From positions 744,001 to 808,000 of the forward strand of contig JAQGEQ010000287.1 of assembly GCA_034620365.1 (NCBI GenBank): 64,000 nucleotides of DNA, in the 5' to 3' direction. This stretch comes from Pegea sp. RAD2-039 (Eukaryota; Chordata; Thaliacea; Salpida; Salpidae). Shown piece after piece: positions 1-64,000 of this stretch. A model generated the notes under the pieces. The model saw only the letters and a program-made list of their open reading frames with translations. It ran no database searches and had not been told where the DNA came from. Numbering within the stretch: position 1 is the first letter of the stretch; each line of letters opens with the position of its first letter. The translations under genes and the position numbers were made by a program.

Positions 1-671
1 GAGTACCGAGTCCCTGAACTGAACGTCCAAAACGGTGTTCTTAAAGTAAGATCGGGTTTTTATTAATTTTTCGCCGCATTTTCAATCTCTAATTCCGGCA
101 GGCGCTTTCTTTTCTCTTCGAGTATATTGGAGAAATCGGAAAAGATTACATCTACGCAGTCTTGCCGTTGTTTGAAGACGCTTTGATGGAACGTGATCTT
201 GTACATCGCCAGATATCTTCTGCAGCTATAGGACATATGTCGCTCGGTGTTTATGGTTTCGGCTGTGAAGATGCTCTCAACCACATACTTAATTACGTGT
301 GGCCCAATATTTTTGAAACATCTCCACACGTGATACAGGTAAGTAAGATGTGAGAAAGTCCTAGAGATGCTGATGTTGTTGCTTGTAGGCTGTCATGTCA
401 GCAATTGATGGAATCCGGTTAGCTTTAGGACCAGCTCGTCTGTTTCAATACTGCATGCAAGGGTTGTTCCACCCAGCAAGAAAAGTTATTTTCAACTTTC
501 TTTATCATCTTCACATCTTAAAACTTCTGTTTTCAGGTCAGAGATGTATATTGGAAGATATATAATGGAGTTTACATAGGAGCACAAGATGCTCTCATAC
601 CAGTATATCCTCGTATCTACAACGATGAAAAGAATCAGTTTGTTCGCTATGAGCTCGACTATGTGTTATAG
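1..671 (+). CDS. SF3B1: Splicing factor 3B subunit 1, C-terminal end (partial)
   Basis: SF3B1 is the large HEAT-repeat subunit of the SF3b complex in the U2 snRNP; it clamps the branch-point helix in the nucleus. Only the last 170 residues are present, because the gene enters from the left edge. Four exons read in phase 0: about 1-45, 102-338, 389-484 and 537-671 (stop TAG). Introns are about 50-56 bp with GT-AG ends. Diagnostic stretches are [54 protein letters not shown] and the terminal RYELDYVL, which nearly match animal SF3B1 as I remember it. The gene converges on the minus-strand genes to its right. Identification is very secure; the strong conservation means it says little about phylum. 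Confidence 0.97.
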
Positions 672-894
672 TTGAGATGGTTTCCAACAAGCTCTTGTAG
701 ATATGTCACTTGATCGCCAAATTAAATATTGGTTTTTATCGTGCTTCACTTGTTTCTAGTTTAGCATGTTGTTCTTGATAATTAATGTAAAAAATAAGAA
801 GTTGATTGATGAGGATCTGCAGCTAACTTGTAATAATGCGGGTTCCCTTTCCTTCTTTGTAACGCTTTGGTTCGATTAGTATAATTTACAACTC

Positions 895-900
895 AATAAA
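895..900 (+). terminator. Candidate poly(A) signal for SF3B1
   Basis: An AATAAA hexamer lies about 225 bp after the SF3B1 stop codon in otherwise non-coding sequence. The position suits a poly(A) signal, but no transcript data support it. Confidence 0.5.
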
Positions 901-1698
901 CTTCATTTGTTGCAAATGTTTTTATTCGATTACTTGTTTATCCTCAGAGTAACAGATCATGCGGGAAGATAGTTTATAAATTAAAAGTAGAAAAATGAAA
1001 CAAAATCTTTTTATATAAACATCGTGCTGAAGATGAAAATAAGACTTTATTATTTTAAAGTTCTCATCTATTTAACTTTCTCTGAATTATTTTAACAACA
1101 AAATAACTAGTTTACCAATCCTAAAGTTTCTAGAAGCTCTGGGAAACAGCTGTTTACTTAGCTGTAGCTGAATCGGGATACTTCTGCATCAGTGTGATCT
1201 TTTTTGAAACTTAAAATAGAAGTAGTGATTTCAGATCATTCTTTTTTATTTAGATTATTTACCCCAACAGACGGTATAAAACCAAATGTGTCTTTATTTT
1301 TCATGCAAATGTATACAGAGCTTAGGTAGACTTGATGATAATCAATATTCACAAAATATTACACGAACAAATTTCTTCTGCATGATTTTTAGTAAAACTT
1401 TATAGATTTATGATATAAAAAGTTTGTTTGAATAAACACCAGTTATTTCAAATAAATTGAAGTTACTATAAATGCAAGGTTACACTTAAAAGGTAGATCT
1501 TGCAAAGAAAACGTTGAAATAATAATTAGAAGCAGTTAAACAACTTCCACTTACTGCAATCAGTTGTTATGTAATATCTCTATTTTATATACAGAAAACA
1601 AGCACAATATACGTAAAAAGCAAATATCTTATATTTTTAGATTCTTGTATATATTCATAAAAATGTATTTATTTCTCTGAATTACATTGAAAGTAAAT
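901..1698. other. Intergenic spacer, AT-rich
   Basis: Between the SF3B1 3' end and the next possible minus-strand coding sequence I see no convincing reading frame, RNA gene or repeat. The sequence is AT-rich with scattered A and T runs. Confidence 0.6.
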
Positions 1699-2285
1699 TC
1701 ATCGTTTCTTAACGAGCCCCTGGTTAAAATATTCAACCAAATGTAGAGGAAGTGGTTGGGAAACTTGATGAATTTCTCCAGTCCATGTTTTTGAAGTTAG
1801 TATTTCACTATATTGTCGAACAGGCTTCTGATACCTCTGATAAGTTTTCTCACCTTTAAGACAACTACTGATTGCAAATGAATTTAATTAAATAATTTTT
1901 CAATCATTTAACAATTGATGTTGAGATATTTTACAAAATTATAGTATTTTCGATATTATTGTCAATATAAGTTGATTGTAATTTATTTTTTATCTGAAAT
2001 AATTTTTTATATGTTAATCAAAAATATTTTTTATAACTTTATTATTTAACAACTTGTTACAAATAAATGTTAAATTTGACATCTTGGTACAGACATCATA
2101 TAAGAAATCTTCAACAACATCAACTTTTCTTTTTTACTTTTTATTGGAAGATTCGTAAAAGTTTTTCTTTTTTCAATCTTCTTTTTATGCGATGCCCCAG
2201 GCTTCTGTCCATGTCTTAAATCACTTTTTTCTGCGGGAACTCCGGTCTCCATTTCAGGCCAATGCAGTGATACTTTCCGAGCATT
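1699..2285 (-). CDS. Possible small uncharacterised gene, last two exons
   Basis: Two open stretches suggest a small gene. The downstream one (about 1699-1867) reads GEKTYQRYQKPVRQYSEIL and continues to LVEYFNQGLVKKR and a TGA stop, after an acceptor-like CAG. The upstream one (about 2130-2285) reads KVSLHWPEMETGVPAEKSDL and then a lysine-rich run including HKKKIEKRKTF. A weak donor (AA/GTTGAT near 2130) would join them in phase. Amino-acid composition looks coding, unlike the flanks, but I do not recognise the protein and could not fix a start codon. It lies between ChAT and SF3B1, on the ChAT strand. It could instead be untranslated sequence. Confidence 0.35.
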
Positions 2286-2858
2286 GTTCAAAAGCTCTAC
2301 GAGAAGTTCAAAAAAATATCGAGTGAAAAAAAAGCACTTGAGTAATATGACAAGACTAATTCCTTCTTTTTTCAATTTAAAACAATTTAAACAAATTTAT
2401 TTGTTATTTTCATTTTTCCAACTTGAAAATTTCCTTGTTCGATTATAAAATACATCATTAATATATATTAAAATGTAACTGATGCCAATATAAACACAAT
2501 AATAAAACAATTTATAAAAAATATTTAGAATAAGTTATCGCTTCAATCAAAATTTTTCATTTTTAGAAATAACACTTTAAAACTTTATATTGGTCTGTGA
2601 GTAAAAAATCTAATTTTATATCTTTTAAAAGAAGTTTTAGAAATGCATTTATAACTAATCTGGTTGTAGATGTCTCTAATGTGAATTGTTTTATCATTTT
2701 GTGGTTAAACGTTGTTTAATAGAATAAACTTTAATATTACGTTATAAATTGTAGCTTACTCAAATATTCATGACTCTAAAAGCTTATTCATACTAAAAAG
2801 GATTTTAAAAGTTTCTTCGATAAATTTTACAGTTTTTGTTTTTCTAATTATTAGAACT

Positions 2859-5800
2859 TCAACTTCTCTTACCTACGCTGGATGATCTTCTCAGTCGATT
2901 CCATTGCATTGTAAGAGATTTAAGAGTTCTTAAGACGTCTAATAGATTGCAAGCAAACTTATTTGAGGTTGTGCTTGAGCAATCTCGAAATGATCCAATA
3001 CAGAAAGTAATTGAATCATTTTTAGGATTGTAAGAAATGCCATATCCATCTGGAACAACCGCTCCATAGCACATAAAAGACTCACTCGATGTAGGTATCT
3101 GATATATAACCAATTTGAAATCAAATTTTATTAAAATCGAAAATAGTTTGATGATTTTCTACCTGGCTCGTTGATAGAGTAAAATAATTACTTGCTGCAT
3201 AAGAAGGGTCTTCAAATATATTCGGTTTTTCGAGCCCAAGCTCTTGTGCCAGCTTCGAATAAATTAATAACTTTTAGTTTGTTTGTAAATTTTTCATAAT
3301 TTAGAAAACTTTATTTCAAATGTATGAAGATCACACAGGATATGATTTGAACATTACATCCATGAATTTTCATTACTCGTATATTCTACATCTGTTTATT
3401 TGATCTTTATAATCATTTATTTTTGTTTCAAAACCAAGTTGTTTAAAATAAATCTTAGAGAGAAATTTTTGAGTTTATCAACAAATAAACATCTCTTTGA
3501 CGTTTATATCATGAAGATGAAGTTAAATTATACAAAAAGTTTATATGAGATTACATCGGGTGGGGTTGAATAATTTTATTATTAAAAATAGAAAAGGTTA
3601 ATTTGTGAGATTCATCAGCTTAAGTGAAATCAATTTAAATCTTAAAAGCTAGTACAATTATTTTATCTTATTGAAAACTCTTAAGTAGAACTCTAGTCGC
3701 ACCTTTCTTAATGCTAACAAATGATTATCAAATCCATTACCAGTAATACAGCTTTTTGTATTCTGAGTTTGTACTTTTATGGCCCGTTTTAAAAGATTCA
3801 TTTTTAATGCATCCTGTAGATATAAAAAGAATGTTAAATGTTGTAAGACTTTTCAAGAACAGTGAAAAGATAAAAAAATAATATTTTTCAAAAATCGATC
3901 GTTCTTAAATAAATATTTTTGTCAGTAGAAACCCACTAATAATATCGCATGACTTTTATCAAGTTTTACAACTCAAAATATCATTAAAAGTCTGAAACTA
4001 TCAATTAGAGTTTAAGAAACATATTTGGAGACTTCCAACACATTTTTTTGATAATTTAAGTTCATTTTAAACCAACGTTTGATTGATAAAACGAAAAGTA
4101 TAATTTAGTACAACCAAAGAGTTATCAGAAGAGAAAAGGCTTTTAGCCAGTTCTAGAACATGAACAGTGGCAGCTCGTATATTGTCTACTCTTCCTTGTC
4201 TAAATCGTCTCAGAGAAGCACTTTCATATGTTGATACCAAATGACCATAAATTCTAAAAATACAAATATATAGAATTCATAAAAATATATAAATTCATCA
4301 AACTCAGGAAACCCTTTTCTTAGATGTACTCAAAATACAAATTTAATGATTGTGTTAGCAAAGAACTAAGTTTGAAATTACTTTCATGCAAGCTCACGTC
4401 AAAATTAATTAATTTGTTTCCATTTCATTAGCAGGGTATTGTCAAAAATAATCTTAATAAAAAGCTAATAAAAATTGGCAACTTTTTCAAGTAAAATATG
4501 ATGAAAAAATTATGAAAACAGTTCAGTCAAAATTATTTAAAAAGTAAATACTAAAATTATAGATGAAGTTTTTCAAAAATAACTTTTTGATGAAGTTAAT
4601 TAAGCTTACTTATAATAAGTCAGTTGTATTGCTACTTGCACAAAAGCATCTGGACTCATGTTTTGGTGTTTAATATATTTCTTTCCATAATCTAAAAATC
4701 GGATAACTTTCAGGTCTAGTCGCTCAGCTGTATTTATAGAATTTTTTTGAGCTTTGTCTATGATTCTGCAGAAACAAATGCACAGTGATGTCAGTGATAA
4801 TTTTAAAGTAACACCAACAAATATTTGATATCGATAGAAACACTATTGATTTATCTAATTGAAATCGACCAAATTTGTCTTATTTTGCTGTCAATATATA
4901 TTTGTTAAAATTTCAAACTATAAAGTAGTTTAGTTATATTACATTTGTTGAAACGTATTTAAATGACAATAAAGATATTATTAGGTTGATTTTTGCTCTT
5001 AGAAACATCTTTGATACAAGTTTGATTCATTCTTATTTAATTTTTTAAAATTTGTTTATAATTTGCTTGCAGATAATATTTAAATTTCAAAAAACTTTCC
5101 GAGAAAAAATCAAATTCTAAAAGTTCTTCTATTCGTAATCAGCAAATTCATTTTTTTCAAAATTTGTTTTAAAAAAGTATAAACTTATAAAGTAAAATTC
5201 TCTTAGGTTTTTTCCAATTTGATATAAATATTCTAATAAGATTAAAAGTCTACAAACTTATTGATTTTTTTGTTGATGTTCCACTTAAGCTGACTTGGAT
5301 ATGATAAGTTCAAATTTGTGCTTTCATCTATTTTATGCTCTTCTTTATCCTGTGATCTATTTCAGAATTTAATAGTAGGTTTATCAATACTCATTTCGCT
5401 TAAAATAATTCTAATTTGATTTCAAAACTGACCAAACCTTTAGATTATCAAATTATTTTTAAAAGTCTACCTTGCTTTATGTGAAAAATTAATAATTAAA
5501 AATAGATTTCAAGGATTGTTTAGTACCGGCTTGAAATCAATGTGCTTTGATAAAAACTTTGCATCATATCAAGTAAGATTACTTTCACGTTATTTAGCTG
5601 CGATTAAAAACAAATACTTTAATAAATTTATCCTTACATGTATGTGATTAAATGTTCAATTAAAGATTTAACAGCAATGCCTTCAGAAACTGAATGCTCA
5701 TATGAAACACCAATATTTCCATCTTCACTTATAATCAACTGAATTGTTTTATCAAACCATCTGTTGAATAATATCACAAAATTGATAAATGATAGCGACA

Positions 5801-8800
5801 AATATCAAAAATGTTTATGTAATAAATAGAGCCAAGAAAATATAAAGAAAGTTAAACTAACTTGTAGTAAATTGATTGTTGATATATTTCTTTGACTGAA
5901 TTACTTAAAATCATTTAATTATCTTTTGTTTAGATAGTTTTATGATCAATATTAACTAGTTTTGAGACTATTTTTTTAACTAAAAAACCTAAATGTCAAA
6001 TTACAGTTAGAACGAGGTATCTTATAAATCAATAAGCAATTTATTTTATTTTCCTATTAGAATGAAGGTCATCGCGGTATTTCGTCTGAATCGAATTTGT
6101 TCTTCAAGGTTAAAACGCATTAGTTGCAAAATAGATCACGAATGATTTTATTTATTTCGGTTTGGTTTTATTATTTAACATTTGAAAATCAAAATCTCCT
6201 TAAGCAACGTTGGGTTTTAATCTAATTCTGAAAAACTTGATTTACTTTTTAATTCGGCTGATTTATTTTAAAAAGCTAGTTAATTAAGAAATATATACTT
6301 CACAAAATTAATTATTCGGTTTGTCTTTGAATTTTATTTGTTGTTCTGATAAAGGATAAAAAAGATATTTTATTTTGATAATTATACTCTTTAAAAATGT
6401 TAGATTTACTTTTTTTGTAAATAATAAAACTGTTTGAAAATAGAATTTGGTGTCCATTAAATTTTTAACTTTTAAATTTTGTATTTATATCATAAAATAA
6501 AAACTGGTATTTTATACAAAACGCTATTTATGAGATGATTAAATCCTAAAAAAATATTTTTTTATTTTACAACACTTTTAAGTAAAAGAAAAAAATCTGC
6601 TATGAAAACTTAGTTAAAATATTAGCTTGAAAGAATTATCTATCTTTTTTTTACAAAGTAGAAGGAATATAGGTGCTACAGATGATAAAAAACCTCATTT
6701 ACTGATATTGCTTTCTTCTCTAACATTTCTGTAACGGTGGAAATGGGTTAGAAGAAAAAAGAACTAAAGCTTTTATAAGATTAACTTTTATTTAATAAAA
6801 ACTTTGATTTATACTAAAAAAGTTTCATTGGATTAAAAATTAATATTTAATTCATTTTATTTTCATAAATAGTTTTTTGCCGACTGTTTGCAGAGACTTT
6901 TTATTATTTAATCTTTTTAAATCAAATTTACCGATTTCCACTGTTGTACTGAGAGCCACATCCGTGCAACATTTGATGCGCATCATTGGTTTCACTGATC
7001 TCGTTGCTGATTGGACGATCAAGGCATATAATAAAAACACATCTTTCAAGATTATCTAATGAAACTCTGTTGACCGAATCTGCGAGTATTTTTTTTTACT
7101 AGTTTTCAATCTTCAAAGCTAAACTACTAACTTTTGAACCAAAGCTGTTAATATTTTCATTTACAATTTAAGCCGTTTTACTCACCTTCAAGTAAAAGTT
7201 GTCTCGCATTCGCCCATACATCTCTATTCTCACCAGTCAAGATCCCAACCATCGGATACTTTTCAAGATTAGAATCCACTAAATGTACGATTCTTTGAAA
7301 TTGAATCAGAAAATCAATCTCAGTCAAACGATAACTTTCCCTCATCACATTGACAACAAAAAACTGAAAAACAAGAATACCAAAAACCAATCACAAAATT
7401 CAACAAAGTGATTCAACCTGATTTCGATAAGATACAACAATATGCACGCTGTTTGCATCACCACCATCTGTTGGAGCCAACAAAGAGTTCCTAAACAGTA
7501 AAAGACGATCACATTCTTTGCCAGGAAGACGATATGAACGTAGAAGTCGATAATATTGTTCCATGCAAAGTGCTTGTCCTGCTAATTGACCTCTTGCCAT
7601 CTCGGTTGGTAGGGCTCTTCTGTAAAATTAAAAAAATCCTTGTAATTAGTTCCAAATTAATTTTTTGGCTTGTTTAGAGAAGACAGATGCTTTTGATGGT
7701 ATAATAGATCCGTTGAGATTTTGAAATTATTCGATATTTAAAATAGCAAAACTAATAAAGTTGAAAATGCAAACTTGTTATTCACATGAATGTCTAGATA
7801 CAATTTTGTGAAAATAAAGTTAAAAGGAATTTTAGATCAGTTTCAAGTCAAATACAGTTACAGTCAGATAATGAACTATTCATTTTGTTGTATTATTCGA
7901 GTGATTTTTACTAAAATTGATGTATAGTTTTCATAAAATGATGTTATTTGAATTTAAAGATATTTTAAAGAGTATAATTTTTTGAGTTTAAATTAAACTT
8001 TTCTAAAGTTAATTCTATTTCATATAAGCTTGTTTTTATGGTAAAAACAACATTTTGAAAATATTTTTCTGTTTTTTTTGTGGTTTGTTAAAATCTTATA
8101 CAGAACTTACGCATCTAGAATTAGTTTAAAGTCCAGTATTCCAACTGTCATTTTTGCTGCATATCTAAAATTATAAAATAAATTTTTATTGTTTATAAGA
8201 ATCCTTTTGTTTTAATATTTAAGCGATTATTTCTTAAAACAAATAAATCAGTTTTAATATTAATCAAACTTCAATCTATCTATTTTAGCTTACTACGTAG
8301 TTATGTGTTTTTTGATAAACATCAAAAATTTTGTTGACGTTTCATAATTTTTTTTTTACCTGAGCCAGCAGATTCTGCTGGAAAAGATTTGCCTTGGAAG
8401 AACCATGCCAGGATTTGAATTGACAGGTAAGGGAAGACGATTTTCCAAATACATATCATTTAACCACCAAGAGTACGCCTACAAGTTGTAAATATTGATT
8501 TGAAAATTTTTACAGAGAAATTTCCAGAAACAGCATAGATAAGTTTTATAAATTAACATTTTAATTCTGAAACTAATTATTATTTGATTTCTTATTTTAA
8601 AGAAATCATTTTCAGGTTTTAATCTCTAATTTTTTCACCCAATTTTCTTCATTTTCTGCTAAAATTTTCAACTTTTCTTGAAGTCTTTCTCCAACCCCAC
8701 CGTGTTTGCCGAATTCATTTACGATTGTTTTAGATCGATCAAACTGGCCTTCAGGGACGATTGCTTTTAGACATAAAAGATACCGCTCCAGTGTATCCGC

Positions 8801-8845
8801 TAACAGTGGCAGCGGGAGTCTTGGAAGATTTGAATTTGCTTTCAT
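2859..8845 (-). CDS. ChAT: Choline O-acetyltransferase (13 coding exons)
   Basis: ChAT makes acetylcholine from acetyl-CoA and choline in the cytosol of cholinergic nerve endings; it belongs to the carnitine/choline acyltransferase family. Coding exons, 5' to 3' on the minus strand: about 8845-8639, 8478-8360, 8164-8111, 7619-7418, 7363-7186, 7079-6932, 5760-5638, 5356-5258, 4765-4610, 4253-4115, 3813-3703, 3252-3163 and 3098-2859 (stop TGA). They join in frame to about 621 residues, close to the short mammalian form as I recall it. Recognisable segments are [54 protein letters not shown], the active-site region YEHSVSEG (His about 325), [20 protein letters not shown] and the terminal [17 protein letters not shown]. 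The start is taken as the ATG directly after a splice acceptor at 8846. The VAChT gene lies inside the intron upstream of this ATG. Confidence 0.95.
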
Positions 8846-11105
8846 CTGCGGGATGTATGAACAATTGTAAGTTTTTTGTAAATTCAAATTTTGAAGTTAT
8901 CTTTCTTACTTCAGTTTCGATTTATACTGAAGTTAAAAGACTGAAATTAATCAAATGATTTTGATCTTACCGTTTGCGCTTAATGCTTACTTAGATCATT
9001 AAAGCTATTTCACTAATTTTATAAGAGCTCATTAAAAATTTAACTTAGATTTATATGAACGAGTTCAGTTTAAATCAATCTTTTTTTTAATGTATTTTTT
9101 ACTATAAGGCAGCTAAAAAAAGATAATTCCTAACAACCCTCAAATACCGAATATAAAATTCTATGAACAACAAATTCCTCTTGATGTTGTGTTGCTAGTC
9201 GGGGATTTTTTACAGGTCAAGGTGGCGAAATCGACCCAGTCAGCTTTCTATTAAATTTTTGTGCCTTACGCGAGGTTTGAACTAGTGTGTCTGGTATTTC
9301 AAATCAAAGTTCTTATAACGCTGCCAGATAAGCACATATTAAGGTGACAGATCAAATATTCAATTTCAAATATTTTTCATTATTTTTCAATGTTTTTACT
9401 CAACCAACAAACGTACACTGATCTTTCGAAAATATTAAAGAAACTATTTCATGAAAAACTTCAAATTTAACTGAGTTGAATTCAATACTACAGACCGATT
9501 TTTGTTTTCTTCCAAATATTATAAAATTGTTCCTCTTAAAATCTTCGTTTTTTCGTTTTCTTCTTTTTTATCATCATTATCCTGTTTTAATTTGCTGTCT
9601 GACCAACTTATATTTCCCCTAGAGACATTATAATCGATTTATTTAAGATAAATATTTTTCTAACTACCTTCTAAAATTTTGCTTTTTAAAAGTTATTTTA
9701 TAGATGATAAGATTTTGCCTTAACAATTTTGTTATCAAAGCTTCTCAATCAGTGGTTTAAAATGTTACAAACGAAACAAAAGTACTTAAAATTTGTTGCA
9801 AGCTCAAGATGTCTCTTAATTTTGTGAGTAAACATCCTAAGAAGTTTCTTCTAGTTGATGAAATGTTACTAAACTTATGAACTTAGGTTATTGATAAGCT
9901 TAGAAGTAGAATAAAAAAAGGACAAATTATCTAACAAAATTGTATATATCTTTTGAACTAGTCGATATGAAAAGAAAAATGACTACTGAAGTTAGATAAA
10001 GTCGGATAGTTAGTACATGAATCTTTTATGCTTAAGACTGCAAGGTGAGATATTTTATTTTACATTTTCATGCTTCTAGATTATACATTTTTTGCTTATC
10101 AATATTTAAAACAAACTCAGCATATATTTTTGATTATAGAAAAAAATTAAAGTTTGTGAAAAAATATATTTTTTTATAGTTACTACGTTCAAACTTTTAA
10201 AACATTATTCCATTTTACTATTTTTTAATTTACCAAATTTCATTGAAAACAAAATTATTTCTTAAAATAATATTTAAAGAATTAAAAGTACTTTGAAGAA
10301 GTTTCAATTTAAGCTTGAGATAAACATTTTGGTTTCAGAGATGGTGTTTTAAGATTTGATAACTTAGATTGATTTTAATCATTTTGATATCTGATACAAA
10401 AGCTAGATTTCGTAGCTTACAAGTCACTCTAAGTATCAATACATCTGCAGTGGATTATTCGATGGCGTATTAAAAAAAGTTTCAATTGAATTATTACCTC
10501 GTATAAAAACATTTGATTTATTTTCTATCGATTTTTTAAATGAGTAAGATCGTAGAATCTAGTATAAAATCTCGGTTCTATTTGAAGAGACCAACAACAA
10601 TAATAAAAGATTCAATTACCAGGTTTTAGTTACTCAACTATTAGTTAAATTTAATAATAAAAGATATTAAAAGGTACAAAATTTATTATATTTTTATTGT
10701 GTTGTTTTATAGTTAAATCAAACTTTCATTTGTCTATTTTTATTCCACCTAATTTGTTATCAGACTAATTAATGAGATAAATAAAAATATCACTCATATC
10801 AAACTATATCTGTAATTTTGTTCTTTTATAAGTCATCTCAAACAGAAATATTCTCTCAATGACTTTTGCTGCCAACCACAAACAAAATCTTCAAATCTAC
10901 CTTTTGCTTTAAATGTAGCATCTTTCATACATCAGATATTCTTTTGATTATTAATTAAGGAAGTTTATTTAATATATTATTCATTTAATATGCTTTGAAG
11001 AAATAAGATTTTAAAAGACGCAAGCGCAAGCAAGCAAACGGTACATATGTGTACTAGTCCTATAATAAAGCAGCAGTATATATCTGAAAACACCAATTAT
11101 AAGAA
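8846..11105 (-). other. ChAT intron 1, part downstream of VAChT
   Basis: About 2.2 kb of AT-rich sequence between the VAChT stop and the first ChAT coding exon. On the common-exon model it holds the VAChT 3' UTR and then intron. A minus-strand AATAAA near 10973-10979 (TTTATT on plus) could end VAChT transcripts. A slightly GC-richer patch at about 9180-9330 contains a tRNA B-box-like string but no tRNA fold I could build. Nothing else is evident. Confidence 0.6.
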
Positions 11106-12701
11106 TCAAGAATCTATCAGAACTGCTTTAGGTGAGCTAGTATCTGGTGAGCTTAAATTTTCGACTATTATGGTCGTTTTTCGATTAGACTTTCTACCAG
11201 GTCGAGGTCGAGGTGAAAAACTTGTTTCATTAATTTTATTTTTCATCGAAGATGATAAAGGACTCAAATTTGGATAAGAAGTTTGCTCTGGGGATCCAAC
11301 TAAAGAACTGTTCACCCTTGAATCTAGATTTTCAGTGGTGGAAAAGGGCGAAGGATCAAGAAGTAATCGTTGTTCTCCACAATCATCTCGCTTCCAATCA
11401 TAAACATCACGTAAGAGAAGCAGCAGAGGAGCAAACATAATATTAGCTAATCCAATTCCAACGTTCATTTTAAGATAACCAATAGCACGGACGATTTCTC
11501 CCGCTAAAATCGGACCAAGACTGTAAGCGACAGAATAAGAAATGTCTGCAATAGCGTACACGGACCCATATACACTTGTGTGCCGGACATCGACGATAAA
11601 AGCCAGAGTAGGTAGCAATGCGGTATCGATAAGCGCAATCCCGAAGCACAGAGTTGCTACTGGAAGAATAATCATTCCATAAGAGTGACAAGTTGGGACT
11701 GCTGCCGTCGACACGCCGATGACAACCAATCCAATTGCTCCATACAGCCATTGAAAGCGCGCGTATTTTTGGGATAATCGAACTGTGAGGTAAACACCAA
11801 TGATGTGGGGCACAAACGCAGGAAGCCAAATTAGTCCAATTTGCCATTTTTTTGCTTTCATTGTTTCTTCCATCCACTGAGCGATTGTTGGTTCGAGAAA
11901 CGCGAGAGGGAAGTTTGCTGCAGCTAGTGACGCGGCTATCACAGCGATATAGGGATCAAGAAATAGTTTGTGTATTGGTGTTCCTTTCGGCTTTTCACTG
12001 TTTGCTTCTTTTTCTTCTTTAGGAGCAACAAAAAGAAGAAAGGAAGTATTAGTGAGACATATAAATGCCAAAATGAGAAAAGGCCATTCTCGACCAGCAA
12101 ACTGAAATAAAACTCCTCCAAAGGGAGGAGCAACAAGACTACCAAAAGATATAAATGCCAAAGCAACTCCTAGAGCTTCTGAACGTTCGGACTCATCTTG
12201 AAAACGATCAGCAATCAATCCCAAAGAAGCTGTGTCAGCAAGAGCGGATCCAATTCCTTGAAAACTTCGTGCGACAAAAAGAAATGCAAACGAGGTAGCA
12301 CAAGCGAAGAGTGTCGTGGACACAAACATGGTAAGTAGTCCCAGAACAAGTGGCCGCACGTACCCGACCCTATCGATGTACACTCCAGTAAATGGATTAG
12401 CGCAGAGCTGGACTATTGCTTTGGAAGCAAATAAAAATCCAGTCATTGTCTCTCGAGAAGCAAGTTGACTTTCAGGAACAACAGTTCCATTTGGTTTCTT
12501 AAAGTACTCAGTTATGATTGGTACTATGACCATATACAACATATTATCCAACAAGAGGGTGATGGACGCTATTAATAGAACCAACCGTTGCTGGCAACGT
12601 TGACCACTCAAATGTTCACGAATTGGAGCTAGCTTGCAATTGAATTGTAGTAAAGCTTGTTGTCTAAACTCATTGAAATTTGTTAGAGCTTTTTCCATCA
12701 T
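11106..12701 (-). CDS. VAChT: Vesicular acetylcholine transporter, intronless coding region
   Basis: A 12-helix major-facilitator proton antiporter (SLC18 family) that loads acetylcholine into synaptic vesicles; orthologue of C. elegans UNC-17. The single exon encodes 531 residues from MMEKALTNF. The open frame extends 23 codons further upstream, but a splice acceptor (TTTGCAG at about 12751) interrupts that part, so the second-in-frame ATG at 12701 is preferred. Family marks: LLLDNMLYMVIVPI in helix 1, a lumenal loop with the N-glycosylation site NGT, DRVGY after helix 2, GIGSALADTASLGLIADRF in helices 4-5 and YGSVYAIADISYSVAYSLGP in helix 10. The C-tail has EQRLLLDPSP, an acidic dileucine motif like the one that directs VAChT endocytosis. 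The whole gene lies in ChAT intron 1 on the same strand, so it is likely co-regulated with ChAT. Confidence 0.96.
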   Translation of the reverse strand: MMEKALTNFNEFRQQALLQFNCKLAPIREHLSGQRCQQRLVLLIASITLLLDNMLYMVIVPIITEYFKKPNGTVVPESQLASRETMTGFLFASKAIVQLCANPFTGVYIDRVGYVRPLVLGLLTMFVSTTLFACATSFAFLFVARSFQGIGSALADTASLGLIADRFQDESERSEALGVALAFISFGSLVAPPFGGVLFQFAGREWPFLILAFICLTNTSFLLFVAPKEEKEANSEKPKGTPIHKLFLDPYIAVIAASLAAANFPLAFLEPTIAQWMEETMKAKKWQIGLIWLPAFVPHIIGVYLTVRLSQKYARFQWLYGAIGLVVIGVSTAAVPTCHSYGMIILPVATLCFGIALIDTALLPTLAFIVDVRHTSVYGSVYAIADISYSVAYSLGPILAGEIVRAIGYLKMNVGIGLANIMFAPLLLLLRDVYDWKRDDCGEQRLLLDPSPFSTTENLDSRVNSSLVGSPEQTSYPNLSPLSSSMKNKINETSFSPRPRPGRKSNRKTTIIVENLSSPDTSSPKAVLIDS

Positions 12702-12750
12702 ACTGTTGGTTGGCTGACTGTTTGTTGATTGAATGCTAGCCAACCTGGAT
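12702..12750 (-). other. VAChT: VAChT 5' UTR portion of the coding exon
   Basis: The sequence between the acceptor at about 12751 and the chosen ATG is open and in frame but lacks family homology. It is read as 5' untranslated sequence, joined by splicing to the upstream common exon. If it were instead translated, the start would lie in a different upstream exon. Confidence 0.6.
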
Positions 12751-13675
12751 CTGCAAATTGGTAAAAACACAAATCAACTTTTTATCATTTTGTATTTGAG
12801 TTCTTGGCATTAGTTGTCATTTTGTTTTGAAACTTTTTTGGCGACTGATTTGTGTTTTAACCAGTATGCAGACCCTCCGGTAGTATTTTTGATCTTTTTA
12901 TATCTTACCAAAGTTGAAAGCAATCAAACTTTATTTTAAATAATTAGTGAATTTGTCGCTTGTATCTTTTCAATTACGCCAATAAAAGTTTTAGAAAACT
13001 CATTTTATACAGCTTCTACAATAAAATTGATTAATTGTAGAACAATATTTTTAAATCTGCAGTTAAACCTAAGAAGGACAAGGATTTAAAATCCATAAAA
13101 TAGGTTTGAAGCTTGTGGTTAACAGATAGGAGGTAATCAATAAGTCGGAGCTTATTGATTCGTTAATTTAAACTGTTTTTCTAATAACATCCTTCATATC
13201 TATGCCAGTTTTCTCGTAGATTCAAACAACAAACAGCAAAAAATATTCTGTTACGACAGAATATTGAAATGTAAATTAATTTGGACAAAGAAACAACTAC
13301 TACAGATTCATTCGCTATATTTTGCTATCTATATTTGTTATTGATTAGTACAGTCCATCAACATTTTATATGTTACGTCTTAAAATAGAGTTAAATTAAA
13401 AATTATTTTGTAAGTCAGCATATTTTTTGAATAACTTTTTTTATTGTTGTAATTGATTGTATAAAGAAATTTAAAAACATGTAAGTATTATCATCAAATA
13501 CTTATAAAACAATTAATCATTTTTAACTTAATCATATTCGAAGTTATTTTACTTTTTTACAATTAATTTCAACCAAAACTTCTGGTTATAAATTTATAAA
13601 GTTGTTATACAATTAAAAGTAGTAAAATATTTTTACAAAAAATAAAGTTACTAAATTCTTTATACAAAAACTTAC
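12751..13675 (-). other. Intron between common cholinergic exon and VAChT exon
   Basis: About 0.9 kb of AT-rich sequence between a strong donor (AAG/GTAAGT at 13676/13675) and the VAChT acceptor at 12751. I see no coding sequence in it. ChAT splicing would skip from the same donor to 8845, removing VAChT as part of a 4.8 kb intron. Confidence 0.6.
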
Positions 13676-13900
13676 CTTAGTAAATTTTCTGAACACCAGC
13701 AGTTGGAACAAACGAACAAGAATACTATAGTTTGACTAACGGACTATTACAACCGAGTTTTACAAACGCTTAAGCTGGAAATGATATACTACAATTATTC
13801 ACAGAAATAAAAATATGCTCACAACTGAATAAGTTGAAAATGCAGTACTAAGATCTTGCAACTTTTCTTTACATTCAGCGATATATTTCGACCCTATCAC
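13676..13900 (-). other. Candidate common 5' untranslated exon of the cholinergic locus
   Basis: A near-consensus splice donor ends this segment on the minus strand at 13676 (ACTAAG/GTAAGTTTT). The upstream sequence is less AT-biased than its surroundings and has no long reading frame. Cholinergic loci of nematodes, insects and mammals start with a non-coding exon shared by VAChT and ChAT, and this is the only strong donor I found in the right place. The 5' limit given here is arbitrary, because no transcription start can be read from the sequence. Confidence 0.55.
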
Positions 13901-14580
13901 CCTTGTCCTTGCCTCACCTTCTTCTTAAGCAAGAAATTATCCTTCTCGTTTCAAGGGATCGATTCCTACGTCACAGCAGTAATTGGTGTGATGTAAAATA
14001 ACTTTTCTACTTTTAAAGAAAAACTAATTTTAAACGAAGGAACCAATCGAAATATATCCCCCAGGTCTTATATCTGGCAAAGATTAAAAACAATTATATC
14101 TTCTAGATAATACCGAAAACCACAAGCTTCTGCTTAGTCTAACATAGTGACCAACAATACAAGTGACCACTCAGTAAAAGTTCAACTAGACAAACTAAAG
14201 CAGACGGAACAGGGGTATACGTCTAAATCACAAAGTCTGACGTTGTGAATTGATTTTCTTCGACGTTATTTGCAGCCAATCCTAAGGGAACATAGCTGCC
14301 AAGACCAAATCTCAATTATGCATCGGCTTAAGTCGGATCCTTAGTTGAGACACGAGCCTCAACGAGCATACAAGTCCTTGCTTCTTCATCCACCTTTCAC
14401 GTATTGATTTTATTCGGGACACGTGCAGGAAGAAGGTTTTGGAAGTAGTGAATGGTACGTAGAGCAACTTGTAGGTTACGTCACATAAGAGTGAAGCAAA
14501 AAAGTTTGAGACGATTAAACAAAAACTGATTTTCGATTTGACTTTGCTCTTTTTTCTTTGATGTGGAGTATCCAAATGGA
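13901..14580 (-). promoter_or_regulatory. Candidate cholinergic promoter region with two CRE-like sites
   Basis: This GC-richer patch lies directly upstream of the putative common exon. On the minus strand it contains TGACGTAG at about 13966-13973 and GTGACGTAA at about 14477-14485, both close to the CREB/ATF consensus TGACGTCA, plus an isolated TGACG at about 14238. The minus-strand reading frame at 14312-14575 resembles no protein I know and is treated as chance. The promoter role is inferred from position only. Confidence 0.35.
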
Positions 14581-17500
14581 ATTATCTCAGATAAATGAAA
14601 ATCGGCAAACAAATTTGTATCGGGTTTCTGAGTCGTTTTTATAAAAAAAAGTTTTAAATTATAATTTTTAAAATCCTACTTTTATTGATACTTGAATCAA
14701 CAACAATTTCGGTTTCGATTAATTTATTTCGTTAAATTTTTATGTTAAAGTATGAAATAGTATTATGACATATTACGAGTATAATTTTTGAAGCAGAAAA
14801 AAAGACATTTTCTAATATTGACAAAAGAGTTCTTATGTTGTGTCAACCATTTACACTTATGTTTGTTTAATGAAGCTTCAAGTATATCAGACAAATGTAA
14901 TTTTGATAAAAGCTAACGGGTAGCTTTATGATACCCTTGTTTAAGCTAAACAAAAAAAATATTTTCAAGAAGTAATTTGGGAAGGTTTTAAAAGCTTTGA
15001 AAGTTTCAAAAGGATATCGATTATGTATAATCGATTGTGAAAGATAACTTTGCATTTTCTAAATATAAATCAACTGAGTAATCAGTTATATACCTTACAA
15101 ATCTTTAAACAAAAGTTTATTACAATAGAAATAAGCTAAGTTCTATCAAAGGTTTCATAAGCTTTGAAAATTGGTGTTTTTCTTGGCGCTTTCTACGGAC
15201 TATTTTTATATTGACATACTGATAAGCATAAATAATGTAAACTTTTGTTCCTATGCCGTCTGACTGGTACCTGACAATAACCAATCCTGAAATTGTTATT
15301 AAAAAACTTATGCAGACAGACTTCTTCATTTTATTATTTCATTATATGTTTATTATTATAGTGATATTATTTATATTATTCATTAGACGATATTTCAAAT
15401 ACAGACTTAATGTTTTTTACTCTGTAGTTTTTATCAAACTTGTATTACAGAATTGTTGTTTAATTGAATATAATTTTTTGCAAAGCCTGCAATAATATTC
15501 CTGGAACAAATAGTAATGATTGCTATTGAATTCAAAACACTAACCAATAATAAATACAAATAATGAGAAAAATTAAACTTTTAAAAAGTTATTAGAGTCC
15601 CTAAAAAAGAAGACCTTAGCAAACATGATTAAGATTAATTCAGAGATTAGACACCAGCTTGAAATGAAACTTACCTTTTGTTAATCCTCATTTGTTGCGC
15701 TTCCCAAATCTGAAAGTTTAAGACTCTAATATTTTTCTTAGTTAAATTCATAGCAAATGGCTCGATAGCTTCAAAAGCTGTTAAATTGTTAAAAGTTACA
15801 TTTAATCTAATAAATATGTTGAAATTTTCTGGTTATTCTTTTTATAATAATTATTAATAAATTTCTTTATACATTGTAAACGATAAAACAAATTATTTAA
15901 TTCAGGTTTTGCGTAGTTTGCTAATTCTGATTAAAAAGTTAAATACCAAAATTTTAATTTTAAAGCTAAACTGGATTTTTAAAATAATAAATTCAAATTA
16001 AAGTTTAGATTTAATTTGTAAAATTTATTTCATTTAGAGTGAAGAAAACTCTTAAAAATTAAATTTAAGTTTTCATTTTTACCAATTTTATAAAATCAAT
16101 AGGTGAAATATTGCTTTTAATGGTAGCTGAGCCTATTGTGATATTCAACATTTCCTAAGGAACACTGTAGAAACTAATAAGACTCGTAATTGTATTTGTT
16201 CAACTTTCTATTGTCAGTCAATTGAAATATAACTCCTTCAACTTCAAGATTGTCATTTCTTTTAGAGCTTAAAGCTAGTTTATATGTAATAACTGTAATA
16301 CTAAATAAATCTGTTTTTTCTAGATAAATTTTAGAAAAGAAGTTTTAAATTTATTTAATATTTTAAACTTAATTATTATCATCCTACATTTAGCAGAATA
16401 AAAAGTTTTTTTTGTAATTCTTAATTCATTGTAAAGACTTATAAAGATGTTTCTAAAACTAGAAACTTATTTAGTATATGCTGATTTCAAGCTATTTTTG
16501 AACTAATAACTTGAACATTAGTAGAAAATTAATAGCTTGACTGCGAAACATTTAACTTACTTTTGCTGCCACAAAATTTGGGTTTTAATAAAACTAAATT
16601 TATGATATATTTTAATCACTTTTATTAATATTATTTATAAATATTTTTTCTTTGATAAAAATTTAGATTTAGAATTTAGTGATTTCCAAACATATTTATC
16701 TGATAGTTTAAATAAATTTATCATTGTAATATTTATGTTAATAAATTATTTTTTTTGATGCACCTACTAGCTTTAGTGGATATATCCTAAATTTATATAA
16801 ACGATTAAAAAGAATGTATTTTTGAGTGATCAAATTCATATAGTTTTTTACGAATAGTTTATTTTCTAAACTTGCTTTTGTATTTCATTTTCGTATAAAA
16901 AACGATAAGATAAACTAATTTTGTAGTCTTGAATTGAAATTATTTTAAAGTTCTTAGATATGTTACATAAACAAAATTCTTAGTGTGTTTAGTACATTCT
17001 ACAAACGAATCTTTTCGTAAAAGTCATCCCTTGTTGCTACATAATGTAAATTTATTCATAAAACTCTTTGAATTAACGAAATTCAATTTTACAAAACACA
17101 AGTAAACAATAAAAAGCTACGCTGTCAAACCTGTAGGGAGTATAAGAAATTATTATTAATATAATGTTAAATAATTAAAGCATCTGATAAAGATACTCAA
17201 ATAATTGTTTGACTTTTTAAAGGAGCCCTTATTTCACTATAAACTAAACAATTTGTGAAATTCTACTTTCAGACTTGATCAAGAATTAATATTTTAATTA
17301 ATAGCTTAAATGGCTGTTTAAATTCTAAAAACTAATTTATACCTAAAATAATTTGGTTGTTAAACTATATTTAGAATTTAACTTCCTAAATGAAATTGAA
17401 CTGAAAGCCGACTGTTATATATACATATAGTATCGATCTTCACATTAATGTTTTATTTTTATATCATTTACTTCAAATTTAAGTTGTTAAAAATGGAGAA

Positions 17501-19289
17501 AAGATTTTGTTGCTAATTTATCTCTTTATTAAAGCAAAACTACCTAAAATCCGAACTATACCAATAATCAATGGAAAGTTCTGTTATCTAGTCCATATTA
17601 GCATAAAGATCAAGTTCTTTTGTCATTTTCACAAGTTATCTGCTTCTAATTACTTTCTTGTCACTAACGGTAACAAAAACCTCTCATATAAAGCATTGCG
17701 TTCATATACCACGTGACTTGAAACCACAAGAAACCTAGCTAAGAGTTAATAATGTATTTAACTGCTACCTTATCTATTGTAAGTTTTTTTTCAAGTTTCT
17801 TCCGACTAATCACCTTAACAACAAAACTCCAGCAAACTTGTAAAATAATTACCCATCTGTCTTTGTATCAAACTTAAAACTAATTAAAAATAGTTTTCAC
17901 CTTTGTTGTTTGATTATAACATCTAAAATATAGAATTATTAACTTTTTAACTATTAGGGTTACAAAAGTTTTATTTTATAAATTAAAAATCAAAAATATT
18001 TTAGCAAATTTTAACCTAATAAAATTTATTTATAAGTTCTTTATTAAAGTTAATTCTAGTACTAAACAATTCATAATGTACTATAACTACAGAAATTTTT
18101 AAAGTTAAATTCAAATTTGTTTCTTTTATTTATTAATAAAAATCAATCATTAACTAATAAGCAGCTTACTTTTAACAGTATTTGCAGATATTTAATCAAA
18201 AATTATTTGATATTAAAGTAGAACAATTTAAAAAACATTGCATATAAATTATTCCATTATTTCATATGATACTTTAAAACAAAGTTTATGCTATCATTTG
18301 CTTTTAATTTTCTTTTGTTTTTAATTCTATAAACACATTTCATTTAACATTTTGTAGAAGTATTGATTACCATTAGAAGATGTTATCGAGTACGCAGTCA
18401 TGATAATGCTCGTGAGTCTAATCATTCCTGACCACCAACCACAAGACTTGTCATTATTTAGTTGTCATAATCTAAAGCTAAAAAATAAAGTCTAAGAGGA
18501 AGACAGCTGCCTAATTTTGAAAATATGCTGCTTAATTAACAAGAGATTTGTAAAAATATTTAGATTAATTTGAAAATGTATTATTGGTACAATAAATATT
18601 TTTTTATGCTGCGCAAACCTTTGGAACATTTAGACATAACTAAGAGATGATATCGTTGAAGTTTTGTATAGATTGAATAATTATTGGTTGCGACAATAAA
18701 GATTACAAAGATTAAAGGGGAATATTTTCTAAAAATAATGAAAATGCAACTAAATAGGATAGAATGGTTAAAGTACTTCAACCTGAGAACTGTTACATTT
18801 TATAAGTCTTATAAAAATAGAAATTTGAAATAAAATAGTTTTGTCATAAATTTATATAATAAATTAGAATTTCATTATGCAAGGTACCACCAAAATACCT
18901 TTAAAAAGAAATATTAAAAAGCAAAATTTGACATTCTAAACTGGTTAGATATACAAACTTTTTTGTGAAAATGAAATATAAGTAGCATCAAATAATTAGC
19001 TTAATGATAAGTTTGTATGGTATCTTTCTCTATGCTTGAATATTGAATGATATTAATCAGCTGATTACATATTTTTGACTTAAGTCAAAATGATATCAGA
19101 GAACGCAAACCTCAACTGTTCGGTTCTAGTACGGTTTTGAGTATAAATGATATGGAATAGAAATATTTGGCGCGGTATATTGAACGAGTTGTACAGATGT
19201 AATTTTTAGAATCATATAAAATCTTAATGTCAATTTTGTACAAAACAATTTCTAATAAAATATTTTTTGCCTTAAGTTACAAAAAGAAG
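14581..19289. other. Long AT-rich intergenic region
   Basis: About 4.7 kb upstream of the cholinergic locus with no reading frame that looks coding on either strand; the open stretches present (for example 15253-15495 plus) are low-complexity Phe/Ile/Leu-rich translations expected from AT-rich DNA. No repeats beyond homopolymer runs were noticed. It may hold distal regulatory elements of the cholinergic locus. Confidence 0.6.
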
Positions 19290-19639
19290 AAATGCTTTGA
19301 CCGAGAATGGTCATGATGTAAGCCATGACAGAAATCATGTAGATCTAGGTGTTGTCCATGCAGCAGGGGTTCACAATCCACGCAAATAATCTGGACCAGG
19401 CAGATTGAAGCAGCTACGCCTGGCTGGTGTCGCAGAAGCTGCCAGAACGACACTGAGTACAGTGATGAACTGTCTACAAGGCTCCAACTCCGGCTTTAAG
19501 TTCGGAGTTTTGCGTGTCCTAGAAGTGTTGTCATTAACCAGGCTAACAAGGCCATTCTGCCCGGGTTCTTATGTACTTATTCGTGTCGCAAAAATGTGTC
19601 GACTGGGGCTCGATTTATCTTAAACCAATAAGAATGATT
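19290..19639 (+). other. GC-richer island next to a LINE fragment
   Basis: This stretch is markedly less AT-biased than its flanks and abuts a recognisable LINE fragment on its right. It includes a short perfect hairpin (AACTCCG, 10-base loop, CGGAGTT, at about 19486-19509) and a 72-codon frame (19405-19623) with no recognised homology. It is most likely part of an inserted repeat, perhaps upstream sequence of the same element, but I found no matching second copy in the window. Confidence 0.3.
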
Positions 19640-19888
19640 CCTTTATTATTTTGAGGAACCGCTTGAGAAATTTGTACCTTTTTATAAAACCAACAAAAAG
19701 TCACATTTGACCTAATAATTGAGAAATTTACATCATTTGTAAGACCTCCTAAATAAGCAAACTAATGCGGACCCTTCTACTAAACTTCTGTACAAATATC
19801 TTCTTGTAGTTTACAAGAAATTTGTTTCTAGCTTCTACTTAAGAAGAAAAAGTGCAATCTTATTTATCTTCACTTAGCAAGAAAAGTT
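19640..19888 (+). mobile_element. LINE fragment, same family as the element at 61.1-63.8 kb
   Basis: This segment aligns by eye with about 61645-61890 of the larger LINE. Shared landmarks include GACCCTTC(T/C)A, CTTACAAGAAAT or its variant, and AAAGTGCA(A/G)T followed by TTATCTTCAC(T/C)TAG. In translation both give ADPS-K-LYK, then YKK, then an S-YL-R/E-SA pattern. The segment is the linker between endonuclease and reverse transcriptase. The copy is truncated at both ends, carries stops and small indels and is non-functional. Several differences from the other copy show both are old. Confidence 0.75.
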
Positions 19889-20462
19889 AGACTTAGACTT
19901 TCATTTTAATTAATGTTTAATTGTTAGCTTGTAAGGAGTGTAAAAAACACGGAGATTTATCAAATAAGATGAACTCAGAATCTCAATAGAAGCCAAAATG
20001 TCTAGCTAGTTAAAAGTGGGCCAAAAATATCAGCGGCCAAAATGGAACTTCATGTAACCTCTACAGTTAACCTCTAGATTTATAAGCTTGTTGCTTAATA
20101 TTTTAAATTTGTTCAAAGTTATCACTAAGTTAGACTTTTCATCACCACAACAAACGATTAGCTTCTCCTTTTATCATCTTTTAAAGCAGTTTAGATAGAT
20201 TTCTAACCAACTATTCGATAGCTTTTTATTTACTAGCTCAAGTCTTTCTTCAACTTGTGATCATTCATCCTAAATAATAATAATCTCACAATTGAAGAAG
20301 ATTTTAACTTTCTGCTAAAACTTCAAAAACACAGCATGTAATTTATCAAAGATTTTTATTCGTTCTAACGACGATAACTATTACATTGATTCAACTATAA
20401 CCAAAAAGGAAATTTATAAGTGAAGATATAAAAGAAACTACTTCTTACAAATATCTATCAGC
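19889..20462. other. 3' flank of the ATP synthase c gene
   Basis: AT-rich sequence without coding potential. A minus-strand AATAAA at about 20355-20360 lies roughly 100 bp past the stop of the ATP synthase c gene and is a likely poly(A) signal. Confidence 0.55.
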
Positions 20463-20995
<533 letters not shown>

Positions 20996-21118
20996 TTTGT
21001 AGAAGTTTTCGAGAGTTTTACTATCAAATAGTTAAATAACTGATTCTATGACAATTGAAGTTTAGTTAGTTGCCACTTAATATATAAGTCTTAATAAATG
21101 AGTTTAATGAATAAATTT

Positions 21119-21287
21119 ATAATTAATATATTATTTTAAATGACATTTAAAGTAAAATATAAATTGATATATTATTTTAAATGACATTTAAAGTAAAATA
21201 TAAATTGATATATTATTTTAAATGACATTTAAAGTAAAATATAAATTGATATATTATTTTAAATGACATTTAAAGTAAAATATAAAT
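21119..21287. repeat. 41-bp tandem repeat, about four copies
   Basis: A unit containing GACATTTAAAGTAAAATATA recurs with its GACATT at about 21142, 21183, 21224 and 21265, giving a constant 41-bp period. Copies are essentially identical apart from one base in the first (AATTAATAT versus AATTGATAT) and divergence at the right edge. The array begins about 125 bp upstream of the ATP synthase c start codon on the minus strand, so it could fall in its promoter or 5' leader. There are no unique spacers, so it is a minisatellite rather than a CRISPR array. Confidence 0.95.
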
Positions 21288-24200
21288 TAATAATAAGCAA
21301 TAAATTGTTATTGTTTAATAATAAAGAACAAACTATCAAAAAAGTATATAAATGATTAATAAATGAAGTTTGAAAAGTCAATAACTTTCAAGGTCAGAAA
21401 GTACATTTAAAAAAATATTATAATTTTATTTTGGTAATACTGAAGCAGCTTCACTTTTGGATTTTAATTATAATTTAAAGCAAAAAAAATGATCTAAAAA
21501 AATATAAACTTTTAAAATACTCAAATATCAATATTTAATCACAAAAAGTTGATAAACATTTAGAGGTCAGTAATAAAATTTGCAGAACATTTTCAGACAA
21601 TTATAAGATGGACTCAATGCCAAAAAGAAAATAAATAAATATAAAAATAAATTAAAAAAAGTGAAAACTTAATTCATTGAAATTAATTATATCATTTCAA
21701 TAAAAAATAATTTGATTTCAAAAATATTAAAAGGATATAACAAAAATATAAATATTCTTGAAGAGAAAATGAAATATCTTCTACTTCTCACATTTTAAAG
21801 AAATTAAGTCAGATAATTATAGAATTGTAAAAACAAAAGTAAAATTAATAAAAAAAAAATTAATCAAGATATTAACAAAATAAAAGATTAATCAAAAATT
21901 GATCTAAAGCTAATATAATAAATTAAGATTTGAAAAAAATTAAATTTTATGCGGCACAATAATAAGGAAAAGCAACAACTTTATGTTTGAAATTATATGC
22001 AGTAACAAAAAAATATGATAAAAATTTAAATGAAGACACTATTAAATTTATTCCTAAATAAAATAGACGCCATAAAAAAAGTAAAAGTATTTAAAGTATT
22101 ATTTCATAAACCTATCAAAAAAATTAGAGGACGACAAGATAAGCCAATGAAGACCGCACAGTAGAATAGATACAAGTAAATGGCAGAACAAAGACCTCAA
22201 GTACAGAATACCGGTCAAAAGTACTAACCCTATTTAATGTAAACTGCGCATGCGTGAAAGCAAACGTTTTAATTGGATGAAAGTAGGACAAAATTGTTGC
22301 GTTTTAATATTACTTTTGATGCTGACAGACTTTTAAAAAAATTAAATTTGTTTAAATTTTTTACTTGTTTATACTTAGAATACAAATTCTACCCTATTAT
22401 TTAATTTGATTCTTAAACAAACTTCATAAAAAATCTCTGGTTTGTTTGACCAAAAACTATGTTTTTATTAGAAAAATTCAATAACAATTAAAAGTCAAAC
22501 TTTAACAAATGTATAACCTATATATTTAAAATATATTTTTAGTTTTATTTTTCTAAGTTTTAATGGTTTAGGTGATAGCTTATTTCTAGTTACTCTATTT
22601 TCTTTAACTTTCTAATACATCAAATTATAAAAGTAAATATAGAATATATTTTTTATTATTTCTGGCTAAACTTCGTTGGCTAGAGCGGTATAATGAAGAG
22701 AACTGACAGTAATACATTTTTTTGCATCCGCTCGTAATTTGATTACAGAGGAAAGGGTCGTGCTCTTGAATACCCGCATCCTTAAAACCCACTGTTTTGT
22801 GACATGGTGAGGTGACTTAGGATTGTGGCATTTAGGTCAACCAATTATAGGTTTCTTCTAGGCTCTCCCGAAGCAGCTATAAGACCGTGATGCTAATTAC
22901 CTGTAGTCATACTTTTAAAATCTCTAAAATATAAAACTTTTAATAAATAAGCTTTAATTTTTAAGCATTTTATGATGTTGTTAACCCCTAAAAGCATCTT
23001 CTGCTTTACTCTAATATACTATTGCTATATTCATAAAGATTTTATTTTATGTTTAATCAAAATTAACTTTACATCCTTTTAGTATGAAGAATGTATCTTG
23101 TTGGCAAACACATTCTTTGGAGGCAAACTAATAATGGAACATTATTAGGAATTTTCAATTGAGAATTTATCCTGCAAAATGCTCTCATATTACAATACCT
23201 TTTAAGTGTTGCATTTAAGGAGAGTTAAAATATTGTATTTTGCAACTAAATCTTGTTGGTTGCGTGCATCAAGGCTTCTCTAACAGATCAATGTCATCTT
23301 CTATGTTTCATTTGGTCTTTGTGTTTATTTCTATTAACTATTTAACAAGACACATTTTAAATAAAAATAAAATGAACAATTAGAATTCAATATTTTATCT
23401 CTATTTTTTAAAAAAAGTGTTAACATCTAATTTTAATGGATCAAATAATAGTTTAATAGCTGATTTTGCTGTACAGGTGCAGCTTTTATGTATATATTTA
23501 TTTTAAGCTACAGCCTGTCAGTATTAGGATGAACAATTGAGACAGCTCAGCGATCAGTAGCACTGTTTTAATATTATAACATTATGAATTATAATTTTAC
23601 CCATTTTCCAAAAATTTGGTTTTATTTTAATAAGAAACAACACTTTTGAAGTGGTATAGATGAGAATATGATTTTATTTGACTATACTAATCTTAGCACA
23701 CTTGTCTGAAAGTGATGTGCAAGCTTTGACTTTTTATCTAGCAAAAATGACTTGAATCCCACATAAGGCACAACAATTTATTAAAACGTACTACTTCTCT
23801 GCTATTAATAGTAATCTAAGAAAACTTACTTTAGATAAAATCCTCCAATGAATATAAAAAGTGGTTAGTACTTGTCTGAGTTTTGTACATGCAGCAAATC
23901 ACTACCTAAAATATTGTATATGTGTTCCTCAAATATTTTTATAACTTTTTTATATCAATTATTAAAGGTATAAACAGAATTTAGTTTTTAACTTATGCAA
24001 TTATTTAATTAGTTCTCAGAACTTATGATATAATTTGACGAATCTTATGAAAAATAAAGGGTCTGTTTTAAGCTAACATTTTAGACAGCTTTTATCTATA
24101 AGTATAAATCGCTTACTATAAGCTTCAAACTTAAGAAATCTAAATGTTATATCAAACTTGATTTTTTAAGGAGAATGGTATAAAAAGAGTAAGTTAAAAT

Positions 24201-25048
24201 CTGAAGACACTAATCAAATAATGAATTGCAAAATCACAGCCTCTAAAACTCTTATAAGACTTGCAGCCAAACTGAAACCCTTACAAAGCAAAACATTAAA
24301 AACATGAAGTCACTGAAATGTATCATATTTGATGATTTCCTTTCGATTTGACATTTTCATTATAACTCTGAACAAAGAAAGTTTGATGTGTTTAAAACAA
24401 GGTTGAAATACTTTTGAAAAAAAAGACTTAAAAATGAATATTAAAAAAGGTTTGGTCGTGACGACCAACTGACTGTTGAACTAAAAGCACAACAAAGGTT
24501 TTCTTTTGAGATATAAATTGTTACTTAAATGCCACATAAAATTCATATGCCACAAATGATTATTATCTTGATAAGATTAGATCAAAAACCTAATTTAAAA
24601 ATTATCTTAATAAAATCGATTACAAAAATAACTTCATGAAGATTTACTTAATCTGAAGTAAGATAGTTAAAAATAACCAACAATTTTTTCACTTGTATCT
24701 TGTATTTAATTGAATCACAATGTATAATTTGTGTTATTATTGCACAAGTAAACCAATACCATATACATTTACGTATAAATAACGCAGAGGGTCTAATTAT
24801 TCTGCAACACAACTATACAAAATTGAAAGAATCATTTTAATTTATTAAAGAAAAATACTCGAGATGATTAACTATTATATAATTTATTAGGAAAAATTCA
24901 AATTATAAGCAAGATATTTTCATGTGATGTGAACGTTTTTCTGCGAGTAATAAACACTAATTAGAAACAGGCATGTTTCAAAAATTAATAAGGAGTCAAC
25001 AAAATAAAAACTCAAAAATGATTTATTTTGTTTATACAAAAAATATAT
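21288..25048. other. Intergenic region between ATP synthase c and the FN3 gene
   Basis: Mostly AT-rich, with no reading frame that looks real. A less AT-biased patch at about 22100-22300 carries an NRF1-like palindrome (listed separately). A second patch at about 22665-22910, and weaker ones near 23500-23560 and 23700-23780, contain strings like tRNA A and B boxes without a foldable tRNA. They may be old SINE debris. Confidence 0.5.
22245..22256. promoter_or_regulatory. NRF1-like palindrome TGCGCATGCGTG
   Basis: The 12-mer matches 11 of 12 positions of the nuclear respiratory factor 1 consensus YGCGCAYGCGCR, in a region where CpG-rich strings are otherwise rare. NRF1-type factors control many nuclear genes for mitochondrial proteins in animals. 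The nearest gene is ATP synthase c, whose start codon is about 1.25 kb away. That distance, and the unknown transcription start, leave the link speculative. Confidence 0.3.
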
Positions 25049-26503
25049 TTAAGGATTAATATCTTTTATAACAGAATCCTGCCGACATTGCATATTACAA
25101 GAGTAAGACGCTGACGAAATTAAGGTATTGCCTTCTTTAGTTAACTCGTAGAACAAATCCTCTTCTTCAAGAGGTTTTCTGGTGTTGAGTGAACTGTTTA
25201 TAGGAGAATCCAGCAAAATTGTTAATTGAGAGTCTGTTCAAAATAATTTATCTTTATTTCAGTAGTTGTACAAATTAATTTTGAAGAAGTAAAACAATTT
25301 CTTAGTAGATATCGATCTAAAAAACATTTGCTAAAAGTAAATTGGATTATCGGTAAAATATCAGAAATATTCAACATTTTGAGAACAGCACTATGAATCA
25401 ACTTTCAAAGAATAGATCAATGTATTGTTGTTAGCTCTATGACTGGTTTTATTTTATGGTATTTTAACATTAGAAGAATTTTTAATCTACTTTTTATTGG
25501 AGATTAAATCAACCCGAATGTTGTCAAACCTCTTTGAATTTAATATTTCTTATTTATGGGAAAATCACCATATTTATAATTAGTAAAAAAATGACTTTTA
25601 TACATGACTTCGTGAGACTCGTAAATATGTTTCTAAACTTTTAACAATTAAATTAGATGGTTTACAATGTTACCTGAATTACGAAATTAAGTAACTTGTA
25701 AATTTATTCGATGATTAATTGAATATTTGAAGTATGAAAAGGGTAAAGTAAGTTGAACTGATATTTTGAAAATATTTATGTGAAAAGCTTTACGTAATAA
25801 CAACAAATGAAATCATAAGCTTGAAAATAAGTAGTTTTCAGTTGGATTTAGCTAGATTTGAAAAATATGATGTTTAGCTGAACAAAATGATTTGTTTTGA
25901 GACGTTTGACTATTTGTAAACGCAAATATTGTAATTTTGTAATATTTGCGAGGGTAATTATTTCGTTAAAAGTTTGATTCAAACTAATTTCAATCGAAGT
26001 AAAATATAAATGAAAATTTTTGCCCATTAAGATTATCGCTGGAAAACCCCTCACACTTTCAAATTATTACTAAATAAAATAATAATTATGCGAATAAGTT
26101 GTTTTTAACTAACCTTTGTTTTGGTTAACTTTTTGAGAAATCGACAGCTTTGAATGAAGTTTTAGTTGTTCTTCTTCACTAGGAACTACCAAAAATAAAG
26201 AAAGTTTTAGAAGCATTTGTCAAAAAAAAAAGGTTATGTTCAATTCCTTTAATTAGTTTCTTTATCTTCTATCTATTAATTTTTATAGAAAGTCTTCATA
26301 TAGCTACAATTTACTTGTTTGAATTGAAAGTGGAATACTTCCAAAGGTCTCAGAACGATTCTTATAATCGTAAGCAAAGATCACAAACGTATACCATTGC
26401 CCTGGTTGCAATGACCTCATGGTTGCTTGCGAGCTCTTGCTCATAGTAGCATAAGGTTTAGTAATTGCTGGACCAGATGTAAAAATTTTATAGGTGTTAG
26501 CGC
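25049..26503 (-). other. FN3 gene, last FN3 half and C-terminal tail
   Basis: Domain 28 is encoded by exons 26630-26556 and 26503-26315 (ending FGSIPLSIQT). The tail exons 26185-26114 and 25233-25049 add about 85 residues, including PSEEEQLKLHSKLSISQKVN and SASYSCNMQCRQDSV, ending KDINP. The tail is polar and has no membrane helix. A minus-strand AATAAA about 20 bp beyond the stop (near 25022-25027) may be the poly(A) signal. The last intron is about 0.9 kb. Confidence 0.8.
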
Positions 26504-29500
26504 CTACAAAATAAAGTTATCTTAGTATAACTGCCAAGTTTAAAATTCAGTTTACCTTTTACTTCTTTCCATTTAATTGAAATCTCTTCTGATGTAATAG
26601 CTTTGATTACAGCTTGAACCTTATCAGGAACTACACAAGATAATGTAAAGATTACAAGAATTTGTCGAAAAATATAAACTTATTTTCTTAATTAAAAGAT
26701 CACTTAGGTGTGTGAAGGTAAAACTCACGAGTTGTTTCCTTTAAGGAAATATCAAGAGGGCTTATTCGTTCTTTATCATCAACTGATCTGACGAAGAATA
26801 CATAAGATGTTCCAGGGGCTAGCTCCGAAAAAGCTCCGTTTGAAGATGAGCTGATTGTTTTATCAACAATTACATCATCTTTTTGCACTTCTAATACATA
26901 GGATGCTGCACCTAAAATTAATACAGTGTGCTATTACTTTGTTATCAAATGTATATTATGAATTACCATCAACAGGCTCCCATTCAAGAGCTATAGACAT
27001 GGAGTCAACTTGAGCTACATTAAGTCCGGTCGGAGCAGGAAGAAGGGTCTTGATATAAGTCGATTTGGAGTTTTTGATACTTTTATCGCCTCTGGGACCG
27101 ATTGATTGTAATGAGACTTCATAAGTTTTGCCGGCTTCCAGCAGATTGACATTTGCAAAGCTTTGATCAGTTTCAATTTTACTTAATAAATCTCCATCAG
27201 AAGAGAACACAAATACAATGTAATTAATTGCACCTGAAAATAACATTGAGTAAAAATCTTGCTAAAATTTTGAGATTGATTAGAAGAATTATTTCGAAAA
27301 TTGTATATGAACTCTAAAAAACTAAAACTTTAAGTTTGAAACGATGTAAATGCTGATGGCCTACTTGGTTCTGCTTTCCATTCTACAGCAGCTGATTTTT
27401 CAGTAACACTAATAGCTTCAGGAGCATCAGGAGTATTAGGTTCTAAAATGAAAAAGCCCCTTTAAATTACTAATTTCGAATATAAATAATTGTTTACTTT
27501 AAAGTGAATATAATTTCAATTCATCATATGCAGTACGAAAAATTAAGAAGAATAACTACTGGAAATTTTAGCATTTTATTGTTATTCATTTGATACTTTT
27601 AAAACGCTGTTCACAAATCTGGTTTTTCTAATAAGGGCCATTATTTTTAGACCAAACCATGTCATCAAATATAAGCTGGTCGACTTATTAGATTATTATA
27701 ATTTACAAATTGCAGATTATTCAATTTTAATTATTAGATTACTAAAAGCAAATAAAAAAGAAGCTATCATTAATTTTTGAAACTTTAATATTAAACTGAA
27801 CTATTTACATACAAATTAATCATAGATTATTTTTCTGCTAACTTGTAAAAACTTCCAAAGACTTTGAAGGACTACTATATAGACCAGAACTGCTAATTGA
27901 TTGCACAGAAACCAAGTAGTCTGTAGAGGGTTCTAATCCTTCGATGCTGAATTCAGTGTTTTTAGTTTTGAAGTCATTTGAATAGTTCTCAGTGGAATTA
28001 CTCCGAATTGAAAGCGAATAATAAATTGCTCCTACATAAGAAAACTTTGCTTTGAGTTTAAATTCGTGATGACAAAATTATAAATAAGAAAAGAAAATTT
28101 TTACTATTCTATTGATAATAAACCTCTAATCATACATCAAAGCATTAACAAACATGCCTTCAATAAACGACCATTCGATACTAATAGCTTCTGAAGTGAC
28201 AAAAACAGCTTCAAGTTGGCTTGGAGGTTCTAGACGAGCTTGTAATTCAATTGGCTGAGATCGTTCAACGCTCAAATCTCCTTTGGGACCAACAGATTGT
28301 ATTGTAACTTCATATTTTGCTCCTGGTAGCAAGGGCTCAATTGTAATAGAGCTGTTATTTGTTTCGAAACGATTTATGAGGTTTTCGTCGAGGTGAGTTA
28401 CATAAATAATGTATTTAGCAGCACCTGAAAAAATAAACAGTTGTTGATACAGTTCTAATAATTAAGTTTGTTTACTCACTATCTTGTAGATTCCAAGATA
28501 TTAGCGCAGTATTTATTGTGATATCAGTTGCCTTGATTGCTGTAGGTAGAGTAGGTCCTAAAATAAATCTTCATTTGATATATAGCACACAAAAATACCA
28601 TTAACTTACTAGTTATTACTTCAAAAGGAGCTGAAAAAGAGCTTTTAAAATTTCTATGATCAAGAGATTGAACAAAGATTGTGTAGATCTCAGATGGGTT
28701 CAAAGCCTCCAAAGTGAATCTATTATCTTCAGTTAGACCAATATCTTTCATGCTTGAACTGCTCTTCTCCCAGATAGAAATTGAGTAAGCAATAGCTCCT
28801 AAAGTCATTTCAAAGTTTAGTTACTTTTTCTATAAAGCTAATAACTTATCAAGTTTATGAACTACAAACCTTCGACTGGAACCCATTTTAATTCGATAAA
28901 ATCCGACCCAGTACTAACAGCTTCCAAGTTATCAGGAGCTAGTAATCTTGTTTCTATTATCAGTGGAAGTGAAGGACTGACACTAAGATCGCCTTGAGGT
29001 CCAACTGATTGGACAGTGACCTTGTACCTAGTTCCAGGTAGTAATGAATTTGCGACTTCAAAAGTTTCATTTGTTTCTAATCGACTAACTAAATCTCCAA
29101 ATGTAGTACGAATGTAAATTATATAACTTTTTTCACCTAAAAATACGATTTAGTAAATAAAAAAACAATTTCATTGTTATTAAAGCTTAGTGGTTCTCAC
29201 TTTCATTCGGTATCCATTTTATGCTGACAGTTTTGTTTGAAATTTCGACTATGATAGGAGGGTTTGGTATAGTAGGTGCTAAATTAAAAAATATTTTCAA
29301 TAGATATTTTCAATAGAAAGAATCATATAAAGTCTTACAATAGGTACTAGATAACATGAAATTTGAAATAATAATAAACTGTTTCAGAAAGTTTTTTGGA
29401 TCACAAGTTATGTACAATGCAAATAGGAATCAATATTGAACAACATTATTGTAGATTGCTCAAAAATCTAATCTTACTAGTAGCAATCGATATCTCAGCT

Positions 29501-32500
29501 TTTTCAACTAAAGTATGCATATTGTCACAAACTTAAATTATAAATGTGGTATGGTAACCTTTTGTTTCTCTATTCAAATCCATCAAAAATATCAACTAGT
29601 ATTATATGGATGAACAGTTAAAAAAATGTTAAGTTTTTAAGCAAATTTTCTAAATCTAGCTTATTTTTATAACCTATTTTTTATTGAGATTAAATTTACC
29701 TGTTATTACATCCAAGGGTTTACTTGGATCACTATATAATCCATTCTTATCTATGCATCGAACAGTAAATGAATATACTTTTGAAGGAAGCAGCTTATTT
29801 AGTCTAAAGCTTGAAATGCTTGTTTTAGATTCAGGTTCCTTGATTAGATCTGATTCTTCATTTGATGAAGCAGAGACCTCATATAACACAGAACCTAAAT
29901 AATTCAAGTATATTTGTAAAATTCTTTGTTAGTTACAAATAACAGTATATGATAAACGACAAACCTTCGACTGGAACCCATTTTAATTCGATAAAATCCG
30001 ACCCAGTACTAACAGCTTCCAAGTTATCAGGAGCTAGTAATCTTGTTTCTATTATCAGTGGAAGTGAAGGACTGACACTAAGATCGCCTTGAGGTCCAAC
30101 TGATTGGACAGTGACCTCGTACCTAGTTCCAGGTAGTAATGAATTTGCTACTTCAAAAGTTTCATTTGTTTCTAATCGACTAACTAAATCTCCAAATGTA
30201 GTACGAATGTAAATTATATAACTTTTTTCACCTAAAAATATTTTTATAAATTAAAACAAATTTTTTGATATTTTGTATTTATGGTATAAAGTTCCTCTTA
30301 TATGAACTATTTACTTAAATCAATAATCTATATAATAAATGATAGAGTACAAAAGACACTCTACAACTTATATCTCTTACTTTCATCTCCTTTCCATTCA
30401 AAGTTGGCTGAATCATTTGAAATTTCAACAAGTTTAACTTCAGTAGGAATTGTAGGCTCTGAAATTACGTTTATTAAATATGATTTCATTGATGAAGTCT
30501 TACAAAAGTTCAAATAATTAAGAATAAAAAATCAAAGATTGATTGATATACTTCTAGAGCTAGCTTAGTGTTGCTTACTTGTTATAAAGTCTACAATTTC
30601 AGAAGATTCACTATACAAGCCATTACTGCCAACAGATTGAATAGAAATTGAATAAACTGTTGAAGCTTTTAAACTTTTTAAAGTAATTTGATTTTCTTGA
30701 GATTTAAATCTTAATTCATCAAGTAAATCAACCAAGTCTCCATTCCACAATGAAATAGCATAGGAAGATGCTCCTAATAAATATCTTTCATAAATAAGTT
30801 TATTTTGAAACATTCATTATAGAAAATTACCAACTTTTCTCACAACTATTTGGAACTTAATTGTAAAAAAGCACAAACCTTCGACTGAATTCCATTTAAG
30901 TTCTATAAAGTTTGAACCAACATCAAGACTTTCCAAATCATTAGGAGCAGGTAACCTTGTTTCTATTATTAGTGGTAGAGGGGAACTAATACTAAGATCT
31001 CCTTGAGGCCCAACAGACTGGATCGTAATTTGATAAGTGGTTCCAGGCGACAGAATATCGACAAAAAGCGATGATTTATTTGTCTTAAAGCTACCAAGTA
31101 AGTTGTCGTCAAGCTCAAAAACATAAACTATATAGCTTGAAGCACCTGTAATGAGAATATTTGGTTAAAAATTTTAAAATTTGTGGAAATATTAAGCTTG
31201 TGGTAAAAATGTTTGTACTTGTCTCAGGCCGCCAATTTAGTTGCACTGTCTTCTTTGTTATACTGCTTGCTGTGAGCTCTACCGGGAAATTTGGTTCTGT
31301 AAAAATATTAAACAAAAAATTAAATTGCTTGATGACAATTTATATTTGTGATGTATTCAACTTTCAATATCTTTTTAATGTTTTTTTTTCTGCTATAATG
31401 TGTAATAAGACCGAAGTTTACATACAGAATATTTTTTTAATACTAAGTTCAGCTTATTGTTAATTGAGAGAAATGATATCGATCAGTTTGTATCATACAA
31501 AGGTTGTAATTCAAACAATTTTATAAATATAATTATTCTTTTTATTTTGTAAACTTGTAAGAGAAAAATTTGAAAATTGTAGATTTGAAAATATTTATAC
31601 TAACTTGTAAAGGCTGTGAAAATAGTCGACATTCTACTTATTCTATCTAAACTGTCAACTGCTTGTATTGAAATAGCAACTTTTTGTGAAGGTTGAAGAT
31701 TCTGGATTATAAATGTAGATTTTTCACTTTCAAAAATATTATTTGTGTCATTTGTGTCTAAATCTTGGGTTTCATTTGTTGAGATCAAATAATATTCAGC
31801 TCCTGAAAACCAAAATAGGTTTTTAAAACAATTGAAGGAATTTACTACAAGCAATGCTTACCGCTAACATCAGGCCAGACAAACTCAATGAAGCTTGTAT
31901 TAGATTCTAAAACACTGATGTTTTCTGGAGGTATTAAAACAGTTTGGACAATAGCAGAAGAAGATGAATCGACGCTAACGTCTCCACGCGGCCCCACTGA
32001 TTGAAGTGAGAAGTCATAAACTACTCCCGGCTCCAAGGATTCTACAATTGATCTTGTGGATGTTACTTCAATGATCCTTTGAAGTCTTTCATCTGAGCTT
32101 CTCACTGTTAAGTAGTAACTTGAAGCACCTGGAGGTGTTTAAGAGAGTTTAGTTTGAAACACCTTTTCACTTTATACTTTTACTTTTTTCAGGGCTCCAT
32201 TGTAAAGTCACAGATGTTTCGGTTATATTTGAAGCTGTTGGTGCTTGTGGGGTTAGAGGCTCTGAAATCATTCAAAAAAGATAGGATTTAGATTTTTGAT
32301 ACTTTTAATATTTGCTTGAAGTTCTATTAATACGAGGTAAACATTTTTGACAAATTATTTCTTTATCTACATACAACAAAAATAGTTAAAATGGAATTAG
32401 CTTTTTTTTGTTATAAAATGGTTTTAAATTTGAATTAGAAGATACATTTTAAATGAGAGTAAACGTAGTTCTTCTGACAAGTTGATTTATTACAATATTT

Positions 32501-35500
32501 TTTTGGTTTCAGCAGATTTATTTTCCAATTTTTGTAAAGATTGTGGTACATTTTGCTACAATCACTGCTTATTGTTTCAAATTAACAAGTAAAAACATTT
32601 AAGATGAAAAACAAGTTTTATTTTGCAGATGATATTGTTTTCGTAAATAGTTTCTGACTTGTCATGAAGTAAAGGACATCAGTAGCTTCACTGTATAGCT
32701 CAGTAGGACCAACAGCTTGAACAGTGACTGAATATTCTTTTGAAGGTTCTAAGAAATCCAAAGTGAAAGTTGTGTTCTCGGTATCAAAACGATTATGGTC
32801 GTGGTCACTCGTCTGATTGCCTGTCCGAAACTCAATTGAGTAGTAGGATACATCTGTGATTGATTAATCTTTTGATTATGATTGATGTTAACCACTATGA
32901 TAAGCTTACCTCTAACTGATTCCCAACTTAAGGAGCTTGTATCAGATGTAATTTCAAAAGCTACGAAATTCAAAGGAGCTTTTGGAGCTAAAAAAGAGTT
33001 GAAGTTAAAATTTTAGTTCAGCTTGAAACACCTGAATAATACCAAGTATATTTTTGATAATTAAGTTTTTATATTTATTTTTAGTTTAGAAATTTTTAAG
33101 AAACCTGTTCGAGCTGATATGACGTCACTGCCACGTGAATTCATTTCATCAGAAATGTCAAACGAATAAATTGTGATGTTGTATTCGTAGTTGGCGGCTA
33201 AATTATCGAACTGAAGTTGAGTACCTTCAGTTATGTTTTCTTGCTTTGTATCAATACTTTGAAGAACAATCTTGTAAGCACTTGCACCTAAAAACCATCT
33301 CAATAAATACAATGAACAAATATCATTTCAGGTTTAAGTTCTGCGTGATTATTGAAAGGTTCTTAGGTCTTATGAGCCAAATTAGAAAGTAAACAAACCT
33401 TGAGCAGGCTTCCATTCGATCAGGAATGAGCTTTCAGTTTCGTTCGACAACACAATCTCAGAAGGAGGGGAAGGAACTATAAAATTTATAGAATATTGAT
33501 AAGTTTTCACCAATTCTGAAGTTTTGAATTAGAAAATTTATCAAGTGGCTTAAAATTTAACAAATTTTATTTCATAATCGTAATTGACCTTTCATATACA
33601 ACTGATTAACTTTTTAACCTGACTATTTATTTCTAGATTGAAATATTTTATCTTTAATAAATTTAACTCTAAGTGACATCTTATATTGAACCAGAGTTCT
33701 TATCTTCAAAAATATTGAAGGCTACGTTGTCAATTTAAAGTAAATTAACTGGTTATGAAAACCATGCAAACGTTAAATCAGGGGTAGATACTAATTTTCT
33801 TTCTGATCTTCAGTCAAATATTAATGTAACTAAATGTCAACTATGTTGAAGGAGGTAGAAATGAAGTTTTAAACAAGTTTTAAGGTTTAAAAAGTTGATG
33901 TGTTAATATCCATGTAACCAAGATAAAACTTTATAAATTTGTCTAATGTGGGTTTTTCTTGCATCGCTTAGTAAAATGATCCTAATACCTTGCTAGCGTA
34001 TAGGAATAAAAGTGAACAATCATTTCATTGTAAACCTACATATCCTGTTTGTAGCTTTTGAAGCTAAGTGTTTCGTAAAATCTTTAAAAGCTAAACTTTG
34101 TTATATTATTTCTCAGACAGCATTCTATATTAAAGCAGATCATAATCTTTGTATTTATTGTGCACCAAGTTTTCTTAGAATTTAAAGCTATCAATTATCT
34201 ATTTATTATGGTTACATCTAACCTCAAACTAATTCGAAATAAAACATTTTTACAGCTAATTACTAGAACCAACGAGAATTAACTACTTTTAACGGTCTTC
34301 TTTTATCAGAGAGATATTAGTGATATAAATTTGCGTACATCAACACAACAATTAATTATTTAAGAAGCTTTAAAGGTTCATGTACTGAGTTGATCCATTT
34401 TTTAACTAGGAACATCTACCAGCTTTGTCAATATTTTTGAATAATTGTTTTGATCAAGTAAACCTTTACTATATGTTTGGTGCAGAAAATTTCAAAGAAA
34501 ATCAATGCAGATTTAATTATTTAGATTCTATAAAGTAAGACGCATGACGTTCACTTGTATGAATTGAGAAAAGTTATTTCTTAACATAAATGTTTATTTT
34601 TTGAGTTTAAAGTTTTATTTATAGCTATACTAAATGCCAGTTTCGTTTGAGCTGTTAATAGTTTATTAATTTGTGTCATATTTAAAACTATAGAAAAATT
34701 GTATCAAAAAACATGTTTTCTGATTTATAATAGATTCATATACTGCTTCTTTAAATCATAAGTTTCATTTTACTCACTAGTAGCTCCATAGATGACTGCT
34801 GGTAGTTTGCTTTTGACATTTTCGTCTCCCAATGTCCATAGCTCAAATTTGTATTCAGTACCAGGCTCTAGAATATCTATTTGGATGTTAGTTTCATCAG
34901 TTAACAGTTCAGGAAGCTCAAGATCATTTAAATATGCAGCCAACAGATAAGATGCTGCTCCTGAAAATTAAAACTTGGGTTTCACTGCCTGTTACATGTT
35001 TTAATTGAAATAATAAAGCTGGTAAACAGACCTTTTACTGTTGTCCAAGTTAACTTAGCTGACGTTTCCGAAATTGACATGATGTTGAAATTCGAAACCG
35101 GTTCCGTTATAGTTTGGATGAAAGTGGCGTTTGACACTGAGGGCTCTTTATCAGATAATTTGCTGAATGCAGTTATAATTGCACTATATCTAGTTCCAGG
35201 AACAAGACCGTCAATTGTTATTGGTGGGCTTGAAATCTTATCACTAATTTTAAACGTCCCATTCAACTCCTCCAATTGCCATTCATAGTTCTCTGAAGCT
35301 ATCAGTAAAACAAAGAAAAGTTTTGTTTAAAAAACGATTATCTATTTTAGGACAATTCGAAAAAATGCTTTTACCTGAAGTGATTTTCCATGTGAAGGTA
35401 ACACTAGTTGTATTTATGCTGAGTACATCAGGCGGCAATTGAATAAAATCTGAGATAAAAGGTTGAAAAGTTAAATGAATTAGTTTAAATTGTCAATGAT

Positions 35501-38500
35501 TTAAATTGTAATTTCAGAAACAAGTGTGAACTTTATCACTAAAATCATATTCACCGTTAATGAAAAGTCATTGTACAGTTTTTAGTTTAAAAACAGTTTA
35601 AAAAATCTAATAACGAGGCTTTGTTTGCGATACAAAAACCTCATATATGATCTATTTAAAAACCAGACGAGATAAATCTTATCAATTTTGCTCACTTGTT
35701 GCAAAAGCTTGTTTTAAGCTCCGTTCACTTAAGGTTCCTTCAAAGTTAACGCTTTGCACCGTACAGATGTAATGAATATTTGGTTCAAGATTGGCAAGAA
35801 ATAAGAAATTAGAATCTACTTTCAGCTCTCGTTTATGTGTTTTCCTCGACCAATCAACCCATTCCAGATTAACATAATAACCTTTACTACCTTTAAAGAT
35901 AATAACTCTGGTTCAATATAAGATGTCATTTAGAATTAAATTTAGTAAAGATAAAATATTTCAATCTAGAAATAAAAAGTCAAAATTGATGATTAATTTG
36001 TTGCAAAATCAGATAAAGCAATTTAACCTTTGACTTCGTCCCAATGAGCCTCTGCTGCCTTTTCATTGACTTCTTGAATCATCAAGTTTGTTGGAGGAGG
36101 TAATGCTGGAAAATTGATCAATTACTTAATCGCTTTTTAATTTGAATTTTCGAAATTTAAAAACCGAAGTGGTTAGATCAATATAACGCTTTTTTATATA
36201 AAGATCTTTTGTATTAAAGGAAAACTAAAAGGTTAAAATAATTTATAAGAACTTATTTTGTGCTGTTAATTTAAATTTAAATTGTTTTTAATGTAACTCA
36301 ATTTTAACAACTTAAATCTACTTTACTAAGGAGAAAAAACTGGTGAATTGAAAAGACTTACCAGTAACTATAACAAGCTTTTCGCTTGGTTCTGATTTAC
36401 TGATTTTGCCGACTGCTTGAAGTGTAATATTATAAGCTGAATTTGGATTAAGATTTGAAATAAGAATTGATGGTAATATAGTTTCTTTTTTTATGAATTT
36501 TTCTCCATTTTCAACATAGATTTCATATGACTTTGCACCTAAGTCATAATAAAAAAAGTTTTTAAGTCCAACAATTTACCATTTAATTGTAAGGTTGTGT
36601 AAAAAACTGTATAAAACTAGTTATATTACATTCTTTTTATCATAAAAATCATTTGAATTTTAAAAACTTAAATTTTTTAGGTAAAGTTAGTGTTTTCGAC
36701 ACAATACTTTTAAGTAAAGGCAAAACTTTACATTCTAAATCAATAAGTCTCAAAATTAATAAAAGGTTTTTACATATAAGAAGTTGGACTAATTTAGCTT
36801 TAACTTTCTGAATTAAAGCTAGATTGCCGGAAGTTATACGATGAAACTATATATGTTACTTTATTGGCTTTAAATCTTTTGGATTCTGGTCACTTAAACG
36901 TTTAATGTAACAAATTCAAACCTCCTTTAGTGGAAAGTTATCTATTTTAAGGAATTCTTGAAAAATTGTTTAAAAATTATTTATATTTAAATACATTATC
37001 TATTTATATCTTAAATTTCGTTGATAATACATGATTTAAATTGTTAAACAGCAGATTTTATGCTTTTATGCTTGATGTTCTTTACATCAATAAATTTGTG
37101 TCTCGGCTATTTTAAAAGCTAAATCCTGAGGTTAAGAACTGTTGTCATAATATCTAAATCATTAGAATTGTATTAATCTTTTTGCGAAATAACTTTGTTG
37201 TAATTACAAAAACAGATAATTAAATTATTTTACAAGTTAAAAATGATCAAAATTTGAGAAGAATACAATAGTGGTTTTGTTTCAAAAAAGCAGTTTACTT
37301 TTGAAGCTAGCTGTATTTGTTTATAAAATATCTATTTCCTACGATAATCTTATCACGATTAACAAATTTCAAAATAAAATAAACTCGTAAAATATGCTTA
37401 AACTATTCAAAAACAATTGTTAAACTAACAAAGCTGTTAAAATTAAACTAATTGAAACTAGCAATCAATCATGTTTAAGAGTAATTTAATGAAACAGTAC
37501 CTGTTACTGGATTCCATTTCAAGTCGATAGTTTGTGATGTAATACGAACAATCTCAATGTTTGAAGGGGGTAACGGATCTGAAAGCAAAATATCAATGAA
37601 GTAACCGAAATAATGACGTCATCATAATTTTATCAAATAATTTATATTTAATTTTTTATGTAAGCTTCGAAATTCTATATAAATTGCTCTTTATATGTTT
37701 TACTATTTTAGAACAAGTTCCACATAACTAGAAAGAAGGCTATTTCGTGAAACTTTTACAGCGTTATCTGCAAAGTTGCTAAAGTATATAAATTTTAGTT
37801 GATTGGGTTAGCATATGGTAACTATACTCTAATTATTTAAAGAGTTTTTGTTTTGAGAGTTTGATTAGTTTTTTAAAAGTTGAAAATGATTATATTAAAA
37901 CTATAATAAATTGAACTTTAGAATGAATTATATAAAAGTGGGAAATAAAAACGTTTTTCTAGCATTAGAAAGGTGTTTTTGAGGTGCGTAAACAATCTCA
38001 TTCAAATATGAGGACTTTTTACTTGTTGGTAGAAACAAGTAAATTTTATACATCTTTACCACCAAGTAGTGGTTCAATTAACTGGTTTTTTAGGTTTAAG
38101 CTTTCAAAATATCATTGTGCTAACAAAGACATTTTAGTTCATTTTCGAAAATGTATGCACGCAAACGGTTTACTGCATATAGTTGTGTGTCTATCTAAAA
38201 CTTTAGACAATCACTTTATATGGTAAGTTGTTTTAGGTTTGGTAATATCAGTAAGAAATTGATATGTCCAGGTGCTAAACCGATCCAAAAAAAGCTATAT
38301 TAAATTTTTGCGGTTTGCTGGAGATCAAAACCAACGTTACAGGTTTTATAAATTTTATAAACCGAATTTTTTTCTTACATAAGCAGCTAGCTGCTACAAT
38401 AATATCTAAATTAATTAACAAAACTCAGATACACTTCAATCTTAAATAATTGAACAATTAAAATCAAATATTTAAGATCTTATTTACTACGTTTTATTAG

Positions 38501-41500
38501 AAAAAATAAATGAACTTAAAGTCATTGAAAAAATGTAATTATTTACTTGTAATCACTGAAATACTAGAACTCCATCCTCCTGTGCGATTAAATGAAGAAG
38601 AAGCTTGAACCTTGATTGAATATTTTGTTCCAGATTTGAGCTCATCAACTTGAACTTGATTTGTGTCTACAAGACGTTCGTCTTGTACAATTTCATTTTC
38701 ATCATCTCGACTTTGAATCATGATTTTGTATGTGGAAGCACCTAATAAATAAAAACTAATGAAATGCAAAATGTAGAATCAAACCATTACAAACCATTTA
38801 CTACATTCCATCTAAGAAAAATATCATTTGCTTGAATGAAAAAAGCTTTTAGCTTTTCAACTCGTGCTAAACCTAAAGTAAATGTTTTTTAATCAAACTG
38901 AATTCAGATGTTTCTTGCATTGTTGCACCTGTTTGGGTGTATAATATTGGGCTGGTTTGGTTAATTGAATGGTATCTGTTATCATTTTTCACGTGAATTG
39001 AATATACTTTTCCAGGTTTTAGGTTTTTTAGTAACACTTCGGTTTTTCGAATCTTATTTATAATCCAAGTTCTTGTTGTGACGTTGCTAATAATTTCAGA
39101 TAATATCATCTGAAAGCTTTTCACGCCTGGCAAAAGTCAATTTCCAAGTTTGTTTCAAGCCTTACAAATGAAAATGTCAATCAAACCTGGAACTGGTGCC
39201 CATTGTAGCTTTAAAAAGGATTTAGAAAAATCGACAACTTTTGGTTTAGTCGGCGGTGGTGGACCTGGAAATCAAAGGTTCAATTTAAAAAACTAGCAGC
39301 TTGAAAGCAGCTTAAAAAGCAATATTTTTCTCATTTTTAAAGATGAAACGCAATTACGCCTGAAGCCACTTACGTGTCTCCATACTAATCTTATTCGAAG
39401 ACCGGCTTTCCTCTTTGTTAAAGTTTACGGCGTGAACTCTAACTGAATATAAGTTTCCAGGCTCAAAACCACCGATTGTAGTTTGGTTTGTCCCATGTAC
39501 ATAGAAACTTTTTGTGGTATTTCTATTTGTTGTGTTTGTATATTCAGCATCGAACACAAATCGGTAACCCATTGCACCTACACTCAAAACAAATATAGAT
39601 TATCTGTATTTGTTCAGAATCGATAATTATTTGAAATATATTTTTAATTTCAAAATTCAAGTTTTTTTGCCAAAATTTTTGAACTTCTTTTTATGAAAAG
39701 TTAAGATTTCTAGTTATTGGAAACTGACCTTGAACAACAGAACATTCTACCAGGAAAGTTGTTGAGTTTTCGGAATTAATTTTTAGGCTTCGTGGCGGAA
39801 GTGGGACTGAAAAAATGCGGTAAATGTTAAATAAAGAAATTAGGATAGAAGCTGTCATCAATTACTTGTTTGAAAACCGAAATTTTCAGCATGATCTGTA
39901 TTTAGTTCCGATCTTACACCCATTGGAAAAATTGAAATAGAATAGATTCCTCCAGGCGTGAGTCTATTTAATTTCAGTTTTGTTTCTTTTGTTTTATATT
40001 GAGCAACATTCTTTCCATGAGTTGAAACCAAAACAAGGTAGATGAAAACTCCTATACATGTTTTTGTGAAATGATTGGAATATTTAAAAATAAATCAAAA
40101 AGTTACCTTCTTTTGGCTCCCACTCAATTCGTGCGCTGTACTCCGATAGTTCTTTAACATACGCGTTTAACTCTGAATCAGGTACTAAAATAAAAACAAA
40201 ATTACAAACAAGATACCAAGCTACTTCTCCAACTTACACGTTGTTACCCACACTGGTTCACTAAACTTGCTAGACCTTCCCATACTTCCAATTGATCTTA
40301 TTTTAAACACAAAAGGACTGGCAGGCTGAAGATCATTCATTTCAAGCACTGGTTCGGTTGTATTAGTAAGGATTTTGAAGTCTTCTGTAACAGGATCGCC
40401 CCTAAAAACTTCTTCATATATCTCATAGCTAACCACATAAGAACGTAGGTACAGCTCGTAACCAACAGCTCCTAATAAGCAGTTTCTTGAAGTTTGTTTT
40501 GTATTATTTTATTGATTTGATAATTACCAAAAACTTTTTCCCACTCTAACTTGATATTTGTTGTTGTGGACGAAGTTTTTATACTTCGCGGAGCTTCTGG
40601 AGCTTTATAGAAATAAAATTAACAAAATGATTGAAAATTAAATAAAAAAAATTATTTGGATATTTTAAAAATGTGAAATTCTTACTTGTGGCAACACGAA
40701 TAGGAAACGACCTTCCGATTGATTCTTTACCAAATTCACCGAGAGATTTAACATCAAGCTCATAAAGAGATCCTGGCTGAAGTTTGGAAAAGTTTGCTTT
40801 TAATAAACCAGTGAAGTCAACAAATGGGACGCCAAGTCCGTCTCCGAAGACTTTTCTGACTGATACTTTATAGTTGACTGCATCTGTTGACGATCCGTTG
40901 TTAATCTAAGCAGCTGGGAGAAATATTTCCCTACTTTCCATTCGCCCCCAGTTGATCCTAATGCTGGTTTCTGTTGCCTCTATAACTCGAATTATCTTAG
41001 GATTCTCAGGAGCTATAAAAGAGTTGTAGATATTAACTTTGTCACTGAAAATAGCAGCTCAAATCTATTAATCATAAAAACTCAAGTATAAGTAGAAAGC
41101 TGTCAATTTTGTTTCAAACCTTTCGCAATAAAAACCAGACCGCCAATTTTACTGGAACGATTGTAAAAGTTGATAGATTGACCGCTGACTTCGTATTCAT
41201 TTAGAGGAGATACATTTGTGATGTACAAAAATGTTTCTGTAATATTTTCATAACTTTCTTCTTCTTTAGTCATCTTATTTTTCACAAAAATATTATATCG
41301 AGATGATCCTGTTAAAGTTAGTTCATTAATAAGATGTAGATTTATAATATTAACTATCAGTAATAAATTCATCACCTTTAGTAGCATTCCATACAACTTT
41401 TGTTGCAGTTTGGTTTACTTCTTGAATTTCTAATACAGGTGGCATTGATTCTAAGTAAGAAGAATGCTTTAAAACCAATAGAAAATAAAAATGACTCTAA

Positions 41501-44500
41501 ATCTCATCACTAACCTGTCATAAAAGGAGTAGCATCCAGCTGACCGATTTCTTTCTTCGAAGCATAAATATTACTCAATTTTACGTAATAAATGGTCCCA
41601 GCGGTGAGATTCTTTAATGCAACAGACTGACCCATAGCTACACGCGTTAAAACATCCTGCCAAAAAAACTTTAAGCCACAGAAATTTTGTAAGAATTGAT
41701 TTTCAAACTTTAGGGTCATCAGCTGCTGCAGCAATCACATAATTTCTTCCTCCTTGTAAAAGACGGTCCCATCTAATAACTGCAGTAGACTGGGTGACTT
41801 CAGATTCATTAATTTCAATTTTGGGGGGTTTGATTCCTAAAAAAAAATTAATTATTTTGTGACTAGTTGTTAATTTGTTTTTAATCTATGAGTTTATTAA
41901 ATCTAAATCGATAAGCAATCAAAGTATTTAAAGTCAACACTTTTGCACCTATTATTATTATTATTATTATTATGCCTAAAATAAATATAAGAAAAATTTA
42001 TGATTTGTAAAAGTGCAATTTATAGTAAGTTTTCAAATATAATTATGAAAATTAAAAATACTTAGAGATACTTTGAACATACATAAATCTAGTCGAGTTT
42101 TGATTGATAAATTTATATAATTAAAAGATATAGTTCACCTGTTGTTAATAATAAAGCTGCTTCTGGACCTGGCTTCTTATTGGAGTCTAATGGCGAAACA
42201 TAAATAAAGTATTCTTGTGCAGGTTTAAGACCATCGAAAGTAACGCTTGAAGAGGAAGCGTTTAATAACTGTGTCCGCCTCTGCCGAATTCCTCTCTGTT
42301 TCAACTGTAGATACATTTTAAGTTTTTGTTATAACAGCTGCACAAATAATTTAACTATCATAATTGAAGCGCTGTAGCCACTTCAAACACTTCTTCATCT
42401 TTTGCAAAATTTAATAGATTTTTAAATAAAGATTAAACCACTTTTTATCGAAGTTTATTTATATATAACATCAATTATTTAATGCAATTCAAACCAACAA
42501 ATTACCTACTTATTAAAATATTTAGATGATTACTTAACAACCTCAATAAGCTAAAATTTAATTTAACTTTCAAACTGACCATTGCTCGATAACCCTTTGC
42601 ATGAGGCTGAAGTTTCCAGGTTACACTGATTGATTTGTGAGTGATCTTTTCTTTTTTTAGACGAGGCGCAGCAAGTGCTGAATGTATTACCGTATTAAAA
42701 AATGGAAATTAAAATGACTTTTTTGAGATTATGAAGATGCTGGTTACAACTTGTTTACAGTGATTTTAAGTCTATAAGCTGTTTGATACCACAATGATAT
42801 ATAAAACAGTTAAGGTTATCCACTACATTAGCTACGTAAGTCACTCTAAGTATTAAGGTTTATTTATGGTGTTTAAAAGGTAATGATAAAAGCAAAACTT
42901 TAGTGTTTTAGTTTAAAGTTTTTCAACTTACGTGGTTCGCAAACAACTTGAATCGTAGAACGAAGTTTATTTTTTAAATCAGAGTATCTCCTAGTGAACA
43001 TTGTGTGTTTTGATGTAGGCTCCGAAGATATAGCAAGAATTTGTGGTACTCGATAATCTAAAAAAAAGAATCAATAAGAAATAATTTGGGGTTTTTTTAT
43101 GTAAAATTTATTTACACTTGACGGCAATCAACACCAGACGACATTGTGTTTTCATGTTATCTGCAATTGTCTCGTATTCACCCTTAAATGGAAAACCGGT
43201 GATTAAGACACAAACTGCCGGAACAGATCGTTTTCCTAGATACAATAAAACAACTTTCTTTAACTCATAGGTTAAATAGATATACAATTAAGTGTGACGT
43301 AATCATGTTTTGCAAAACGTGATTATTTGTTCAAGAAAATTAGAAAAATCGAAAACATTTTGTTTGAAGAAGATGAACTAGGTATACAAAAGTATTTTGA
43401 ACAATTGAAACTTTTTATAGTTTGAAATATATTTTTTTATTGTCTACTCATCTTATTTTTATTCAAAAAATCAATAAATTATAATGAAAGTTTTGTTTTA
43501 GATTTACAGATGTTTGACAATAAACAGGAAACTAATTTGGATTTATTAAAACGTAATTTTAAGATCATCATAATACCGAATCCTGATGTGAAGAAGTTGT
43601 CGATGGCATACTGCATAAATTTTTGTGACCACATCCCAAATGAATCTTGATTTTTAATGCTGCTAATTGCATTCTTGGCCGATTGGAGACTTTGTGGTTC
43701 TGCTAGGGTTTGATAAGTATCAACGTATTTACCATAACTGCAAAATAATAGTGATTTGACATAATAAACCATATTAAAATTTGTTTTATAGATATTGTGT
43801 AATACTACGCCAGAATTTGTATTCTAAACGCTTTAGGGTAAATTTTAAACTCAAGGAAACTTCTACAAAAAATCCGGTGTTTTGAAATAGAATCATTTTA
43901 TTTCTACATATCGTTAGCAGTTTCATAGCATAAACAACCTTCATAATATTTTTACATAAATTAATCTATCATCTACTTGTATGAGATTAATAGGAAGTAT
44001 TGTTTTATATTAATTCATCTTTTTTGGCAGATATACGAAATAAAAGCAATTTTTAAAGAAAAACAAAAAAGAATTTTTAAAGAAAGGCTAAATAAGAATT
44101 TTAGGAATGAAATTCCAAAATATTTTATTATTGCTGATTTATCATTAAAATTAAACCTTCAAAAACTTAAATTATTTGAAACGTAGTTTCGAACACATAA
44201 GTTGAAAATAATTTGTATGAGTAATGTTGTAGTTTTAATCACACTATAATGCTTTTGCAATATTCTGTAATTTTCTTGTAGAATTCTTTATTTATTCATT
44301 TTTCAATTTATTTTTGAAAGCATGAAGCAACTAAAAATCATATATTTTTTTATAGGCCCTGTTAATAAAGAATAATTTGATATAAGCCTCTTAGAGTATG
44401 CATTAGTATCTTTATCTTATTTTGTATCATCAAAAATAGATTTTGTGGCTTAGTCTGAAATAATTTTACCTGCCATTGGTAAAAAAACCTGCCAATAAGT

Positions 44501-46091
44501 ATTTTCAAATAATATCAACTGTAAATAGGGCTGTAATACATATTTAAGTTTTTAATAAATTAAATGTTAACTTAATTTGAATTTTTAAACATACATACAG
44601 AAAAATTACAAACAATTTCAGTTCAAAAAACTGTAAGTTTTTTCAATCAGTTTGCTTCAGGCAAAATAAAGTTTGGTAAAAATTGTGTAAAATTAATTTT
44701 CATTTATAATTTACAACCTGCGCTGGACACATTAAAAAGATTTTTAATATCTTGAAAATTAATTCAATCTTTTTAATTAAATACTTGAGGGTTGAACGTT
44801 TTTAGAAAACAGCGGTTTCGGATTATTATAATCTTATTATCGGAAATCTTTTCAGTTAAATCTGAATTTTCTGTAAAAATATTTCGAACAGAATTTATAT
44901 ATTTGCATTATATAAACTCACATTTTATGTTGAATGTTATGTTATGTGCATAGTTTGTTTTATCTTTTTATATAAATATAGGGAACAGTAACTTCTATCT
45001 TTTTTTAAATTAGTGTTTCATATAAAAAAATCTAACATTTGTGATTTATCAAAATGAAAATATAAATTGTTAAAATAGTTAAAGTCATTAAGACGTTTAG
45101 TAATGTCAAGATTTGGTTTCACTTAACTTTTATTAGTTTAATCTTAAAATTATGACAAGCGTTTCAGAATACTTTACATTTTTAAATTTCTAGATAATAA
45201 AACATTTTAATTTCAAAAATATTTAACAAAATTTGATAAACACTTGAATAAAGATTTGCATTTGTTTTTTCTCATGCGTAGAATGTTATACATATAGATA
45301 TGCTTTAGGGCTTAAGTGTATGATTTATACTTGCTTAAGTAAAACGATATGTTTAGTAATTCTTTTGTAACGGTCTCAGAGGTATATAGATTCAACCGTT
45401 TAGTATAGATATGTAGAAAAAGGTTTTTTGATGGATATAATCTTTTTTGTCACAAAAAGACAAATTTAGGATTTATTACTCGAAATTAAGAAATATTTTA
45501 CAACTGATCGCCTTAAACTTTATTAAAAAAATTTTAAGTTCAGAAAGAAAATAAAATTCTTTTGTATTTCTACAGCGAAGTTCTAATATTAACTATCAAG
45601 TATGTACTTATCTTACCTCGATACTGACACATGAGTTCCGTGTTCGTTTATGCTGAATTTATCAACCAAACCAGTAAGAAACTCTTTTACATATGAAATG
45701 TCTTCCTCCGAAACAAAAGTTGCAGCTTCTACCATCAGATAAAGATCTAACTTTTCTGCTCCACAGTTTACTAAAATACAATTTTTATTGAATACAGACT
45801 TTTATTTTAATTTCAATAAACTCTGAGAAACAAGTCCTTGGCAATTCAAATTTTATTTTTAAATTGTGTTTAATGTTTATTTCTCAACACATAAAGATAA
45901 TTTTTTTGAAACTTGTTCAAGATTGTTATTACATCTTATTATAATAAAAGTTTCAATGTCTAACTTAATATGTAATTTTTACAGTTATGAATAATCTTAC
46001 TGGTTTTAGGTTTCTTTCGATTTCTTCTTGCAGAAACAGAAGAAAATGAAACCAAGATGACAAGAATAGCTACAACAACCTCCCTATGCAT
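25049..46091 (-). CDS. Large secreted protein: signal peptide, vWA domain, 28 FN3 domains
   Basis: Probably an extracellular-matrix adhesion protein of about 2,700 residues. I joined 56 exons. Exons 1-5 (signal peptide and vWA): 46091-46001, 45770-45617, 43737-43577, 43235-43116, 43057-42932. The next 49 exons (42677 down to 26315) encode the FN3 domains. The last two are 26185-26114 and 25233-25049 (stop TAA). Nearly all FN3 introns are phase 1 and cut each domain between strands C and C', so exons carry half-domains. No transmembrane helix, GPI signal or collagen repeat was found; the tail holds two cysteines (SCNMQC) and is acidic. Collagens XII/XIV and some related proteins combine vWA with FN3, but this one lacks collagen. 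The assignment as one gene rests on unbroken frame and phase; it could be two genes if a promoter lies in a long intron. Confidence 0.88.
27085..27093 (-). other. RGD tripeptide in the FG loop of FN3 domain 26
   Basis: The long exon reads SLQSIGPRGDKSIKNS, with RGD in the same place as in domain 16. The four long exons between them carry QGD (three) or KGD (one). Confidence 0.8.
28870..29136 (-). repeat. Near-identical FN3 exon, copy A
   Basis: This 267-bp exon (second half of domain 22, first half of 23) differs from the exon at 29965-30231 at only two positions that I can find: one changes Lys to Glu in the TRY(K/E)VTVQ segment, the other is silent. The bases at the exon edges (AAACC and CTAAAAATA) match, but the introns beyond are unrelated. 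Confidence 0.95.
29965..30231 (-). repeat. Near-identical FN3 exon, copy B
   Basis: Partner of 28870-29136, offset 1,095 bp. It carries the second half of domain 20 and the first half of domain 21. A third long exon, 30879-31145, is clearly related but much more diverged, which dates the sharing between A and B as recent. Confidence 0.95.
31980..31988 (-). other. RGD tripeptide in the FG loop of FN3 domain 16
   Basis: The long exon reads SLQSVGPRGDVSVDSS. In the FN3 fold the F strand is followed by the FG loop, where fibronectin domain 10 carries its integrin-binding RGD. The position here is equivalent by eye. Confidence 0.8.
32659..42677 (-). other. FN3 gene, FN3 domains 1-15
   Basis: Half-domain exons (upper bound first): 42677-42580, 42304-42139, 41836-41709, 41656-41515, 41450-41376, 41308-41120, 41012-40935, 40883-40686, 40602-40528, 40471-40238, 40184-40107, 40051-39866, 39806-39729, 39577-39374, 39264-39187, 39126-38929, 38872-38795, 38741-38547, 37578-37501, 36538-36362, 36105-36028, 35890-35696, 35449-35375, 35298-35032, 34960-34778, 33476-33399, 33287-33105, 32987-32910, 32853-32659. 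Each first half has the FN3 tryptophan (for example LEWEKV, FLIEWKPA); each second half has the L-PG-Y motif (LQPGSLYELDV, LEPGTEYKFEL). These domains are diverged from each other and mostly lack the two-domain exon pattern, except the fused exon 35298-35032 joining domains 12 and 13. Introns of 0.9-1.3 kb at about 33.5-34.8, 36.5-37.5 and 37.6-38.5 kb show nothing else coding. Confidence 0.85.
41951..41973. repeat. (ATT)n microsatellite in an FN3-gene intron
   Basis: About eight uninterrupted ATT units within the intron between FN3 domain 1 and 2 exons. It is probably length-variable. Confidence 0.95.
42932..46091 (-). other. FN3 gene, exons 1-5: signal peptide and vWA domain
   Basis: Translation starts MHREVVVAILVILVSF, a hydrophobic signal peptide ending near VSARRNRKK. 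A von Willebrand A domain follows: first strand KLDLYLMVEAATF, helix DISYVKEFLTGLVDKF, strand GTHVSVSRYGKYV, a central strand KRSVPAVCVLITGF, then LVLIAVKYYRVPQILAI and the closing QVVCEP. The usual DxSxS metal-ion site is absent: the strand reads DLYLMVEAA, so metal-dependent ligand binding is doubtful. The cysteine pair NCG at the start and VCEP at the end fits the disulphide that closes many vWA domains. Intron 2 is about 1.9 kb. Confidence 0.85.
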
Positions 46092-49000
46092 CTCAAGGAA
46101 TTTTTAAATGCTGAAAAAATTTTTAAAAACTCAAAAACTATTTTGATTAATTACTAGGTGGTTAAATCAATTACACGAAATTAAAGTAAAAATTTTAATA
46201 AGTCATTGATATTTTACAAGAAATACTTTTAATCTAATTTAAAATTCGTTTTAATTAAAATAAGTTTACTTTATATGGAAAAGTATTTTATATAAAAATA
46301 TTATGAGATTAAAATCACTGTTTACAAAAATACAATTTATTAAATAGATACAAATGATTAATGAACAAGGGTTAGTAATCGCTGTTGTGACTTCACAAAA
46401 AAAACATCCAAGTTTTATTTTTATTAATTTAAAATTCATTATTTTTTAAATTTAATATTTTAACTACAAATTACTCAGAATAAGTTAAATTTTACAACAT
46501 AAGTTTGTCATAATTTTTTTTACATTATGTTTTTTACAATTTGATCTAGAAGATTATTTTTTAAAAGTTGAAAACCGGTTCATTAGTAAAAGTTTGATGG
46601 TTAAAAATAAAGAAAGTTTTTAATAAAATTGCGGTGAAGTAATCTTGAACTAACCATCACTAAAAATTTTATGGTATTTGATGTTATGTGATAAATAAGC
46701 TGTAAGTACACAGAAATTACAACTAAATAAAAGTATGAAGACAAATCGTGACAGAGAATTTGTTATGAGTTTTTTTTAAATATAATATGAAATTAATCAG
46801 ATTTTTCCACTAAATCGATGTATTTAGTTACATATTTCTTAGTCTTATTACTTAAATTAATTATTTAGTTTTCATTTTATGTAAGATTATAGCAAGCATT
46901 TATAAAATTTTGAATAAATATCATAAAATAATAGTTATATGTAAATCATAATAAGTTAAGATTTATTATCATTTAAGAAATAAAATTCTTATAATATTAC
47001 CAATATTTCACATATTGAACAAGCATAATTAAAACAGTTTAAATTGTTTGATCTAACTTTAATAGACGGAACTATTTTCTTAGAAAATGAGATATTCCAA
47101 TAAAAATCTGTTTAGTCTACTTGTCAACGATATATATTTGAAACTTATAAGATAAGTTGTAGAATCTCGGTGATTCCATTTCGGTTGTATGAGAAAAAAC
47201 ATAATTTTTTTAAATAATATTTGTTAAAGTTAGTTCTTTCTATCGTAAATAGATTTGTTAGGTAATAAATCTAAAGCTAAAAGAGAAAAGTAAAACTTAT
47301 AAAGATATTTATTATGTATAAATATATATATAAATCACAAACTAAAACTTTCACAATAAATACTTTCAACTTTCTATAAGGTGAACGATAACTAAAACTC
47401 ATATATTTAGTCTTAGTTTACATTTTCTTTCTGGTAAATGTTTCATTCGACAGTTTTGAATTAGTTCTTCTGATTTCCTATTTATACCAAAAAAATTGTG
47501 AAAAAAGAAAAAGTACACCTTTAGTTTTTCGCTGTTTTGTAGGTCTACTTATTTACATAAACCGATAATAGTCTGCTGCACTCTAGTGGTCGCATCATTG
47601 TTTCATGTTTAAACTAATCACAAACACAACTGGTCGATGCAGAATTTGCAAATTACAAACGTTTTCTGTGTATTCATCAAACATACTGCTTTTACTTCCT
47701 ATCTAAAAATAAGTAAAATCATGAAACGTTTTTCATGTCATGACAAATTCAGTTTTCGTGTTAAGAATGATTTAATTTCTCAGATTAATAAGATTATTGT
47801 GCTCTGTTTTGAAATCTGAGGTGTGAATTGTTATTTATGTCCTTATGAAACACATTTGTTGGTCAGTGATTTTGTAAAATAAATAAGTTCATTAGCAAAT
47901 AGGGGTTCAATTACTGACCGGTGAATCGTTAAAAGGCATAAACTTTCAATCAACCCAAATGTACTGCTGCAAAATTTGTTTTTACTGTAAAAGTCAAACC
48001 TTAGATAGCCAACAAATTACAACCTATCTTGCACGATAGGCTTTCGTGTAAATGAAATTAACAAAATAGATTATGTGTTTAAGCTTTGCCATTTTAATTA
48101 AAAAATATTCTATGTGCTGAAAATAGCTGATGAGATCAATTAGTTTCCTTTTCATCTAGTAGATTAAATAGAGTTCAAATAAATAACGACTTCAGCTTTT
48201 TTATCAACAACTAATACAAATGTTAGTGGATGTAAAACATTGGTTACATTCTAAATCAAGAAGCAGTTAACTTGCAGCCTAAAATACTCTTAATTTAATA
48301 TCAACTTAATTTTACTTTTAAATACTTAATCTTTTGTTAAAATTTTGTTGTGTTGTATCTACATGTTTTTTGAACAATTATTAAAAATGTTTAAGTTAGC
48401 ATGAATGTTTCTGAATGAACTTTTCATCAAAACATCAAAAGCAACTTATATGACCTTAGAAATTTAATTTGTAATCAAACAAACAAAAAACATTTATTTA
48501 AATGACAATTTAGACAATGATAATGATTTCCTTTAGAAGTAACTATTGCCAAAGATGACTAAAAGTTCAGATAAACTCAATGAATCTAAAAAACTGAACA
48601 AGTGCTGTATGGAGAAGATTAAGTAAAAACCAATTATAGATCTTTTTAAAGTTTGTAATGCTTCCTAATTCGTATGTGCTAAAAATATGTTAATGGAATT
48701 AAACTTGGAGAAATTAAGTTAATTATGAAACATTTTGAAGTTCTTAATATTTTTGGCGAATTTACAAGCAACTATCTAATGTTAAATTTTTCCTTTGATT
48801 TTTGATTGAAATGATACATGGAAGTATAACTTGCTGCCAAATATATTAGGGAAGTTTAAAGTTAAATTGGAAGTAGAAACGATTATTTTGAATCTTTTAT
48901 ACAGTTTTAAGCTCTTTGCAGATTACTGGTTCAAAAAATATTTACAATTAGAGTTTCAATGTTAACATGATACTACAAGTCAATTTAATTAACCAGATAA

Positions 49001-52000
49001 AACATAATTTATATTTAATTTGTTCATCATTCAGGTACATTAGTAAGATGGAAAATAAAGATACATTTATCAACATAACTTATTTTTAGGCCTGGATTTA
49101 TTTCAATTTGTTTTGATACTTTTAAGAATATAGGCCAATTTTCAAAAGATTGATAATCTTTCTTTGAAGATATGTTTTAATGCATGTAATGAATATCATT
49201 TCAAAGTGAAATATCAACATTTTATTAATTGATTTTACTATAAATATTACAGGTAGGGTATGCAATTTCAGATAGTAGTGGTATAGAACTGATATTGGAT
49301 AATATTCTTCGTTAATTAAAAACAAAGTTTTCATTCATAATAACTTGCTCTACGGACATCTGTTTGAGAAATTATGTATTTGTTTAAAACGATAAAAGAT
49401 CGTTTAGTTAATGTATGATGTATTCAGCAAAAATACATGGTTGTAAAAAATTTGGATTCAAATCACGATTGGTTGCCAAATATCAATTCTAAGAATAAAA
49501 GATGTTCATGAATGTCGTAAGATGAATTTTTGGACATTTGTCAATTACTGATTTCACATTTACAAGGAATTTGTTGATTATCACCATAAGTCGATAAAAC
49601 ATTCATGCAACAGTTAGATTGTTTTCTGAGAATTGAACAGCTTCCGAATTAAGTATCGATTGTACGTCTTAGTTTTGATGAATTAACTTCTAAGCTATCC
49701 AAAGTGTGTACATTTTCTAAAGAAAAATTCATCAACCAGCGTTTTCAATCAAAAGTTATCTTGGAACAGAACAGAATGATTAGAAGTTCCTGCACAGCTT
49801 TGGAAATTGTTGGCACTAGTTTTTATCTGTTCAACAACTCTAGTGTAGATAAAACATAAATCAGTTCAGATATTAATTGTTGTTAAGTTTATTTTGGCAC
49901 GCTTATGTAGTAACTCAAAAAACTAACTTGAACTTTATATTTGCAAGTTATTTACTTCCTAAAACGATACAAACCTTTACCAAAAATAGATCATAAGTAA
50001 ATTACACTATAAATTATTTTTACTTTATGCTTTTCGTGGTAAGTTTAAATCTAAATTTAAAATGAATCTTTTGAAGTTTCTAATTATTAAATTTATCCAA
50101 TAATTCAGTCCAATTAGACTTTGTTAACCTGTTCAAAGCTTTAAATTTTCATTTCTTCTGGTTTTTGTCCAAATAGAAATTCTTTCCTTGCCATAAGTTT
50201 TATTTTTGGTATATAACTAAAAATTGGAATAACTTGAAGTTTTATTTTAAACTTCAAGATTAATCTATTTATGATATTTCCAATCAGTAGCAGAAAGTAA
50301 CATATTTTAAGTAAAAAAAAGAGATTTTTGATGAAATATTTTCAAAGTTTTCCAAAGTTTTCCAAAAGTAGCCAATAATAAACATTTTTTATTAATTCAA
50401 TCCAATTGGTAACAGCTGATAAATTAAGTTTTCGATTTCAACTCTATCATTGGTTTTTTCTATTTGAAGTAAAACATTTATTTCTAACATTCTATAAGAT
50501 TGGATTATCCAAAATTCATTTTATTTGAAGTAAAACAGATTCTAAAAAATGAGATAAAACAGTTTATAAGGGTGTGTTACATTATATATTTTATTATCAT
50601 AACATTTCAAAACATGGTTTTCTGACTTTATGTAAAAATTATGTTTATAAATTCTTTTTAAGTTTCAAAATTAACTTAACATTACTTGTTAAGGGTTTAA
50701 TCTAGCAAAAAATATTCGGCTGAACCGATTTTTTTGTTTGTTTTTAATTAGAAAATTTAACATTGCTTCTATAAACATTTTTTTTGCTATCAGTATAATA
50801 CATCATGAAGAAATTTAAAAAAATGTAAGCAAGTAGAGTATGTGCCAACTTGCAGATAAATTTCAAGTTAAAAACTTCTATTATTATCGTTCTTATCATT
50901 AATATTTAATGTTTATTTTTAGACCTTGAATAAATCATCAAGATCAAAATACTATCTGGCATTACGACAAAACATGAACTTCTTATAACATTGCCAGTTT
51001 TTAAATCTTAAGTAAAGTAAATAAGTAATAAATCAGTTTTGGTCAACTATCTCTTTGATTATGATTCCTTCAACTTATACAAATAATTTTGTGAATTGTA
51101 TGCTTAAGTAGATTGTAAGAAACTGTGTGAAAATTACATCTCTTGAAAACTTTACTTTTCATCATATCTCACGATGACCGAACATAAAAAAAATTAAAAG
51201 TCATTATTTTTGTAAATATTTTTTATCTCAGATATGTAAGTAATAATCTCATTCTTAGCAAATATTGTTTCCTTGTACTAAGTTACTAGTCTTAACTTTC
51301 TTCAATTAAACATTAATTTATAAAAATATATTCTTAAGTTAGATGAATATTAGTTAAAAAATATATTCTATATCTTAGTATTTAAGTTAGATAAAATTAA
51401 AAACTCAAAAAAGTAGTTTTTAATAAATAAACTATCAATAACTGCAGCTTACATATTTCATGTAATTTCAGTTTGATGAATCGTTTAAGTAGTTATATTT
51501 AATAGCTAATTTATAGTTTCTACTTTGTTTGCTATATACTATGTTTAATAATATCTGTTGCATTTTTATTCTTAATTATCTGTATAAGATATGGCAATTC
51601 TTTTAAATTGGAATTTTTGTTTTGACTAGTTACAAGTTCTAAATCAAAGTCTAACTGAGTTACAGCTTTGAAAAATATCTCTGTTTCTTTGTTTCTCTAC
51701 ATCATCTCTGTTTCTTTGATGTTTTATTGCTTAGATGAAACGTTTGAGATTTTTGACTATCTTCTTGTAAAAAACATCAATTAGTTTCTTGACTTAAAAT
51801 TAAATTAAAGGTTTATCAGATTCTTACTGTATAAGTTTGACGTAATTGATTTTTTGGGGTCAATTAACTGAATTATTTTTATTCTCTCATACTAAAAGTT
51901 AGAAGATTTTATTTATAGGTAAATTAGTATTTTATTTATTCAAAAAGTAGTATGAACACGTAAAATAATAAACAAATCAGTTTATACAAGAATATTAAGG

Positions 52001-52496
52001 AAAATTTAAATAGTTCAGTTTAGATTTATTTAAGATCTTAAAATGAAAAGATGAATCAACAGTACAAACAGAACAGTTTCAATAAAATCGTAAAATATAG
52101 AAGTTTGTTATTCAAAGCTAACATCAGGAAAAACACAAAACTGAAGAGCCATTTAAAAAAATTAGATATACATTCTTGCAATATATGTTATAAATAAGCA
52201 AAAAATAAATTCGACTTCTTTGGTTATTGCAAACAAGATAAATAAAAACAGTGTTCTAGAGTACTTTCACAGTTGAACCTTCTATTAGTTAAAACAGGTT
52301 TACAAACAAGCAAGGCACAAAGAGTAGAATAAGAAGAAAATAGTTATTGCTGATATAAAAAATATAATTGAAATGATAAACGAGTAATATAAAAGTTAAA
52401 AAATATTAACATCAAATTTAATTTAAATTTAAATACATACATTGAATATCTATAAATGAGTACATATTTTGATTAACAAAATGTCACGACTTTTTA
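46092..52496. other. AT-rich gene-poor stretch upstream of the FN3 gene
   Basis: About 6.4 kb in which no reading frame on either strand resembles a protein. A mildly less AT-biased patch at about 47540-48060 has no recognisable content. The promoter of the FN3 gene should lie near 46.1-46.3 kb, but no core element stands out. Short imperfect doublets occur (for example TATTTGAAGTAAAACA near 50460 and 50520). Confidence 0.55.
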
Positions 52497-52906
52497 TTAT
52501 CTTATAGTTTTTGGAAGTATCTCATTAATTATTGAGATGTATTTTTGGACAGTCATATGTGGAATAGAATGATTTTCTAGTAAGTCAGGTACAAATTTTG
52601 CAATTTCATGAATAAATTCAATATTTTTGAATTTTAATAAGTTTAGGTTTCTGTCCCAAACTTTTCTTATACTTTCTAAATTTCCACTTAGCATATCATA
52701 AGTACTTTCTTTAATATTTTTCATACAGTCTAAATATTTCAAGCAAAGTTTTTTTACTTGTCTATTTGAATGCAATTCAGATATGCCTTCAAGCAAATAA
52801 ACGATACTTGTAGAGTTTTTGTAGTACCATATAAGTGTTACAGCTGCACAGTTTTGTACTCCATAACTCATACAAGAAAATCGTCTATTCAACTCTAACA
52901 CCATTC
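52497..52906 (-). CDS. Unidentified terminal coding exon
   Basis: A 136-codon stretch follows a good acceptor (ATATTTTTGCAG at about 52907) and runs to a TAA stop. Composition is unlike the Phe/Ile/Lys-rich chance frames around it: it has three tryptophans, several cysteines and helical, leucine-rich segments such as SIVYLLEGISELHSNRQVKK and FIHEIAKFVPDLLENHS. No signal peptide or membrane helix is visible. A possible first exon at about 53150 (MKMTRCSP, then a GTCAGA donor) would join in phase, but this is weak. I do not recognise the family; a helical-repeat protein is conceivable. Confidence 0.5.
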
Positions 52907-54240
52907 TGCAAAAATATTTTCTGATTTCTAACAAAAGTTCTCAATAAAAATGTTGAACACATAAACAAAACCAAAAAAGATAATAATCAAATTAAAGTAA
53001 TATATTTACAGTGTAGAAATAATACACTTCTTATAAGAACAATTAAACAACAACTTTAAGATGAAAGTTATCTGAAGTAGCCAGTTTGATTGATAAATCT
53101 AAAAAAAGCATCTGACGGTGAACAGCGCGTCATTTTCATTTTTACTACAGTTGTTATTTGTTATGTTGTGAAGAACGTTAAACCGTTTCACTAATCAAAC
53201 AAAATATTTAAGTTGGTGAACAAAAGCAGTTTCATTGTAATAATTAGACTGAAGAAACTACAGCGTTTCCAAGTTGAAAAGAAATTACTATTTTTTATAA
53301 AAATATAAAGATCTTTAGAAACAGCAAGAAAGTTTTCTATTATATAAAATAAGCAAAATGTTAAAGTTGCAAATCAAAATAATAAAAAAGCGGTTTTTAA
53401 CTGCTATTAAAATTTAATATTTTATATTTGCTTAGTAAATGATTAAAAAAAATCGTTCTTTAGTTTAATCAGCAAATTATGAACCATCTACAATAGTAAA
53501 AAATTAATCATTAGCTTATATATCAAAATTGAAGTCGAACAAACAAACAAAAGATGTTACTACATAAAGCAGATTAAAATCTGGTAGATTATAAAAAAAA
53601 TTCCAGAAAAATTAGCAAATCAAAGAAATAATTTAAGTACATTTCTATTAAAGTGTGTGATTATTCAACAAATGTCTCTCATATGGCATCAATAATCTTT
53701 TAATAACAAAATAAATGACGTAACAATCGCATGAGATTTCAAAACTTTTGAATTAATCTTGTATCAATTAAGAAAAGAAATTTAAATTTTGCAAAAATCG
53801 TTAGCTATAATATCCGAATAAGTTAGTTGTTACGAAGTCAAGTAATAAATTGTTGGCAAAAATATCATAAAAACGTTTTCTTATTCTGAAGTTAAACATG
53901 TTACGAAGACAAACATAAATTTATTCCAAAAAAGTTTAAAGTTTAACACTTAAAGCAGAATTAGTTAAAAAGTAGCGCTTTTAGCAACTAAATGATTAAA
54001 AAGTATCAATAATAAAATAAATATGTTGAGAAGTCCACAAGATTTTTACAAGAACAAAATTTATTAGAGATTAGTAGCTCTTTGAAGATCAAAATACAGA
54101 AGATTTATTATGAGTTAGAACTTTAACATAAAGTTTGCGTCACGATGATTCGATATTTTTTCAAACCTGACTCCCTAGGTTAATTTGTAGGAGTTGTATG
54201 AACTTTGTCGTTGTTTGTTTGGAATTAGAAAACTTGTTAG
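52907..54240. other. AT-rich spacer
   Basis: Apart from the possible short exon near 53150 on the minus strand, no coding sequence, RNA gene or repeat is apparent. Confidence 0.5.
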
Positions 54241-54682
54241 TTAGTTACCAACGAGGTAACTTAAGTAAACTTTTACATTTCCTTTTATATTATTTCTAAT
54301 TTGGTAAATCACAACTAGAAGTATTTTGGCATTTACTTTCCACATTCTTCGGATTTCTAACTCTAGATCCATGCAATTGGACATCTTTTCGAATTCTTCT
54401 ACATTTATATTTGCATCGCTAGGTAATGCGACGTCTTTTAATTTATACATTTTGTTTCTTCTTTATCTTTTCAACAATATCTGATTTGTTGGCTCTAATT
54501 TCTGGGTCGGTATTGATGCCGAAATCCCAGAGAATTGTGTGGTTTTTACTTTTGACTGGTTCAGGAATGCAACTGTAACATTTTTCATTTGTATAAATAT
54601 CTGTTACCTTACAGATATGCTAGTGAATGTACTAGGCCACTTTGCTATGGTGTTAAAGGTGTCCTGTTCCAGCCATTATCGA
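54241..54682 (-). mobile_element. LINE remnant, C-terminal region
   Basis: Minus-strand translations in two frames match the region after the reverse transcriptase in many invertebrate non-LTR elements. One reads CIPEPVKSKNHTILWDFGIN, then TDPEIRANKSDIV. The next reads YKLKDVALPSDANINVEEFE, then LELEIRRMWKVNAKIL. This corresponds to the family pattern PEPV-x-ILWDF-x-TD-x-I-x-RPDIV followed by I-DVAVP-D and a W-V-x-I segment. The frame changes once near 54450, and upstream parts are missing, so the copy is dead. The family is tentatively R2/R4(Dong)-like from this domain. A poly-C tract marks its upstream edge. Confidence 0.65.
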
Positions 54683-54683
54683 A

Positions 54684-54700
54684 CCCCCCCCCCCCCCCCC
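54684..54700 (+). repeat. Poly-C tract of 17
   Basis: A pure run of 17 C in very AT-rich DNA, at the edge of the LINE remnant. It is the only long C/G homopolymer in the window, apart from a G run of about seven near 61080. Confidence 0.95.
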
Positions 54701-56039
54701 GATATGATACTGTTTCTGATTAAGTCTTACATATTGTACATTTATCACCTTGTATATTTTCAAACATTTATTATTCTTATATATTATGTTGTTAGTAATA
54801 ATCGTACAAATGTTTAATTAAGCTTCAGGATATTTTGCAAGTTAGAAAGTTTGAAAATAAATAAAATAAGTAATCAAACAGGAAGTTGCTTACAAAACCT
54901 ATTTAGTTTATACACTTACACATTAGCTCCTGCTAAATGTTAATGATTAATTGATTACTTATCCATTTTATAAATTCTTTTTATAAAAAAAAACAGCCGA
55001 AAAATTTTACATAATGTTAAGTTTTTATTTTTCTCTTCATTCTAAACTGTAAGTTATCAAAAAAAGTTTTAAATTTAATATGATTGAGAAAGTATATAAA
55101 ATATTTAAGTTTATTACAGACCTTGTTTATTAAACTTATTATAATTATTAAGGATAAAAGTCAAACACCTGAATTTTAAAAGAAATTAAACTTAAGGAAA
55201 ATTTTGAATATTTTTACAGTTTTCAAGTACATCATTCTAAATCTAGATTTTCAACATAACGTCAAAGATAATCAATTAAATTTCATTAAATCTTTGAATC
55301 ATAGATTTTTTAATAATCTTTTTATGTTACAGAATTAAGATGATTGAACAGCTTATAAAAAAAGTCGTTTGATGATTCATTGATTTAAAATTTATGTTTT
55401 TTTTTTTCGTTTCAATCGATTATGTTTTAATGACTAAATGTACAAATAAAAAAATTTATAAATAAAATTTTAATCAAAAATACTGAAACTAGTGCTTTCA
55501 ATCGTTAATTATATCTTCTATGTATGAATATAGAAATTTTTCAAGTATAGTCGACTTTTAGTTAAGTTCTATTTAAAAAAGTGTTTTCTTAACTCAAATA
55601 ATAAAATCAGAAAAACTTTTTTTTTGTCAGCTTCTCTGTATTTTGATTGATAAGTTTTCACCTATTCGTCTACAATTTGTGTAGAATAAAAATAGCTATT
55701 TAAAGTGATAGTTGAATAAATATGAAATCTATTTAAAACACATCTTCAACGTAATCTGTTTTCATTCCATTTCTTAGAGTGTATAAACAAATGACAGTTT
55801 GGTTTGAATGAATAAATTTAGTTGCTAAACTATTATTAACACAGAAAAATTTCTGAAATTAAAAAAGAGGGTTGAAAATAAACTATTTTAACATCTCCAT
55901 TTCTTGATAGATTAAGATTTTAAACAACTTTGTAAAATAATAAGATTCTTTCATCAGAGATTTAATTTTTTCAAAAACTGCTTTGACAAAAGAGAAAAGT
56001 CAAAACTAAATTAGTGATATTAAGTTGATATTGGCAATT
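54701..56039. other. AT-rich spacer between LINE fragments
   Basis: No coding or structured content recognised. Confidence 0.5.
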
Positions 56040-56330
56040 ATACAAGATCTAGCTTGCGAACCAACAAGAGAAGAACTCAGCAAGCCCATTTCTACCATGG
56101 GTTATGGAAAAGCACCAAGTAGCAGCAGTATACCACCTGATTTCCTGTAGCAATGTACAACTTTTTTTCTTGATACTATTTTAATCAAATGCTGGAGAAA
56201 GAAGAGGTTCCATGCATTCGCAAAACAAAGATTAAACAACATTGTACAAAAACAAGGGTACCAGGTACGATTGCAAAAATCACTGGGGAATTTTGGATCA
56301 ATTGTAGAAATCTTTAGGTGTAAATCATAT
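56040..56330 (+). mobile_element. LINE reverse-transcriptase fragment
   Basis: The plus strand reads ACEPTREELSKPISTMGYGK, then APSSSSIPPDFL. This resembles the non-LTR reverse-transcriptase block PT-EE-KAI-LK-GKAPGxDGIPxE. Stops follow, then ILIKCWRKKR, like the next block ending in a W-EE segment, then NNIVQKQGYQ, like IVPIYKNKG. It is short, contains stops and is truncated at both ends. It lies in opposite orientation to the remnant at 54.2 kb and appears to be a separate insertion. Confidence 0.55.
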
Positions 56331-57891
56331 ATCATATATGATTTTGGTTTGATTTAAACTTTAGCTGAACTTTTTCATGTCTTGAAAAACAACTGAAAAA
56401 AACAATTTTTTTAACTTCTAAAAAGTAGTTTTACATTCGTTTTTATTCCATAATAAAAAACAAATGTTAAATAGTATGTTGAAAGATTAGTTATTTTACC
56501 TTACTTAATCGTTGTAGTTTAATTTTATCAATATCTATCTAATATATATATATATCAAACTTATTACAAAGTAACTGGGGAAAGATTTATATAAATCATA
56601 CCACTAAAAAAAAGAATTCATAAAAATACAAAATACTGATACAATAGTAAAGTACTAGAAAGAATAACTTCTAAAAATTTTTAAAGGAAACTAAGTATTA
56701 ATATTTTAAACTAAACTTATCACATAAAACTAAACTAGCGCATATTTGAGTTATATAAAATCTCAACTAAATAAATTAATCTTTCTTGTAAACAGCATTT
56801 ACAATCTGTTTTTAACGAATCTTTCCAAACAGCTAGTCTTGTTTTTATATGAACAACGTTAATTATTCAGATTTTAAAATCTTAACAAAGTATTTTATAT
56901 ACTACTGAAAGTTAAAACTAGAGTCAATTTAAAATGAACATTTGTCTATTTAAAAAAAAAACCTAAATGAATTAGATTATTATTACATTAGATTCTTGTA
57001 AAAGTTTAAACTTTGATTCAGTTTATGATTTGTTTATAATAAAGTTAACCGTAATGATGCTGTAAGAATTGGTTTAAAACTTATTGTAAATTTAACTTAA
57101 ATTAGATGAAAAGTATATATTTTTCTTGATATAAGTTCCAAAATATAAAAAATAACTTTATCTACCATGGTCGATAAAAAGAAAAACAAGAAGCTAGACA
57201 ATAATTCTTTGCATGCAAAACAAGTTAGAAAAACAATATTTTTAAATGAAATTCAAAACTTTTATAGAGCTATCAATATTTTTATAATTTTGATAATTTA
57301 TGTCACTTTTGATAATAATCTATAGTTTATAGCAAGTCATACAGCAAGTGCAGTTTTAGTTGTAATTGAACAAAAAGGTGATAGAATTCTTAGGCTTATT
57401 TTCTAATCAGTCTGTAGTTTAACTTTCAGTCTTTTGAGTATTGATATGTATTTTGAAAGTTGTAATTTGGTGTAATTTTTAAATATTTTTATGCATAATA
57501 TGTTAACTTTAGAAAATATTACTAAATTTTAGCTGATTACGTCATCATACAGAACCAAATTTGCTTCTGACTAAAAAAAATTAAGGGTTACTATTATTTT
57601 TATTCTCAATTCAAAAAATTACTTTATGTTTAAAAATTTCATTTTAAATAAAATCTGTTTATTTATTTATTTTGTTAGTTTCTAAATAAGTTGTATCACA
57701 AATCATTTGCATCGTATCTTTAAGAATCTGTAATCAACTGAATGAATTTTATGATTAATCAATATCAAAACTTTTTTGAATTATAACTTCTTTTACTTTT
57801 ACTTTGATTACTTACCTACCTCAACCTTACATTTAGTTAAAACTTTATAATAAAATAAAAACAAATAATAAGCAACTTATTTCAGAACAAT
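56331..57891. other. AT-rich spacer upstream of the SSUH2-like gene
   Basis: Contains a (TA)n run at about 56540-56556 and one short frame at 57167-57325 (listed separately). The promoter of the gene at 57892 should lie at its right end; no core motif stands out. Confidence 0.5.
57167..57325 (+). CDS. Possible 52-residue membrane microprotein
   Basis: ATG in a favourable context (CTACCATGG) opens a short frame to TAG. The N-terminus is strongly basic and polar (MVDKKKNKKLDNNSLHAKQV) and is followed by a hydrophobic stretch, RAINIFIILIIYVTF, that could span a membrane. No homologue is recognised. AT-rich DNA often gives such hydrophobic tails by chance, so this is only a candidate. Confidence 0.2.
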   Translation: MVDKKKNKKLDNNSLHAKQVRKTIFLNEIQNFYRAINIFIILIIYVTFDNNL

Positions 57892-60027
57892 ATGAATCAG
57901 CAAAGTAATTTTGTTGTCGAAGATGGAGTCATTTGGGATTGTAATCCGTCAATGATAACACAGCAACAGTTAATATATGATCAGCAACAAATTATCTACT
58001 ATTTGCAAGCATCTGGTGTATTACGGTTGGTATTTCTTTTTTACTTTATTTAATTTTTATAGCAATATAATAAATTGTTAATTACAATATTTATTTCAAC
58101 TATAAATTTTGTATTAAGTGAAACACCAAACATACAACTCATGCAAGTGAAACAGTCATTGGTGCAGTTTTTGGGAGGAGAAATAAGAATGGAAGACATT
58201 GAAATACAGGACATAAATCAATTTTGCGTTCAAAGAGTTTGTTTCTTATATTTTCATTTTTAATCCTTCAAACAGTTTTATTTTTTTTTCATTTAGGAAA
58301 CAATCTTATCTGAATGGAATATTTTAGTGAACCAAAATGATCTGCAGAAGATGGGAAACCCCGAAAATGGGATAACTTTCGGCGAAATCACTAAAGTTAA
58401 TTGTACCCAGTAAATAATATTACTTTTATAACACTCGATTAGGCGACAGGATAGATTAGCGGCTTAGTCGTTTGGCTGCTATCTGTTGTGTTTTGAAGGC
58501 GTAGGTTTATATCTCACAAGTATGCGGTTGACTGACTACAACTAATAGTAAATACTGCCATTGCCTTGTAGTTGCTTCAGAGAAATTTACAAACAGTTGA
58601 CTTTGATGTCACTATCTTAAGTCATTGGGAGGGTATAAAAAGTGAGAATTGTTTGGCCCACGCTACTTTCCACTATAACCAAAACCGATGCACAAACTTG
58701 AGGGTAGTATGTGAGCTAGCACACACCTCTGGAAGTTTTGTTGCAATGTTGGCGGAAGATGATATCCAGAACCCATATTTACAAATATAATTTTGAGCAG
58801 TTTATTATATGTGTCGACTATGTCGTTAATGTGGAGATGAAAGCAGCACATGGTAGCCGAAAATAAAACTCAAATAACTAACATTAAAAGTGAAAATAAC
58901 TAATCGCTGTTATATTTTTATAGCTGTTTTGGTACTGGTATGAGTAAGATAGTTAAACAGAACGTTTACAACTGCTTTAGATGTGGTGGATTTGAAGAAG
59001 CAGTAAGTTGTTAATAGAAAGAAAGCCTCAGGTGTAAAACCTTTTTCTCCAGGATCTCTTTTGTCGACCTGGTAGCATCATCAGATGCCAAAGTTGTGGT
59101 TGCCATCAAGTATTGTGCGTTTGGGTTTAATTTTATATAAACTAATAAAAGGCTGATAAATCAGACAATAATTATGTAATAACAATAATACAAAATATTA
59201 TGAAACTTTGTTTTTAATTTATTACCTTTATGTTTTGTTTAATAATTTTACTTTGTAAACAATCTTAGTTGCTTCAAATAATTGAAAATATTTTAACAGA
59301 ACAGAAAACAGTTTTCAGAAAAAAAGTCTGCTGTGTGCGATTTGTTCGGGAAACGGAGTCATGAATAATATTAAGTATAATTAAGTTTTATGAATATTTA
59401 CTTCATTAAAAATTGATTTAACACACGTTTTTATCAGGGCAGTACAACATGGTCAAATTTTATCCAAAAATGCCCCTGTGGTATATGCGGATTATCAGAA
59501 AATTCAAGACTTGTCCATATTGATTGGAAGAGCATTTGGAAAGTTGCTGATTGAACGCTACAAATATATTCAAGCTGCAGATGTTCCTGAAGGCTACAAG
59601 ACCTTTGTAAGTGAATTGTACTAAACTTACAGAGTTTATTTTGTGAAATTGATAAAAAGCGGTTATTATAGAAAAAAGTTTATATATTTATTGAGAGTAT
59701 TGTATAATCTTTAACTATCTTTATACAATTTTGGACTTTCATAAAGCTATAGTTATCGACCATAGCGGTAAAGGTGTCAACGATCGATTTTTACAAATTA
59801 GTTCACATCAAATTATCAACAATAATGATAAAGTGATTTTTTAAACTAATAATCGTCAGCTACATGATATATGTCAAAGCATATTCACTTTTCATGCCAA
59901 TATTCAACATAATAATTTTCAGAAATCAAGAATGCACAACATTCCTGTAGCTGAGGTGAAATGTTATATCGGATCTACACTGAAGTGCTTTTGGATTGTT
60001 GGTGAAAATTGGGAGGTGATGGGATAA
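57892..60027 (+). CDS. SSUH2-like protein with DnaJ-type cysteine repeats
   Basis: Eight exons: about 57892-58025, 58119-58236, 58297-58409, 58924-59002, 59053-59109, 59319-59374, 59438-59606 and 59923-60027 (stop TAA), giving about 276 residues. The N-terminus is Gln-rich (MITQQQLIYDQQQIIYYLQ). A zinc-binding type region follows: CTHCFGTG, FRCGGFEE, RCQSCGCH and CAICSGNG, of which two are full CxxCxGxG repeats as in the DnaJ/Hsp40 cysteine-rich domain. The C-terminal MHNIPVAEVKCYIG aligns with the SSUH2 segment VELIPVTEVRYRWKG as I remember it. SSUH2 is a chaperone-like protein named from the C. elegans ssu-2 gene; its biochemical role is unclear. This copy has fewer cysteine repeats than vertebrate SSUH2. 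AATAAA at about 60120-60125 is a likely poly(A) signal. Confidence 0.75.
58435..58870 (+). mobile_element. Possible tRNA-derived SINE in an SSUH2-like intron
   Basis: An island of higher GC sits inside the 0.5 kb third intron, which is long compared with most others in this gene. Its left end reads GGATAGATTAGCGGCTTAGT, like a tRNA 5' end with an A box. About 45 bp on is GGCGTAGGTTTATATCTC, a degraded B box. The remainder has no reading frame I recognise. The match is loose, and no second copy was found in the window. Confidence 0.3.
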
Positions 60028-60125
60028 TTTTGTGTGATAGACAACTGGTGCAATATATCTGAATAGTTCAACTAATATTTTTCTGATAAAAGAAAATCAT
60101 TCCTTTCTTAAAATTTAATAATAAA

Positions 60126-60905
60126 ATTATGTTTAATCTAAAACTTTTGTCCAACAATTTTCTATCAGGTTATTCTACACTGCTCAAAAACATGCTGAAA
60201 AAAAGTTACATAAAAATGGTTTTAACAAAATTAAAAATGTTATATCTATTTTTGGCAAACTTTCATTAAATATATGCTACAAAACTAACCATTTAATCAT
60301 AAATTATTTAACAAACTATTAAAAATTAGTTAAAAAATTAATAATAGAATGAGCTTTGAAATCTTAAACATTTAAAAAATAATTTTAAAGTTAATATTAG
60401 TTATTTTTAAATACAGTAAATAAACGTTTTTATGGCAGATGAAACTGAACATATATTTATTTTATAAAATTTTATGATGTTGTATATATAATACTATTTT
60501 GTATTAATATTATTATTATGAAACTTTTAACCCTAAAGAGTAAGTAGCTGAACAGCTTGCAGGTAATTACTTTAAGAAAAAGTCGATTATGATTAAGTAG
60601 TTCAATTGATTTGTTTCAAACAAGTGATAAAGCTTATTCATAGAGATAGTATTTAAATTCAAGAATAAAAGTTTATAAATATAAAAAAATTCTGATTCTA
60701 TATCAAAAATTGCATTATATAGTATTAACATCTATTTTATTTTAGAATCATTCTTACTTTGTCAATCCTACTAATAGTAATTTTATTTTTTGATTTACTC
60801 AATGTTAGAATCAAAATAAAAAAAAACATTTTTAGTTGGATGAGCTTTCTTGAAAAACTTCCAAGCTTCAGTAAGAAAAATAAAAGTTTCAAAATTTATC
60901 TATTA
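60126..60905. other. AT-rich spacer
   Basis: No coding or structured content recognised between the SSUH2-like 3' end and the inverted LINE end. Confidence 0.55.
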
Positions 60906-61097
60906 CAATAAATGCGAAGGAAGGTGACTGAAAAGAGCTCCTCTCGTTAACACACATTCTCACAAATAATTTCTATTAATTAGAAATATAGAAAGAAAAG
61001 ATGTAACATATGGCATTTCAGTAGTCTTCAAAGCATACGACAAGGAACAATTAAAAAGAATGTTAATAATATAAAAAAGGGGGGGAAATCACAATTT
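60906..61097 (-). mobile_element. LINE 3' end, inverted
   Basis: Reverse-complemented, this stretch matches about 63665-63830 of the LINE to its right. Shared blocks include TAACACACATTCTCACAAAT, ATTAGAAATATAGAAAGAAA and AGATGTAACATA(T/C)GGCATTTCA. The left side ends in the same GCATTTATTG tail. Identity looks like about 85 percent. It is a 5'-truncated copy of the same family, lying head to head with the larger copy. Confidence 0.85.
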
Positions 61098-63845
61098 AGA
61101 AGTGGCAGTGGCGGCAAATACTTACGACCATCTAAAGTTAATGATGGGGTTACTATCAAGGCTTTATTAAAGGTTCTGAAGAGTGTTGTGTGTCTTGAGT
61201 TATATATTTTGGGGGATTTTAATTTAAGTAAAATTGATTGAAATAATCCGAATTAAGGACTTATGGGATAAATCGTTTAACTTGGATAGCGACAATCCTA
61301 ATTCACTCTTTCTAATCCATGCTTTTGTAAGCTTCCTCGATGACAATAATCGATCTCAGATGGTTACTTTTCTGACCCAAGTTAGTGGTAATACTTTGGA
61401 TCTTCTTATCACATCAAAAACCTGAGAACATTATCTACGTTGATCAAAAAGAACCTTTTGCTCTGACATGCGATCACAACATGATTGAATTCAAGCTTCA
61501 TCAAACTTTTTTTATGAACGTTAAAACTTCAAGCAAAAGGAATTTTTACTGTGGAAATTATAATGGTATAAACAATTTTCTATCAGATGTTGACTGAATT
61601 TCTGTTTTCAACTCCTCAGAAGACATCAATACTATTTACTCAAGGTTTACTAACATCGTTAATGAGTCAATAGAAAAATTCATACCTTTTTTTAGAGCCA
61701 ACAAAAACCACATTTCCCCAGGTATTTAAGAAATTTACAACATTTGAAAAATCTCCTATACAAACATAAAAAAGCAGACCCTTCCATCAAGTCTCTGTAT
61801 AAAGGTCTTTGTATAGCTTACAAGAAATATATTTCTAATTTATATTTAGAAAGAGAAAGTGCAGTTTTATCTTCACCTAGTAAGAAAAGGTTTTTTGGTT
61901 TCATAAATCACAAGCTTGAGGCGAGATCTCAAATACCTCCCTTGCTTGATAACAGCGACCAGCTTCTGATGGAACCAGCGAATAAAGCTGAATTGCTAAA
62001 CAATCAATTTAATAGCGTTCTATAACCGATGATGGCAATACTCCTTATCTTTTTTACTCCGACATTCTTTGAGAATTGAAATGTCTTTGAGATAATAGAT
62101 CTTCCCATAACGGTCGATATAGTATCTAAGGCTATTTCTTCTTTAAAATCATCAGCTTCCAACACCCCTGATCAGATCCCAGCTTTGTTCTTATGAAAAA
62201 ACTACTTCTTCTGTGTCACTACCTTTATCTCTACTCTTTAACATCACTCTGAGGCGAGGAATATTTCCACAAATTCGAAAGAAATCTATTATTACTCCAA
62301 TTTATAAAAAGGGTCCCAGAAACACCGCACGTAACTACAGACCGGTTTCGCTGACTTCAGTTATCTGCAGAACTCAAGAACATATCATTCACAATCATAT
62401 GACCAGTCATTTGATGGAGCACCATCTAATATCTGATGTCCAGTATGGCTTTGTGAAACAGAGATCTTCCCTGACTCAACATCTAACTTTTCGTAATGAG
62501 CTTACGGCACATTATGAAAGTAATACTCCTTGTGACATCATATATCTCGATTTTGCTAAGCGTTTGATTCTGTTCACACAACAAGCTTATTACTGTATTA
62601 AAAAACTTAAAAATCAACAGCTTTAACTTACAGTTAACTTATCAGGCAGAACCCAACAAACTCGTGTAGAAAGATCTTTATCTACTCCTAGTCAAATCAC
62701 CAGTGGTGTTCCTCAGGGTTCCGTTCTAGGTCCCCTTCTCTTTTTAATTTTCATTGAAGACCTCATCTAAAAACTAGTAGCAGTAGATGATGTCAGTGTA
62801 TTTGTGTGCAGATGAAGTTAAGCTATTATTTTTCAATCTTTCAAAACTTCAAACTGCACTACACGCTGTAGAAAACTGGTCTACGAATTGGCAGCTCAGA
62901 ATCCAGCCCACAAAATCTGAACTTATAACTTTTTCTCGTAAACCAGCTGCAAATTTCTTGAACCAATACTCCATTAATGGATTTATTATTCAACGAATAT
63001 CTTCGGTCCTAGACCTTATCATTACTTTACCATCTGACTTTAAATGGTACAACTATGTTTCCAAAATTGGAAACATAATTCTTGTCTGCCTTGTTATAAA
63101 GACCTTTAATTCTAAGGATCCATGCTTTTTTATCAATCTTTTCAAATTGTACGTACGTCCAATTGTTGAATACAATGTTATTGCATGGATGCCATATCAA
63201 GCTAGTGATATCAAAAAAATTGAGTCTGTTCAGGCAACATTTATAAGAATGGTTTATATGCAGGAAACTTAATATTAAATACGATATTTATAAACATCGC
63301 CTCAGCTTCTTCAATTTAGATACTTTGGAAATTCGAATGATTAAATACGACTTAATTCTTATTTTTTAAATTATTCGCAATTTAATTAACCTTAAATTCG
63401 ACGATTTCTTTTCCATTAGTCCTTTCCTCAAGTTATTAAGAGTTGTGAAGATCATCGCTCAGAAAATAAGGAAGTTCCCTCAAGTTATATAAACTCAGAT
63501 TACAACGTTACTCAGACGTTAATCGGAGCAATTTTTCCGCATACCGTGTAATTAGTACTTGGAACCAGCTGCCAGCAGACGTTATCATGTCAGAATCACT
63601 CGGGTTGTTCAAGCAGAAGTTGAACTGTTATAATATTGCTACCAATGTCATTTTTAAACTGATTTTCCCCTTTTTATATTATTTTAATTGTTCACTTTTG
63701 TGTGTTTTAAGGACTATTGAAATGCCGTATGTTACATCTTTTCTTTCTATATTTCTAATTGATAGAAACTATTTGTGAGAATGTGTGTTAGCGAGAGGTG
63801 CTTTCTTCAAGCACTCTCCTTTGCATTTATTGAAATAAATAAATT
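61098..63845 (+). mobile_element. Degraded LINE (Jockey/CR1-type non-LTR retrotransposon)
   Basis: A 5'-truncated, frame-broken non-LTR element. The end of the AP endonuclease is seen as LGDFNLSKIDW near 61210-61240 and SGNTLDLLITS near 61385-61420. The reverse transcriptase runs from about 62210: KKSIITPIYKKGPRNTARNY, RPVSLTSV, then DVQYGFVKQRSS, motif A as IIYLDFAK, TSGVPQGSVLGPLLF, and motif C as VYLCADEVKLLF. A thumb-like region follows (LRIQPTKSELITFSRK, then LYVRPIVEYNVIAW). Motif A lacks the usual S-AFD, and motif C has ADE instead of ADD, so the enzyme is dead apart from its stops and frameshifts. The 3' end carries a hairpin and an AAAT-rich tail. Two other fragments of the family occur in this window. 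Confidence 0.88.
63793..63818 (+). other. 3'-terminal hairpin of the LINE
   Basis: GAGAGGTGCTT and AAGCACTCTC pair with one bulged G across a short TCTTC loop, about 25 bp before the AAAT-rich tail. Several LINE families use such a terminal stem-loop for recognition by their reverse transcriptase. The inverted copy at 60.9 kb keeps the flanking bases, but its stem has decayed. Confidence 0.6.
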
Positions 63846-64000
63846 AAAACCAATGATTAGCATAACTACTTATTCAAGTTATCAAGTTGCTAGATAAAAA
63901 AAATTAAACTTCTGCTAATCAGTTGAGTAGTTCTAAAATCACTCTAAAACAGACTAAAGTTATAATAAATTCATGTTAAAATTAACATCTTTTTGGTGCA
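63846..64000. other. Right-edge flank
   Basis: AT-rich sequence after the LINE tail; nothing recognised. Confidence 0.6.

Follow-up and report, generated by a model that had tools for sequence, protein, structure and literature searches.

RGD, KGD, and QGD at the fibronectin-10 loop position of six tandem units in a predicted salp protein with a vWA-like head and 28 FN3 domains

Results and Discussion

A predicted gene of the salp Pegea sp. RAD2-039 encodes QS[V/I]GPxGDxS in all six 267-bp exons between positions 26,967 and 32,128 of the window (the whole 64,000-nucleotide stretch analyzed here, positions 744,001 to 808,000 of contig JAQGEQ010000287.1). The tripeptide at the motif is RGD in FN3 domains D16 and D26, KGD in D24, and QGD in D18, D20, and D22, and it falls at the position of the integrin-binding RGD of fibronectin domain 10 (FN10). 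Motif, tripeptides, and domain numbering all agree with the first-pass annotation of this DNA. The most likely reading of the QSVGPxGDxS hairpin, although we hold it with as much doubt as confidence, is that it forms an aspartate-centered adhesion loop.

The gene model (25,049..46,091) and all of the exons below are on the minus strand. It was spliced manually and predicted from sequence alone, and comprises 56 exons in a single open frame of 2,818 aa with Pfam fn3 and VWA matches. AG precedes exons 2 to 56, the donor is GT in 54 of the 55 introns and GC after exon 48, and 52 of the 55 introns are in phase 1. The predicted protein consists of a signal peptide, a vWA-like domain, 28 FN3 domains, and a short C-terminal tail. 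Exon 1 (46,001..46,091) contains the start codon and the signal peptide (MHREVVVAILVILVSFSSVSA...), where the protein's highest hydropathy windows lie; no membrane-like segment was seen after it in a hydropathy scan of the full protein (best window 1.23). The canonical metal-site consensus of vWA domains is DxSxS, and this site is lacking from the vWA-like domain of exons 2 to 5 (42,932..45,770; Pfam VWA E = 3e-16, 60.6 bits). With the protein searched in three pieces, the Pfam fn3 profile scored 144.3, 164.9, and 290.2 bits against a curated cut-off of 25, placing the repeats in PF00041. Exon 56 (25,049..25,233) encodes the tail, with two cysteines (aa 2803 and 2807), and the stop codon, and AATAAA occurs about 20 bases beyond it. 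A 270-base DNA query over exon 51 matched only itself (1 match), so this search revealed no second copy of the locus, whether as an allele or as a haplotype. Overall, the product is probably a large secreted matrix protein with a vWA-like head and a rod of 28 FN3 domains, and it may plausibly serve as a multi-point cell anchor.

The motif lies within six tandem copies of a unit of two FN3 domains over three exons (78, 267, and 183 to 198 bp). Each 267-bp exon starts and ends in phase 1 and encodes strands C to G of one FN3 domain followed by strands A and B of the next. The stretch from 26,967 to 32,128 coincides with the outer limits of exons 51 and 36. RGD is encoded at 31,980 to 31,988 in exon 36 (31,862..32,128; strands C to G of D16, then A and B of D17) and at 27,085 to 27,093 in exon 51 (26,967..27,233; D26). 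QGD is encoded at 30,997 to 31,005 in exon 39 (30,879..31,145; D18), at 30,083 to 30,091 in exon 42 (29,965..30,231; D20), and at 28,988 to 28,996 in exon 45 (28,870..29,136; D22). KGD is at 28,276 to 28,284 in exon 48 (28,158..28,424; D24), which the GC-AG intron follows. The claim that every repeat unit has the motif thus holds for each of the six two-domain units, but only for the first domain of each pair, that is, for 6 of the 12 domains from D16 to D27 and 6 of all 28 FN3 domains. A seventh 267-bp exon with the same layout (exon 29; 35,032..35,298; end of D12 and start of D13) is without xGD. Exons 42 and 45 (D20 and D22) share 265 of 267 bases, which we accept as the result of copying or conversion; consequently, the three QGD amount to about two independent observations, and the six loops to about five independent states.

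Alignment and structure prediction both support the proposed fibronectin-10 position. By phmmer, the QGD loop of D20 aligns on the RGD of FN10, and the register is the same: in both, nine residues separate x from the Tyr of strand F. The modeled sequences are exon fragments, from which strands A and B of the same domain are missing. The best models for exons 51 and 36 (mean pLDDT 84.5 and 83.3, with four of the five models of exon 36 below 70) place the tripeptide, residues 47 to 49, between strands 36-44 and 58-61, which correspond to F and G. Burial of GD in a strand would have argued against an exposed loop, and these fragment models of D16 and D26 show otherwise. The best Foldseek row was fibronectin 10-12 (E = 8e-3). 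RGD in D16 and D26 and KGD in D24 match the type of site found in FN10 and the third FN3 of tenascin-C, namely RGD or a recognized variant of it in the F-G loop at the FN10 register. To our knowledge, QGD is neither an accepted variant nor an integrin motif.

Composition predicts 0.17 RGD in this protein, and three are present. The additional RGD is encoded in exon 15 (40,238..40,471; D05) at 40,395 to 40,403, in an insert after strand C and outside the FG loop; an extra KGD, at 30,385 to 30,393, lies in the part of D20 that joins strands B and C. In a search of the 105.7-Mb genome, a DNA pattern of the eight-residue core matched six times, always in this gene; read backwards, the pattern matched once. 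At the pattern level, the motif is unique to this gene in the genome. GD occurs at the register in 2 of 102 control FN3 loops of the same genome, with RGD in none of the 102, and in 0 of 6 second domains of the units. Glycine is present in the corresponding loop part of 40 of the 41 loops of the C1 control. Because glycine is so common in FN3 loops, its presence at the register needs no integrin, and the Asp can be structural too.

Conservation is concentrated in the loop. When the six domains are aligned, 16 columns are invariant, and 7 of these belong to the 10-residue loop segment (7 of 10 columns, vs. 9 of 78 elsewhere; Fisher p = 1.6e-4). Across five rows, each of the seven invariant loop residues is encoded by two or three codons, and, apart from D20 and D22, the units have only 33 to 44% amino acid and 47 to 57% nucleotide identity. 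Invariant residues despite varied codons and diverged units indicate purifying selection on the loop, and the synonymous differences rule out recent copying or gene conversion as the cause of loop conservation in the set as a whole. Asp is invariant in all six loops. The position x is the most variable of the core, yet is occupied only by R, K, or Q. Thus G and D are kept and Arg is not: it is present in two of the six loops, encoded by CGT in D16 and AGA in D26.

The serious rival to the adhesion reading is a structural cause for the conservation of GPxGD, which we rate as a genuine but lesser possibility. GPxGD would be kept for a tight F-G hairpin or for packing of the first domain of each unit on a neighbor, x would face solvent and tolerate polar residues, and the two RGD would be by-products of drift among Q, K, and R. 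The conserved set also takes in Q, S, G, P, and the Ser that follows GDx, which exceeds what an integrin would be expected to recognize, and x varies most. The frequency of glycine at the corresponding place in other FN3 domains fits a structural role, and the two Arg codons are compatible with separate origins. However, FN3 domains with other turns occur as the second member of each unit and in a paralogue described below, x is confined to three residues, and the models place GD outside the long strands. It is also conceivable, although unlikely, that the loop binds a non-integrin partner, for example a glycan, a different matrix protein, or an adjacent copy of this protein during rod assembly. 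Selective conservation of the entire 10-residue loop suits any protein contact, and QGD is not known to us as an integrin motif; a literature search found no paper linking QGD with RGD, KGD, and integrin. Yet this reading would make it a coincidence that two copies have RGD in the FN10 register, and none of the analyses points to such a partner. Plain inheritance, in which copies of an ancestral GPxGD unit have yet to lose the motif without selection, could account for the single tandem series and for the near-identical D20 and D22 exons, but it is very improbable given how far the other domains have diverged and how the loop codons differ synonymously while their residues stay constant.

If the hairpin is an adhesion loop, it would be exposed between strands F and G on the first domain of each unit. 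Contact with an integrin beta subunit would be through its metal, coordinated by the invariant Asp, and R or K (in D16, D26, and D24) would reach the alpha subunit; the Arg of RGD is the residue that contacts integrin alpha subunits. The QGD copies may then be weak or specialized sites. Both integrin binding and a ranking of R, K, and Q are what we infer from the sequence. A multivalent surface of graded affinity, as the first-pass annotation suggested, is plausible as a whole, although the grading itself found no support: x is the position that varies most, and half of the loops have QGD. Given phase 1 at both ends and the C-to-G, A-to-B span, loss of one 267-bp exon by skipping would delete exactly one xGD loop while the flanking parts still make up an intact hybrid FN3 domain. 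The loop number could in this way be controlled by alternative splicing. A broader scenario, which we think rather improbable, is that a vWA-FN3 protein that is neither tenascin nor fibronectin independently reached the FN10 loop and multiplied it as a skippable cassette, the cell setting the number and kind (R, K, or Q) of loops by splicing.

Candidate receptors are encoded in the genome. Integrin beta exons are present in five clusters and integrin alpha at four loci, and an alpha-propeller search identified further alpha-like exons on three contigs (C19, C215, and C284). Of two alpha chains compared, one has its best match to alpha-6 (laminin type) and the other to alpha-V. DDSYLGY is a motif of RGD-binding integrin alpha chains; an exact pattern search of the genome for it gave 0 matches, a weak point against the adhesion reading, as exact matching overlooks variant motifs and copies split by an intron. 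Were the loops to bind integrins, a protein built on another plan would share the solution of fibronectin and tenascin, and its six natural copies, with R, K, or Q at one site and Asp constant, would allow a test of which element of the tripeptide is important.

Fibronectin and tenascin are well-known FN3 ligands that show RGD in the F-G loop. FN10 has the same fold and the same RGD register as the present loops, but fibronectin carries one RGD at this loop, vs. six xGD loops here. Also unlike fibronectin, the salp protein has no FN type I or type II domain among its Pfam matches and has a vWA-like head instead.

Serial RGD and KGD FG loops are already known from lancelet tenascins. In passages of PMC11401434, RGD is reported in the FG loops of FN3 domains 2, 5, and 33 of 35 in the Branchiostoma floridae tenascin and of ten of 41 in that of B. 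belcheri, and B. lanceolatum tenascin has both RGD and KGD loops; QGD, present in the salp protein, is not among the lancelet variants given there. Passages of PMC1578592 and PMC11401434 place the origin of tenascin in the chordate lineage, describe RGD in the F-G loop of the third FN3 of tenascin-C with natural variants KGD, KGE, and RGE, and report KGD at the aligned place in a tenascin-like protein of the hemichordate Saccoglossus. The present protein is not a tenascin. A Pfam scan of its 2,818 residues in three pieces (E up to 0.001) listed VWA, fn3, and other, weaker families, with no EGF-like and no fibrinogen-like domain.

Elsewhere in the genome, contig C114 carries a paralogue in which the vWA-like exons are related to those of the present gene (best E = 4e-5, 33% identity) and FN3 domains form a long array. 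Unlike the present gene, the paralogue has GD at the register in only 1 of 48 FG loops (as NGD), and RGD and KGD in none. A receptor-type tyrosine phosphatase was considered and rejected: none of the 90 genomic phosphatase matches is on contig C265, which holds the present gene, none is in the protein, and no membrane span was seen. Literature on vWA, FN3, and RGD proteins, collagen XII, protostomes, and the matrisome did not name the protein among the matches listed, and a search for papers on RGD in FG loops of invertebrates yielded none. Passages of a paper on collagen XII mention RGD in FN3 in general terms only.

The FACIT collagens XII, XIV, and XX are matrix proteins that combine vWA with serial FN3 domains, an arrangement common to the present protein. 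It differs from them in having no collagen match in Pfam, a non-collagenous modeled tail, and a single vWA-like domain, which is N-terminal. Among its PDB matches is an FN3 chain of collagen XX.

Gene model and protein architecture

The window is C265:744001-808000 of an assembly of 105.7 Mb in 387 contigs; G+C is about 28%. The presence of spliced genes, integrins, and FN3 proteins marks the source as an animal. The gene under study is predicted from DNA alone; it was modeled by hand from the sequence and then checked by script. It occupies the minus strand (46,091 to 25,049) and has 56 exons that join into a single open frame of 2,818 codons plus a stop. In the script check, AG precedes each of exons 2-56, and donors are GT in 54 of 55 cases, with GC after exon 48. 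Most introns (52/55) are in phase 1, which would let the majority of exons be skipped without loss of frame.

The predicted protein begins with a hydrophobic signal peptide; a hydropathy scan found no 19-residue window past residue 30 with a mean above 1.24. A Pfam search of the whole protein, run in three pieces, matched VWA (E=3e-16) and fn3 (144 to 290 bits). Further matches were weaker and mostly to FN3- or Ig-like families, and none was to an EGF-like, fibrinogen-like, collagen, or phosphotyrosine phosphatase domain. By these tests the protein is neither a tenascin nor a fibronectin nor a collagen, and it is not named among the matches listed in the literature searched. Using exon borders, we delimited 28 FN3 domains (D01-D28). 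The vWA-like domain has DLYLMVEAAT at the metal-site position (within 45617-45770), where the usual vWA consensus is DxSxS, suggesting that the metal site has probably been lost. A vWA-FN3 paralogue on another contig (loci L062-L065, C114:66001-105400), with a long FN3 array and near-identical repeated exons at L064 and L065, likewise departs from DxSxS at this site (DFYFLLETSA).

A serial xGD motif in the F-G loop

The repeat unit consists of two FN3 domains on three exons. The 78-bp exon encodes strands A-B, the 267-bp exon completes the first domain (C-G) and opens the second (A-B), and the 183-198 bp exon encodes the remainder. The first-pass annotation reported QS[VI]GPxGDxS in each of six long exons; translation of the 267-bp exons 36, 39, 42, 45, 48, and 51 bears this out. 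The residue before GD is R in D16 and D26, Q in D18, D20, and D22, and K in D24. GD occurs at the F-G loop in none of the six second domains, and a seventh 267-bp exon (exon 29) shares the layout and lacks the motif. One extra RGD (40395-40403) lies away from the F-G loop, in a D05 insert, and D20 has one extra KGD between its B and C strands.

The proposed placement at the position of the RGD in fibronectin domain 10 also holds. Searched with D16-D20, phmmer gave fibronectin as the top match (E=5e-13), and its alignment to 1fnf sets the QGD of D20 on the domain 10 RGD. We ran AlphaFold2 on translated exons 51 and 36, supplying the seven long exons as the alignment; these fragments lack strands A and B of the domain concerned. 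In the best model of each (mean pLDDT 84.5 and 83.3, respectively), RGD is predicted at 47-49, between a strand spanning 36-44 and another spanning 58-61, and one bridge residue falls at 50. The remaining models are less confident, with minima of 72.4 (exon 51) and 65.6 (exon 36); of the five for exon 36, four fall below 70. The top Foldseek row was fibronectin 10-12 (E=8e-3), amid many FN3 structures.

Chance occurrence and controls

RGD occurs three times in the protein versus 0.17 expected from composition (Poisson P(>=3) = 7e-4; two of the three are homologous), and GD 14 times versus 5.1. We searched the genome with a degenerate DNA pattern encoding Q-S-[V/I]-G-P-x-G-D; it tolerates a small number of further residues at places two and three and is blind to intron-split copies. 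It has six matches genome-wide, every one within this gene; the reversed pattern has one.

The controls were distinct F-G segments drawn from further FN3 genes in this genome, after removal of any whose loop contained two or more gaps: 48 from the C114 paralogue, 13 from a gene on contig C6, and 41 from 32 loci. Thirty of these loci lie on contig C1 in an FN3 array whose frames are very long; this putative titin- or twitchin-like array would not be expected to meet integrin. A joint C114 and C6 run gave 110 alignments; the separate control runs retained 49 and 13. GD at the register, read from the segments themselves, was found in 1/48, 0/13, and 1/41 loops, respectively, and neither RGD nor KGD in any of the 102; counting GD over a span broader than the register gives 1, 1, and 2.

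Conservation of the loop

An ungapped column-by-column comparison of the six first domains (88 residues each) found 16 invariant columns: seven within the 10-residue QSxGPxGDxS and nine among the 78 remaining (Fisher p=1.6e-4, an optimistic value, as the stretch was picked after the motif was seen; the turn's seven residues alone give p=0.019). Across five rows, with D22 excluded, the codons of the seven invariant loop residues have two or three spellings each, and residue identity among the domains, D20/D22 apart, is only 33-44%. Judged from these codons and identities, the loop residues have been kept while the underlying DNA has changed. The two R codons are unlike (CGT and AGA). In a nucleotide tree of the six domains, support is weak (77/90) for the pair D16 and D26 and firm (99/99) for D20 and D22; the tree leaves the remaining branches open and gives no order of R versus Q.

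Exons 42 and 45 (29959-30240 and 28864-29145, including flanks) are identical at 265/267 positions, and the identity reaches only 9 and 6 bases past the exon ends. Identity drops to 59% and 44% in the neighboring exons, and aligned parts of the neighboring introns match at 42/60 and 33/70 positions. This confinement indicates recent copying or conversion of a QGD cassette, with ends that nearly coincide with the splice sites.

The kept core is G-P-x-G-D, in which x varies among R, K, and Q only; V/I is the other core change. We give an even chance to integrin adhesion via the xGD loop, chiefly through the RGD and KGD copies. The graded affinity suggested in the first-pass annotation is conjectural. 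That a structural turn explains the conservation of the loop is possible, if somewhat doubtful.

Potential receptors and known systems

For adhesion through the loop, a receptor could exist in this genome, judging by its integrin-like exons. Integrin beta exons form five clusters, and four loci match the integrin alpha family, with more alpha-like exons on other contigs. One alpha locus (L072) matches alpha-6 best and alpha-V second and another (L074) matches alpha-V best, although in both cases the PDB chains compared are unequal in length and the ranking does not fix the class. DDSYLGY, a motif of RGD-binding integrin alphas, had no match in an exact pattern search of the genome.

Serial xGD F-G loops are an arrangement of a known kind, given precedents among tenascins. 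Lancelet tenascins have several FN3 domains whose F-G loop bears RGD or KGD; in a tenascin-like protein of a hemichordate the loop has KGD (PMC11401434). Pufferfish tenascin-C genes encode KGD, RGD, or KGE in this loop, and Ciona tenascin has RGE (PMC1578592).

Other features of the window

Minus-strand ORFs at 7181-12773 resemble a vesicular acetylcholine transporter, in one 555-aa frame, and then a choline acetyltransferase, an order like that of the cholinergic locus of other animals. Plus-strand ORFs at 61228-63775 are similar to a LINE-type reverse transcriptase.
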